Below are positions 1 through 64,000 of a stretch of DNA of 64,000 nucleotides, in pieces. The stretch covers positions 91,792,371-91,856,370 of the forward strand of contig JAVGWX010000002.1 of NCBI GenBank assembly GCA_036924085.1, written 5' to 3'. The notes below the pieces were generated by a model. The model made no database searches, was not told where the DNA came from, and saw only the letters and a list, made by a program, of their open reading frames with translations. Made by a program: the position numbers and the translations under genes. Position 1 is the stretch's first letter, and the number at the start of each line of letters is the position of its first letter. The DNA is from Ariolimax columbianus (lineage: Eukaryota > Mollusca > Gastropoda > Stylommatophora > Arionidae).

Positions 1-399
1 AACCGCCCTTCTCGCCCCCTCAACTTAACCATCTATTCCCCTCTCCCACGCCCCCTCCTCCCTCAACCTGCCCGTCTCTTTCCTTTAAGCTTTAACGCCC
101 AACTTAGCCAGGGAAAGTTACATATATTTAAAAAAAAAACAATTTGGTACTGCATGTATTTTCATACAACAAATGGAACGAATTTTAAATTGTTGAATTT
201 TGTTGTTGCTAGTTGTCAGTTTGTCGTGTTCGTATTTGTCGATAAACAGTATTTTTCAAGCAACTAAAATTTCATAATTCGTGAAAGGAATGATATAAAT
301 ATTCAAGTGCAAAGTTTTTGAGGAGAACACTGTCATACTTTTTGGTAACTTTTTTGGTCGTGTCCCTTGAATTATATTAAATTGCATATAGAGAAACGA
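1..399. other. No gene; pyrimidine-rich start
   Basis: The first 110 bases are C/T-rich and resemble a decayed edge of the 31-bp cytosine-rich minisatellite at 19.2-20.3 kb. The remainder is AT-rich and I recognise nothing in it. Confidence 0.4.
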
Positions 400-760
400 T
401 CATATGCCCCTAATTCGTGAAAAGAAAGACATATGAACGTGAAGTAACGTCCACAACTGATGATAATCTTCTAGCCCTGTGATATTCAGGAAGTAGACTG
501 CATTTCCGGTCTTCGCCGGTCCCCCACAGCTTTTCGAGCATGGTCGCTTCCCCGGTCTAGACTGTCTCTCTTTGATCTGCATAAGTGGGGCAGTCTTACA
601 GAGTATGTTCTGGTGTTTGCTTGGGTGCTCCACACTCGCACGTGTCTCTGGGACCCATTCTATAGAGGTGGGCCTTGAATCTGTCATGCCCCGTTCTGAG
701 TCTGAAGATCTTTATCTGTCCATCTCTGCTAAGTTTCTCTATGATGTCCTTTTCTGACGT
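400..760 (-). mobile_element. LINE 3' end: C-terminal zinc-like region of an RNase H-type retrotransposon
   Basis: The minus strand, read across a few stops and shifts, gives FRLRTGHDRFKAHLYRMG followed by CECGAPKQTPEH and DCPTYADQRE. This is the C-terminal Cys-X-Cys...His...Cys segment that ends many APE-type non-LTR retrotransposon proteins, and FRLRTGH is also found in the intact element at 55-59 kb. The next stretch (EKLWGTGED) recurs in the fragments at 10.9 kb and 36.2 kb, so this is a family with at least three tails in the window. In-frame stops show it is dead. The 5' limit is not clear. Confidence 0.6.
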
Positions 761-1149
761 ATTATTTGTGTTGGTCTCCCCATTCTCCCCTCGTGGCTGG
801 TTTAATGAATGTCTTTGCTTCCTTAGCTTTGGGGATGGCGAGTCAGTGTGCCAGACGAATCACCATCTGGTCATTTTCCCCTTAGCCTCTGTCAAGTTTT
901 CCAACATATTACATTACCATTTATTATACTTTTCAGGCCAGTGTTTTCACCTTTATACTACACCCCCCCCCCCCCCCTTCCCAGAATGACCAACAGTCTA
1001 CATATAACCTTAGCTACGTATTTTCTATGTATTGACATATATTTTGTATGCGTTCCTATTTACTTCCACCATGTGTTAGTTGTTATTGTGCGTATTGTCC
1101 GTTGTCCGCAGTCTGTAGTCTGGATATGATACCGTCCTCCATGTATGTC
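761..1149. other. No gene; poly-C run
   Basis: Unassigned sequence with a homopolymer of about 16 C near 962-977. Short open frames here are chance. Confidence 0.45.
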
Positions 1150-1545
1150 GTTTCCTTCTTCTGATTCTTCTTCTTCTTCTTCTTCATCATCTTCGTTTGT
1201 CCTCAATCTCACGTTTCTAAGCCTTCAAAAGAACTTTGCAAGTAGCATGATGCTGTCTGGAGAACGGCATGCGTTGTATCGTAGTTTACAGCTTGACTGC
1301 AATATTTGCACGTTCGGTCCGATACATCCGATTGTAACAGTCATTTCTGAGTACCGAGTTTAGCCTTCCATCTCCAATACCTTCTCCTTAGCTAGTCTGC
1401 TTTTTTGCCACTTGTTATCCAGGATCACCGCGTAAAGGTGTAGAAGGGTCTTGGCAGCTCTGGTTCGAAGGCCCTGACGCTAGCAGTCAGTTATGAGTCT
1501 CTGACCGCTGCAGCTCATGCGCTGCTAATAATCTCTCTCCAAATC
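1150..1545 (-). mobile_element. SINE-like family A copy (minus orientation)
   Basis: This dispersed element occurs at least ten times in the window. Its consensus reads, from 5' to 3': a CAGCGACTCATAGCTG block, a CACCTCCACGTGGTGATCC block, an AGTCGGATGTGTTGGACCG block, then a short 3' segment ending in GAGAACGAACG and a GAA microsatellite. Here the tail is the TTC run at about 1165-1190 and the element runs toward 1545. I see no good Pol III boxes, so calling it a SINE is inference from size, dispersal and the simple-repeat tail. Confidence 0.6.
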
Positions 1546-1839
1546 TCAGAGCTAAATCAGCTCTCTCATAACCTGCGTTTCCAAAATGATAATGAGGCTT
1601 ATGAATAGTAACCGTTGAGGTCCTCTGTATGTTTTTAGCTTGATCTCATCTCATGAATTGGGTATTCGTTTCTGTCTTTATTAAATGGTTCCGTTAGTGA
1701 TCTTCAGTCAGTAAAGATCCGTGTCCGGTCCGATGTGGCGAGAGTTTTCATTGTTTCTTGAAGCGTCATAGATTTTGCTCCGAATTTGAATAATATTTCC
1801 CAGTTGGGATACCCTGTGAGTTATCCTCAAATCGTGATG

Positions 1840-2215
1840 CCGGGGTCAAAGATGCAGCTTTGAACCAACAATCAGCAGCCAGATCCTCATACTTGGCTAC
1901 TACTTCAGGGTCAGTGACCTGTAACTAACCAGGGCCCTATTCCACCTCAAGTGGCGGCTATGGACAGAGACCAACCATGCAGTCTGGCTAAGGGATTAAG
2001 AGTCAAAGAGGTAAGTCAAACACGATACGAATAATGCCCTGCTGAAATCGGATGTGATGTGCAGAAATGCACAGCTATCGTAGTCTTAGCTGTAAACTAT
2101 GAAACAACGTCACAAATGCCCGTCTCTGGACGAAAAAGAGAAGAAGAAGATGGAAAAAGAGGAAGAAGAATTAGAAGAAGAAGAAGAGGGAGACAAAGAA
2201 ATCGGGTGCGAATAT
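1840..2215 (+). mobile_element. SINE-like family A copy (plus orientation)
   Basis: A diverged family A copy: the CAGCAGCCAG block is near 1870, GAAATCGGATGTG near 2045, and an imperfect GAA/GGAAGAA tail spans about 2135-2200. The purine-rich tail produces long spurious open frames on both strands. Confidence 0.55.
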
Positions 2216-2869
2216 TCAAGCCTCTGGCATTCCTTGCAGTTTCCGCATGAGGGGACAGCACCGCAACAGTCCCAGCTACTGACACAATCAACAACAATGA
2301 AACACTTGGGAAACGTTTGGGAAAGTCTCACGATAGTTTTGAAGTAATTTATTTTTAAAAAAAAGCAATATGATGTACTGTCGTACCTGTCATTACCGGC
2401 TCATGTTGACAGCGTTGAAACGGACATGATCCGACCTATAAAGTATTGTGGGTTTGAATCCCAATTCTGAAGATAAAAAACAAACGGTTAAAAACGAAGA
2501 TGATATTTGTAAGTATGAGCTTCAGAAAAACGGAAGGATTTAAATACAGGGGTCGGCAATTTGCTTTCTCCGGGTTTATTCGGGTACACGTATGATCTCT
2601 GCGTGGCCCATGCCCCGTTCTCGGGAAATAGTAAGGTAAGGTACAGCATTGTCCTCAGAGATGAAGAGAGGTTTACATTTTCTAGGTTTCAGCCTTTTTT
2701 GATTGTTTGGTGTGATAAATTCTTTACTTCCACGATAGTCAAGACTGGCCACTCGAGAAGTTTCTGCAAGGAACTGGCAACTTCACGATCTAAAAACCAT
2801 TGGCACTGAAATCACACTTCAAGCAAATAAATTCATCATTCACTTAAGGCTGGTTTGGGTAAGCCAAGT
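2216..2869. other. No recognisable gene
   Basis: Open frames are short and without recognisable motifs; no repeat was identified. Confidence 0.4.
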
Positions 2870-3335
2870 TCAGTTTTGGACCTATGCTCCGACATCTGTG
2901 GAGCGCTGACCAACGTCTGGACAGGTAAAACATTCTGATCGGACATGTTAGTCAGGGTCAGGTAAAACATACTAATTAGGCATGTTAGTCATGGTCAAGT
3001 AAAACATATTGATCAGGCATGTTAGTCAGGATCAAGTAAAACATATTGATCAGGCATGTTAGTCAGGGTCAAGTAAAATATATTGATCAGGCATGTTAGT
3101 CAGGGTCAAGTAAAACATATTGATCAGGCATGTTAGTCAGGGTCAGGTAAAACATACTGATCAATCATGTTAGTCAGGGTCAAGTAAAACATATTGATCA
3201 GGCATGTTAGTCAGGGTCAGGTAAAACATACTGATCAGGCATGTTAGTCAGGGTCAGGTAAAACATACTCATCAAGCATGTTAGTCAGGGTCAGGTAAAA
3301 CATACTGGTTGGATTTGTTAGTCAGGGTCATGTAA
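2870..3335 (+). repeat. 37-bp minisatellite, about 11 copies
   Basis: The unit is about 37 bp and contains CATGTTAGTCAGGGTCA and TAAAACATACTGATCA. It lies directly upstream of a family B SINE-like body (3340 onward). Two or three copies of the same unit precede other family B elements (27.37 kb, 48.6 kb), so the array is an expansion of the 5' part of that element. A reverse-orientation array of the same sequence, without a body, is at 33.3 kb. Confidence 0.85.
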
Positions 3336-3645
3336 AATATACTAGCCCAGACCGACATCTCATTTTCCCCATAGATATCCATGGAAACAAGCTGTTTTAT
3401 GTCATACTGGCTAAAGACGTGGGGGGTCGATGTGATCCTAGTAGTAGTGAGCGACACGCAGATGACGCTAATCAAAGCACAACCGTCTAGTGGAAACCGG
3501 TCTACATTCACCAGCAATATCTGAATGTGAGGAAAGCGACTGTAACTTGTCACATAACGTCCTTTCCAGGGCGCACACAAAGTAAAGTTACTCATTCTGG
3601 GCATACAACAACAGCAGCAATAGCAGCAACAGCAACAACGCCAGC
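3336..3645 (+). mobile_element. SINE-like family B copy with CAA tail
   Basis: The body carries blocks shared with copies at 27.4, 40.2, 46.4, 48.7 and 49.3 kb: CCATGGAAACAAGCTGTTTT, GTAGTGAGCGACACGCAGAT, AGCACAACCGTCTAG and ACTCATTCTGGGCATAC. It ends in an imperfect (CAA/CAG)n tail at about 3605-3640. No coding capacity. Its origin is not recognisable, and SINE is a working label based on size, dispersal and the tail. Confidence 0.65.
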
Positions 3646-3860
3646 AGACTGACCACTCCTACCACCAACACTATTATACCACCAACCCTCACCACCACTG
3701 ACAACGACGACAACAACAACAATACCACCACCTTCACCACTTCTCCCCTACCCTCTTCACCACCATTCTACCAACCCTCCCACCCAATCCCTCCACCATT
3801 ATCACCAGCACCATCATCGCCACCGACAAAGGCAACAACAACACTCACACGCCGAGAGGG
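3646..3860 (+). repeat. A/C-rich low-complexity tract
   Basis: Imperfect ACC, ACA and CAACAACGA triplets continue from the family B tail, probably a decayed extension of it. Confidence 0.5.
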
Positions 3861-3944
3861 ACAGGTAAATGATTATGAATATTATTTATCAAGATCATGT
3901 ATATTCCCCTTCCTCGCTGCCTTTTCTTCTCAAACATTATTTTG

Positions 3945-4195
3945 AGACCGAAGATACATCTCAATTAATGTCCTGACAGACGTCACTGATTCAAAGTAAA
4001 CATAGACCTTTGACCGCCTCCTGGCGGTAGCCCTGCAAACACGTTGCATTAGTAGTCTGGCTAATAGAATAGAGTAGCCAAGGGAAAGCAAACCCAGTTC
4101 TAAAGATGCAGTGCTGGAACCACGTGTGCCTGGTCAAAAGGCGCAGATATCCAGGCCTCGCCATACACCACAACACAACGATTTATTTGCCTGGA
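3945..4195 (+). mobile_element. Degenerate SINE-like family A fragment
   Basis: Blocks such as ACCGCCTCCTGGCGGTAGCC, AGTCTGGCTAATAGA and AGGCGCAGATATC match the middle of family A. Neither end nor tail is clear. Confidence 0.4.
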
Positions 4196-5212
4196 CGAAA
4201 GCCAAAGAAGTAGACCTATAAACAGCCTATCTGGAATCCATATCTCAGAAGATAGACTGATAATGAATCGTATCGATCCTGTATTTCTGGGCGCCGAAAT
4301 GGTAAAAACTGGTCATTATGAAAAAAAAACACGTTTATTTTAGTGGTACAATCGATTATATTCCCGGTGAAGAGTGTAGCAATGGCCTTTTATCAGATAT
4401 ATATTATTTAGAGATATCCATGGTGTAGCCTAGTTGAAAATAGACTTCAAAATTACGGACGGAGATAAAATAATACCGGCGTGGTTCGTTACTGGTCGGA
4501 CCGCTCCTCCAGTCGACCCAGCTATAAATTGGTACCTGACGTGTTAGTTAGGAAATGTATAAACAGCACAGAAGAGAACTAGTCTCCCCACCTCATTGGC
4601 TGTGGCTGAGTACATAAAGAGTTACCTTTTCTTTCCCGACGGAAATAGTTGTCGTTCGACTGACCTTTACCTTTTTTATATTCTAAGATAGGGTACGGCG
4701 TGGTCCCTTTTTATATTGAAAGAAGAAATGTCAATGGGCTTTTAAAACTGTCTTTCTGTGAAAAGGGCAATTGACTCAAAGAGAGATAAGGCCAATATAC
4801 GGCTTGGTAAAGATAAACAGGTTGAAGAGAAGTTAGTATAGTATGGTAGGACTGGCACATATTTTTCAATTGGTTCCAGTGACGAGTATCAGTTACAGAG
4901 GGACAAACAGCCCGACTCTTCGAATGAGGTCAGGATGACTTCGCACATCGGAAATTTGCATGCTGTCCTGGTATGTATAGGTAAACTTAGCCGAATAGTG
5001 GTCACTGTTGTCTGGGATGAAGTTTTAGAGAATAAATTGTACTATGTCTATTGTTTTTTTATGAAGTGGGTTGGCCAGTTCACTTTCTGACTGCTTTCCT
5101 TCCCTAACAGTAAGTCAGATATTCATTTACAGCTAAGTCAACTGGAGCGTGCCGGTAACGGGAGTTAAAGTCCGTACATTCACGATAGAAAGCAAGAGCT
5201 CTACCATTGCGC
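4196..5212. other. No recognisable gene or repeat
   Basis: About 1 kb of AT-moderate sequence without a long open frame on either strand. I see nothing assignable in it. Confidence 0.4.
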
Positions 5213-5560
5213 TAATCAGAAACTCGGGAGCTCAGTGGTCTCGAGGTAAGGTGTCCGTCTGTGGTGCCGGAAGCGCAGGTTCAAATTTCCGTGGAGAAGG
5301 TATTTTCTCACGAGGATCTTCTGGTAAAAATGTCCCTGATCGCTAGGTAGTGAGATCGGACTACCGTGTTCAGGGTCTAGCACGTTACAAATCTCTTGGC
5401 AGTTAGAGATCGAAAAGAGTAATCTTAACAGCCGCTGCCCGGACAAAATTCAAGTTAAAAATCTACCAAAGTAATTTGTACCATACCCGAGGCCTAGTAA
5501 GCCGCAGGAAGTTCTAAAATACCTACTACGTATAGCTGAAGAGTTCGGCTACCTGGCAAC
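5213..5560 (+). mobile_element. tRNA-derived SINE (family T1)
   Basis: It starts GGGAGCTCAGTGGTCTCGAG, which looks like a tRNA 5' half with box A, followed about 45 bp later by GCAGGTTCAAATTTC, which resembles box B (GGTTCRANNCC). A tRNA-unrelated body follows with GTAGTGAGATCGGACT and GGCCTAGTAAGCCGCAGGAA. A second copy at 29930-30590 shares the order of blocks and has a better box B (GGGTTCGAATC). Pol III transcription is expected for such elements. Confidence 0.7.
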
Positions 5561-6067
5561 ATACATTAAATATTCATGTTTGAATACCAGGATTTCGAGT
5601 ATTCCAAGTAAGAAACTCTGATGTATTTTGGCATTACATGTTGACGATGAGACATACAGACCCAGTGGCCCTCCCACGTCCTCGAAATATGCCATCTTTG
5701 CGTCCTGAATAATTTTTTTTACCCATTTCCTAAACACTTGTCCCCTTTATCGGAATCCCACTTCACAACTTTGTTTAGGATATCCTATCATCCACTCCAG
5801 TGGATTGCTCAAGTACTTATCGCGTGGCAGGGACGTGATTACCTCCACTGTTACTCAGACAGAATGTCGTCAGCGGCATGACTAATAGTGAGATCAAAGG
5901 TCATGAAAAGCTTGCCATGTACAGCTCCATTCTGTGATAAAGCGCTAGACACTAGTCCCTGGATACAATATATCTACCTATGTTCTTTGGTCGTCAAAAA
6001 AATCTTCAAATAGAGAAACAGGTGCTCTCCAGTTTTAACTGTGCGACCCTAATAAATATGTCTAAAA
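5561..6067. other. No recognisable gene
   Basis: No coding motif or repeat recognised. Confidence 0.4.
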
Positions 6068-8437
6068 CATAGGCATGAATACATGTCAGCATTAGCTGCC
6101 TATGCACCGACAGACCTGGCTCAACCCCAGGCAAAGAACGAATTTTACGAGGACCTGATCAACGCCACCGCCACTGTCCCTCCCCACCACGAACTCGTCT
6201 TACTGGGGGATTTCACTGCTGTAACAGCGAAGAAATCGACCACATTCTTGTGAGGACCTCGATTGGGTGTCCGAGTTCTCCGTGGCGTGGAGGCACTGAT
6301 CATCGTCTGCTAACTGTGAAGTTCTCAATTAGCCCATATGCTGCTCCCAAACGGGCACTGACTAAGTTCTCAATTAGTCCATACGCTGCAGCCCAAACCG
6401 ACACTGACTAAGTTCTCAATTATGCTGCTCCCAAACCGACACTGACTAAGGTCTCAATTAGCCCATATGCTGCAGCCCAAACCGGCACTGACTAAGTTCT
6501 CAATTACGCTGCTCCCAAACCGACATTGACTAAGCTCTCAATTAGCCCATATGCAGCCCCCAAACCGACACTGACTAAGTTCTCAATTACGCTGCTCATA
6601 AACCGACACTGACTAAGTTCTCAATTAGCCCACATGCTATGCTCCCAAACCGACACTGACTAAGTTCTCAATGAGCCCATATGCTGCTCCCGAACCGACA
6701 CTGACTAAGTTCTCAATTAGCCCATATGCTGCTCCCAAACTGACACTGACTAAGTTCTCAATTAGCCCATATGCTGCCCCCAAACTGGCACTGACTAAGT
6801 TCTCAATTACGCTGCACCCAAACCGACACTGATTAAGTTCTCAATTACGCTGCACCCAAACCGACACTGACTAAGTTCTCAATTACGCTGCTCCCAAACC
6901 GACACTGACTAAGTTCTCAATTAGCACATATGCTGCTCCCAAACCGGCACTGACTAAGTTGTCAATGAGCCCATATGCTGCTCCCAAACCGGCACTGACT
7001 AAGTTGTCAATGAGCCCATATGCTGCCCCCAAACCGACACTGACTAAGTTCTCAATTAGCACATATGCTGCTCCCAAACCGACACTGACTAAGTTCTCAA
7101 TCAGCCCATACGCTGCTCCCGAACCGACACTGACTAAGTTCTCAATTATGCTGCTCCCGAACCGACACTGACTAAGTTCTCAATTATGCTGCCCCCAAAC
7201 CGGCACTGACTAAGTTCTCAATTACGCTGCTCTCAAACCGACAATGACTAAGATCTCAATTAGCCCATATGCAGCCCCGAAACCGACACTGACTAAGTTC
7301 TCAATGAGCCCATATGCTGCTCCCAAATCGACACTGACTAAGTTCTCAATGAGCCCATAGGCTGCTCCCAAACCGACACTGACTAAGTTCTCAATGAGCC
7401 CATATGCTGCTCCCAAACCGACACTGACTAAGTTCTCAATGAGCCCATATGCTGCTCCCAAACCGACACTGACTAAGTTCTCAATGAGTCCATATGCTGC
7501 CCTCAAACCGACACTGACTAAGTTCTCAATTAGCCCATATGCTGCCCTCAAACCGCCACTGACTAAGTTCTCAATGAGCCCATATGCTGCTCCCAAACCG
7601 ACACTGACTACGAGGTACAACGTCCAGCTTCTCAAGCAGAGCATTACGTTAATGCCGTCGGGGAACGCCTCACTGCTGCGGTGCTCTTCGAGATGACCCA
7701 GAAACAGCTTGGTGCGCCATAAAAGATGTCATACGGGAGGCGGCTTAGCCTATCGTGGAATCAAATCTACCAAAAGCACCAGCCGTGGCTCTCTGACAGC
7801 ACATACGATATATTACTCTTAAAGAAAGCAGCCAGGCTACACAACGACCCAGACGAACGCCGTCGACAGCAAAGTCGATTCCGCGCAGCGTCTAGAGTCG
7901 ACAAAGAGCGCTACATCAGTGGCATTGCGGATGCAGTCGAAGCGGGCCTCAGATTTCATGATCACAAGTCTGTCTACCAGGCCATAAAGCTCCTCAGACC
8001 TGGAGGTAAGCAGCAAGTGCGCAGCGGTCTCGAGTTTGTCAACAGGGCCCATGGCTCACCTTACACAACGAAGCCAGGTGGAACGAGCATTACGCAAATG
8101 CTCTGAATCTACCAACGTATCTGCAAAGACACATCTCCCCCCTGTCTCGGTTATTCTGGAACGTCGACGCATTTCCCTGTTCGGTCATGTTGTCCGACTG
8201 GACAAGGAGGCCCCATCTCACCAGATTCTTCAAAAGACAGTAACAGTGCAAACGGCCTTAACCTTGCTGGCTGGAAGCGCCGGAGATGTCGTCCCCGAAA
8301 CACGTGGCTTCAACAGGTAGCGGCTTCCCCATATGCCTTAGAGGAGGCCTGGCAGCATGCAGTTACAACTAGATATGTTAGTGTTCATCGGACGCAACGG
8401 GCCCCAGACGCCTAAGCGAACATTGTTGTTGTTGTTG
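6068..8437 (+). mobile_element. Internally deleted LINE with embedded minisatellite
   Basis: Three parts of one plus-strand APE-type non-LTR retrotransposon can be read. First, endonuclease remnants at 6096-6312: AYAPTDLAQPQAKNEFYEDL, LLGDF and, after a shift, GTDHRLLTVKFS, the catalytic Ser-Asp-His-type motif region. Second, after the tandem array, a linker before the RT (7600-8060: LSDSTYDILLLKKAARLHND, RQQSRFRAASRVDKERYIS). Third, the C-terminal tail (8150-8420: ERRRISLFGHVVRLDKEAPS, then CRPRNTWLQQV). The RT core is missing between the second and third parts, so the copy is an internal deletion. It ends in (TTG)n at 8425-8437. Not functional. Confidence 0.75.
6313..7612 (+). repeat. 45-bp minisatellite inside the LINE, about 30 copies
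   Basis: The main unit is 45 bp and encodes KFSISPYAAPKPTLT in the frame of the flanking endonuclease motif GTDHRLLTVKFS. A common 38-bp variant lacks GCCCATA and breaks the frame. The array therefore looks seeded from LINE coding sequence just after the endonuclease domain. Copies differ by a few substitutions and by ATTA/GTCAATGAG variants, so homogenisation is incomplete. Confidence 0.85.
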
Positions 8438-8596
8438 ACCCCATTTATCGAAGTTCTTATATGTTGAGCCCTCTTTGGTGATCATTCCACGAAGTCTCTT
8501 TTGGCATTCCTGACTTTCTGTTGCAAACTGGAGCTCACATAACTGTCTGGAATGGGATTATGTTGTTCTTCATTCTAACCGCAGCACATGCCCCAT

Positions 8597-9104
8597 GCCC
8601 CATGTGTGTGTGTGTGTGTGTGTGTGTATCTGTGTCTGTGTCTGTGTGTGTGTCTGTGTGTGTCTGTGTGTGTGTGTGTCTGTGAGTGTGTCTGTGTGTG
8701 TGTCTGTGTGTGTGTCTGTGTGTGTGTCTGTGTGTGTGTCTGTGTCTGTGTGTGTGTGTGTCTGTGTGTGTGTCTGTGTCTGTGTGTCTGTGTGTATGTG
8801 TCTGTGTCTGTGTGTCCGTGTCTGTGTCTATATGTGTGTATGTCTGTATGTATGTCTGTGTGTCTGTGTGTCAGTGTGTCAGTGTGTCTGTGTTTCTGTG
8901 TGTCTGTGTCTCTGTGTGTCTGTGTGTGTGTGTCTGTGTGTGTATGTCTGTGTGTGTGTGTCTGTGTGTGTGTGTCTGTGTGTGTATGTGTGTGTGTGTC
9001 TGTGTGTTTGTGTGTGTGTGTATGTGTGTACGTATTTACGTATGTACGTGTGTACGTATGTACGTATGTACGTATGTACGTTTGTACGTATGTATGTGGA
9101 GTTC
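8597..9104 (+). repeat. Long TG-rich microsatellite
   Basis: About 500 bp of (TG)n broken by TGTGTC and TGTATG variants, ending in GTACGTAT repeats (9025-9090). All three forward frames stay open and give Cys/Val-rich spurious frames; no protein should be called. Confidence 0.95.
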
Positions 9105-9475
9105 TAAATATATAGGTTCGATTGTCAGTGATGAAGGATCAAAATACCAGGTGGTGGCCAGAACAGCACAGATGCCAATGAACAGATTACGGCATGACAA
9201 CTGTTATATACACGAATGTCAGATTAATACGTATATTGGTTATGCAATATTTCTCTATGCCTGTGACACATGGACAAATACAGCCGACCTGTAGAGCAAG
9301 AAACAGGCCTTGCAAATGAAATGTTTCTGAAGACATCTGAGCGTCACATACAAAGACCGAGTTACAAATGAGGAATGACGGGAATGAAATACAACAGCAA
9401 TATGGCCTTTTCAAAACCTCTTGGTAACAGTCAAAAGTCGGAAACGCACTTGGTATGATCACATATCGAGTTGTT
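9105..9475 (+). mobile_element. LINE fragment: RT C-terminal region
   Basis: Plus-strand translation with several stops and shifts gives [30 protein letters not shown] and RHLSVTYKDRVTNE. These are the post-catalytic blocks of the RTE/CR1-like RT thumb region (forms of YLGS...D, LLYGCETWT and RVTNEE). Fragment ends near a (TTG)n stretch at about 9472. Nonfunctional. Confidence 0.7.
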
Positions 9476-10089
9476 GTTGTTGCTTAGATGTTTGCCTGAC
9501 TAGTTTCTACTGGCGGAGGCGCGCTATTTTCCACCCCAGACCGTAGTCCATTGGGCGATATCAGGACGCATAAACCAGTGCTTTGATGCATGCGTGTATC
9601 TGTATGTACCTAACCTGGTGTTTTCCGTGTTGCAGGAGTGTTTTCATGTCATTTGGTGGTTCTCTCTTTGATCCTTCCTGTGAGTGACAGGTGGTTGGCA
9701 AATCCTATTTCCGTAATCAATTTTTTTTTTTTCTTTCTATGAGTTGGAGGTACTCTCGTCCAGATTCTGAGGTTCTGTCTTACGTTCGATTTCCAGTGAT
9801 TGTTGTGCCAAAAAGAGGGAATGGGTATATTTATTTTAAGTATCGCATCTTCACGTTATTTGGTTTTTTTGTTTTTTTTTAAATAAAAGTGATAGGGACC
9901 TTTTTTTCTTTCTCGTTGTTTTTTTTTCTTTTGTTTTTTTAAATCATCATCATATATTTGCAAAAATAGTGAGGATGCAATGAGATGAGATGTATAAAGG
10001 TGATCTATGGAATGGGATGATTATGAAGATGCCAAAAATATATAGAAAAGAAAGTAATTAAAATGAAGTATCGGATAAGTAAAATAAAT
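9476..10089. other. T-rich, no gene
   Basis: Contains several poly-T runs (9720-9731, 9866-9880, 9900-9937). Nothing coding recognised. Confidence 0.5.
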
Positions 10090-10522
10090 GATTCTTGGCT
10101 TGGCATGCGGTTCATCGATTTGTCGTGTCGTGATCGGCTAGGTGTATTTCTTCGGGTCCATCATTCTCTCTGGTGACGGCAGCGCAGTTCTGTTTTGACA
10201 AATGCTCCAGGTGGAAGAGATCCTTTGACATTTGAAGGAAAACTTGAAATTGCTGAGCCGTATATTGTGTCCTCGGGAGATAAGTGTGAGTGGAATGGAT
10301 GGTGGACAGTCTTGCGAATTCGATCCTGCACGGCGGGGTGCAGGGCGAACGGCGAAGAGGTCGTCTCAAAAAGGATTAGGAGGACCCACAAAAATGGACC
10401 AATCTTTGACCAAAGAAGGGACAGGCAGCGACCGCTGGCAGAGAAGGGTGGCATGGATTGTGTGGGTGCGTTCATGGGTGCCCTAACAACCCCACCGGTT
10501 ACGGGATGACCTGACCTGATAT
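10090..10522 (+). mobile_element. Probable LINE 3' end
   Basis: An open stretch of 104 codons (10195-10509) ends MDCVGAFMGALTTPPVTG, followed by GGTTACGGGATGACCTGA. The same terminal DNA motif occurs at 26680-26715. The reading resembles an LINE C-terminal tail but lacks diagnostic RT motifs, so the call is tentative. Confidence 0.35.
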
Positions 10523-10904
10523 ATAGTTAGTTAGATTTCTTTCCATTTATGCCGTTAAGCGTAGTGATGCGCTAAAGTCGACTGTTCTTGTTCTGCGTCT
10601 ATCTGAGCCCGAGTCGTTGCACAGTCACTCTGCCATCTATCCAGATACCTCGCCGCGGCCCTCTTGTCCTGTAGTCAGATCTACCAGTATTGCAAGCTGG
10701 AAATTGGAGAACAACTCGGAGATACTGTGCACTTTCTGGGCAAGAAAAATAACACTTGGAAGTTGAAAATCGATAACAATAGACTGTTAGTCATGATATG
10801 TGGGTGGATAACGTAAGTAGATTGACTGGGAAAATACTAACATATTGGTCCATTGCAACGAGATTTATAATACACTGGAGATCCTACCAGAATATATTCT
10901 AAGG
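10523..10904. other. No recognisable gene
   Basis: Nothing assignable seen. Confidence 0.4.
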
Positions 10905-11020
10905 GTAAGCGGCCATGCTCGAAAAGCTGAGGGGAACTGGCGAAGACCTGAAATGTAGTCTCCTTCGTGAATCTCACCGGGCTATAAACGTATCATCAGT
11001 TGAACGAACAAGAAGAAGAT
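10905..11020 (+). mobile_element. LINE 3'-end fragment, same family as 400-760
   Basis: Encodes AAMLEKLRGTGEDLKCSLL, then ends GTTGAACGAACAAGAAGAAG. The last block resembles the 3' end of SINE-like family A (GAACGAACGAAGAAG), which may indicate a LINE/SINE pair sharing a 3' tail. Confidence 0.55.
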
Positions 11021-11459
11021 TGGTGGTCCATTTTAGTGGACCTTCTATTTAGGGGATGGCACTTGGATTGAATTCAACTTATCTTTAACATTGCAGTCAA
11101 AAAATAAATTGTTTTAGAGCATTTTCCAGCCGTTCTAAACCTTTATTTCATTGAGTAATACAATTGAAATAATTTGAAGGTTACAGCAAACTTTTTCATA
11201 CACATTATTTTATGTTAAACAGACACAAACACATATACAAACACGCGCTGGTACCCGCACACTCATACATCCCATACAGGTTAATAACGCGCAACTTTGC
11301 AGGGTCCACTAACAAGAACACAAGTGCGGAAAATTTTCTGGGAAAGCTGTGACACATCCTTGACCCAGTTTACTTATCCAGTAACAGGAAGTAGTTCAGA
11401 ATTCTCTGCCCTTAGCGAGTGCACAAAGACCTCCACATTATCAAAGAATTGAAGGCGCT
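11021..11459. other. No recognisable gene
   Basis: AT-rich sequence, nothing assignable. Confidence 0.4.
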
Positions 11460-11999
11460 AATTTTTCTTATTTGGCTCTTATTTATTTCTTATTTGGCTC
11501 TTATTTATCTCTCATGCTTGTTACTTAGGTCCTTCCTTCTTTTATCTGGCTAACTCTTTTTCCTTCGATTTTCTCTTCCCTCCTACTTTCTCTACTCGCA
11601 CTGTCTCTCTTTTTTTTGGTCTCTTTATTTCTAATATTTTCTTTCTTTCTTTCTCTGTCTCCCTGACTATTATCGTCTCCTTCGATCTTTTATCTTTCTT
11701 CCGATCACTTCCTCCCTTCCACATCTCTCTCCTTTTACCTTCTGTCCTTGTACACACATGGAACATATTTCATACCCATATGGGCTCTATTTTCTCTCTT
11801 ACATTCTCTCTTTCTGTTCTTCTTTCTTCCTTTTTCTTTCTTTCTTACTTTCTCTTTTCCACCTTTTTTCTCTACTTCTTTATCTTACTCTCCTTCCCTA
11901 TCTTTTTCCGACATTCAGGTCATTGATCCTATTTCCTAGAAAAAACAAACAAACCCACAAACAATTTCTCTTTCTCTCTCTTTTTGCCCCCCCCCCTCG

Positions 12000-12042
<43 letters not shown>

Positions 12043-12050
12043 TCTTAGTT
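11460..12050 (+). repeat. Polypyrimidine tract
   Basis: About 590 bp of C/T-rich sequence on the plus strand, including two copies of a TTATTTGGCTCTTATTTAT block (11468-11505), a poly-C run (11987-11996) and a (CT)n run (12005-12035). Lys/Arg/Glu-rich frames on the minus strand are artefacts of composition. Confidence 0.85.
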
Positions 12051-12542
12051 ACCTCGCCGTTATAAATACACATGCATTAAAACAAAACCAACTAATAAGG
12101 ATTAAAGAGTAAGACAACTAGATGAAATATATAAATACGTAGATATCAATGTATCAAAAACAAGAAATTGGAAACGTCCCAAGTTTTGGGACTCGATCAA
12201 GGCTCTATTATAATCATAAATAGACTCAAAAATAAATCATGAGATTACTGGTTATGGTAATACAAAGGTTAAATAACAAAAGAAACGCACGAATGAACAC
12301 GAACAATAAAAAACAGCAATTCTGGGAACATGCATTTCTCTTTTACAAAGTTCATAGACCATCACATTCATTGACGAACACATTGACATGATAATGCTCA
12401 GGAAACCATGGACAGCAAAAAAAAGACCTTCTAAAAGAGCCATGGGTTATATATATATATATATATTTATTTATTTATATATAGCCGAGAATGAAACGGA
12501 CTTGCAGGACAAGGAAAATGAGATAGTTTAGCAAAGGGACAA
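12051..12542. other. AT-rich, no gene; short TA/TTTA run
   Basis: A (TA)n and TTTA run lies at about 12449-12482. Nothing coding recognised. Confidence 0.45.
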
Positions 12543-14850
12543 TAAAGGCCTCAGTTTAAATAAAGAGTAATCGCAGGTGATGGTAATGACTAAAATACCG
12601 GCCTCTCCAAAATGCTGCGTCAAAGCAAAAGGAACATAATTGAGACAAGTTAACACGTTTAAATACCTGGGCACATACATAACATCAGATCGAAGATGCA
12701 ATTACGAAATAAAATGCAGAATAGCCCAAGAAAAAACGTTCTTCCACACCATGATTGGAATTATGTGCAACAAAGCCCTGTCGCTGGAACTCAAAAAGAG
12801 AGTCTTTGGATGCCACATGGAACCAGTACTGATATATGACCGTGAATCATGGACAACCAGTAAGCAAACCCATAGATCGTTGGACGCAGCGGAGATGTGG
12901 TTTTATAAAAGAATGCTGCGGATCCCATGGACTGCAAGGAATACTGTCGATACAGTACTCGAGGAGGCACAACCAGTACTCGAGGAGGCACAACCAGTAC
13001 TCGAGGAGGCACAACCAGTACTCGAGGAGGCACAACCAGTACTCGAGGAGGCACAACCAGTACTCAAGGAGGCACAACCAGTACTCGAGGAGGCACAACC
13101 AGTACTCAAGGAGGCCCAACCAGTACTCGAGGAGGCACAACCAGTACTCGAGAAGGCACAACCAGTACTCGAGGAGGCACAACCAGTACTCGAGGAGGCA
13201 CAACCAGTACTCGAGGAGGCACAACCAGTACTCAGGGAGGCACAACCAGTACTCGAGGAGGCACAGCCAGTACTCGAGGAGGCACAACCAGTACTCGAGG
13301 AGGCACAACCAGTACTCAAGGAGGCACAACCAGTACTCGAGGAGGCACAACCAGTACTCAAGGAGGCCCAACCAGTACTCGAGGAGGCACAACCAGTACT
13401 CGAGGAGGCACAACCAGTACTCGAGGAGGCACAACCAGTACTCGAGGAGGCACAACCAGTACTCGAGGAGGCACAACCAGTACTCAGGGAGGCACAACCA
13501 GTACTCGAGGAGGCACAACCAGTACTCGAGGAGGCACAACCAGTACTCAAGGAGGCACAACCAGTACTCGAGGAGGCACAACCAGTACTCAAGGAGGCCC
13601 AACCAGTACTCGAGGAGGCACAACCAGTACCCGAGGAGGCACAACCAGTACTCGAGGAGGCACAACCAGTACTCGAAGAGGCACAACCAGTACTCAGGGA
13701 GGCACAACCAGTACTCGAGGAGGCACAACCAGTACTCGAGGAGGCACAACCAGTACTCGAGGAGGCACAACCAGTACTCGAGGAGGCACAACCAGTACTC
13801 AGGGAGGCACAACCAGTACTCGAGGAGGCACAACCAGTACTCAAGGAGGCACAACCAGTACTCGAGGAGGCACAACCAGTACTCAAGGAGGCCCAACCAG
13901 TACTCGAGGAGGCACAACCAGTACTCGAGGAGGCACAACCAGTACTCGAGGAGGCACAACCAGTACTCGAGGAGGCACAACCAGTACTCGAGGAGGCACA
14001 ACCAGTACTCAGGGAGGCACAAGCAGTACTCGAGGAGGCACAACCAGTACTCGAGGAGGCACAACCAGTACTCGAGGAGGCACAACCAGTACTCGAGGAG
14101 GCACAACCAGTACTCAAGGAGGCACAACCAGTACTCGAGGAGGCACAACCAGTACTCAAGGAGGCCCAACCAGTACTCGAGGAGGCACAACCAGTACTCG
14201 AGGAGGCACAACCAGTACTCGAGGAGGCACAACCAGTACTCGAGGAGGCACAACCAGTACTCGAGGAGGCACAACCCGTACTCGAGGAGGCACAAACCAG
14301 TACAGGAGGAGGCACAACCAGTACTCGAGGAAGCACAACCAGTACTCGAGGAGGCACAATCAGTTCTCGAAAAGGCACAACCAGTACTCGAGGAGGCACA
14401 AACCAGTACTCGAGGAGTCACAAACCAGTACTCGAGGAGGCACAACCAGTACTCGAGGAGGCACAACCAGTACTCGAGGAGGCACAACGTGTACTCGAGG
14501 AAGCACAACCAGTACTCGAGGAGGCACAACCAGTACTCGAGGAGGCACAATCACAAAACAACTTCTTGCAAGGATCAGATTAAGGCATTCGTCATTTTTC
14601 TCGCATGTTATGAGAAGAAGCGGGTTGGAGCAGTGACAACGGGAAAGATAGTAAGAAAGAGAAACACAGGAAGGCCCGAGAAAGAAGATGTTGGACAGCC
14701 TGAGAGAATGGTACAGACGACAATCAACAACAGAGGTGGCAAACGACACAAGTGATAGAAGGAGATATAGGATCGTGATCGCCAGCGCCAACCGGCAGGG
14801 CACGTAATGATGCTGAGGATGATGATGATGATGATGATGATGATAGATAC
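12543..14850 (+). mobile_element. LINE 3' portion carrying a 21-bp coding-derived array
   Basis: Before the array, after one stop, the frame reads GLSLNKE, SQVMVMTK, QVNTFKYLGTYITSD, EPVLIYDRESWTTSKQ and EMWFYKRMLRIPWTARNTVD, the RT thumb and C-terminal blocks of an RTE/Jockey-like LINE. Such proteins usually continue with a segment like VLEEA followed by LLARIRLRQLRFFGHVMRR. Here VLEEAQP is repeated about 76 times, and then LLARIRLRHSSFFSHVMRR, GKIVRKRNTGRPEKED and RIVIASANRQGT follow across frame changes. The element ends in an (ATG)n tail at 14818-14842. The open frame at 12640-14583 (647 codons) is a remnant plus repeat, not a functional protein. Confidence 0.8.
12953..14551 (+). repeat. 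21-bp minisatellite, about 76 copies, with higher-order structure
   Basis: Unit CAGTACTCGAGGAGGCACAA plus C, 21 bp, so five of six frames remain open. Variant units (CTCAAGG, CTCAGGG, GGCCCAACC) recur: GAGGCCCAAC begins at 13111, 13363, 13594, 13888 and 14161, spacings of 252, 231, 294 and 273 bp, that is 12, 11, 14 and 13 units. This indicates repeated block duplication. The 3' edge (14280-14550) is more degenerate. Confidence 0.95.
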
Positions 14851-14949
14851 ACATTGGCTGTTAAACGGCGTAACGTTTAGGATCGAAAACTAAACTGCCT
14901 TGATCACATCTAACGTCACAAAGAGACGGACGATGGAGTTCAGTGTTTA

Positions 14950-15235
14950 ATCCGACAGCAGCCAGCGATCCGTAGCTGGCTGCCTGTATTTAGGATCAGT
15001 GAACAAGGTCTGACCGTGACCCTACACCGCCTCCAAGCGGTGCCCTGGAAACAGGCTGCACTATGGCACTTCTGGCTACGATACTAGGTATCACAGTGGG
15101 GTGCCAATCCTGCCACCTACAAAACCAGCTCATGTGTTGTTCGGAAAACGCAGATATCGCAGCTTCGCTGTAAACTGCGATCCAACGTCGCAGGGCCCAT
15201 TGCAGGACAAATGTCGAACAATTAGACCATCGTAT
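14950..15235 (+). mobile_element. SINE-like family A copy
   Basis: Shows CAGCAGCCAGCGATCCGTAG, the TCAGTGAACAAGGTCTGACC block, ACCGCCTCCAAGCGGTGCCC and a CGCAGATATCGCAGCTTCGC block. The GAA tail is not seen; the 3' end is unclear. Confidence 0.55.
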
Positions 15236-15514
15236 TATTTGAGAGCGAGATACCAAGAAGACGACTTTTCTGAAGAGCTTTCTAAGACAAAACATTATCA
15301 AGACGGGCGAAGACAAGCTACGAAGCGATGGCTAACCGCAGCAGCGTTACAATGACTAGCAATGCTGCGAGAGTATTTACGTTCCCCACCTAGTTGCAAG
15401 GAGTTGCTGCCATATCCGTTCATTCAGCTTAACGTTTCATCCGCATAGTTCTTCCGAGTCCAATTTTTGCATACTTTGGTAGACAAGCTCTAGTTTACAT
15501 GATAATGAGTGCCG

Positions 15515-15580
15515 AGCGCGCGCGTGTGTGCGTGTGCGTGCGTGCGTGCGTCCGCGCGTGTGTGCGTGCGTGCGGGCGTG

Positions 15581-15619
<39 letters not shown>

Positions 15620-15640
15620 ATGCATCTTTCTTTTGCCTTC
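15515..15640 (+). repeat. GT/GTGC microsatellite with TATG end
   Basis: (GTGC)n, (GT)n, then (TATG)n at about 15601-15622. In minus orientation it sits just 3' of the LINE fragment at 15640-16640 and may descend from its simple-repeat tail. Confidence 0.8.
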
Positions 15641-16640
15641 TATCACCCAGGGGTGCAAAGGCCAAGCAGCTCTGTCACGTGCAATCTTTTCCACTTCCTT
15701 CCAGCTTGTTCCTGTTTTCTTTACTTCCGCCCCCTAGATCTCGTCTTTATATATTCCTTGGTCGCCTATGCCTCTCTTTCCCTGGGGGCTCCATGACAGA
15801 GATTGTTTTTTGATACTGGCTTTCTGTTTTCTTTAATGTATGACCCATCCATCTCCACTTTCTTCCTAAGATTTCGTGCTCCAATTTACCTTTTCCGCTC
15901 TCTCCCACAGTCTATCGTTTGTAACTATGTCAAACCATTTTATACCAATAATCTTTCTCAGGCGTCTGTTGACAAAACCCTGCAGTCTCCTGTCATTGCC
16001 ATTGGTCATCCTCTAGGGTTCTGCTCCTACAGTAAGATTGGCTTCACTTTTGAATTGAAAATCCTTATTTATGTCTTCCTTCTTATTTCCTTGGAGTTCC
16101 ATTTGGGTTTCAACACGCCGAATGCAACTCTTGCGTTTTGTATCGTTGTTTTTATATCCTCGTCTGTCCATCCTTCCTAGTTAATGATACTTCCTAGCTA
16201 TGTATATATCTCTACCTCTTCTAGTTGCGTTCCTGTCAGCCTTATTGGTTTTGTGTTTGCTGCATTGACTCTAATTATTTTGGTCTTTTCGTCATGATTC
16301 TTCAAACCAAATTGTATAGAGGTATAATCCAGTCTATCCAGTTTCCTTGCATTTGGCTTTGGCTGTGGGACAGAATGGCTATATCATCGGCAAAGTCCGG
16401 GTCATCCAGCTGTTTATTCAAGATCCACTGGATTCCATTTCTCTCAATTGTTGTTACTTTCATAATCCAGTCCCCTTCCAGGATGAACAATAAATGCGAC
16501 AGTATATAACCCTGTCGTACTCCTGATTTAATTTTGAATGGCTCTATGAGTTGTCCTTCGTGTATAACTCTACATTGCATACTTTCATACGTCTGTCTAA
16601 TTATGTTTGTATGCATGCATGCTCAGCATAATTGTGCGCC
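15640..16640 (-). mobile_element. RTE-like LINE fragment, RT palm to C-terminus
   Basis: The minus strand reads, 5' to 3': YESMQCRVIHEGQLIEPFKI, GVRQGYILSHLLFIL (RT motif B region), DFADDIAILSHSQSQMQ (motif C with FADD), LRKIIGIKWFDIVTND and SWSPQGKRGIGDQG. This order is that of RTE-type RT from the palm to the C-terminal tail. The open part is 16302-16616; further 3' the frame is broken by stops. 5'-truncated and dead. Confidence 0.8.
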
Positions 16641-17249
16641 CCGATGTTCTTGCACGTCTGCAAATTTCATTGTTTCTTTTGAGGTCGTCTTCTCTTTTAT
16701 CCTTGGATGTTTCCTTTGTGTACTTTCAACAGTAGACCTCCGCGTCTCAATTTTTTTGTCCAGCTCACACTTTCCTTCAAAAATATAGTTCTTATCAAAT
16801 GTATGTTATCATTTCTCATTTGATATCTCCTCTTAAAATTGACGATTTTTGACCGTCATCTCATTTTACAGGTTTAAACCGTCCAGTATAAGGATGGGGA
16901 TGAATGCATTCATTACAGCTCTGAGACGTGTTCTCTGAGACGTATACTATGGGACGTATACTATGGGACGTTTATAGTAGATGCAGTTATTATGTCAGAC
17001 TTCGAATCAATTACAGCTCTGAGACGTGTTCTCTGGGACGTTTATAGCAGATGCAGTTATTGTGTCAGACTTCGAATCTTTACACGAGAACGTTTAAAAT
17101 AGCTAGGTACGGCATGAATGAATGTCCTCTAAACTATTATAAAGACGTTGAGTTAAGGGAGTTATCATTTAAAGACACAACAGACTAGTCACATGTTGTC
17201 TGCACACTCCATTTAAAGCATGTTCATAGAAACTTCTATACCCAAAAGG
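16641..17249. other. No gene; about 95-bp direct duplication
   Basis: ATTACAGCTCTGAGACGTGT and the downstream block up to GTCAGACTTCGAATC occur twice (from about 16913 and 17010), with small extra GGGACGTATACTAT repeats in the first. Nothing else recognised. Confidence 0.55.
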
Positions 17250-17735
17250 ATAGACTTAGTCTTAGTCGACTGGGTGGGGGTCCCTGTCCAGGTCCCAGCT
17301 CTAGCGTGAGCTGGAAGTAGCCGGGATGAGGATTTCCTGCTCAGCTGGCTAGGCTCGAGCAGCTTATTACTCCGATGTGTTGGGACAAGTGCCGCAGTGG
17401 GTGGTTAACCGATGTACGAGTGCATCTTACTAGACTTAAGTACTAGAGCAAAGTAAATCCGCAGCCTGTTTGGTACCCATCTATGCTGCTCTTAACAAAC
17501 CACCTAGCCATGGAGGGTGTTATGCCATGTCACACAGCTAGTCGACTCTTACGACATGCTCTCTGCGTGGCAGTGGTGATAATCTTGTCTTTATCATACA
17601 CAACGACCACGGCAGACCACTCAGGTTCGAAGTGTAGCAGGTAGGTGAAGTAATCTCCCCTGTTGACATTAACCGCTTTTCTCGAACATACCCTGTGAAT
17701 ATCCGTTTCATGGACCATATTTTTTCCAGATAGCA
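17250..17735 (+). repeat. Dispersed repeat family C, copy 1
   Basis: Shares blocks in the same order with 37440-38195: TAGTCTTAGTCGACTGGGTG, GGTCCCAGCTCTAGCGTGAG, GGTTAACCGATGTACGAGT, CTCTTAACAAACCACCTAGC and TTATGCCATGTCACAC. About 480 bp, no coding capacity and no recognised class; ends are not sharply defined. Confidence 0.65.
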
Positions 17736-17945
17736 GCGATCTTGTACAGATGTACTAGCAATTCTAAATACATATTACATATATCAAAGAAAACCAACCC
17801 ACAAAGAAAAATATTACACGCATAGAAAGATGCCATAAGTGTCATTAGTATTCATATTATAAAACAAGATGCAAATTACAGACGTTGCACAGAATAGTTA
17901 TGTAAGTCAACTAACAGATTCCCGTGTTCAGCCTTCCCGACACTC

Positions 17946-19143
17946 TTCTTCTTCTTCTTCTGCGTACACAGTCAGACAGTAACCATTATTTTTTCGAGAA
18001 AAGCGGCGGTCATCCTGAGACTCTCGCCACTACCATAGAGCTTGTCTTGCAGTTCCACTGGCAATGGCCACATCTGCTCTCTCTGATCCTCGTATGTAGG
18101 GCAGTTCTGCAGCAGATGTTCAGTGGTCATTTTACCAGTACCGCACGGGCATTCGTCGGTACACCCTATCTTCAATTTGTTGAATAGGTGGTACCTCAGT
18201 CTGTTGTGGCCAGTGCGAAGTCTGAAGACAACGACCTGCTCTCTTCGGTTCAACTGGTAATAGGCATCGTTTTTGGTGTAACTAGTATGTTCGGTTTCCC
18301 ATTTGGTCATGTACCTGGCTTTGATAAGCCGTTTTGACTCTTCGTACGTCATACTGGTATCTGTTTGTGGTAGCCTTGCACCTTCTTTTGCCAGTCTGTC
18401 TGCCTCCTCGTTGCCTTGGATGTTGCAGTGTGACGGAATCCACTGTACCACTACCCTTTTTGGTGCGGACTGCTAGCACAGTTTGCATAGTGCTGCTCTT
18501 AAGTCATTAAGCTCAGTGTTTTTCTTGCTTTTTAGCGCTGTGACTACGGCGAGAGCATCTGTCAGCAGGACTATATGGCTCTCATTTTCACTGTGTGTTA
18601 CCATTTCTTCCACTGCCGCCCTCAGTGCCTCTGCCTCCGCTCTGAAATTGCTTGTGTACTTACCAGTAGCGAATGACAGAGTTATTTTTCTGCCATTTGG
18701 TAGGTTCAGGAATGCTCCTGCCCCTCCGTTCTGTGTAGTGTTTGTTACAGAACCGTCGGTGTATGCATGGGTCCAGTCCATGCTTGGGTAGCTTTTCGTT
18801 ATGAAGCTTAGGGTAGTGTCTCTCCTTTCTTTTTCAGTCTGGCAGTTTTTGTTTGCAATACCTGGTATATTTTCTACCACCTCTGGAAATATATCCTGCC
18901 TCCAAGTAGGTTTTCGTACATTAGTGATGGGTTTTGGTGTTGTTAGTGCGTTTATGGGATCTTCGTGCATCTTTGCTTTGGCTATTTCTGCAAAGTTTCT
19001 CCGCTTTAGTTTCCCAGTTCCCAAATTGTTTAGTCTCTGGTACATTGGGTGGTCCGTCAGTCTTCGGAGTTTCTCTGACTGCAGCTGGGCTCTGCAGTCT
19101 CTTCTGTCGGTCATGGATTGCAGTTTTGTAATCTTTTCAAGTT
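17946..19143 (-). mobile_element. 5'-truncated copy of the RNase H LINE, with target duplication
   Basis: The minus strand encodes the C-terminal portion of the same protein as the intact ORF at 55173-59081, starting near its residue 912 (LEKITKLQSMTDRRDCRAQ) and covering the RNase H domain (AYTDGSVTNTTQNGG, FRAEAEALRAAVEEM, LLTDALAVVTALK, HCNIQGNEEADRLAK) and the C-terminal DECPCGTGKMTTEHLLQNC segment. It is near-identical at the protein level. One nonsense change at about 18474 (CAG to TAG in LCKLCQQ) breaks the frame. A GAA tail (TTC on plus, 17945-17960) is flanked by TTCCCGACACTC at 17934-17945 and 19144-19155, a 12-bp target site duplication. Confidence 0.93.
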
Positions 19144-19179
19144 TTCCCGACACTCAAACACCTCCCTATCAACTCATCA

Positions 19180-20275
19180 ATCCATCCGTCTATTTCTTCA
19201 GTCTCTAAACCTGCCCTCACCCATCTCTTCAGCGCCCCTAAACCTGCCCTCACCCATCTCTTCAGCCCCTAAACCTATCACCCATCTCTTCAGCGCCCCT
19301 AAACCTGCCCTCACCCATCTCTTCAGCCCCTAAACCTATCACTCATCTCTTCAGCGCCCCTAAACCTGCCCTCACCCATCTCTTCAGCCCCTAAACCTGC
19401 TCTCACCCATCTCTTCAGCCCCTAAACCTATCACCCATCTCTTCAGCGCCCCTAAACCTGCCCTCACCCATCTCTTCAGCTCCTAAACCTACCCTCACCC
19501 ATCTCTTCAGCCCCTAAACCTGCTCTCACCCATCTCTTCAGCTCCTAAACCTACCCTCACCCATCTCTTCAGCTCCTAAACCTGCCCTCACCCATCTCTT
19601 CAGCCCCTAAACCTGCCCTAACCCATCTCTTCAGCCCCTAAACCTACACTCACCCATCTCTTCAGCCCCTAAACCTGCCCTCACCCATCTCTTCAGCTCC
19701 TAAACCTACCCTCATTCATCTCTTCAGCCCCTAAACCTGCCCTCATCCATCTCTTCAGCCCCTAAACCTGCTCTCACCCATCTCTCCAGCTCCTAAACCT
19801 ACCCTCATCCATCTCTTCAGCCCCTAAACCTGCCCTCATCCATCTCTTCAGCCCCTAAACCTGCTCTCACCCATCTCTTCAGCTCCTAAACCTACCCTCA
19901 CACCTCTCTTCAGCCCCTAAACCTGCCCTCATCCATCTCTTCAGCCCCTAAACCTGCCCTCACCCTTCTCTTCAGCCCCTAAACCTGCCCTCACCCATCT
20001 CTTCAGCGCCCCTAAACCTGCCCTCATCCATCTCTTCAGCCCCTAAACCTGCCCTCATCCATCTCTTCAGCCCCTAAACCTGCCCTCACCCATCTCTTCA
20101 GCCCCTAAACCTGCCCTCACCCATCTCTTCAGCGCCCCTAAACCTGCCCTCATCCATCTCTTCAGCCCCTAAACCTGCCCTCACCCATCTCTTCAGCCTC
20201 TAAACCTGCCCTCACCCATCTCTTCAGCCCCTAAACCTGCCTTCATCCATCTCTTGAGCGCTTAAACCTTTCCTA
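19180..20275 (+). repeat. 31-bp minisatellite, about 35 copies
   Basis: Unit CCCCTAAACCTGCCCTCACC plus CATCTCTTCAG, 31 bp, with a 33-bp variant beginning CGCCCC and short variants lacking the CTGCCCTC part. Strong strand asymmetry (C/T/A, almost no G). It abuts the truncated LINE, whose insertion site TTCCCGACACTC borders the array. Confidence 0.95.
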
Positions 20276-20939
20276 ACCAATCTCTTCCCCCTAGTCCGCC
20301 TATTTCTCGCCAATCTCCAGAGTCTTTGGTTCAGATCGCTGGACCAGTTATTTAAGATACAAGCAGTTTATCTTGCCAGTCATTGCTGGTAAACAATATT
20401 CTTCGTGCAACAATTTAATCACATACCCATAACTCGTTAAATGAACAATTTAGTGACTTGAAATAAATTGTCTAGACGTCGATCATAGAATGGTCTGTGA
20501 AATTGTCAACTGGATAGGTCATTCCGTTTTCAAATTTCGGCTATAGAGTGTGCAGTGACAATTTCAGCTCAATTTGTCGTTTCTTTCGCGAGCTCATTGC
20601 CTTCGGACAAATTCCCCCAAAATACTAATTTTAATAATATAATTAAGATAAGGATAAACGGCATCGTCTTAAAGATAAGGGAAACAAAAACTAAGAATAT
20701 AATTACTTTTACAGGGGCGTATTTCATCTACCTAAAGTCAGCCTCGACTGCAACGGGGTTTCCTATTTACTTAGCTAGCAATGATGGCAACAGAGTGTAC
20801 AATATGAACGGATATGAACAGTTTCAATTGATTACAAGAGCGACCGTCATTAAATAAATTGATAAACTGATCTAGGTGTATGCATTTTTAATTATGTTGC
20901 AGGCAGCTAAATAGGGTTGTGCATGTGGCTGTCTACCTT
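20276..20939. other. No recognisable gene
   Basis: A 100-codon open frame at 20555-20857 (starting MTISAQFVVSFASSLPSDKF) has no motif I know and is Asn/Ile-rich, as expected by chance in AT-rich DNA. Confidence 0.4.
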
Positions 20940-21690
20940 ATCATATATTAGCAGTATTTCCCAACATTTTAACACTCGCGGGCCGGTGAAAACAAGAAAT
21001 AATGTTCACAGACCGTTGAAAATAGTAAAAATATATTCCCGTACCGTTAAATGTAAGACAAATTGTTCGTGGACCGCTACAAATGGGAAAAATTGTTCGT
21101 GGACCGCTGCAAATGGGACAAATTGTTCGTGGACCGCTGCAAATGGGACAAATTGTTCGCGAACCGTTGAAAATAACAGAAATTGTGCGTGGACCGTTGA
21201 AAATAGGACAAATTGTTCGTGGACCGTTGCAAATAGGAAAAATATGTTCGCGTATCGTTGAAAATAGGACAAATTGTTCGTGGACCGTTGCAAATAGGAC
21301 AAATTGTTTGTGGACCGTTACAAATAGGATAAATTGTTCGTTGACGGTTGCAAATAGGACAAACTGTTCGTGGACCATTGCAAATAGGACAAATAGTTCG
21401 TGGACCCTTGCAAATAGAACACATTATTCGTGAACCGTTGCAAATAGGACAAATTGTTTGCGGGCCGTTGAAAATATCAAAAATTTTGCGCGGACCATTG
21501 AAAATAGGACAAATTGATCGTGGACCGTTGCAAATAGGACAAAATTGTTCGCGGACCGTTGAAAATGACAAAAATTGTGCACGAACCGTTGAACATAGGA
21601 AACATTGTTTGGGAACTGTTAAAAACAGAAAAAGCTGTTCGCGGACAAGTTAAAATAGGAAAAATTGTTCGCAGACACACCCAGATGGCG
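20940..21690 (+). repeat. 30-bp minisatellite, about 23 copies
   Basis: Unit GGACAAATTGTTCGTGGACC plus GTTGCAAATA, 30 bp, flanked by GCGGGCCGGTGAAAAC. Being 30 bp it stays open in several frames. A diverged second block of the same unit is at 22055-22260. Confidence 0.93.
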
Positions 21691-22054
21691 GGACGTTCAT
21701 AATAAGTTTTTCACCAACCCTCTTTAACGAACAATTTCAGACGCCAATTCATTGGAAAATGTGTTTTCTGGACGGAATGTATAGTCTAATGTAAGCCGGT
21801 ACCGTGCTCAAATGGCGAGGATGAAACTGTAACTGGCCTAGCCAGCCAACAGTAAATTGTATTTATTTTTCTTCAACGCTCATAGAATACAGAACAGACC
21901 TCGAGGTCCACACGTAAACTTATAATGGCAGGTAAAGTTAAGATTTGCACGGAGACATTAACTGCTACTGTACATGAGGCACACAGACGGGCTCGTTCTG
22001 CAGATCTCTTCATAAACTGACATACCCTGAAAGGTATAAAAGGGATAAGTGAAA

Positions 22055-22260
22055 AGAAAGACAGAAAGACTGTTGAAAATATGAAAATTGTTCACGGACC
22101 GTTGAAGACAGAAAAAATTGTTCACGCACCGATGAAAATAGGACAGATTGTTCGCTGACCGTCGAAAACAGAAAAAAATTTGAAAATATAAAAAAAATTG
22201 TTAACTGGCCGGTGAAAATAATATCATTTTTTGCGGACCGCTCTAGCAGAAAAAAGAATC
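22055..22260 (+). repeat. Diverged continuation of the 30-bp minisatellite
   Basis: GTTGAAAATATGAAAATTG, TTCACGGACCGTTGAAGAC and similar units, about 6 copies, followed by GCGGACCGCTCTAGCAGAA. A further GCGGACCGGCAGCGGTCC block at 22415-22440 suggests the array once extended to about 22445, split by AT-rich sequence. Confidence 0.8.
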
Positions 22261-22679
22261 CCAATTATGTATATAGTATTTTGTTTGTTAGCTGTTAAAG
22301 GTGATATTATAAAATAACAATTATATAGCCTTTTAAGATAAATAGAATTCTATCAGTAAATATTTAATTGGTTCAGCAGCAAGTTTCTTTATTGCGGAAA
22401 GGGAGGACATTTCTGCGGACCGGCAGCGGTCCACGGACCGGAGGTTGGGTGTGTCACCTTTACTAACGCAGTGAAGACTTTAGCACACGCTGCTGGTAAT
22501 TAAGGCAAACAGTATTCATCGCTCTCTATCCTGGCTGTAGTGATAAAGGAAACTTGATGATGATGGTGACTAGGGAAAAAAAAAGTAGAAAAGATAAATC
22601 CACGACAGCCCAAGTAGTAAAGAAGTGCCACATATCTACTATACAAGGAGAAACATGCAAGTGAGTTGCTTGCGTCATG

Positions 22680-23060
22680 GTCAGGACAAGATTTCATTTC
22701 TCGTCAAGGTCAGGTGAAAAATATTGACCAAAAGCCCACTGCACGACATGATTAGGTGAAACATACTGATCAAGACCTAAATTCACGTCAGGGTCAGGTG
22801 AAACATAATGATCAAGATCCCACTTCACGTCAGGATCAGGTGAAACACACTGATGATCAGGTGAAACATACTGATGATCAAGATCCCACTTCACGTAACG
22901 GTCAGATGCAAGACGCTAACCAAAACACCCACCGTAAGTTCCACAAATAGATCAAAGACACCTACCGTAAGTTCCACAAATAGATCAAAGACACCCACCG
23001 TAAGTTCCACAAATAGATCAAAGACACCCACCCACCTCACATCCATATCCTGAACCTGGA
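22680..23060 (+). repeat. Degenerate family B-type 5' repeats plus 33-bp triplication
   Basis: 22690-22910 holds repeats with GTCAGGTGAAACATACTGAT and CAAGATCCCACTTCACGTCA, related to the 37-bp unit upstream of family B bodies. 22920-23030 holds three 33-35 bp units with ACCGTAAGTTCCACAAATAG. CCCACCTCACATCCATATCC at 23030 looks like the start of a truncated family B body. Confidence 0.7.
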
Positions 23061-23548
23061 AACTACCTGAGCGCCAGCAACTTAACCATCAAAGTAGGCA
23101 ATGATTCTGTGATGGATGCAATGTTTAGCCAACCATTGCACTACAATCAGGAAAATTGAGGCTTACCTTTTTCTGTACGTTCATGAATGAAAGAAGAACA
23201 CCTACATGTTACCGAAGAAAGTGACCAAAAGTGAACAACACAGGTCAACGAGAACGTATATTGTTATGCATCTAGCAGAATCCAGGCGCCCGTCTTTCGG
23301 CCCAATGCCAAGTTATGGTTTCTGCATGTGTCTGTCAGTTGTTGTCTAAAGCCATAAATAACTAAAAGGCAAAGGCAAAGGCCGCCGTCCATCGTAGACG
23401 ATGATGGCATAATTAATTTTGCTAGCGCTATTTTTAGTAAGCATTAACTGCGCTACTTTTTATCCTGACTCTCTCGTCTCTTGCCGCCCGACCCCAATGG
23501 CAAGTCAAGGACAAGACGACTAGGGGGCGGCTACGAGATGCACATAAA

Positions 23549-23555
<7 letters not shown>
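23061..23555. other. No recognisable gene
   Basis: Unassigned; a GCCGCCGTCCATCGTAGACG block near 23380 may be from a decayed LINE but I cannot support it. Confidence 0.35.

Positions 23556-23620
<65 letters not shown>
23553..23620 (+). repeat. (TA)n microsatellite
   Basis: About 33 TA units ending in CACACACA. Confidence 0.97.
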
Positions 23621-23626
<6 letters not shown>

Positions 23627-23639
23627 GGAAGACTAAGCT

Positions 23640-23960
23640 ACCTGTATCATAGTATGCTAGGGCTAAGCTGCAGCAGTGAACGAGCTGACAGCAGCCAGCG
23701 ACTTATAGCTGGCTGCTAGCATCAGGGTCAGAACGCCATAGCTGACTAATCAGCATCCATGCGGCGGTCCTTGAAACAGGCTGCATCCGTGCAGTCTGAC
23801 TAAGAAAACAAGGAACAAGAGGGAAGGCAAACCTTGTCCAAAATGCCGTGCTGAAGTCGGATGTGTCGGTACGAAAGGCGCATATATAGCAATGTCAATG
23901 TAAACTACGATACAGCGTCACACACACACTGTTCATGACGAACGCAGAAGAAGAAAAAGA
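23640..23960 (+). mobile_element. SINE-like family A copy
   Basis: GAGCTGACAGCAGCCAGCGA, GCAGTCTGACTAAGAAAACA and TGAAGTCGGATGTGTCGGTA in family order, ending ACGAACGCAGAAGAAGAAAA. Nearly full length by comparison with other copies. Confidence 0.7.
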
Positions 23961-23999
23961 TATGCATTTCGGAACAGACATATACATATAATGGTCGAA

Positions 24000-24300
24000 G
24001 ACGCAGTGCAGTGAATGAGCTGACATCACCAAGGGACTCAAAGCTGGTTGCTTGCACCAGGGTCAGCGAACCATAGCTGGTTGCTTGCACCAGGGTCAGC
24101 GAACCATAGCTGGTCAAGACCCTATTGTGCTTCTCAGCGGCGGTCCTGGACAGACGCTACACTAGTTTGCAGTGGTAAGGCAATCCCGAAACCCTAAAAC
24201 GGCAGCTGAAGTCGGATGTGTCTGGCCGAAAAGCGCCGATATCGCATCCTCTACACAACATCACAAACTTCTGTTCGATGGCGAACGCCAAATAAGAAGA
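24000..24300 (+). mobile_element. SINE-like family A copy with small internal duplication
   Basis: Same family and orientation, 40 bp after the preceding copy. The block GCTGGTTGCTTGCACCAGGG with GTCAGCGAACCATA is present twice in direct repeat (about 24043-24105). Ends near GCGAACGCCAAATAAGAAGA. Confidence 0.65.
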
Positions 24301-24789
24301 TTTGCATGGAGTTGTTTGACCTATCATGTAAAAACGTGCGCCACAGACAACACTCTCTCAAGAACAAGCAAACTATGTCTGTTAGGAGGTAAATTATTGT
24401 AGTGGTCCTATGCTCAAGGCGGAGGGCTGCTTTGGAAAATCACTCGTGCTAAATCACTCGTGCTGAGTTAATTTAACTTGTTCGGATATTTCTACGGTGT
24501 TTCTTAGATTTCTAGGCGTGCTTCTGAATGGGGACCGAAGTTTTCTTGGCTTTGGTCCAATTGTGTGTTTCCTGAGAAAACCCACCGACATGGTAATTAG
24601 AGTGGGGATCCCCAACTAGTTTGGCAGTCGTCTGTAACGAAGAATGTTTCCTTAGGTGGAAGTGACACGGCGTGTTACCTGTCATTTACTCCATAGTTGA
24701 CGCAACATGATCATATGATGATGGTGGTTTGAGACATAAAACACACTAAAATACTGCTGAAACGTATTCCCAAATACAATAAAAGTCAT
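24301..24789. other. No recognisable gene
   Basis: Nothing assignable. Confidence 0.4.
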
Positions 24790-25020
24790 TCTCTGGTTGA
24801 TCTAAGACTGGTTGTCAGGTTGTCTGAGTATGTGTCCCCATTTGACTCTATCCTCTGGTTGATCAGTTCTGGATGGTTGTAAGTTTGTCTGAACATGTCT
24901 CTCCATATGACTATCTTCTTGTTGATCAGTCTTGGGTGGTTGCAAGGTTGTTTGAGCATGTCTCTACATTTTTCATTACTCCATGAGTGATAGGTCCTGA
25001 CTGGTTGTAAGTTATATGTC
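24790..25020 (+). repeat. Short array of about 65-bp units, 3-4 copies
   Basis: Diverged units each with TCTGGTTGATC, GGTTGTAAGTTTGTCTGA and CATGTCTCTCCAT. Confidence 0.7.
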
Positions 25021-25299
25021 CATGTCTATCTATTTTGGCACTCTCATCGTTTCAGCATATCTTCGTACGTTAATGTCTGCACATTCCTGAGATGAAAAGA
25101 TGAGTCTTGGAAGAAACCTCCCACTTTTTCACTTTACCCTTGCCATCAGGTATCATATGTAAAAGACATTCATGTCACATATTGTTTCTCAGCCAACTGA
25201 ATTTTTCTTTCTGTGTCTCTAATCCATAATATCTAAATCCTGATATTCAAACAGGCACATGTGTCTGTTGCCAGGTAGCCAAATGTTGAGTAAACTCAT

Positions 25300-25700
25300 T
25301 TCGCTATTTTTCCTTCGCGTACCATGTTGGGATCAGGGCCTCCTTAAGGCCATCTCTACACCTCAACCGTGGACGCCCGCAAGGACGTCAGAAGTTGTAG
25401 GGCCACCATGAAGTCCTTCTACGTGTCCATCGGTTATCCATATAGTCGGCCCATATGTATTTTTGTAACAGCGCGACTTCTATGATGTCAGTGAAGGAAG
25501 TTCGACATCTGATTTCTGTGTTGCAGATTTGCAGTATTCAAGGGAGATCTTCAATGTTCTTCGCTGAGTCTATCTGCATCATTTTTCCGTAGATTCCACA
25601 CTTCGCAGCGTATACTATGGCTGGAGTAAACACGCGTATACTATGGCTGGAGTAAACACGCGTATACTATGTATGACTGGAGTAAACACGCTGTTAAAGA
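25300..25700 (-). mobile_element. LINE fragment, C-terminal tail
   Basis: Minus strand reads FTPAIVYAAKCGIYGKMM, NTEIRCRTSFTDIIEVALLQ and PCGRPRLRCRDGLKE in one order with shifts, typical of the GRP-rich C-terminal region of RTE/CR1-like proteins. 25613-25690 also contains three copies of a 23-30 bp unit with CGTATACTATGGCTGGAGTA. Confidence 0.6.
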
Positions 25701-26589
25701 TGTGACTTCTAGCGCTTTTGTATTTGTAGCAATATTGATTTAATACAATTGAAGCTGAGCCAGCCCACTGCTAACCTTCCCTAGATCTCCGGATTAAATG
25801 AATATGAGTTTGTGATCTCTTGGCCCAAGTGGATATATTAATTTACGTTTCAGACGGGACAATCTCCAAAGCGCATTTCTCATTTTGAGCAGAAGGCGTT
25901 GAGCTGGGTTTTCTTTCTGTTGATTTGTAGAGCAACTGCAATGCTTTTCTACTGAGTTCATTTAGGCTTTTATCTTCTTCTTTGATGACTTCCGGTAAGA
26001 TGGCGACCAAGCAACAGCTGATCTCATGGTCTGCGATATTCGTGTGGTTTGTTCGTTCCACTTCATGTGTGGGGCGCGGTGGTTTGTGACGATCATTTTC
26101 TAGCACGTCCTACGCCATTCACAGGAAGCATATGTGTTGTAATTTCATCGGAATTCGGAGATACACGATCTGTTGTTCTTCATGTGTAATAGAATACGCA
26201 TTGATGGATAGGACGTCACTACGGTTTGCGCACCGTCCTTGGTTGGTGTGCACGACCTGCTTGGAAATTGCGTGCCATGACCGGAATGTGTAAAGTGTGC
26301 TCATGCTTGGCGCCGCATGCCAGTGGCGTTGAGGTCGGCTAGGTCTTCCCTGGAAGAGTGAAAAGTGAAATTAGTAGCCTGCCGATTAAAGTGAGCTCAC
26401 AAGCCAACCTCACCTCCTCGGGGTACACACTGGGCAACTAGAATCATGAGGCTCTAGACTAACGAGGAAATGGCTCGCCTGGGGGGACGGGCTCCTTCAG
26501 GTTACTTGCAGATATTGGCCCACCGTAGCTTGGAGAGGAGATGGGCGCCGCTAGGTGATTTCAAGCCTAAGAATCACACATGAGGACAA
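25701..26589. other. No recognised gene
   Basis: Two minus-strand open frames (87 codons at 25843-26106, 61 codons at 26119-26304) have no motif I recognise. They may be decayed LINE sequence but nothing decides it. Confidence 0.35.
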
Positions 26590-26720
26590 AATCGAAATCT
26601 ATTATACCGGATCGGTCGCAGCCCGGGTCAGAGAGGGTTGGCGTAGAATTTTCATGTCTTCATGTGTGCCCCAACGACCTGATGGGTTACGGGATGAACT
26701 GAACTGAACTTTTTCTTTGA
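26590..26720 (+). mobile_element. Probable LINE 3'-end scrap
   Basis: Ends with GGGTTACGGGATGAACTGAA, the same terminal motif as 10497-10520. Short, with no diagnostic protein motif. Confidence 0.3.
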
Positions 26721-27860
26721 CGCTGTGGCTGATGATGACTTTGTCATCAGCTAAGCTCATATGAGTAAGCATGTAAAGTCGATGGTTATGCCTCATTCCA
26801 GGTTTTTAAAGACTTCCTCAAGGGCCGATGTGAAGAGCTCTGGAAAGATTGTATCAAATCTCCATTTCGGACGCCAGGTTTAATCGGTATGATAATCGGT
26901 CTACAGAAGAGGGCGATGTTAGTTGTACATCCGTTATTTATCACGTAACTCTAAGGGCATTCAGCACCGTAGTGATTTCGATGCTGTTAAAGGCCTTCTC
27001 ATAATCCACAATTAAAAGACATAAATGCATCTGCATTTCGTGCGCCTCATCAGCAATGTGCGTGTGTCAGGAAGTGTCCATTGTGAGGTAGTGAGTCCAT
27101 ATTTAAAGTTGTCCTAATAGATCTGTCGTCGTTCTTTACATTTGGGCGATGCAGTACCTCCACATTTGGCAAAAATGTGATGTTTCTGGATAATTTCCAA
27201 AATCTGTCTTTTTTCACATGCCTTGATGAGTACATCGACATTGGGTCTTCTGTCCGTCCAACTCACTCGTTCTATTTCTTGGTAGCACCACACCTGACAC
27301 GCTTCCAATCATTGTCCATCCTTGTTAGCTGCTGGAAGGGAAGGACGACTAACGTCTGGTCAGGCACAATGTACTGATCAGACATGTTAGTCAGGGTCAG
27401 GGAAAATATACTGATCAGACATGTTAGTCAGGCTCAGAGAAAATATACTAGTAAATACCCTCACCTCGGCTTCCCCATGCCCCTTCCTGGAAACTGGCTG
27501 TTTTTATGGCATCCTGACTAACTAGGTAAGGGATCGAAATGATCCCCATAGTAGTGAGCGACTGGCAGATGAAGCTAAGCATAGCACAACCACCTGGAAG
27601 ACACCGATACACCTCCATCAGCACGCTCATGGTGTAAGGAAAGCTACGACAACCCGCCATTTAACGTCTTTTTCATGGCACACAACAGAGTAATTCTTCT
27701 CATTATGAGCATTCAACAACAACAACAACAATTTATCCTTCTTTGCTAGAGTACATGTTTCAACACTATACAGTGCAAATTAACAATACAAGAGTAGGTA
27801 TTATTATTTCCTCAGTTTAAGGCCTGCAATTATAATAAAGAACAATTGCCAGGGTTCAGA
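26721..27860 (-). mobile_element. LINE RT fragment interrupted by a family B element
   Basis: Minus-strand reading with frameshifts: LYSVETCTLAKK (27790-27745), then, beyond an insertion, EACQVWCYQEIERVSWTDRR (27305-27240), HLCLLIVDYEKAFNSIEITT (RT motif A), PELFTSALEEVFKNLE (motif B side) and THMSLADDKVIISHSVKE (decayed motif C, from FADD). The order of RT motif A, B and C against the thumb block is scrambled, so at least two fragments are joined. Family B occupies 27318-27738. Nonfunctional. Confidence 0.65.
27318..27738 (+). mobile_element. SINE-like family B copy inserted in a LINE
   Basis: Two 37-bp-type units (ACATGTTAGTCAGGGTCAG, 27385-27450) precede the body: CTTCCTGGAAACTGGCTGTT, GTAGTGAGCGACTGGCAGAT, AGCACAACCACCTGG, CTCATTATGAGCATTC and a (CAA)n tail at 27715-27733. 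Flanking LINE sequence is contiguous across it, with ATCCTT at both junctions as a possible short target duplication. Confidence 0.75.
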
Positions 27861-28204
27861 AGACGAACAAGAAGATGTTAATTATGAAGAAGGACATAAA
27901 ATAACGGCGTTCTAATACAGGTTACACCGGTAGTAGCCAGGACAGGCGAAAAATAGATTTCACGTATCAGCTGTCAAAAGGCACACGTTCGCAATTTGAC
28001 GCAGTTGTTGACACAGAAGGGCGGGAGATATACCGCAGAACGTGCCTGTACCTGACCTGTATGCTATGAGGCATGTTCTTTACCAAAGATTCTTACATTA
28101 TTATTTTGTGCATACCCCATCTTCTTAGTATCATTTGTTTCTGTAGCTTCCAAACTCAGATTGATTATTTCCATTATTCACATCTCGAATACCATATGGG
28201 ATCA

Positions 28205-28545
28205 AGATGTTGGGAAGTGCATGAGCGGTAGCGGTCAACGACTCAAAACTGACTGCCAGCGTCAGGTCCAGTGATCTATGGCTGCCAAGATGTGTCTTCA
28301 CCTCCACGTGGTGATCCTGCATAATTGGCTGCAACAGAAAGGAGGGATATAAGATGGAAGGCTAACCTGGTACCCAAAAAATACCTGCTGAAGTCGGATG
28401 TGTTGGACCGAAAGGTGCAAACATTACAGTAAAGCTGTAAACTACGACACTAACGTATTCCGTTCTCTGGACTACATCTTGCTACTTGTACAATCCCTTT
28501 TTAGGGCTTGGTGGGGGGAGTTTTATATGAAACGAAGAAAAAGAA
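28205..28545 (+). mobile_element. SINE-like family A copy
   Basis: Contains GGTCAACGACTCAAAACTGA, ACCTCCACGTGGTGATCCTG, TGAAGTCGGATGTGTTGGAC, GTAAAGCTGTAAACTACGAC and a terminal CGAAGAAAAAGAATG. Near full length. Confidence 0.7.
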
Positions 28546-29384
28546 TGCCATATACAGATAATCTTTATCTTTCTCTGTCTCCTGCAGTGATCGAGCATTC
28601 GGATGGGCTTTTCCTTATCTATCACTCTGTTACATTCTACTTAACTTTCCCATACAGTGTAGCTTTCAGTAAGCCCTTGTGCGTTTTCTTATGACAAAGT
28701 ACAAGACCCCGTAGAGCAACTCAATAAGTGCAGTGTGTGGTCTATATATTCTTATTTCTTCTTTTCGCTTATCCTGTTTTGCCTTTCGGCGTCAGGATAT
28801 AAAGAGATCTCTAGTTTGGGCCCGTCTGTGTGCCTCTTGCCCATTGGCATTCACCGGCCCAGATATTTCCGTAAGCCACCTTTTTCGTGGTCGGCCGTTG
28901 GTCTTGAATCATCTGTTTTGACATACAGAGCAGACAAATAACATATTTCGGAAACATTAGAATACTTGACACTCTTGTAAAAACCATATTATCTAACTTA
29001 AGTTAACGTTTTTATACTAGTTTAGAAGACACTGCAGAGTCTGTATGCAACCAGCTTCTTTTACATTCACATGATCTAAACAAAACTATGCTCATCCAAT
29101 GAATTCTTTAATGCATTAATTGACCCTGCCTCCCCTTTTTCTTGTGACAGTGCATTCCAAGCCATTCACCACTCTCTGATTTCTGGTATCTAATCTGACC
29201 TTTATTTAATTAACTGTTCATATAGGCGGCTGTATTTGATGGATCTTATTATAGTCTAATGTATCTTTTTCAGTGATTAATTTGATAAACCTGTAGTAAA
29301 TCACATCGAATGGAAGACTGTCGAGCACGAGGTAAGCTGCGCTACAAGTTGGAGGACAACATCAAACGTTGAACTGGGACGGCA
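28546..29384. other. No recognised gene
   Basis: Two overlapping short frames at 28733-28941 have no known motif. Otherwise AT-rich and featureless to my reading. Confidence 0.4.
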
Positions 29385-29660
29385 GGGCCTAATGGTCAAG
29401 TGACAGGGCTCACAGCCCGAAGGTGCTGGATTCGCTCCACAATATCAGCACTAGCCGTTTCCCAAAAAACCTTTCAAAAATGCAGAAGGAAGAAGAAGAC
29501 TCTTACATACAATACAGGCCCTAGTCGAATGCATTGGTGCCGACAGGCGAGAAATTAAAACAAATAGGACAACGCACACCGAATTGGAGAATAAAGAAAT
29601 AAGGCGAATGCAAGCGAAGGACGAGAATCAGTCTGTCTATGTCCTCCACAGGGACAAGAG
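29385..29660 (+). mobile_element. tRNA-like SINE (family T2), copy 1
   Basis: Starts with a tRNA-like head: CCTAATGGTCAAGTGACAGG (box A-like) and GGTGCTGGATTCGCTCC (box B-like), followed by AAAAATGCAGAAGGAAGAAG, AACGCACACCGAATTGGAGA and a purine-rich end. A second copy with the same block order is at 51972-52230. Confidence 0.65.
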
Positions 29661-29929
29661 ATAGAGGATGTTAGAAGTCCATGGCAACCAGCCATCATCA
29701 TAGACGGCTCTTGAAGTGACAATATATTATGCAGCCGACTTTCAGTTTGTTCAGCAATTCTCTAATACCTCTGAACTTCTGTGTGATCTCGTTTATTTTC
29801 TTTACACGGCCATTTCTTTAATATATCCACATTACGAAAACCGAATTTCTGCAATCCATATGTGTTTGAACTACACCGTAGCGACCAAGTATTTACACAA
29901 GACTTTAGTTTTTTTTAAATACTGAGCTA

Positions 29930-30590
29930 TTTGTTAGGGGCTCAGTGGTCTCCAAGTAAGATGTCCGCATCGGGTGCCGGAGGTCGAGGGTTCGAATCAC
30001 AGTGAAGAAAGGGATTTTTTTCACGTGGTGTTTCTGGTAACAATTCCCTTGATCTCTGGGTAGTGAGATCGGACTGCCATGTTCAGTATCGAGCACGTTA
30101 ACAATCCCTTGGGAGTTAGAAAACGCAAAGAGAGGGCTTAACGGCCGCTGCCAGGACAAAATTTAAAATAATTCAAGTTAGAAATCTACCCTTCCGACAG
30201 GCCTAGTACGGCAAATGTATTTGGTTAAGTATGCAGTTACCTACGCAGAGAAGGCAAAGCATTACTCGGCTGGTCACCTGCCTGGGAGAACTGATGACCG
30301 TTAGAGTACAGCGACAGCAGTCTGATACACACGATACAGAAGACGACCACGGAGAAGACCACACACGCGTTGGTCTCACTCCCTTGAACTCAGAAACAAT
30401 ATCTACGAAACTTCACCCAGTGGTCCACCGTGGGCCAAGACAGAAGACATGGAAATGAAGTTGGGACCCACAGCTGCGGAATCCGCCTTTGAGGAACGGT
30501 GCGTAAGTAATCTCTCAGGCCTAGTAAGTTACAGGAAGTTTAAAATATCTACTACGGACAGCCGAAGCCTTCGGTTACCTGACAACATGC
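29930..30590 (+). mobile_element. tRNA-derived SINE (family T1), interrupted copy
   Basis: Head GGGGCTCAGTGGTCTCCAAG (box A region) and GAGGGTTCGAATCACAG (good box B); body GTAGTGAGATCGGACTGCCA and GGCCGCTGCCAGGACAAAAT. The body resumes after an insertion with GGCCTAGTAAGTTACAGGAA and ends near GGTTACCTGACAACATG, matching the end of the 5213 copy. Confidence 0.75.
30209..30515 (+). mobile_element. LINE C-terminal fragment inserted in a T1 SINE
   Basis: Reads KYAVTYAEKAKHYSAGHLPG and YRRRPRRRPHTRW, a LINE C-terminal tail. It is bounded by CAGGCCTAGTA at 30198-30208 and 30516-30526, an 11-bp direct repeat that occurs once in the uninterrupted T1 copy at 5 kb. This marks a 5'-truncated retrotransposition. 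Confidence 0.75.
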
Positions 30591-31004
30591 CCGCTTAAAT
30601 ACTAGGATTCCAATTGTCCAAGAAGTAGTTTGAATGCCCCTAATGCCTAGATTACCTGATCCACTTTAGGTGGCGTATTTTTGGATTTATTTTTACACAA
30701 GACCCTTAGAGTGGCTAGTCATGTTAGATCTCTATTAGGAAAGTTTAGAAAACAATTTTCGAAGCTTAGACCAATCTAACATTTTTAATGTCACTTCCTT
30801 ATGATGAAATTTACAATATAAGAGTCATTTCCGTTTTTTTTCTCAGATAAAAAGGTTCGAATTTAAGAAATTAACTGATCAATCAATTTGCTCCAGCTAA
30901 ATATTTTGATTAAAATGGCTTCCAGTGATCGTAAGCAAAGGTTATAATCAGACCAAGCACTACAGCATCTATTAATGGAAAATGATAAAACTGAGATAAA
31001 TTGA
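30591..31004. other. AT-rich, no gene
   Basis: Nothing recognised. Confidence 0.4.
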
Positions 31005-31690
31005 TATTGTTAGTGATGATTAGTGTTAGGAGCTTCAGACCCATAGAAATATATTATGATATGTTATGGTCAGTTCAAACTTTACAAAAATATGTTGTTT
31101 AAAATGTATTTGCAATATATGTGGACCACTATTTATCTATTGTTCTTTATATTAAGACAAATTGGTTCTATTTGATAGCCTATTCAGTTTTGTACATGAA
31201 ATACATGAACGAAATGCTAAAATAAGAAAATTATGTTTTAAAATATTATGGTGACGTCACCTCAACTTATAAAGTTATTCTTGCTAACTTTCTTTTCATA
31301 AAGTCATTTCAAAAATACTAATGCACACTAAATATTTATTTACTTACAGAAAATTATACAACTTGTATATGTTGTGTATGAATGGATATTCTATGAGAGA
31401 TAGCTAATGTTGGGAGCTTCAGACATGCACAACGCTTGATATATTATGGGAAGTTGTAACTTGAAAAAAAAAAATTACAATTAACGTAAATTAGTATTTA
31501 TCTATTTTTAAAAATATAAAGACACAAAGCAGTTATGTTTGATAGCCCACTAAATTCCACACATTTGTATGAGAAAAATAAATGTAATGTTTAAAATAAG
31601 AGAATTACAATAACATATGTTATGTAACTCTAACCTAAAAAGATAATTATGAAACAGACAGTGTAAAAACGTGGTTTCAGTGTCAGTATA
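31005..31690 (+). repeat. Diverged tandem duplication, two units of about 350 bp
   Basis: Units starting near 31005 and 31395 share, in order, TTAGGAGCTTCAGAC/TTGGGAGCTTCAGAC, TATATTATG, TTTGATAGCC, AATAAGA and a block beginning TATGTTATGTAACTC/TATGGTGACGTCACC. AT-rich and non-coding. Confidence 0.65.
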
Positions 31691-32105
31691 CTAAGAGATA
31701 GTGGACGTATATTGTGGTGTGCGTGTCACTTTGCTTACCTGGCATGAACCTGCAGTCTGAGAATGTAGATGGAGGCAGGAAATATAGCACAGAAGTTGCT
31801 ATCTGACACATGATTAACCAGGGCAGTGATGTTGTTGGACTCAGTTATTGCTTCGGAAGGTACATGGGCTGGCTACTCAAGAACGGTGACAGAGAGGCAT
31901 CAAACCGTCTTTAGAGCTTCTGTCCTGGTCTTGCTCAATCTGACAGTAATAAGAGGAGTCATTCCCTCGCTTCGAAAGCGTCAGCAGTTACAACACTAGA
32001 TGTGAATAGAAGAGTCATTTTAAAATCAGTTAACGATAGTAGCTAGAGGATAGAACTGCAATAAATAAATCAACAATATACATACGTCCATGTTATTAGA
32101 ATAAA
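31691..32105. other. No recognised gene
   Basis: Nothing assignable. Confidence 0.4.
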
Positions 32106-32450
32106 CTTCTTCTTCTTCTTCTTCGTTCGTTCTCAATCTCCCACTACCAAACACTGAAAGGGCTTAAGTAGCAGAATGTAGTCCAGAGAACGGAATGCGT
32201 TGTGTCGTAATTTACAGCTTGGCTGCGATATTTGCACCTTTCGGTCCAACACATCCGACTTCAGCAAGCATTTTTTGAGTACCGGGTTAGCATTCCCTCT
32301 TCGATCCCTTCTCCTTAGCCAGTCTGCTCTGCTGCAGCCTGTTATCCAGGATCACCACGTGGAGGTGTAGAAGGGTCTTGGCAGCTATGGTTCGCTGGCC
32401 CTGACACTAGCAGTCAGCTATGGGTCGCTGGCCACTGCAGCATCTTGATC
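32106..32450 (-). mobile_element. SINE-like family A copy, near consensus
   Basis: In minus orientation: the TTC run (32107-32123), GTTCGTTCTCAATCTCCCAC, ACAGCTTGGCTGCGATATTT, GGTCCAACACATCCGACTTC, GTTATCCAGGATCACCACGT, TGACACTAGCAGTCAGCTAT. One of the best-preserved copies and useful as a family reference, with 37647-38008. Confidence 0.75.
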
Positions 32451-32860
32451 CCATTAGAATAAACAATATGTAAACTTCATTCTTTTAGAAAAACAATACA
32501 CAGAATGCCAGTATTTATGTATACTTCATTATTTAAGAATAAACAGTACACAGAATTCAATTTTTTTTTAGAATCACTGATATACAAACAAACTTCATTT
32601 CTGTAGAATCAACAATACACAGACGTACATATTTTGTAAGGATCAACAATTTACAGAAAACATTCTTTTCGAAAATAAAAAACACAATTTCCATGATTAT
32701 TTAATCAACAATATTCAGAATTTATTCTTTTAGAATAAAAAATACACATACCTCTATTTTTGTAGCATCAACAATATACAGACTTCCATGTTTTTAGAAT
32801 CAACCATATACAGACTTCCATGTTTTTAGAATCAACAATATACAAACTTCTATGACGATG
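32451..32860 (+). repeat. Loose 33-60 bp repeats with AATCAACAATA
   Basis: Recurring AGAATCAACAATATACAGAC and TTCCATGTTTTTAG blocks, most regular at 32760-32850. Confidence 0.65.
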
Positions 32861-32939
32861 TTACTGTTAAAAATAAGACTTTGTTCCAGCAGAAAAATAA
32901 ATATATGATAATTTAATATCAGTGTGTACACATAAGGGA

Positions 32940-33055
32940 TTATGCGAATCATTAAACGCGAATCATTATAAAGCGAATCATTATACGCGAATCATTATAC
33001 GCGAATCATTATATGCGAATCATTATGCGCGAATCATTATATGCGAATTATAGTT
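32940..33055 (+). repeat. 14-bp repeat, about 8 copies
   Basis: Unit CGCGAATCATTATA, with ATGCGAATCATTAT variants. Confidence 0.85.
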
Positions 33056-33284
33056 CCTTTCGAACCCACGCATGATATTGAGAGTCGTGGTAAGTTGAAG
33101 ACGTCTGTTCTGGAGAAAGTCCGTTGGGCTGGTTGTCGTAAGTTTTTTGTCGTTGTAAGATCTTCATATTGGTATTGATGCACTTGCCTCGCGGTCGCCT
33201 TCTTGCCATGCAGCCATGTCTTCTAACGTGGTGAGTCACCAGTGGAAGTTCACTAAGGTATGCTCTCAATATGTCTTGGTCAGT

Positions 33285-33670
33285 ATGTTATGTCTGATCC
33301 TGACTTACGTTGTATGATCAGTATGTTATGTCTGACCCTGACTTACATAGTATGATCAGTATGTTATGTCTGACCCTGACTTACATATTATGATCAGTAT
33401 GTTATGTCTGACCCTGACTTACATAGTATGATCAGTATGTTATGTCTGACCCTGACTTACATGGTATGATCAGTATGTTATGTCTGACCCTGACTTACAT
33501 GGTATGATCAGTATGTTATGTCTGACCCTGACTTACATTGTACGATCAGTATGTTTTGCCTGACACTGACTTACATTGCACGATCAGTAGGTTTTGTGAG
33601 ACCCTGACTTACATTGTACGATCAGTATGTCTTGTCTGACCCTGGCTTACTATGTACGATCAGTCTGTTT
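33285..33670 (-). repeat. 38-bp minisatellite, about 10 copies
   Basis: Unit CAGTATGTTATGTCTGACCC plus TGACTTACATAGTATGAT. Its reverse complement (ACTGATCATACTATGTAAGT plus CAGGGTCAGACATAACAT) is a diverged form of the 37-bp unit at 2.9 kb. No family B body is joined here. Confidence 0.88.
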
Positions 33671-33749
33671 TGCCTGCCCATCGTTAGTCTCCTATCCCCA
33701 CTCCAGCGAGCTGACTAATAATGACATTTCTTTCGTAGCAGGTTACAGT

Positions 33750-33990
33750 CTTACGTCACGAGGGATACTTGAGAAGATACACATGTCTTGAGAGAATGAT
33801 AATAAAACATATGGCGCCGGGCTAGAGAGGTAGAGGCAGACCAAGAAGACGATGGCACCAAGATGGCAAGGGCTACTTGGGATTGTTTCTGCAGCAGGCT
33901 GGCGATTTGGTAAGAGATCGAGTTTCTTTCAGACGAGTTGTGATGGGAGAACGTTCTGCAAAGGACATGCTACATGATGATGATGATATG
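33750..33990 (+). mobile_element. LINE C-terminal tail with ATG-rich end
   Basis: Reads RGRPRRRWHQDG, LQQAGDLVRDRVSFRRVVMG and ends in ATGATGATGATATGATTG. The same block in a different copy is at 39.7 kb (CVGMTLEQAGNLTRNRLSF). Confidence 0.7.
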
Positions 33991-34805
33991 ATTGATGATG
34001 ATTGGCATCCTGTCAGTCTCGAGAGACAGTGGACTTCCCGCTAGACAGGGGACTTAGTCAGTTGTTGCCCTCGCTTCGCCGCACACGTTGGTAGTCTTTA
34101 TCTCGACGCATCTTGTCTTCTCCCTGACTGCAGACCAATACACAAGGCCTGCCTCCAGCTGAGTATGTTTTGGGCAAGTTTTTCCTAGTTGCAGGTATTT
34201 GTATCCATCGTCTTCAGGTCACGCTTGCAAACATCTTTGTAGCGGAGGAATGGTTAACCATTGTTTCGCTTGCCCGTGGTCAGCTCTCCGTTTAGGATAT
34301 CTTTTGGTATTCGCCCATCCTTCATTGTGCACGCGTGACCAAGCCACCGCAAGTGGCACTGGCGGAGGATCGTAACTAAGCTGGCAATCTTTGCACGGTC
34401 CAACACGGTCGTTGTTAGTCACTCTGTCACTCAATGATTTTCCAAGTTTGCGCCTCAGGCAGCGCATATGAAAAGCATTTAGCCTTTTTTCAAGTGAGGC
34501 ATCGAGAGTCCATGTTTCGCTGGCATAGAAGAAGGTACTAAGCACACATTATCTGTATACATCAATCGTTGTGGAGAATATCAGCTTGATATTATTCCAC
34601 ACTCTCTGTGAGAGCCTGGAAAGTGCCGATGAAGCCGTTCCTAATCGTTTATACAGCTCTGCATCCAGTCAAAGGTTGTCGATGATAGATTCGAGGTAGT
34701 TGAAGTGATTTACTACCTCCAGATTTTTATCGTTTAAGAAAATGTCTGGTGGATGTGCACCCTGACCATTACTTTTGTCTTGACAGCTGATGGTGAGTCC
34801 AAACA
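33991..34805 (-). mobile_element. LINE fragment, RT thumb to 3' end
   Basis: Minus strand reads ISCQDKSNGQGAHPP, LNDKNLEVVNHFNYLESIID, FYASETWTLDASLEKRLNAF, HMRCLRRKLGKSLSDRVTNN and further tail blocks down to about 34010. The 5' side is cut by a (TA)n tract. Its 3' end meets the plus-strand fragment above tail to tail at an ATG/CAT repeat. Confidence 0.75.
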
Positions 34806-34807
34806 GA

Positions 34808-34808
<1 letters not shown>

Positions 34809-34864
<56 letters not shown>
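34809..34864 (+). repeat. (TA)n microsatellite
   Basis: About 27 TA units followed by CACACACAAACACACACACA. Confidence 0.97.
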
Positions 34865-34873
<9 letters not shown>

Positions 34874-34887
34874 AACACACACACACA

Positions 34888-35045
34888 TATAGGGAGCCGC
34901 GTAGCGTAGTGGTTAGCGCGCTGGCTTCGCATCTGAGTGGTCATGGGTCCATTCCCCAGTTGAGGCGTAAATATTGTTTCAGACCGCAACGGCTCCCTTG
35001 TGGACCGAGCCTTAAATGGGTACCGGTTCAGTCCAGGAAGTAAAA
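34888..35045 (+). mobile_element. tRNA-derived SINE (family T3)
   Basis: GGAGCCGCGTAGCGTAGTGG with TTAGCGCGCTGGCTTCG is an evident tRNA 5' half with box A, and ATGGGTCCATTCCCC is a degraded box B about 40 bp on. A body follows to AAAAGTTGAGAGGGA. Only copy noticed in the window. Confidence 0.7.
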
Positions 35046-35690
35046 GTTGAGAGGGAGAGGAGATACTTACTTTCCGTGTCCAAGCACCCCGTTTTATATC
35101 TTGCATCCAGTATCCAGCGACATGGATTGCCTTCTCATTTGCCTCCAGCATGTCGCACCTATTGCATGTTTCCTGGAGGTTGGGGCAGGTCATCAGGTCG
35201 TCTGGGTACTGTATTGCGCCGCAATCACATGTGTCATCATCTATGTATCTCGATCGCTTTATATTCCTCTTGCACGGTGATACACCAGCTCGGAGTCTGT
35301 TTAGCGACTTCCATGTTGTTTATGGTAGATAATGTCCGGGGGCAGGTTCCTCCCGAAGTTCCATCTCTGGGGCCTGCACCAATTCGTGCAATCTCTCGAT
35401 GCGGCGACTTTCATGGTTTGTCTGTATGGAGTTCGTTGTTTCTAGAAAGCTATGTCTGGATTTGAGTCTAGTGTTTTGTACCTGATGTCCAAACATTGGG
35501 TGCCTTGGGTCATGCTCCTGTTTTTCCCATTCGACTTCTGCAGCGACGCTTCTTCGGATCTCGGGGGATGCTTTGCTAATTATGGGGTATATTTGATCAA
35601 TTTTATCAATGGGTTTAAGACACCCTGATACTATCCGACCTGCCTTATTTATTGCTGTATCAACTAGTTTCAATTGTATCAACTAGAAAA
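35046..35690 (-). mobile_element. LINE 3' end with CDCG/CPNL zinc segment
   Basis: A 120-codon minus frame (35682-35320) reads LVDTAINKAGRIVSGCLKP, ISKASPEIRRSVAAEVE, DPRHPMFGHQVQ. Continuing 3' with a shift: DDDTCDCGA, LMTCPNLQETCNRCDMLEAN, KAIHVAGYWMQDI. This is the C-terminal region, ending in a Cys-X-Cys...Cys segment, of an APE-type LINE. Related plus-strand copies are at 46.8 and 47.4 kb. Confidence 0.75.
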
Positions 35691-35765
35691 GAGATGGCTT
35701 CCGCCCTCATATAGCCGAGCTTTTGAATGGAAGATCCCTATCACCTTACACCCCTACGGCAGTAA

Positions 35766-35767
35766 TG

Positions 35768-35799
<32 letters not shown>

Positions 35800-35825
35800 G
35801 GGGGGGGAGGTAGAGAGAGAGACGC
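35766..35825 (+). repeat. (CA)n (GA)n G-run microsatellite
   Basis: ACACACACAC, AGAGAGAGAG, GGGGGGGG, then AGAGAGAGA. Confidence 0.95.
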
Positions 35826-36129
35826 GTAATAAATACAATTTATAATTATTCACCTGGCGAAGAATCGTTCACATGTGAAAGGAGGTCAAGGTAGGAGATA
35901 ACACTTCAGGTAAGCGGAACGGGGTTATCGTACTTCGTAACAAGGAAGTTTCTATTTCTAAGAAACACTGCATATAATAACATTAGCATACCAGGTGTAT
36001 AAATGCCTGACCTTTTGAAAACCTATTTAAGTCACACACATAATGGGTCTTTGAGACACCATCACATGCGAGCACCGAAGCAAACATAAAATAAAACCTG
36101 CAGGGCTGCTGAACTTATGCAGTTCAAGG

Positions 36130-36325
36130 AGGCAGCCTGGCCGGGGGAACAACCGTACTCGAAAAGCTGTGGAGAAGCGGCGAATACTTGAAACGTTGTC
36201 TCATTCGTGACCTTTACCAGACTAGAAGCATATTATCCGGTGACTGAAGAATAATAGGAAGAGGAAGAAGCAGAAGAAGAGGAAGAAAAAGAAGAAGAAG
36301 AAAAAGGAAAAATAGAAGCAGGTCT
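36130..36325 (+). mobile_element. LINE 3'-end fragment, same family as 400-760 and 10905
   Basis: Reads TTVLEKLWRSGEYLKRCLI, then a purine-rich GAAGAGGAAGAAG end (36250-36315). Confidence 0.55.
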
Positions 36326-37439
36326 GCAACTACTTCTTTTGGAATGCGGATTCTAGAGCAGAGACTGTCTTGTACTGCTGCCAGCTTGGAATACTTGGAA
36401 TCTTGATATTCAATGGGCATGCTAATGTCTGTTGCCCGGTAGTCGAAGGCTACCTGTAGTAGATATTGTAAAAACTTGCTATGGCGTACTAGACCTGGTT
36501 GAAAGTACACATAAGTTTGGTAGATTTAATAACTAGAATTTTGAAATTTTGTCAGTGCAGCTGCCGTTAAACCTATTTGTTTCGATTTCTAACTGCCAAA
36601 AGATTTTTAACGTGCTCGACATTGAGCAGGAGAGTCCTATTTCACTATTCAGACATCAGGGGAGTTTTAACTAGAAGATTCACATGGAAAAATCCTGGTC
36701 CCCACAATGATTCGAATCCGCTACCTCCGGCCCCCGAGGTGACACCTCATCTCGGGACCACTGTACTGCCAGCTAGTTTCCATATTGTGATGGTGATCGT
36801 ATGTTTTTGTGTCATTAAAACGTTTGGATATCCCAGTAGTGCTGACAGCACTGGTGGCCGCTGTCTATAGGCTCACACAGCCTCACCTCCCCTCCCGCCT
36901 ACACCTCCCTGACCTGTTGCTTTTGATATGTTTTTAAAATCGTAATGAGTAAACATAATTATTAACTATGAAAGTACTACTTTGAATAGACGCTCAACTT
37001 CTGCAATATCTGTTCCTGCACTATAAACAGGTCAGTGTTCAGTTCCCACTAGCTCTCACATTGAATCGGTAATTATGACAATGAAGGCTATGCAATCCAT
37101 GAACTTCCTGGCGTCATAGCTACACTGGACTCACAAGCGCGAACCTTGACATGTTGCTTTGTAGTTCAGACGTGTATTTATTGAAATGCGTGTTCGAGGA
37201 ACACAAGAAGATTCGTTTCGCTCTCTGAGCTTACTAGATACAATTAAAATAAAAGACGGTGGTCTCCCAGTGCCTAAATTGGATAAAGAACCAAAACAAT
37301 CTGCATGTAAGACTCATGGCGCATTTACTCATTTGATGCTTCAATTTATGACAGGATTTGCTGGCTGTTTGGCTGTCACGAAAAAAGCGATCTGTTCTGT
37401 ATTGTATATTTACTGCCAAGAGATGAGGGTAGTTGGATA
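36326..37439. other. No recognised gene
   Basis: 36590-36790 contains TTCCACGTGCTCGACATTGAG-like and TGATTCGAATCCGC blocks that may be a decayed T1-type SINE in minus orientation (a box B complement, GATTCGAAT, near 36709). Otherwise nothing assignable. Confidence 0.35.
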
Positions 37440-38195
37440 AAGCAAAGTGTCTTAGTCTTGGTCAACCTGTGCTTCTACAGGGGCAGATGCCTCTATGGAG
37501 GTCCCAGCTCTTGCGTGAGCTGGATGTAGTCAGGAGGAGAATGTACTGCTTATCTGGCTATGCTCAAGCAATTTATTATTCTGCTCAGTTAGGACAAGTG
37601 CAACGGATGGTGGTTAACCGATGTGCGAGTCCATCTTAATAGACTGGCTTGGCTTGGCTTCGTTCGTTCTCAATCTCTCACTACCAAACACTGAAAGGGC
37701 TTAAGTAGCAGAATGTAGTCAACAGAACGGAATGCGTTGTGTCGCAGTTTACAGCTTGACTGCGATATTTGCACCTTTCGGTCCAACACATCCGACTTCA
37801 GCAAGTATTTTTTGAGTACCGGGTTAGCATTCCCTCTTCGATCCCTTCTTTCTCCTTAGCCAGTCTGTCCTGCTGTAGCCTGTTATCCAGGATCACCGCG
37901 TGGAGGTGTAGAAGGGTCTTGGCAGCTTTGATTCGCTGGCCCTGACGCTAGCAGTCAGCTATGAGTCACTGACCACTGCAGCTCATGCGCTGCTCATCAT
38001 ATTGATCCTAATAGACTGAAACACTAGAGCAAAATAGACCCATAACCTGCCAGGCGTCACCTATTCTGCTCTTAACAAACCACCTAACCATGGCTGGTGT
38101 TATGCCATGTCACACTGTCGTCTTTCCCGGCATGCTCTTTGTGGGGCAGTGATGCTATTCTTGTCTTTGTCATATACAAAGATCACGGCGGAGCA
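37440..38195 (+). repeat. Dispersed repeat family C, copy 2, interrupted
   Basis: Matches copy 1 (17250-17735) in block order: GTCTTAGTCTTGGTCAACCT, GTTAACCGATGTGCGAGTCC, then after an insertion CTCTTAACAAACCACCTAAC and TTATGCCATGTCACACTGTC. Confidence 0.7.
37647..38008 (-). mobile_element. SINE-like family A inserted in family C
   Basis: Near-consensus family A copy: GTTCGTTCTCAATCTCTCAC, ACAGCTTGACTGCGATATTT, GGATCACCGCGTGGAGGTGT, CTGACGCTAGCAGTCAGCTA. TAATAGACTG flanks it at 37637-37646 and 38009-38018, a 10-bp target duplication absent from the uninterrupted family C copy. The tail here is GGCTTGGCTTGGCTTC rather than TTC repeats. This fixes the ends of family A at about 350 bp. Confidence 0.82.
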
Positions 38196-39284
38196 CACGG
38201 ACCGAAAACATCTTCAGGAACAAATAAAACAAGTTTGAATATCAACGAAACTTAAAACACAGTGTAATCATTTGTCAACTTCTCGGAAAATGTACAATCA
38301 CCGACAGTTTGAGTAGGGCGTACAAAGAAGGCGAGTACCAAACGTCGCTTTATGCAATTTTGTCAGTACTCTTAATTTGTTTTGATATCTAGAGTTGAAC
38401 TCCTCGAAGATAAAAATCCAGTAGCCGCCACTGACTGGCATCTGGGACTACATCCGATATGTTCTTTTGAGACTAGCTGGCTGGGCAATACAAGTACAGT
38501 TTAATTGAAAATAGGAACGGCTCAAGAATATGTGACACGAAATATTTAATCAAACCATTTCCGGCTTATGGTTTCATAAACTGTCATGTACGAGGAAAGG
38601 TCAATAAATAGATCACAAGAAGCTTTTAAAAAGAAAATAAATGAAACACGAAATTAAAAAACCATTTCGTTATTGTACTAATATTGTCCCTTATTTCCCA
38701 ACATAATTTTCACAAAAATTGAAACATATATCACAACGCTTTATCAGTGCACTAAAATCTGCAGCATACAAATCTTTGGTCTTTTGTCTCAGCCCTATTT
38801 GCACTACGTTGAACCTTTTTGTTATTCGCAATGTCTCCTGGCACAGTGGGATCATGAATTATGGTGTAGGCTTTTACTGTTTATCATTACTCGATTGTCA
38901 GATCATATCATCTCCCTCACTTGCCGAACAGATGCCTTGTAACTTGAACAAGGCCACCGGGTCAGACTTCATCAGCAATTTGTTAGCGCCCCTTGAGAAA
39001 ATGTATCGACCCAGTTATGTAACGCTTTACGCGAGAAACAATTCTCATCGTCAACAGGAAGCATTTCCTTATGAATATCCTTTGCAGAAAGTCATTTTGT
39101 CCTCTAGAAAAAACACACAATAGTTCGCAAAAACATCAATTTGTCTTAAAAAATACTGGCTGTTCAATTCATAATTCATTCATTTCTCCCAAAATATACA
39201 TGCGGGCTTCTCTCATCGCCATACAGTTTATACCTCTAAAAATGTGCTCTTCAATTAGGGAGCTACCACTCACAAGTGGGTGAT
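38196..39284. other. No recognised gene
   Basis: Contains a 134-codon plus frame (38719-39123) with no known motif and biased composition; I do not call it a gene. Confidence 0.4.
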
Positions 39285-39815
39285 ATTAGCTTTGAGATTG
39301 GCGGTAAGCAGAATAATCGCATACAGTAATGACAAACTGAGAAAACTGGGACAGAATACGAGAAAACCAACAAAAGTGAAATTATTGACAACCTATTTTT
39401 TTCCCGCGACAGCAGCGTACGTCTGTAAAACATGGACAGTTACTCAAAACCTCAAGAACGAGAATTCATCGAGTCGAAATGTTATAGAAAAGTCATTCGA
39501 ATATCGTGGACCGAAAAAAGGAAGAATAAAGATATTCGACAAGAGTTTGGCATAAAGGACAACTCGTTCATAAATTCGAAAGACACAACGGTCTTGAGAA
39601 AACGGTAATGGAAGGTATGGTGAGAGGTATGGTGAGAGGTATGGTGAGAGGTATGGGCAAGAGAGAGACAAGGCAGACCAAGAAGGCGATGGCACCAATA
39701 TGTCCAGAAATGCGTGGGCATGACGCTGGAGCAGGCTGGGAATTTGACAAGAAATCGACTTTCTTTCAAACGGGTTGTAATGAGAGCGACGTTCTACTTG
39801 ATGATTAAGAACATC
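39285..39815 (+). mobile_element. LINE fragment, RT thumb to C-terminus, with 12-bp repeat
   Basis: Reads NDKLRKLGQNTRKPTKVKLL, AAYVCKTWTVTQNLKNEN, then with shifts CYRKVIRISWTEKRK-like residues, TVMEGMVRGM and CVGMTLEQAGNLTRNRLSF. GGTATGGTGAGA (12 bp, codons for GMVR) is repeated about four times at 39612-39655, in frame with the surrounding LINE reading. Dead copy. Confidence 0.75.
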
Positions 39816-40209
39816 CAAAATACACAGACTCAGTGGACGCTCGTTGAGTTTTCTTCAATTCAGATTTTAGTGGGCGGTAAGAAAGATTTACGGTCACGAA
39901 AGTTGTGAAAGTGGGCGTCAGATATAACAAGACTGAAGAGCCCTGATCTAAAACATAGCCAGGCTCATTTCTCTCGAAGCCCATCTGAGAATTCACTCAT
40001 TGCCATTTAATTTATTCTCTAACATAACCACCCCCCCCCCCCCTATTTATCACATAATACACATGGGAGCAATCTCAGACTTCTCATCGCTATACAGTTT
40101 CTACTCTAAAACATAATCACATCTATTTATCCTATAATACACTGCCGGTCTATCTCAGACTTCACTCAACGCATACAGCCTACTCTCTAAATCATAACCA
40201 CATTGCGGT
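39816..40209. other. No gene; poly-C run
   Basis: A run of about 14 C near 40030-40043 and loosely repeated CATATAATACAC-type blocks on either side. Confidence 0.45.
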
Positions 40210-40465
40210 TATCACAATCTCTCTTCCATGTAGCGTTTCCTGTAAGCAGGCTGTTTCAAGGCAGCATGGCTAACGAGATTTGGATCAATGTGATCCCCGT
40301 ATGAGTGAGCGCCAAGCAGATGAAGTCAAGCATAGCACAACCGTCTGGAGGACCATGAATTACCTTCACCAGCAAAGTTACTTACAACCCGCCACTTAAC
40401 GTCCTTCTTGTCAGGGAGCACAGAGTACACCTACTCATTGTGTGCATTAAACAACAACAACATTT
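40210..40465 (+). mobile_element. SINE-like family B copy, 5' truncated
   Basis: CTCTTCCATGTAGCGTTTCC, AGGCTGTTTCAAGGCAGCAT, AGCACAACCGTCTGGAGGAC, CTACTCATTGTGTGCATTA, tail CAACAACAACA. Confidence 0.75.
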
Positions 40466-40479
40466 AAGGATGATGGCTT

Positions 40480-42960
40480 ATATATATATATATATGTTAT
40501 TTGCGCGCCAAATACGGCGTACAAGGCAGACACAAATGATTTCCAGCTGGAACGGTGTGACGTGAGTGTTTTTAGATCTTGTATGGTGCTGAGACCCATA
40601 GTTTAGTCCTCAGGGATGATTGTTCTTCTGTTTGATTGGGTCTCCCTCTTGTCAGAATGCCCCTTGGAGTTCATTCGAGTGCTTGCAATGGAAAACGGTT
40701 GTTGTTCATTCTAAGAACATGTCCGATGTATCTCCATCGTTTTTTCCGGATGATGGTCGACACGTATATTTGGTTTGTCTCTGTTCTTATCGAGTCATTA
40801 GTCCCAGCGTATATTCAATAATTTTATTAAACATTTATTTTCAAAGATATTGAGTTTGTTTTCCAGCGCTTTTGTTGTCTTCCAGGTCTCACACCCAAGT
40901 GTCAGGACTGATATTACGATTGAGTTGAATAGTCTGAGCTCGGTATGTTTGCTCGGTGTCGTTGATTTCCAGATGTTGGTGAGCTGATTAAAGGCACACG
41001 AGGCTAAAGCAATTCTAGTGGACATTTCTTTCATAGCATCTCCATCTTGTGTTATTTTGCTTCCCAAGTATGTGTAGTGTTGGACATTTTGTAGAGATTT
41101 CCCCTGTAGCTTGATATCAACCGTTGTTGTGGTGGAAGCCATGATTTTTGTCTTCGAGGCGTTAACTTGAAGTCCTATCTGTTCTGACCATTGACAAAGT
41201 CTGTCTATATTTTCTTGCGTTTTTTCATTAGTGGTACTTAGCAGCGCTAGGTCGTCTGCAAAATCAAGATCTTCTAAGGTCTTGTTATATGTCCATTCTA
41301 TGCTTAAATGTTTATCATGGGCATAGTGTTTCATAATCCAATCTATAGCTTTTCCAAATAGTAGAAGCGATAAAATGCACCACTGTTTTACTACTGTTTG
41401 TATGTTAAACAATTCAGTGTTGTCTTCAGTTGTTCGAAGACAGCATCGTGTATTATCATATAAGGCCGTGATAACTTTTGTGAATTCTGAGGGTAAGCCA
41501 TAGTTTTTAGAATGTTTCATAATGTTGGACAGTGTAGACTGTCAAATGCGTTCTGGAAGTCAATGAAGATGATTTGTGGGGATTGAATTTCTACTGATTC
41601 TTCCATGATAGTTCTGAGTGCGACAATGTGATCAACGCAAGAACGCTTTGGTGTAAAGCCATCCTATTCTTCTCTCATGATGACATCTATCTGTTCCCTG
41701 AGTCTTTCTAATATCATACTGCAAAGTACTTTCCCTGGCACTGACAGGAGTGTGATGCCACGTTAGTTGTTACAATCAGATAAGTCTCCTTTCTTTGGTA
41801 TTTTTACAATATCATATTTCCACTGTTGGGGTGGGTTTTCCTCTTTCCATACATCATTTATGATGGATATCAGATGAGTGAGCGTGGTATAATGTGCGGC
41901 TTTCAACATTTTATCAGTTATCTCAGCATCCCCTGCTGCCTTGAAATTAGTTTTTACATGTCTCTTTAGATTTCTGCTAGTGTAAACTCTGCACAGGACA
42001 CAGGTAAGAGGGGCATGTGTGTTTCGTTTTGAAAATGAGGGGTTGTTGTGGGAGATCGTCTATCCAATATCTCTGTAAAATGTTCTATTGTTGTGAGATG
42101 TGGTCTATCCAATATCTCTGTAAAATGTTCTGTTGTTGTGAATGTTGTAGGATGTGGCCTATCCAATGTCTCTGTAAAATGTTCTGTTGTTGTGGGATGT
42201 GGCCTATCCAATATCTCTGTAAAATGTTCTGTTGTTGTGGGATGTGGTCTATCCAATATCTCTGTAAAATTTTCTATTGTTGTGAATGTGGTCTATCCAA
42301 TATCTCTGTAAAATGTTCTATTGTTGTGAGATGTGGTCTATCCAATATCTCTGTAAAATGTTCTGTTGTTGTGAATGTTGTAGGATGTGGCCTATCCAAT
42401 ATCTCTGTAAAATGTTCTGTTGTTGTGGGATGTGGCCTATCCAATATCTCTGTAAAATGTTCTGTTCTTGCGGGAGATGGTCTATTCAATATCTCTGTAA
42501 AATGTTCTACCCAACGTTTCATCTCTTCTTTTTCTGTAGTTAGAAGGTTGCCATACTGATATCTGATTGGTGTATTTGTAGTAGGTGGTTTATTGTATAA
42601 CTGTTTGTCTTGTGATCTGGCGAAGGTATCTACTGTTGCCCACCTTTGTCCATCTGTTGTGGCCAGTTCATTATAGAACTACCTCATGTCTTTGCGAACG
42701 TTATATTTAACCATTTTATTAAGTGAGTCATACGCCATCTTGCAATTCTCATTTGCAATAGGTGTTGTTGCTGCAAGGAGGTTTACTTTTGCTGTCTTTC
42801 CTTCTTGGATTTTACCCCAGGTGTCATCACTCAGCCATTTATTCTATTTGTGTTTGGAGTAATCCAGATGTATTCCATTCGCAAAGAGACCTTCCTGAAA
42901 TTCTTCCAACAATGGTAGGACCGCTGGGATGTATGTGTTCCCCCGTCCCAAGAATAGTAC
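40480..42960 (-). mobile_element. RTE-like LINE, 5'-truncated, with internal array
   Basis: The longest minus frame (41520-40798, 240 codons) reads MKHSKNYGLPSEFTKVITAL, DNTRCCLRTT, LEDLDFADDLALLSTTNEKT (motif C), GLQVNASKTKIM, YTYLGSKITQDGD and VLTLGCETWKTTKALENK. Upstream (41520-41600) come motif A remnants (IIFIDFQNAFDS), and 42500-42545 encodes the pre-RT segment EKEEMKRWVEHFTEILNRPS. Downstream to 40500 comes the tail. Motif order fits an RTE-type RT. Stops and shifts make it dead; the endonuclease is missing. Confidence 0.82.
42045..42515 (-). repeat. 45-bp coding-derived array in the RTE-like LINE, about 10 copies
   Basis: The unit reads EHFTEILDRPHPTTT on the minus strand, the same frame as the non-repeated RWVEHFTEILNRPSP segment at its 5' edge. 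Units are 45 bp with a 54-bp variant (extra TTFTT-type codons); one unit near 42280 differs. The seed is therefore the LINE's own pre-RT segment. Confidence 0.88.
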
Positions 42961-43194
42961 TGTGACGGGGATTAGGGTTTCAAACCTACAGGAGTTTTTC
43001 GGACCTAAAGGTCGGATACTTTTTTAACACACCTGGTATTATGAATATCATCAAATTAAGGGAAGAAACTATGTGAATTTGCAGATCACGATGTCTATTA
43101 AGTATACATGTGAACAAATTCAAACTTAATCAGGTTCAATGGAACAACGGTCTAAAAAGTATTTTTGAAGAGACGGAAATCTTAGTAGAGAAAT
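42961..43194. other. No recognised feature
   Basis: Nothing assignable. Confidence 0.4.
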
Positions 43195-43890
43195 TCCTCT
43201 TCTTCTTCCTCGTTCGTCTTCAGACCTCGACTTCAATGAAGACTCTAACGAAGGCAGCAGTCGACTTGAGGCTCCGTGCACTTCTGTACAGCTTCTCGTG
43301 GAAGGACACTGGCTATTGCCAAATGCTACTTCTTTTATCGGTATACGGTGGGCAGGACTTCAAAATGTGTTCTTCTGTCATGGGGGCTGTGCCGCAGGTA
43401 CAAAGGTCTGTAGCGCCAATCTATAACTTATTGTATATATGACATCCCAGTCTGTTGTGTTCTGCGCGTAGCTGGAGAATAATAACCTGATCTTGTCTAA
43501 AGAGTTGGTTGTAGGCATCGATTTCTGGGTGGTCAGGGTAGAATTATTTCTATTTTGCACTGTACGTAGTCCTGGTGGCTGCTTGTGTCTCATCGTTTGT
43601 AGTTGTTGTGTGTCTCTGCTGCAGCATTTCTCGCTCTCCGACGAGTCTGTCAATGCCCGGAATGTAGCAATAGGCCAGTATCCACTGGACTGCTTTATTT
43701 TAAGTACTTGAACAGTCGTCCGAGTCAGTGGGTCAGAGCGCTGAGTTAGTGATTATGTTGGTTCTTGAGAGCCGTTAACATTGAGAGGGCGTCTGTGAGA
43801 ATGACCACTTGCTTTTCAGCCTGCTCCTTGTGGTCTATAAGGGTTTCAGCTTCCTGTCTCATAGCTCTGGTCGCGGCGAGATGAAAAATT
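43195..43890 (-). mobile_element. Second RNase H LINE family, C-terminal remnant
   Basis: Minus strand reads AATRAMRQEAETLID and VVILTDALSML (RNase H blocks corresponding to FRAEAGALRAAVEEM and VLLTDALAVV of the intact element), then DQVIILQLRAEHNRLGCHIY, CTCGTAPMTEEHILKSCP and SLKSTAAFV. The order is identical to the 3' part of the 55-59 kb element, but divergence is high and stops are frequent, so this is an older related family. Ends in a TTC run on plus at 43196-43208 (GAA tail). Confidence 0.75.
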
Positions 43891-44014
43891 GAAACTAGCT
43901 TTCAGAAAGTTGCTGCTTTGAAACTTCTTTACTATACACCCTAACATAATCTAGGCAACAAATAAACAATTGATAAATACTACATTTAAACCACCTCTTG
44001 GGGAAACTGAAACG

Positions 44015-44150
44015 CTGGTCCAGTCAGGTACAACATACTGACCATGAGTTTGTATCAGGATCAGGACCAAGACCACAATCTCTCTTCCATGTATCGTTCA
44101 CTGGATACAGACTGTTTTCAAGACAGGCTAGATGATTTAGATGATGTAAC
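44015..44150 (+). mobile_element. SINE-like family B fragment
   Basis: GTCAGGTACAACATACTGAC, CTCTCTTCCATGTATCGTTC and GACTGTTTTCAAGACAGGCT; truncated on the 3' side. Confidence 0.55.
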
Positions 44151-44234
44151 TTGCGCTGTATTTGTATTATAGTGACGAAGAGCTGCGCTGGTGATCAACC
44201 TTACTCTCTGGTCCCGAAGTACTTTGGACCAGTA

Positions 44235-45090
44235 GCAAGACATAAGTCAAGACGACTGTAGGTAATTCAGGATGCAGGCACTCTGCTTTCGCCTTTGAGA
44301 CCAGGGGTACTTAAAAACCTTTGGGGCTCGAACTCACGCCGTTTCCGTACATGCAAGTGCATTTGCGGTTTTCTTAATTTCAGAATAAGTTTGTTAATGT
44401 CCCTGCATGCTTGTAATGTAATATTGAATCTTTGATGCCCAGGTCCTATCTTCCTTTGGATCTTGCCCGCTAGTATCTTTTGTAGAAGACTTTTATTTCT
44501 CATATTGTGACCCAGCCAACTCAACCGATGATGTGTATCATATGCAATATTTGTTTTCGTGCCCCGCTTCAGTGAGTACATTGTCATTCGATCTTCTTTC
44601 TGTTAAACTCACTCTTTCCTTTCTACGGCAGCATCACATTTCAAACGCTTCCAATCTTTGTTCATCCTTCTTTTCTAGAGTCCATGTTTCAGTCCTATAC
44701 AGGACAATTGACAATACATGAGTGGCGGTTATTGTTTTCCTCAATTCTATTGAGGTTAACAATTAAATTATGTTTTTAACTGAATCCCTTTTTTGCCATT
44801 GCTATTCTTGTCTTGATTTATGTTTCCTTTCTGGCATCTTCCGTTATGGTTTGATCCAAATATGTAAATTTGTGTACTTGTTCGATTATTACTCCATTGA
44901 TTATCACATTTATTTGTCTACGTTGCTTCGATATTATCAAGGTCTTTGTCTTCGATACATTTATTTTCATGCCAAACTCTTTGAGTGTGCTATTAATTTT
45001 TTCTAGCATGGGTAGCCTTTCTAAATCGTCAGTTCTGTAGTTCAAACACAGACGACTACCCCGCCCCCCCCCCAACCTTCAGAGTTTGAA
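44235..45090 (-). mobile_element. LINE RT fragment
   Basis: Minus frame 45075-44818 reads DLERLPMLEKINSTLKEFGM, KINVSKTKTLI and VHKFTYLDQTITEDARKET, the block just after RT motif C. Minus frame 44587-44267 continues THHRLSWLGHNMRNKSLLQK, ILAGKIQRKIGPGHQRFN as C-terminal tail. Intervening sequence encodes the thumb with stops. Typical CR1/RTE-like order. Confidence 0.75.
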
Positions 45091-45449
45091 CCTGTGTTCA
45101 TGTATGAATAATCCCCACCCTGCAGACTTTGGACATGTGTACATGCCAAGGTGTACACGCCATAATTTAGGAAATATTCTTCTCTAAAGAGATTTATGTT
45201 GAGTTATTTCTCTTTATTTCTACAAACATAAGCTATGTTTTCTTCTAGATCTGTTTATAAGGGTTTTCTTTCTTCAGCTTCCATTCAAACACATACGGCC
45301 GTCGTAATGTAAACAATAAAGATCCCACGTAGCATATGATGGGAGTATGATGTTAGACACTTGACCAATGAGACAACGAGGTTTGAAGTGGTCAGCATCA
45401 AGTCGGCTGTCTATAGAATTGCTCTGGTACTCGATTCTTGAAGCTGGGT
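45091..45449. other. No recognised feature
   Basis: Nothing assignable. Confidence 0.4.
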
Positions 45450-45788
45450 TGTTCCGAGCTGCTATGATCGAGAAATAATAATGATACGTTCGCTGACATA
45501 GTCAGTAGCAGAAGTCAATCAAATGATGCAGTTACTCGATGGTGAGGGTAGAGAAGTGGGACTGGAGATGAATGTCTGGAGACCAAAGTGTTGCGCAACC
45601 GTTTCGCCAATTGTGAACCAGTCTTCCTTGGCGAGGTATGATTAGATGATGTCAGCGAGTACATCTATCTTAGGCTCTTCTTCAAAATGGAGAATAACCT
45701 GAAACCTGAATTGACAAGATGTAACCACGACTGCTGGGCAACCTACTCGACCTACACGGTCCTGGATATGGTGATGAAGAAGAAGCAA

Positions 45789-45822
<34 letters not shown>

Positions 45823-45885
45823 AGAAGAAGAAAAGGAAGAAGAAGAAGAAGAAGATGAAGAAGAAGAATGAGCTGACATTCCCCT
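45450..45885 (+). mobile_element. LINE RT fragment ending in an expanded GAA tract
   Basis: Plus reading with shifts: TFADIVSSRSQSND (decayed FADD), REVGLEMNVWRPK, EPVFLGE-like, DDVSEYIYLRLF, KMENNLKPELTRCNHDCWAT, YSTYTVLDMVMKKKQ. (AAG)n with GGAAG interruptions follows at 45776-45870. The fragment ends mid-RT where the purine tract starts. Confidence 0.7.
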
Positions 45886-46254
45886 TTTGAAAATTAATTT
45901 AACTATTGATTAGGAACAGATTAATGACTCACCTCTTAGGTGAAGATTCCTTTAATCGATGACAGATCTGTCATCAAATGATGGAGTCTTAAATCACACC
46001 TAGGTGGATTGGTACGATGTGTTGTGAGAGAACGAATCAGACGTGTGTACAGCCAGCGAACTACAGAAACCAGCATCCATAACATTTGACATCTGGAGAA
46101 AGAAGAAATAAACGTTTTGCTGGGATAATTGTTCAACATGTTGTGCCAATTAAGTAATGACATAGCTACGGCATGTGCCTTGAAAGTAAGCCTGTATCCT
46201 TTTGTTTGCAATTACAACGTCATTAATCACTTTTTACAGTCTACTGGGAACTAG

Positions 46255-46600
46255 GACTAGCCAAGAGGTGGAACATACTGATCAGTCTACGTTAGGGTCA
46301 GGTAAAGAAACATACTGATCCGTCTATGATAGTCAGGGTAAGGTGAATCATACTGATCATATTATGTTAGTCACGGTCAAGTTAGACATACTGGTCAGGC
46401 TATGTTAGCCAGGGTCAGGTGAAACATTCTGATCAAGGTCCCACCTCACATCCACGTTCGTTCCTGGAAACAGGCTGTGTCACAGAAATCTGGCCAGCAA
46501 ACTGATGATCAATAACTGCAACTCTTATAGCAGTGAGCTAACCGAGGAGTCTTCCATGGCACTACAGCCATTAGGACGCTAGTTCACCTTCTCAATTGCT
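46255..46600 (+). mobile_element. SINE-like family B copy, decayed
   Basis: Four irregular 37-bp-type units (TGTTAGTCACGGTCAAGTTA, ATGTTAGCCAGGGTCAGGTG), then CCACCTCACATCCACGTTCG, TTCCTGGAAACAGGCTGTGT. The 3' half is poorly conserved and the CAA tail is absent. Confidence 0.6.
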
Positions 46601-46759
46601 TTTCGGGATGTAAGAAGAGTCAATGTCAACCTCTACCAAAGAAACGCCTTCACGAATGAATTGAAATCAGTAAGAAAGGCCACAATTCACACGTATTGAA
46701 ACATCAATCAATTAAATTGGCCGGATTGTTACAGAGAGCCTAAAACCTACTCCAAATGA

Positions 46760-47105
46760 AAAAATACCACACATTCGGTGTAGCACCACTTGAGACACGA
46801 AGAAGTTTTACATCAGAAATTGAAAGAAAGAACCAGGTAAACGACCCAAGACATCATATGTTTGGACAGCAGGTACAGCGCACAAAACTCAAATTTAGTT
46901 GAAGTTTCAACACAGGCAAAACAACAGCCCCTATAGACAAATCCCGGAAAACGGACCATAGACAAATATAATGAACTGACGCAGATCTCAGGATCGAACC
47001 ACGGAATAAAGTGCGCATGGACACCACTTGTATTACAGAACACCATTTAATCAACGAAAAACCAGTCTTCTTCCTGAGATTCAAGTGCTTAACAAAGACC
47101 CGTCA
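46760..47105 (+). mobile_element. LINE 3' fragment, same family as 35.0-35.7 kb
   Basis: Plus reading RRSFTSEIERKNQ, NDPRHHMFGQQVQRTKLKF parallels VAAEVEWEKQ...DPRHPMFGHQVQNTRLK of the minus copy at 35.5 kb. Stops throughout. Confidence 0.65.
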
Positions 47106-47124
47106 AGTCCTCCTATGATGAGCT

Positions 47125-47318
47125 ATCTGAGCCAGTTCTGAGCACGTCTTGCCAGTTCTGAGCACGTCTTGCCAGTTCTGAGCACGTCTTGTCAGTTCTG
47201 AGAACATCGTGCCAGTTCTGAGCACATCTTGCCAGTTCTGAGCCCGTCTTGCCAGTTCTGAGCACGTCTTGCCAGTTCTGAGCACATCTTGCCAGTTCTG
47301 AGCACGTCCTGCCTGCTG
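47125..47318 (+). repeat. 20-bp minisatellite, about 10 copies
   Basis: Unit GCCAGTTCTGAGCACGTCTT, 20 bp, near-identical copies; sits between two fragments of one LINE family. Confidence 0.95.
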
Positions 47319-47394
47319 CCTCGGAATTATCATCCAGCTCCCTCTTCCATGAGTGTCTCAGTCTTTCTTTATTTCTCTTACCATGTGCATTCCT

Positions 47395-47940
47395 GATAGG
47401 GAATTGTCTGGTAATGTTATCAACTCAAACACGAAGATGTGTTGCATCAGAGATAGAAAGAGAGAATCATGGACAAAGACCCATCGCGCCATATGTTTGG
47501 ACACCAGGTACAGTGAACAAGACTAACAACAAGACGGAGTTTTTGCAGTCAACCCAGCGCCTACAGACTAGTCCTAGAAAACGCTGCATCGAAAAATGGA
47601 CAGACCTGACGCAGGTCCGCTGCATTGAATTACGGGAGAAACTTGCGCCTGGACATCACCTGTCATACGCAACATGGAAGTCACTAAATAGACTTCGAAC
47701 TGGCGTACTACGATGCAGGAAAAAGTTAAGAAGATGAAGACACATGGATGATGAAACATGCGAATGAGAAGCAACACAAGACCCAGACCACTTCATGATC
47801 TGCCCAGACCTTCTGCAAACATACAACATGGATGACATGTTGAGGGGGAAATGACATGGCAATTCACGAGACGGAACATTGGAAACACGATGTATAACTG
47901 GATGCCCAGAACACAGAGTAACTAATGACATACTTGGTAG
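47395..47940 (+). mobile_element. LINE 3' fragment, same family as 35.0-35.7 kb
   Basis: A 107-codon frame (47414-47737) reads TRRCVASEIERENHGQRPI, KTEFLQSTQRLQT, CIELREKLAPGHHLSYATWK, SLNRLRTGVLRCRKKLRR. It continues HMDDETCE, DPDHFMICPDLLQTYNMDDM, matching the CDCGA...LMTCPNLQETCN segment. Decayed. Confidence 0.72.
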
Positions 47941-48295
47941 GTTACGGTGGTTGAATTATTTTCAACATGGGCACAACTCATATGATGGGCTACCGTGCTG
48001 GCTTCAAATTCCTTTTCAGTTCAGACATTCGATATAGCTCACTGACGTGAACTAAACTGGCAAACTGGCCGTAAGATGAGCGAATTGGACTAAATGAAGC
48101 TCTCAGAATGCGGGAGATTCGAATCTAGGTTGGTATGGCAGAGGCAACAGCTTGCCCCCACAGAAAGAGGTTCAAGCTTGTGACCCAGAGAGACCTCCTA
48201 GCATCACCTATAGGTGTCGACACAACACGGAGACGTCAACTCCGTAAGGAGAGAGAAAACAAAACTTAGTAGAGATACTACTTCAAGCTCGCATC
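47941..48295. other. No recognised feature
   Basis: Possibly decayed LINE sequence; no motif supports it. Confidence 0.35.
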
Positions 48296-48572
48296 ATCGT
48301 ATAGTCAGTCATGACTGAAAAAGGCTACTATAGTCTGTCATGACTGAAAGGACTACTATAGTCAGTCATGACTGAAGGGGCTACTATAGTCAGTCATACC
48401 TGAAATGACAACTATAGTCAGTCATGACTGAAAGGGCTGTTATAGTCAGTCATGAATGAAAGGACTACTATAGTCAGTCATGACTGAAGGGGCTACTATA
48501 GTCAGTCTTGATTGAAAGGGGCTACTATAGTCAGTCATGAATGAAATGGGCTACTATAGTCATGACTGAAGG
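48296..48572 (+). repeat. 27-28 bp minisatellite with palindromic core, about 9 copies
   Basis: Unit CTACTATAGTCAGTCATGAC plus TGAAAGG. Each intact unit contains TCAGTCATGACTGA, a perfect 14-bp palindrome, and ACTATAGT, a shorter one. Confidence 0.92.
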
Positions 48573-48865
48573 AGGCTACACACGGGAAGGAAGACTAACG
48601 TCTGGTCAGGCAAAACATACTGATCAAACATGTTAGTCAGGATCATTCAAAACATACTCGATAAGGCGATGGATTGACGTGACCCACGTAGTAGTGAGCA
48701 AACACGCAGATGAAGCCACTCATAGCATAACCGCCTGGAGAGCCCCACTTTCATCAGCACGCTCGAGATGTGAAGAAAGGTACTGCAACCCGCCAATTTA
48801 CCTTTTTTTTCAGGGAACACAAAAGGGTAACCTTCTCATTGTAGGCATACGCTAACAACAGGAGC
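48573..48865 (+). mobile_element. SINE-like family B copy
   Basis: GACTAACGTCTGGTCAGGCA, ACATGTTAGTCAGGATCA, GTAGTGAGCAAACACGCAGA, CAACCGCCTGGAGAGCC, CTCATTGTAGGCATACGC. Central block partly deleted; tail imperfect. Confidence 0.7.
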
Positions 48866-48879
48866 AACAACTGAGCTCG

Positions 48880-49180
48880 ACACATCGGACTTCTGCTGGG
48901 CATTTATGGGAACCGTTTTTCCTCTTCGATCTCTTCTCCTCCGCCATTATGCTGAAGTGGAGAAGGTTCTTTACAGCTTTGGGTCATTGACCGCAATAAC
49001 CAGCTCGACACATCGGATTTCTGCTGGGCATTTATGGGAACCGTTTTTTCTCTTCGATCTCTTCTGCTCCGCCATTCTGCTGTAACTTGTTATCTATTAT
49101 CACCACGTTGAGGTGGAGAAGGTTCTTGACAGCTTTGGGTCGTTGACCGCAACAACTCATCACCCTGATCCCACCCAGGC
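48880..49180 (-). mobile_element. Tandemly duplicated fragment of SINE-like family A
   Basis: A block from AGCTCGACACATCGGACTTC through CTCTTCGATCTCTTCTCC to GGGTCATTGACCGCAATAAC is present twice in direct repeat (from about 48882 and 49002). The second copy also retains GTTATCTATTATCACCACGT, missing in the first. Confidence 0.6.
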
Positions 49181-49239
49181 CATTGTTGGCTATTTTGTTT
49201 CATTATCTTAAGAATATTTGCGTGGGGAACTGAGATGCT

Positions 49240-49560
49240 AGTCTGATCAGGCACAACATACTCATCGGGACGTCGCGTCCGGGTCAGGCACAACGTACTG
49301 ACCAAAACCCCATGTTACGTTCCCTGAAAGCAGGCTGTTTTCAAGGCAGCCTGGCTGAAGGGATGTGGATTGACGTTATCCCCGTGGCAGTGAACGTCTC
49401 GCAGATGAAGCCATGCATAACACAACCGTCTGTAGGATAACGGTCTACCTTTATCAGCAAGCTCGGGATGTGAAGAACGTTTCTACAATACGTCACTTAA
49501 CACCATTTTTAGAACGCGCAAAATAGTAAAAATACTCATTGTGGGCATACAACAACAATA
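49240..49560 (+). mobile_element. SINE-like family B copy, nearly full length
   Basis: GTCAGGCACAACGTACTGAC, GCAGGCTGTTTTCAAGGCAG, AACACAACCGTCTGTAGGAT, CTCATTGTGGGCATACAACA, tail to about 49560. Directly adjoins the mariner-like element. Confidence 0.75.
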
Positions 49561-49930
49561 GTGGAATAACATCCTGTTCTTTTCGATTTGTAGCTGCCAA
49601 AGGTTCAGTATGTACGAGGAGTTTTCAAATAAAACCGGACCTAACTGCACCAAGTAAAAATACGTACAATGCGCATGATGACGACAGTTCTGGTGTATAC
49701 AACACATACCAACCGTCAAATTTGCAAAATTTCATTTTTCCGATTCGTAGTTTTTTCAGCAGACCGTTGAAAACATGGCGCGTGTGATACGGCATCCGTC
49801 CAGAGTTGATCAGCGAGCGGTGATTCGGTTTATAACACCTGAAGGATGTCGCAGTTGACATTCATCACAGAATGGAGGCTGTGTTTGATGACGTTGTCAT
49901 AGACAACAGTGAAGAACTGGACAACGACGT

Positions 49931-50251
49931 TTAAAGAAGGATGTGAGTTAACGAAAGATCTTCCGAGGTGAGGTCAGGCGCATATTGTTGCGTCAGAAGG
50001 TGCCATCGCCAAAACTGATCCAGCAATCCGGATGGACCGTTGCCGGAGTTTACTTTCGTCACACTTATGTCACCATACACTGTCTGCATTCTGCGATGAA
50101 TGTCAACTGGTCGACTTTCTTCAGCTGTTAGAAACTGAATCACCGCTCGCTGATCAACTCTGGACGGATTCCGTATCACATCCGCCATGTTTTCAACGGT
50201 CTCTTTAAATAATTTGAATTGTAGGATAATGAAATTTTGCAAACTTGACAT
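49931..50251 (-). pseudogene. Mariner transposase N-terminal (HTH) remnant
   Basis: A 106-codon minus frame whose readable part (from about 50188 down) is MADVIRNPSRVDQRAVIQFL, TAEESRPVDIHRRMQTVYGD. This resembles the paired-type helix-turn-helix DNA-binding half of mariner transposases. It runs out about 50 residues later with no link to a DD(34)D domain. The mirrored plus copy at 49771-49940 is interrupted by stops. Confidence 0.7.
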
Positions 50252-50270
50252 TTCATATGTGCTGTTTACA

Positions 50271-51137
50271 AGCTTTATATCGAAAAACTACCCAAGCATG
50301 GACTGGACCCATGCATACACCGACGGTTCTGTAACAGACACTACACAGAACGGAGGAGCAGGAGCATTCCTGAACCTACCAAATGGCAGAAAAATAACAC
50401 TGTCATTCGCTACTGGTAAGTACACAAGCAATTTTAGAACGGAGGCAGAGGCACTGAGGGCGGCAGTGGAAGAAATTGTGACACATAAAGAAAATGAAAG
50501 CCATATAGTAGTTCTTACAGATGCTCTGGCTGTAGGCACAGCGCTAAAAAGCCAGACAAACACTGAGCTTAATGACTTAAGAGCAGCACTCTGTCAATTA
50601 TGCCAGCAGTCCGCACCAAAAATGGTAGTGGTACAGTGGGTCCCATCACACTGCAACATCCAAGGCAACGACGAGGCAGACAGACTGGCAAAAGAAGGTG
50701 CAAGACTACCACAAACAGATACTAGTATGACGTACGAAGAGTCAAAACGGCTTATTAAAGCCAGATACATGACCAAATGGGAAACCGAACATACTGGTTA
50801 CACCAAAAACGATGCCTATTACCAGTTGAACAGAAGAGAGCAGGTCGTTGTCTTCAGACTTCGCACTGGCCACAATAGACTGAGGTACCACCTATTCAAC
50901 AAATTGAAGATAGGTGGTACCGACGAATGTCCGTGTGGTACCGGGAAAATGACCGCTGAACATCTGCTGCAGAACTGCCCGACATACGAGGATCAGAGAG
51001 AGCAGATGTGGCCATCACCAATGGAACCACAAGACAAGCTCTATGGCAGTGTCGACAGCCTCAGGATGACCGCCGCTTTTTTCGAAAAAATAATGGTTAC
51101 TGTCTGACTGCGTACGATGAAGAAGAAGAAGAAGAAG
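50271..51137 (+). mobile_element. 5'-truncated copy of the RNase H LINE inside the mariner-like element
   Basis: Plus strand encodes residues about 1029-1302 of the 55-59 kb protein: YPSMDWTHAYTDGS, FRTEAEALRAAVEEI, VLTDALAVGTALKSQ, HCNIQGNDEADRLAKEGA, TDECPCGTGKMTAEHLLQNC, ending VTV and a stop at 51107. The frame is open throughout. GAA tail at 51118-51137. TATGTGCTGTTTACA at 50256-50270 and 51138-51152 is a 15-bp target duplication. Several amino acid changes (A to E at the RNase H region, D for E in NDEAD) distinguish it from the other copies. Confidence 0.94.
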
Positions 51138-51239
51138 TATGTGCTGTTTACATTTGAAGTGACGTCACCAACAGATACGTATGCTCACTTGGTGCAGTTA
51201 GGTCCCGTTTTATTTGAATACGCCTCGTACAAATAACTT

Positions 51240-51971
51240 CTATATAGTCGATTTTACATCCCTTGGCGATCAGGGATCCCTGGAAAATTGCGGGATTTCA
51301 AACGTACGGATTCTCGTTTTCGTTTTGCTCTTCGCTTGTTTGTTTGTTTGTTAGTTTATGTAGTTCCGAGCGCTTTTTTCAGCAATTTCAACTATTCACA
51401 ACATAACATCCTACAACATTTTATAACAATGATTGATTGATTCCCCTTTCTCGCGAATCTTACTGCTAGATTGACTCCCATTTTCTCTCTACGTGCATCT
51501 TAATACCACCACTGCAGCCTAGCACTTCACATGAAGCATGTAAACTACTACCTTACATATACCACATTTACCGCTCATTACAGCATAACAAAGTATGTCC
51601 ATCAATCCGCTCACTTCTTTGGACTTTTCAGCAGAGCTCATGTCTGGTACCTGTCCTCTTGACATTAGCCAATTGGGACAGTCATTTCCTTCCGGCTTCA
51701 AGGGGGAAAGTTGACTGCAAAAATAACACACAGTATGTGGAGCTGTCCTGCAATAATAGAAAGTAACTTTGTTAAATTAGGTACACGTCATTTTAGTAAT
51801 TTTGTGGAACAGAAAAGCCGCCAACGAGTTCAAAGTAATTTACACATTGATTGCACACTTTCCGAGAAACTTATAACAGGCAAATAGGTTGTGGTTGTAA
51901 GAAGTGATGGTCTCTAAAAGGACATGCTATTTACTTGTACTTTACCTTACGTGAAGATTCAGATGCGAATT
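51240..51971. other. No recognised gene
   Basis: Nothing assignable beyond GTTTGTTTGTTTG at 51338-51351. Confidence 0.4.
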
Positions 51972-52235
51972 TGGGGACAGCGTTGGCTAGTGGTTAAGTG
52001 GCACGGCTCACAATCTGAATGTACTGGGTTCGCTTCACATCACAGCACCGGCCGTTACCCCGGGGAAGCAAACCCTTAGAAAATGCAGGAGGAAGCAGAC
52101 CCTTACATAAAATGCATGCCGAAGTAGGATGCACTGGGCCGACAGTCGCAAAATAAAAACCGTAGTGCAACGCACACCGTCTTGGGGAATAGAGAAATAA
52201 GACGAACGAATAGGATAAAAAAAGAAAGAAAGAAG
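51972..52235 (+). mobile_element. tRNA-like SINE (family T2), copy 2
   Basis: GTTGGCTAGTGGTTAAGTGG (box A) and TGTACTGGGTTCGCTTCAC (box B-like), then AAATGCAGGAGGAAGCAGAC, AACGCACACCGTCTTGGGGA and an A-rich tail (52218-52250). Block order as at 29385. Confidence 0.68.
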
Positions 52236-52299
52236 AAAAAAAGATGGCCTATTAAAAATAGTGTTCATTATTAGATAACATACCGTGGCTCAGTAACAT

Positions 52300-52760
52300 G
52301 ATCAAGTCATTAAGTCCTGAGACTGGTTTGCAGGCTTATGTTTCTGTTTTTCCATTTCTGCCTGTCATCTTGCGACTTTCTTCAGCTCAGCTTCAGTCTT
52401 CACTGCCATGTCTCTGCGTGCTTATGTCACAAAATTATTTCTTGGTCTGCCTCTTCTTCTCTTTTCCTGTGCTCTGTCTTCCAAGACTTTCTTCAATGGG
52501 CCCTCATGACGTCCGTTGTGGCCAACCCAGCCCAGTAGATGGTTTTATATCTCTTATAGCAGCGTTCTTTACTCTGCCACTTCTTCACCCAATCTTGCGT
52601 TTGGTGTTCTCTGTGCCCAGCTGACCTTATTAGTCTTTTGGTAACACCACATCTCAAAAGCCTTTTAGTATTTCTCTGCTCTTTTATTTAATGTCTATGT
52701 TTCATAATTGTACAACATCATGTGGTCAGAAATCATTTATGTGGCGGCATTCTAATAGAT
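52300..52760 (-). mobile_element. LINE C-terminal fragment
   Basis: Minus reading with shifts: MLYNYETWTLNKRAEKY, KAFEMWCYQKTNKVSWAQRT, EKRRGRPRNNFVT, RRDMAVKTEAELKKVAR. RTE/CR1-like thumb and C-terminal tail; dead. Confidence 0.7.
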
Positions 52761-53012
52761 AATAACAGATAATACCTGATTAGAGTTAGATGTTTCTCTC
52801 TAAATGTCTTCTTTGTCAATGTAATTATAATTCTGTTTTATCTTTGGCATCGTGCATCTTCTGTTTCAATTTGCCCCAGTTACATAGTGTGTGCTAATTT
52901 AGAAACAAAAACATACTATAGAACCAAAAAACCCACAAATATAATGAAACAAACTAACTAATTACAATGACAACTTAACAATAAATAAGGGTATTTGAAG
53001 TCTTGTTCTTGT

Positions 53013-53335
53013 TCTGCCTCGTCCTCCTCTTCTTCATCGCTCGTCTTAAAAAGGACGCTGTGAAGTTGTGTCTTAGTTGACAGACATACTGCGATACCTG
53101 CACCTTTCGTCACAACACATGATTTCAGCTTTTTGAGTACCGGGTTTGCCTTCCAACTGCCGTTCCCATTATTTTAGTCAGACTACACTAGTGCAGCCTG
53201 TTTCCAGTACCGCCATTTGGAGGCTGAATAGGGTCTTGGGCAGTTCTGGTTCGCTGACTTTAATGCAATCATTCAGATATGTGTCAGCTCCTTCACAGTG
53301 CTGCAACTTCGGTCTCATATCTTGCCTCTAATTAA
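53013..53335 (-). mobile_element. SINE-like family A copy
   Basis: TCCTCTTCTTCATCGCTCGT tail, then ACTGCGATACCTGCACCTTT, AACACATGATTTCAGC, TTGAGTACCGGGTTTGCCTT. Diverged. Confidence 0.6.
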
Positions 53336-53372
53336 GATTATGAATCTTTAGTCTCCCAGCAAACCATTGCCA

Positions 53373-53452
53373 CATCTCATGGGAAGACAGCTGCATGGGC
53401 GTATATAATCATATGGCCACTAAAACTTTGTTCTGAGTGTCGACTGTTGTCT
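53373..53452 (+). repeat. 80-bp sequence identical to the reverse complement of 62978-63057
   Basis: Starts CATCTCATGGGAAGACAGCT and ends GTCGACTGTTGTCT. By eye every base matches the inverted copy 9.6 kb away. Both copies lie beside decayed family A sequence. Confidence 0.8.
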
Positions 53453-53529
53453 GCACGCATCATGACCAGTCCATCGATATTTGCGAGACAACGCCGCCTC
53501 CACACCGTCACGAATTAGGGTGCCATTTC

Positions 53530-54130
53530 TGATTTCGATATTGTGAATTCGATCTCTGAGGTCAACAATGTGAATTCGATCTCTGAGTTCAACATTGTGA
53601 ATTTAATCTCTTTTTTCGAAACTGTGAATTCTATCTCTGATTTCGACATTGTGAATTCGATCTCTTATTTCGACATTGTGAATTCAATCTCTGATTTCGA
53701 CATTGTGAATTCAATCTCTGATTTCGACATTGTGAATTCAATCTCTGATTTCGACATTGTGAATTCAATCTCCTGATTTCGACATTGTGAATTCAATCTC
53801 TTATTTCGACATTGTGAATTCGATCTCAGATTTCGACATTGTTTATTCAATCTCTTATTTCGACATTGTGAATTCAATATCTGATTTCGACATTGTGAAT
53901 TCAATCTCTGATTTCGACATTGTGAATTCTATCTCTTATTACGACATTGTGAATTCAATCTGATTTTGACATTATGAATTCAATCTCTAGCTTACGAAGA
54001 AGAAGAAGAAGAAGAAGAAGAAGAAGAAGAATGGAATCTCTGATTTCGATATTGTGAATTCAAACTCTTTTTTACGACATTGTGAATTCGATCTCTGATT
54101 TCGACCTTATGAATTCGATTTCTTATCGAG
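53530..54130 (+). repeat. 27-bp minisatellite, about 20 copies
   Basis: Unit CGACATTGTGAATTCAATCT plus CTGATTT, 27 bp, each with a GAATTC palindrome. A (GAA)n run at 53994-54030 interrupts it. The 9-codon periodicity gives open frames on both strands. Confidence 0.95.
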
Positions 54131-54429
54131 ACCCAGAAAACAAGTCTTTTCATCGTTGGCTGAATAAGGTGGCTTCTCTGCGTCCGTGTTGTGTTAAATG
54201 TAAACCTCACAGCCATAAATTATGGCTGGTCACGGAATACAAAAAGTGCGCCATGCCATGGTATCTTTCAGCACTATCAATTTCTAATGTAATACATAGA
54301 AAAATAATAGATAAAGTATGAACAATGAGCTCAAAGATAAGGCAGTGACTATTTAGGATGCTCCCCAAACTTGGTCAGACAAAAAAATAAATACTGACAA
54401 GACTTTGTTAATCAGAGTCAAGAGAAACA

Positions 54430-55110
54430 AACGGACCAACACCCCACCACACTTCCAAACGAACTGACCAACACCCCACCACACTTCCAAACGAACTGAC
54501 CAATACCCCACCACACTTCTAAACGAACTGACCAACACCCCACCACACTTCCAAATGAACTGACCAATACCCCACCACACTTCTAAACGAACTGACCAAC
54601 ACCCCACCACACTTCCAAACGAACTGACCAATACCCCACCATACTTCCAAACGAACTGACCAACACCCCACCACACTTCCAAACGAACTGACCAACACCC
54701 CACCACACTTCCAAACGAACTGACCAATACCCCACCACACTTCCAAACGAACTGACCAACACCCCACCACACTTCCAAACGAACTGACCAACACCCTCAC
54801 CACACTTCCAAACGAACTGACCAACACCCCACCACACTTCCAAACGAACTGACCAACACCCCACCACACTTCCAGACGAACTAACCAACACCCCACCACA
54901 CTTCCAAACGAACTGACCAACACTACCACCACACTTCCAAACAAACTGACCAACACCCCACCACACTTCCAAACGAACTGACCAATACCCCGCCACACTT
55001 CCAAACGATCTGACTAACATCCCACCACACTTCCAAACCAACTGACCCACCACCCCACCATACTTCCAAACGAACTGACCAACACCTCTACCACACTTCC
55101 AAACAGTTCT
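54430..55110 (+). repeat. 32-bp minisatellite, about 21 copies
   Basis: Unit ACCAACACCCCACCACACTT plus CCAAACGAACTG, 32 bp, few variants (CAATACC, TTCTAAAC). Strong strand asymmetry. It ends about 25 bp before the target site of the large retroinsertion. Confidence 0.96.
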
Positions 55111-55172
55111 CCCTAGAAACATACTGTTTCATCATGACAGTTTGTCTTCTTCTTCTTCTTCTGCGTACACAG

Positions 55173-58100
55173 TCAGAGAGTAACCATTATTTTTTCGAAA
55201 AAAGCGGCGGTCATCCTGAGACTCTCGCCACTACCATAGAGCTTGTCTTGCAGTTCCACTGGCAATGGCCACATCTGCTCTCTCTGATCCTCGAATGTCG
55301 GGCAGTTCTGCAGCAGATGTTCAGTGGTCATTTTACCAGTACCGCACGGGCATTCGTCGGTACACCCTATCTTCAATTTGTTGAATAGGTGGTACCTCAG
55401 TCTGTTGTGGCCAGTGCGAAGTCTGAAGACAACGACCTGCTCTCTTCGGTTCAACTGGTAATAGGCATCGTTTTTGGTGTAACCAGTATGTTCGGTTTGC
55501 CATTTGGTCATGTATCTGGCTTTGATAAGCCGTTTTGACTCTTCGTACGTCATACTGGTATCTGTTTGTGGTAGCCTTGCACCTTCTTTTGCCAGTCTGT
55601 CTGCCTCCTCGTTGCCTTGGATGTTGCAGTGTGACGGAACCCACTGTACCACTACCCTTTTTGGTGCGGACTGCTGGCACAGTTTGCAGAGTGCTGCTCT
55701 TAAGTCATTAAGCTCAGTGTTTTTCTGGCTTTTTAGCGCTGTGACTACGGCGAGAGCATCTGTCAGCAGGACTATATGGCTCTCATTTTCACCGTGTGTT
55801 ACCATTTCTTCCACTGCCGCCCTCAGTGCCCCTGCCTCCGCTCTGAAATTGCTTGTGTACTTACCAGTAGCGAATGACAGTGTTATTTTTCTGCCATTTG
55901 CTAGGTTCAGGAATGCTCCTGCCCCTCCGTTCTGTGTAGTGTTTGTTACAGAACCGTCGGTGTATGCATGGGTCCAGTCCATGCTTGGGTAGCTTTTCGT
56001 TATGAAGCTTAGGGTAGTGTCTCTCCTTTCTTTTTCAGTCTGGCAGTTTTTGTTTGCAATACCTGGTATATTTTCTACCACCTCTGGAAATATATCCTGC
56101 CTCCAAGTAGGTTTTCGTACAGTAGTGATGGGTTTTGGTGTTGTTAGTGCGTTTATGGGATCTTCGTGCATCTTTGCTTTGGCTATTTCTGCAAAGTTTC
56201 TCCGCTTTAGTTTCCCATTTCCCAGATTGTTTAGTCTCTGGTACATTGGATGGTCCGTCAGTCTTCGGAGTTTCTCTGACTGCAGCTGGGCTCTGCAGTC
56301 TCTTCTATCGGTCATGGATTGCAGTTTTGTAATCTTTTCAAGTTCTACAATTGGCGTTGACTTCATGCCTCCTGTTATAATTCTCATGGCTTGGTTTTGA
56401 AGTTTGTTAACTTTATCGAAGTTCGCCTTCGCTGCTGTTGTCCATGCCGCAATGCCATACTCGAGAACTGGTCTCACTCTTCCAGTGTACAGTTTCTTTA
56501 GTATGCCTTCGTCTGCTCCCCAGCTTGTGCCAGCAAGTTTCTTCATGATCGCCATTCTTTCTCTGGCTTTCATTCGGTTTCTCTCAATCTGACTTTTCCA
56601 TGTCATGCGCCGATCAAATGTGACTCCCAGATAGGCTGGGTTGTCGTTTGGCTGCAGGATTTTGCCATTTAGACTTAATTTGGTACTTTGGGGTTTTAAT
56701 GAGAGCGAGAATATTGTGCACGTGGTTTTCTCCTCGTTTATTTTGACCAGCCATGAGTTCGCCCACTCTTCCAGCGATGTTAGGGCCGTCTGCATCCGAT
56801 TTCTTGCTATGGTGAGATTCTTTTCAGAGGTCCACATAGCCAGATCGTCTGCAAACATTGAGCTATGGACTCTTCTTGGTATATTCTCTGTAATGTCGTT
56901 TATATATACCAGGAAGAGTGTGGGTGACAATACTCCCCCTTGGGGTACTCCCTGCTCGAGTGTCACCTTTTTGCTCATCTGCCCTTGTACTTGGACTCTG
57001 GCCGTTCTTTGTTTGAGGTAGTGATTGATCCACTTGTACATCTTCCCACAGACATCACTTCTTCTTAGCTTGACTCTAAGTCCATCCTTCCAGACTTTGT
57101 CAAATGCCTTTTCCAGATCCACCCAAACAGCTACTGTGTGTTTCTGTGCCTGGTAGGCATCTTCTATCTCCTGGGCTATGAGGATGACCTGGTCCTCAGT
57201 GGATCTGTGCTGTCTAAAGCCGGCTTGCTGTGGAATTAGTATTCGTTTTTCTTCCAGATGCCACATCAGTCTGGTGTTTATCATCCGTTCCATCAGCTTG
57301 CCGACACAGCTCAGTAGGCTTATGGGCCTGTATCCGTTTGGATCTGTTTTGTCCTTTCCTGTTTTTGGTACTGGTACCAGTATTGCATCTTTCCATGCCT
57401 GGGGTACAATACCCCTTTTCCAGCTTTGGTTCAGGACTGATAGTAGTTTCTTCTTCGCTGTTTGGCCCAGCCCCATCAGCATTTCGTTTGTTATCCCGTC
57501 TTTTCCGGGAGATTTCCTTTTCTTTAGTGTTCTCATAGCCTCTTCCATCTCGCGCATTGTTAGTTTGGCCATCATGTGCTCTTCAGGAGCCGTATTTATG
57601 TTTTCGTGTCCCTTTAGCTCTTCGCTAATGTCTGTATGCTTATCTGCAGGGACCTCGATGTGGTTTGCTCTGGCATAGTGATCGACAAAGGCGTTTGCGG
57701 CTTTCTTACCTGTGATCAAGTTCTCGCCTTGCTTGATAGTAATTTGTTTATTTGACGGGGTTTCGTCATTCATGGCTCTGACTAGCTTCCATAGCTTGTT
57801 CCCTTCTTTGTCCAGGTTTAGACTTTCCGTTTTATTTTTCCAGCTTTCTCTTGCTGTTTGCTTGAGAGTGTGTTTGTACTTCGCCGCGGCGGCTTTGAGG
57901 GCGATGTTTGCCTCCATGGATTTTTCTCGTTCTGCCATGTTCCTAGCATTTGTTACTGCATCTTCCACTTTCTGTAACTCATCATTCCAGTAGGGCTTAT
58001 AGTTTTTCCTAGCTTCTCTTGGGATGGTTTCAGTGGCGGCTTGCATTATTGCCTTGCTTAGGCTCTCTACCATGGGCTTCATTTTGGTGTTTCGTGTGTT

Positions 58101-59081
58101 GATGGTTTCACACAGCCCATCTGTCAGGATTGCAAATCTGTCCATGTCGGCTCGTTTGTAATTCCAACGTGGGAGCGGTTTTGTTTCCTGTGGGCCTACT
58201 TCCATGTCAATGGTTAGCCTGATCGGCCTGTGGTCGCTACCTGCCAGTTGGTTTAGCACCTGGCGGTCTATTATATAGTGTATGTCCTGTGTGGAGAAGG
58301 CCAAATCTGGAGTCGAGGTGGTATGCCATGTTCTTGAATAGAAGCTAGGGCTATCCTCCGGCCTATTGATTAGGGAGAGATTTGCATCTATCTCCCAATC
58401 TTCCACTTCGTCACCTCTGCTGTCTGTGTCAGAGTATCCCCATCTCTCCGAGTGGCTGTTGAAATCTCCAACTACTATGCAGTTGGAGTCTCTGACCTCC
58501 ATACTCGAGAGCGATAGGTCTCTGTTTGGTGGTCCGTACAGATTGAAAATGCGGAGCTTCGTCTCTTGAGCCATTATGTCAACTCCTACAATTTCTGCTT
58601 GTCCGGTGTGATTGACAGGTACCGCGCTACTCGGTATGCTGTTTCTGGTCAGTATCAGGACCCCTCCTTTGTGGCCTTCTCTATCTAGACGGAAGGTCTG
58701 GTATCCTCTGATTGAGAATTTATGGTTATTGTTGAGGTGCGTTTCCTGGATACATGCCACGTCAATCTTACCTTCATGCAGGTGGTGTGTTAGGGAAAGT
58801 TTTTTGTTAATGATTCCCTCCGCATTCCACTGTAGTATTTTGAGGGTCTTGAGGTTTTGGCCAATAGACGTTGCCCCATAGCCATGTGCCTTGACTCCAC
58901 GACACATGGGTGGGTGACCACCAGTAGTCAAGGGTGGGCCCCTTCGAGGCGTGAGGCCCGGCACTATCGCTGCCTGGCGGGACTCCGCAGGATGAGCGCC
59001 ATACGTTTTTCTAATAGGTTGTACTGCCATCATACTGTGATTTACGTTGCACTGTTTTGTTAGGCTTGCGGCCCCGTGCAT
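55173..59081 (-). CDS. LINE ORF2-type protein: APE endonuclease, reverse transcriptase, RNase H
   Basis: 1302 residues, uninterrupted. Endonuclease about 80-300: ILQWNAEGI (83), CIQETHL (110), VGDFNSHSERWG (204), GSDHRPIRL (281). Reverse transcriptase about 515-830: KRKSPGKDGITNEM, PNGYRPISLLSCVGKLMERM, QAGFRQHRSTEDQ, VDLEKAFDKVW (motif A Asp), GVPQGGVLSPTLFLVYINDI (motif B), MFADDLAMW (motif C, 742). RNase H about 1036-1170: YTDGS, AEAGALRAAVEE, LLTDALAV, SHCNIQGNEEADRLAKEGA, giving the four acidic positions D-E-D-D. A C-terminal CTDECPCGTGKMTTEHLLQN-type Cys/His segment follows (1240-1261). This architecture is known from the I-group clades of non-LTR elements. The first ATG lies 79 residues before the endonuclease; no gag-like ORF1 or CCHC knuckle is seen upstream. 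All catalytic motifs look intact. Confidence 0.93.
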   Translation of the reverse strand: MHGAASLTKQCNVNHSMMAVQPIRKTYGAHPAESRQAAIVPGLTPRRGPPLTTGGHPPMCRGVKAHGYGATSIGQNLKTLKILQWNAEGIINKKLSLTHHLHEGKIDVACIQETHLNNNHKFSIRGYQTFRLDREGHKGGVLILTRNSIPSSAVPVNHTGQAEIVGVDIMAQETKLRIFNLYGPPNRDLSLSSMEVRDSNCIVVGDFNSHSERWGYSDTDSRGDEVEDWEIDANLSLINRPEDSPSFYSRTWHTTSTPDLAFSTQDIHYIIDRQVLNQLAGSDHRPIRLTIDMEVGPQETKPLPRWNYKRADMDRFAILTDGLCETINTRNTKMKPMVESLSKAIMQAATETIPREARKNYKPYWNDELQKVEDAVTNARNMAEREKSMEANIALKAAAAKYKHTLKQTARESWKNKTESLNLDKEGNKLWKLVRAMNDETPSNKQITIKQGENLITGKKAANAFVDHYARANHIEVPADKHTDISEELKGHENINTAPEEHMMAKLTMREMEEAMRTLKKRKSPGKDGITNEMLMGLGQTAKKKLLSVLNQSWKRGIVPQAWKDAILVPVPKTGKDKTDPNGYRPISLLSCVGKLMERMINTRLMWHLEEKRILIPQQAGFRQHRSTEDQVILIAQEIEDAYQAQKHTVAVWVDLEKAFDKVWKDGLRVKLRRSDVCGKMYKWINHYLKQRTARVQVQGQMSKKVTLEQGVPQGGVLSPTLFLVYINDITENIPRRVHSSMFADDLAMWTSEKNLTIARNRMQTALTSLEEWANSWLVKINEEKTTCTIFSLSLKPQSTKLSLNGKILQPNDNPAYLGVTFDRRMTWKSQIERNRMKARERMAIMKKLAGTSWGADEGILKKLYTGRVRPVLEYGIAAWTTAAKANFDKVNKLQNQAMRIITGGMKSTPIVELEKITKLQSMTDRRDCRAQLQSEKLRRLTDHPMYQRLNNLGNGKLKRRNFAEIAKAKMHEDPINALTTPKPITTVRKPTWRQDIFPEVVENIPGIANKNCQTEKERRDTTLSFITKSYPSMDWTHAYTDGSVTNTTQNGGAGAFLNLANGRKITLSFATGKYTSNFRAEAGALRAAVEEMVTHGENESHIVLLTDALAVVTALKSQKNTELNDLRAALCKLCQQSAPKRVVVQWVPSHCNIQGNEEADRLAKEGARLPQTDTSMTYEESKRLIKARYMTKWQTEHTGYTKNDAYYQLNRREQVVVFRLRTGHNRLRYHLFNKLKIGCTDECPCGTGKMTTEHLLQNCPTFEDQREQMWPLPVELQDKLYGSGESLRMTAAFFEKIMVTL

Positions 59082-60040
59082 CCGATTTCAACAGGCGTTT
59101 CTGTAGGGATGCCCTCCTTAGCCTTTGGCTGTCCCCAGCCTATCTGCAAGGCAGCAGTTGTTTACGATCAGAGTTTTCTCTCTTATGGAAGTTGTCTTAC
59201 CAGACTATCGAGTCTTCACTACTCGTGTCTATAGGGTGCAATGATGATATGTGATGATATATGAGATGGACTGGTTTACCCGGAAGAGAGGCAGTCCAGT
59301 GTGTCTGTGTCCCAGGATCGTCACGTCCTGCCAGGAACGTAGCATTTGCATGTGAGTGGGGTATCTCTTTTTCCCTTTATTTTCTTGGCTTCTATGCAGG
59401 GATGGTACGCCTAGCATTCCCCGCCACCTAGGGTGTTGACACAGTGGGGCAGGTGTGCAATGTCCGCTGGTCTGCCTCTCTTCTGCGTCCAGTATGATAG
59501 TTATATGGCTGATAACGTACAGAGGTAGATATCGTAGCCGGAGTGCATTCAGCCAGAGGACAAGCCTGGTAATGTCACAGAGATGTTGTTCGCCTGGTGT
59601 GCGGACAACTCTCATGGTCAGTGGTTGAGTCTTGACAGTTCACAGTGAGGTGGCTGCTCTACTGTTTTCGACACCCCGATCAGGCACTAAGTCTTTGGTT
59701 GGTGTTTTCGCACCCCATCGCCGTTTAGGGTGAGTATCAAGCAGTTGTCCGCCCGCTTTGATTGGCGGGCGGCAAGGACCTCTTACTGTGGCTCTACCTG
59801 ATAGGGCTGGGGCGCAAGCCCTAGGTCCCGAGCATGTAGGGGCCTCCCATTGCAGTGGTGCTGAGATTTTGGGCGGGATTGCGGCTTACAAGGGTTCGGC
59901 CGTAATCCCCCACATGGTAGCCTCGCGCCCTTGGCTTATCAGCCTGGTACGTGAACCAAAGTGTCTGCGGCTCCTCTCGATTTGAGCTGGTTTTCCGTAG
60001 CAACGCCCTGTCATTTGTAGGGTAAAACTGACCTGTCTTC
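59082..60040 (-). other. LINE 5' leader without recognisable ORF1
   Basis: About 960 bp between the hairpin repeats and the large ORF. It holds two minus-strand frames, 128 codons (59615-59229) and 79 codons (60060-59821), neither with gag, CCHC or other motifs I recognise. Composition is richer in G+C than the surrounding satellites. GC-rich complementary blocks (AGGGCTGGGGCGCAAGCCCT at 59803) could form hairpins. Probably an untranslated leader of the element. Confidence 0.55.
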
Positions 60041-60683
60041 AGATGATCTATTTCCAGCACCCGTTCACTATTAGGTCAGACGAATTTATTGAGGGCTTTT
60101 GTTTGTCAATGACCAGGTATTTGAAATCTGCGGTTTCTGCGGAGTTAAACACGATTTCCGTAGCGTTCTTTCATTTGAGTGTTTGAGAGCTGACTTGTCA
60201 TCCGTGAGTCTAATACCAGCGTACGTTCATTATTAGACCCAAACGGCAGTGCTCTCGATTTGTCAGTTGTTCTACAGTATTGGCGTGTTCAGTCGAATTA
60301 AGCCGCAGGTTCCACACCTGGTGGTGCCCTTCCGTCAATTCCTTTAGCGAGACAATCAAGTTTCTTAGGGGGTAGTCCCAGATTTTCGAGGGTCTAATTC
60401 CAGCACATGTTCTCTATTAGACCCCACGAAGGTGTACTTTTTGATAGTCATTCTGCAGTATTGGCGTGTTTAGTTAACTTAGGTCTCAGGCTCCACTCCT
60501 GATAGTGCTCTTCCGTCAATTCCTTTATCAAACACTGGATGCAGACAAAACCGGGCCACAGGGGGCATAACCCCAGGTTTCTGGGGGTCTAAGTCCAGCA
60601 CCAGTTCAATATTAGACCCCAGAAGAGTGGTCTCGGCATGGCAATCATTTCAGTGTTGGCCGTGTTGAGTCAAATTAAGCCGC

Positions 60684-60722
<39 letters not shown>
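60041..60722 (-). repeat. 18S-derived tandem units with a conserved hairpin
   Basis: Three minus-strand units start with AAAGGAATTGACGGAAG at 60722, 60526 and 60345 (periods 196 and 181 bp). Each has about 63 bp of 18S (through GACTCAACACG), then non-rRNA sequence with a hairpin whose stem is GGGTCTAA/TTAGACCC: 60584-60620, 60390-60425, 60208-60240, and a decayed fourth at 60045-60080 without 18S. The loop keeps GAAC and GTGCTGGA. Unit 1 is perfect 18S and continuous with the upstream 18S; units 2 and 3 carry substitutions in the 18S part. Confidence 0.85.
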
Positions 60723-60732
<10 letters not shown>

Positions 60733-61899
60733 TTTGCAACCATACTTCCCCCGGAACCCAAACACTTTGGTTTCCCGGAAGCTGCCCGCAGAGTCATCGA
60801 AGCAACTCCTGCGGATCGCTAGTCGGCATCGTTTATGGTCAGAACTACGACGGTATCTGATCGTCTTCGCGCCTCTGACTTTCGTTCTTGATTAATGAAA
60901 ACATTCTTGACAAATGCTTTCGCAGTAGCTCGTCTTACGGCGATCCAAGAATTTCACCTCTAACGCCGCAATACGAATGCCCCCGTTTGTCCCTGTTAAT
61001 CATTACCTCCAGTTCCGAAAACCAACAAAATAGAACCGAGGTCCTATTCCATTATTCCATGCACCATTATTCAGGCAGCCGAGGCCTGCTTTGAACACTC
61101 TAATTTTTTCAAAGTAAACGCGCCGGCCACCCCGGACGCTCAGCGAAGAGCACCCGTGGGAGAGAGCCGGCAGACGGTAGGGCAGGAGACAACGGGCAGT
61201 GAACCGGCGCGAGCCGGACCGCCCGCCTGCGCCTGAGATCCAACTACGAGCTTTTTAACTGCAACAACTTTAATATACGCTATTGGAGCTGGAATTACCG
61301 CGGCTGCTGGCACCAGACTTGCCCTCCAATAGATCCTCGTTAAAGGGTTTAAAGTGTACTCATTCCAATTACGGGGCCTCGAAAGAGTCCCGTATTGTTA
61401 TTTTTCGTCACTACCTCCCCGTGCCGGGATTGGGTAAGTTGCGCGCCTGCTGCCTTCCTTGGATGTGGTAGCCGTTTCTCATGCTCCCTCTCCGGAATCG
61501 AACCCTGATTCCCCGTTACCCGTTACAAACATGGTAGGCATGTCACGTACCATCGACATTTGATAGGGCAGACATTTGAAAGATGCGTCGCCGGCACATG
61601 AGGCCATGCGATCAGCACAAAGTTATCCAGAGTCACCAGTGGGGACGCCGCAACCCCGCGAGGGGAAACGACGATTGGTTTTGAACTAATAAAAGCGCTC
61701 TTTCCGCGAGGGTCGGAGCTTGGTAAGCATGTATTAGCTCTAGAATTGCCACAGTTATCCAAGTAGGATCGTGTCATCTAAGGAACCTCGACTGATTTAA
61801 TGAGCCATTCGCGGTTTCACCGTGAGACAGTGTGAACTTAGACATGCATGGCTTAATCTTTGAGACAAGCATATGACTACTGGCAGGATCAACCAGATA
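60660..61899 (-). rRNA. 18S ribosomal RNA, 5' portion only (about 1240 nt)
   Basis: The 5' end is TATCTGGTTGATCCTGCCAG at 61899. Conserved blocks follow in order: AGCCATGCATGTCTAAGT, AATTACCGCGGCTGCTGGCA (plus-strand form, 61297), GGTGAAATTCTTGGATCGCC, AACGATGCCGACTAGCGATC, GGAATTGACGGAAGGGCACC. The conserved blocks I checked have no breaks. It stops at GACTCAACACGG (60660), where a normal 18S gene continues with about 600 more nucleotides; the rest of the rDNA unit (18S 3' end, ITS, 5.8S, 28S) is absent. It cannot give a working small-subunit RNA. It is metazoan by sequence; a finer placement needs alignment. Confidence 0.93.
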
Positions 61900-62548
61900 T
61901 CTGTCGGAGACGTACTGTGTACAGCACACACCGGTCGGCGGAGGAAGGGTGTGTTTTTGTAAAAGGCCTCGCTGGGACGACGGCCGCAGGGACCGACCGA
62001 TTGACGGGACGGACGGACGGTTTGTTCCACCCGTCCCTCACTCCGTCGACCTAGGACCGCCTGACAGGGGCCTCCCACACGCACCAGACGACCGACCGAC
62101 CGGGCTCGCTCGAGGAGGGATGGCAGCGCTCTGTGCAGAACGGATCCCAACGACCTCGGCGATGAATTTCACTGGGACTAGAGACAATTTGGCCTGCCGG
62201 CCTGCCCTTCTCCGTAGGGAGAACGCAGGGCCTCGAGGCAACGATTCCTGCTTTCCATTTGCCGGTCACAAGCTCTTTGCGAGAGTCGGACCACCAGCGA
62301 GACGTACTGTCGAGCTCTGCTATAAGCCTTAGATAAATCACCACGGACGGACCACGTTTCCTGATACGGACCAGACTAGCGCACCTCGGTGGAGGAGCCA
62401 CTACCACAAACCGCACCCAATTCGCACTACGGGGAAAGGCAGGCGAGCGTTTTCCGCAAGCCCGCGCTATCGCTCCGCCTGGCGGGACTGAGATCGCTTT
62501 ACGAACACTGGTTGAAATTGAGTCGCTGCGGCGAGACAACTACCCCAG
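61900..62548 (-). other. Probable 5' external transcribed spacer of pre-rRNA
   Basis: About 650 bp directly upstream of the 18S 5' end and ending exactly at the target duplication. GC-rich, with GACGGACGGACGG-type short repeats (62010-62030) and GACCGACCGACCGG (62090-62102), typical of rDNA spacers and unlike the AT-rich flanks. Open frames here are composition artefacts. If the chimera came from a full-length transcript, 62548 would be near the Pol I start of this species. Confidence 0.65.
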
Positions 62549-62562
62549 ATGACAGTTTGTCT

Positions 62563-62779
62563 AACAAGTTGGGGATCGGAAATGTTATCCCCTTAGTGAT
62601 GAGCTTACTGAGGATCTTCGCATTGCACTACATCGAGGAAGATCGGGGATCGACCTTCTCAAATACAGGTCAGGATGTGAGGAGAGCAACGGTAACCCAC
62701 CACCAAAGAAATTCATCAAGAGTACCTTACTAAAGTACAAAAAGCATTAGCAACAACAATACTTAAACAGTTATTCCTG
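62563..62779. other. Flank beyond the retroinsertion
   Basis: Sequence that should be contiguous with 55133 and below in an empty allele. Nothing coding recognised. Confidence 0.5.
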
Positions 62780-62965
62780 AAATGAACGCTGTGTTGTAGT
62801 TTACAGTGAGGTTGCGATATTTGCGCGGTTCGGCCCGACTTATCCAGTTGCAGCACGTCAATTTGGGACCGGTTCTACCTTTTTTTCTCGGTGCTTAACC
62901 AGACTACACAAATGCAGTCTGTTTCCAGAACCCTTACTTGAAGGCTGAATAATGTCGAAGTACGC
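62780..62965 (-). mobile_element. SINE-like family A fragment
   Basis: AACGCTGTGTTGTAGTTTAC, GTTGCGATATTTGCGCGGTT, AGACTACACAAATGCAGTCT and TTGAAGGCTGAATAATG match family A; the remaining 5' part (GTCGCTGACTGACATCAGCT) appears 375 bp further on at 63357, so the copy is split. Confidence 0.6.
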
Positions 62966-63345
62966 TATGGTCGCTCTAGACAACAGTCGACACTCAGAAC
63001 AAAGTTTTAGTGGCCATATGATTATATACGCCCATGCAGCTGTCTTCCCATGAGATGAACGGAAACTGTGGACGATCAAATCCCACAAGTTCCAAGCAAC
63101 CGCTGGACTCACGGAAGGTAAGACCAGAGGGCCTGCATCCTGAGTAACATCCGGTCGTCTCGACCAATAGTCTTGCCACTGATTCAAGGTAACTCGATCA
63201 AGAGTGAGATTGATGACCAGCGCATTCCCTTCCTCACTATAATCCTCATACCGCCAACATAACAATATTAAGACAAAACCGTCTGATGTTGTGGCCGTCA
63301 TCGCTTGCAATGGGCAAGAACTTTTAGGTTGACCCTTACGCACGC
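62966..63345. repeat. Segment splitting a family A copy; contains the 80-bp inverted partner
   Basis: 62978-63057 is identical to the reverse complement of 53373-53452. The rest (to about 63345) is unrecognised; a 161-codon minus frame at 62858-63343 crosses the family A boundary and is therefore not a gene. Confidence 0.55.
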
Positions 63346-63429
63346 CGCCATCTATGAGTCGCTGACTGACATCAGCTAATTCGCTGCTGCATCTTTTGCC
63401 CTATCTGTCTGAATGAATTCTAAGGTTCA

Positions 63430-63880
63430 TCAATACATTACATCTTCAACTGTGGAAACCTCGGACTAGATCATCGAATTTGACATCTTCAGCTTTGGAA
63501 ACAAGGTACCACGTCAGCTGGTGTGATATCTAAAACTATGTAAACTGTGCACTATGTCATCTGGTACGATATTTGTATCTCCTGCCGACGATTGATGTAA
63601 ATATTGCAGTCAAGCTGTAAACTAGCGAAACAACGCATTCCGTTCTCGGGGCTACATTCTGCTACTTGCAAAGCCCTGTTCGGGATTTGGTAGCAGGTGA
63701 TTGAGAACGAACGCAGAAGAAGAGGAAGAAGTAGTTATGGAAACTGCGCACCACATAATCTGGTACGATATTTGTATCTATAGAAACTGCGCACTACGTA
63801 ATCGAGTACGATATCTGCCTCTATGGAAACGGCGCACTACGTCATCGAGCATGAAATGTTCAACTATAGAAACCCTACAC
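63430..63880 (+). repeat. About 47-bp repeat, 7-8 units, interrupted by a family A element
   Basis: Units share TATGGAAACTGCGCACTACG, TAATCGAGTACGATAT and TTGTATC blocks on both sides of 63590-63735. Confidence 0.75.
63590..63735 (+). mobile_element. SINE-like family A, 5'-truncated, inside a minisatellite
   Basis: AATATTGCAGTCAAGCTGTA, AACGCATTCCGTTCTCGGGG, CTACATTCTGCTACTTGCAA, ending GATTGAGAACGAACGCAGAA and a GAA tail. Only the 3' 130 bp is present, as expected of target-primed reverse transcription that stopped early. Confidence 0.75.
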
Positions 63881-64000
63881 TTCATTTCAACAAAGATCAA
63901 AAACTTAGCTGAACGTGGAACATCCTACCAAGTTTCAAAGAAAGCCCTGGAAACAATACCCCGTTTAGTTTTTCTCGTTCGGCATCAAATATCCAGATTA

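Follow-up and report, generated by a model that had tools for sequence, protein, structure and literature searches.

A dispersed LINE family of Ariolimax columbianus with pre-rRNA spacer and 18S sequence at its 5' end, and its probable source in 18S rRNA genes

The R elements are the textbook example of LINEs whose location is restricted to rRNA genes. R7 of mosquitoes is an R element resident in 18S. R2 and R8 belong to a lineage different from that of the LINEs with an APE endonuclease and RNase H. R8 of Hydra is resident in 18S (PMC5035012). The R2 elements carry target-derived rRNA duplications at their 5' ends, some of them with substitutions; the 5' end of the R2 RNA is made by a ribozyme, either at the junction or up to 36 nt upstream (PMC3774820). 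The R1 copies found outside the 28S gene have duplications of 3-14 bp and share up to 9 identical bp with the 28S site (PMC2718515). The LINE-1/28S rRNA chimeras were described as individual events, with 50-482 nt of 28S at 18 loci (PMC13174262). In the tripartite chimeras of Magnaporthe, other RNAs were joined, also as individual events (PMC2104539). For moths and coregonine fish, the spread of rDNA in the vicinity of mobile elements has been discussed; in the moths satellites were favoured over mobile elements, and in the fish Rex1 co-localises with rDNA (PMC10257491, PMC3585787). In the accessible parts of the open-licence literature, no LINE family was found described that has spacer and 18S as its regular 5' end.

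The window analysed here is a stretch of 64,000 nt from A. columbianus (contig JAVGWX010000002.1, positions 91,792,371 to 91,856,370). It contains a 7,401-bp insert in minus sense (55148-62548), which lies between two exact copies of the 14-bp sequence ATGACAGTTTGTCT (55134-55147 and 62549-62562). These are the only exact matches within the window; with up to two mismatches, one extra site was found at 42597, against 0.85 such sites expected from shuffles. One copy of the target duplication adjoins the (GAA)n tail at the LINE 3' end (55148-55163), and the other adjoins the outer end of the spacer. In the 5' to 3' direction, the insert consists of a 649-nt spacer (61900-62548), the 5' two-thirds of an 18S gene up to ...GACTCAACACGG (60660-61899), three tandem rRNA-derived units (A, B, and the rest of C; 60085-60659), a diverged 28S 3' end (block D, 59607-60074), about 520 nt assigned to the LINE 5' UTR (59088-59606), a LINE with one ORF (55173-59087), and the tail. 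The first-pass annotation had placed this repeat exactly; it had also proposed that a pre-rRNA/LINE unit landed outside rDNA in one insertion. A single target-primed insertion is supported by the duplication enclosing the whole insert.

The 18S part looks intact, and two-thirds of the gene are carried, as claimed earlier: the window region 60600-61899 matched positions 1-1271 of the Rfam SSU model with 1077 bits, the final positions falling past the junction. In a comparison with four contaminant references, 15 mismatches were counted over the 372 columns on which all four agree, a count that says little about intactness. The 18S runs unbroken into the spacer past its 5' end, which indicates that the template was an unprocessed pre-rRNA. 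The tandem units were called hairpin repeats in the first-pass annotation. Judged from sequence comparison, they consist of degenerate 28S pieces in alternation with 63-nt 18S pieces that have decayed as well. When the blocks C, B, A, and D were compared with a real 28S stretch, each scored above 1000/1000 mononucleotide shuffles. The comparison was repeated with first-order shuffles and two further 28S references. Block D then scored 130 and 101, the highest shuffle scores being 34 and 44, and exceeded 200/200 shuffles with both references, as did block B. The score of block A was reached by 1/200 and 15/200 shuffles, and that of block C, which can be aligned to block B, by 10/200 and 39/200. 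The diverged 28S 3' end matched Rfam LSU 3005-3399 at 60007-59607 (66.3 bits), and the blastn matches of block D to the two 28S references extend up to 60072-60074. Every tandem unit opens with a 63-nt 18S piece that ends within one base of the stop of the intact 18S. The embedded fragments A (60284-60346) and B (60465-60527) differ from the intact 63 nt at 4 and 9 positions, respectively. No 28S similarity was found in the stretches of about 47 nt that separate each 18S fragment from its hairpin, and the 28S comparisons detected no rRNA similarity in the 5' UTR part. The fold of 60020-60760 was no better than that of shuffles (z -0.99). An age test on the three units of the window copy gave P 1.4e-4 for all columns and 0.056 for the hairpin core alone; it hinges on the fast part of the unit, and weight was therefore placed on the comparison of seven other loci described below. 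A 29-nt stretch is common to the spacer (62461-62489) and the ORF start (58958-58984) at 86% (blastn E 0.01); this similarity was reached by 35/300 shuffles and is not significant.

The single ORF of the LINE (1304 aa from stop to stop) matched Pfam families of endonuclease (PF14529/PF03372), reverse transcriptase (PF00078), and RNase H (PF00075). These three domains in one ORF, together with target-primed insertion and a target duplication, characterize an APE-type LINE with RNase H. Its named relatives are from the snails Littorina saxatilis and Batillaria attramentaria, and no relatives were found in the viral contig and genome contig collections. Two 5'-truncated copies are also present in the window at unrelated sites, one on the minus strand (17947-19143, 98.3% identical, 12-bp duplication) and one on the plus strand (50270-51132, 93.2% identical, 15-bp duplication). 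Directly past the target duplication of the former (about 17919-17928), the flank reads AACACGGGAA in LINE sense, like the 18S at the junction; this likeness was spotted post hoc and may be a chance coincidence. Pieces of more distant LINEs of this kind, with about 31-43% identity to the ORF, lie at 43250-43901, 41535-42014, and 497-757. The window also contains long minisatellite arrays at 12953-14550, 6319-7610, 19195-20287, and 54425-55104 (for example, a 21-bp unit repeated 76 times), the last of which is near the insert.

The host assembly (2,294,143,704 bases, 401 contigs) was searched with the leader of the insert. At least 40 scored places were obtained on many contigs, all at 99% or above and with the window's own place included; the number is a lower bound, with 3029 candidates at first look. 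Twenty of the other 39 scored places were sampled for copy comparison, and 17 of them begin at the same base as the window insert, with spacer and 18S included. Two exceptions begin further in (L026 and L036), and one has a rearranged front (L032). The bases directly before the start are AT in 16 of the 17 copies and AC in L023. Some of these 17 copies have deletions or are broken off before the tail; the (GAA)n tail itself is common to most of the compared copies. Both the 5' start and the tail could be used for a duplication test in 15 of 21 copies, the window copy counted. Fourteen of these 15 have their own, different target duplication, with flanks that agree over 11-14 bp; in 13 copies the duplication exceeded all 210 cross-paired controls, and that of L025 equalled the best control. 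The remaining copy, L031, has no target duplication; its 5' start is doubled within about 50 nt (985-1033 of that locus), perhaps through template jumping at the 5' end of the RNA. The mean pairwise difference among the copies is 0.8-1.3% in every part, and the variants are mostly singletons, a pattern such as a recent burst would leave. The copies form a family, and the window insert, as bounded above, represents it at full length. A LINE confined to rDNA is ruled out by the different target sites of the full copies and by the two additional copies in the window. Site-specific insertion of the kind found in the rDNA R elements was not observed for these copies, all of which lie outside rDNA.

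The join between 18S and the element (60659/60660), ACACGG/CCAACACTG with the slash at the junction, is identical in the 20 compared copies. Seven further loci, found with 5.8S and 28S queries, also hold an 18S/element join, in the form ACACGG/CCAA(A)CACTG in six and ACACG/CCAACACT in L050 (the same place as L048). Compared with the family majority, these seven loci have 29/2577 differences on the 18S side and 129/758 on the element side. The differences per locus are 0-2.3% and 10-27%, respectively, each with P <=0.018. The totals are sums over the seven loci, whose independence is an assumption, and L057 contributes only 17 nt of element side. The count required the motif CAACACGG?CCAA or ACACGCCAA, and so favours loci that are intact at the junction. 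Three loci with embedded junctions only were left out (L039, L046, L060), as were those without the exact junction motif (L038, L040, L041, the first, shorter stretch of L043, L045, L047-L049, L053, L055, L056, L058, L059). The sequence ACTCACCCGG was present in none of the loci examined. Such a recurrent junction speaks against random insertion in 18S.

A similar contrast was seen in two other comparisons. Within the burst, variants shared between copies are rarer in 18S (4/1239) than in the ORF (60/3914; Fisher P 3e-4), and the same picture was obtained for non-CpG columns (3/1073 vs 53/3656). The contrast of 18S is marginal against the spacer (P 0.054) and the leader (P 0.040), and singleton variants show no difference by part (P 0.80). 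L043, which was not included in the seven-locus totals, has the order spacer-18S-units-28S as in the family. Its differences from the family majority are 10/627 in the spacer (with 24 further gap columns), 4/1239 in 18S, and 25/1032 in the units and 28S block (with 25 further gap columns); the 18S thus compares with 35/1659 in the spacer, units, and 28S block (Fisher 1.2e-5). A shorter aligned piece of this locus gave 14/651 in the spacer and 0/551 in 18S, and its LINE part past insert position ~3006 could not be aligned to the family. A stable 18S side and a drifting element side at one join would be expected of sources that lie within working 18S genes and are transcribed as part of pre-rRNA. 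From this conservation, we infer that the 18S of the family is identical with working rRNA.

We consider it probable (about 0.65) that the insert belongs, as a full-length copy, to a dispersed LINE family with source copies in 18S rRNA genes, just after ...TTTGACTCAACACGG; these sources would be cotranscribed with pre-rRNA and able to spread genome-wide. The uniform 5' end, located 649 nt before 18S, and the contrast between 18S and element point to sources inside 18S genes that are cotranscribed, and the dispersed insertions indicate an endonuclease not confined to 18S. Transcription of the source copies with pre-rRNA would give an RNA made of the spacer, the 18S 5' part, and the element. In this scheme, transcription, presumably by Pol I, would begin where the family has its 5' end, and the spacer would be the 5' ETS. 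The LINE's own enzyme would then carry out target-primed reverse transcription of that RNA from the (GAA)n tail at unrelated sites, and each full-length copy would be flanked by an 11-15 bp duplication and preceded by about 1.9 kb of pre-rRNA sequence. Residence in rDNA might be kept by array turnover, with no need for site-specific reinsertion. The rDNA-resident LINE source proposed in the first-pass annotation has thus gained indirect support from the shared junction and the 18S/element contrast at the seven loci, whereas confinement of the family to rDNA does not agree with the dispersed targets. The earlier statement that the unit inserted once is not supported either, given the scored places that match the leader and the common start base of 17 of the 20 compared copies.

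Several results were weighed against a source in 18S. The predicted 3' junction (LINE tail, up to 28 nt, and then downstream 18S) gave 0 matches in the host assembly. The 18S sequence downstream of the site was found at 176 places in the assembly, on contigs C1 to C13 among the 100 matches listed. A 1300-nt 28S query had no full-length match beyond its own place among the 40 of 105 candidates that were scored. Tandem rDNA is therefore probably missing from the searched assembly, and the negative result for the 3' junction is weak, though it still counts. The targets of the dispersed copies do not look 18S-like, which was also counted against source copies in 18S, as was the marginal shared-variant contrast with spacer and leader.

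Dispersed rRNA pieces are abundant in this genome outside the described family too, as seen from the downstream 18S places and from 5.8S, for which at least 40 places spread over many contigs were scored, with 53434 candidates at first look. Eight of the 12 loci from the 5.8S search also match the insert within the 3.2 kb examined (L038, L039, L042-L047). ITS1-5.8S-ITS2 is joined to the 5' start of the family in L043, and ITS2 is joined to unit B in L039. Pieces of 28S lie ahead of 18S in L044, L050, L051, and L052, and ahead of the spacer in L057. These scrambled joins look like template jumps among pre-rRNA and LINE RNA. A contig from the viral collection (L001) starts with a eukaryotic 28S piece (1-135, Rfam LSU 126.8 bits), followed by other-looking DNA, and is probably a chimeric assembly.

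The origin of the 18S part might also be explained in other ways. The LINE might own it: spacer and 18S would have been captured long ago and would serve as a normal 5' UTR with an internal promoter, the 18S being kept by selection on the LINE RNA. Such a leader would be carried with a uniform start, as it is by every 5'-complete compared copy, and the 3'-junction search of the assembly found no LINE in rDNA. However, the 18S side is nearly constant while both of its neighbours diverge, and fragments A and B, which are embedded in the same leader, have decayed; this explanation is rather unlikely. A second explanation is recurrent template switching guided by homology, in which the LINE has only a short 18S fragment and its enzyme jumps to pre-rRNA at each insertion. 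Chimeras with rRNA are known from LINEs (PMC13174262), scrambled pre-rRNA joins are plentiful in this genome, and the element encodes RNase H. However, fresh jumps would be expected to differ between insertions, and many of them to begin on mature 18S, which is more abundant, whereas the same join and the same 5' start were found in 17 of the 20 compared copies, so that switching at each insertion is quite improbable. A one-off chimeric retrogene or an assembly artefact, compatible with the window taken alone, is contradicted by the at least 40 scored places that match the leader, by the common join and start of 17 of the 20 compared copies, and by the separate duplications of 14 of the 15 testable copies, and has hardly any probability left.

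A source in 18S genes would place the insert, probably, as a variant of the rDNA-associated LINEs. The R elements such as R8 are similar in their constant junction between rRNA gene and element, conserved rRNA side, diverging element, and presumed cotranscription. They differ from the present family in that genome-wide copies with upstream pre-rRNA, an APE endonuclease, and RNase H are found here, and rDNA residence is deduced indirectly. Like R2, the copies have target-derived rRNA at the element 5' end, although their starts lie at one uniform position in the spacer, about 1.9 kb upstream. R1 is likewise an rDNA LINE that inserts elsewhere, and the accessible text on its off-target copies describes no upstream rRNA (PMC2718515). 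The LINE-1 and Magnaporthe chimeras also combine a LINE with rRNA or other RNA on its 5' side, in a single insertion that has a target duplication; the join described here is family-wide, and involves 1.2 kb of 18S plus spacer. Pokey of Daphnia is also present both in rDNA and elsewhere; it is a DNA transposon, and carried pre-rRNA is unmentioned in the accessible text of the report (PMC3315735).

Taken further, it seems reasonably likely that the LINE has long been resident in 18S, with its own 5' sequence up to a quarter different between lineages, and has flooded the genome with copies that have a pre-rRNA 5' end. The rDNA would then offer the LINE protection and strong transcription from which to spread, and parts of rRNA genes would be dispersed steadily by the LINE. 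In a bolder form, the 18S part may be a selected, working piece of the LINE RNA. If true, a LINE with a source in 18S and genome-wide insertion would separate residence from site specificity. It would also provide a concrete route by which pieces of rRNA genes are scattered; 18S, spacer, ITS, 5.8S, and 28S pieces are all present here. Caution would then be needed over false 18S and ITS loci in assemblies.
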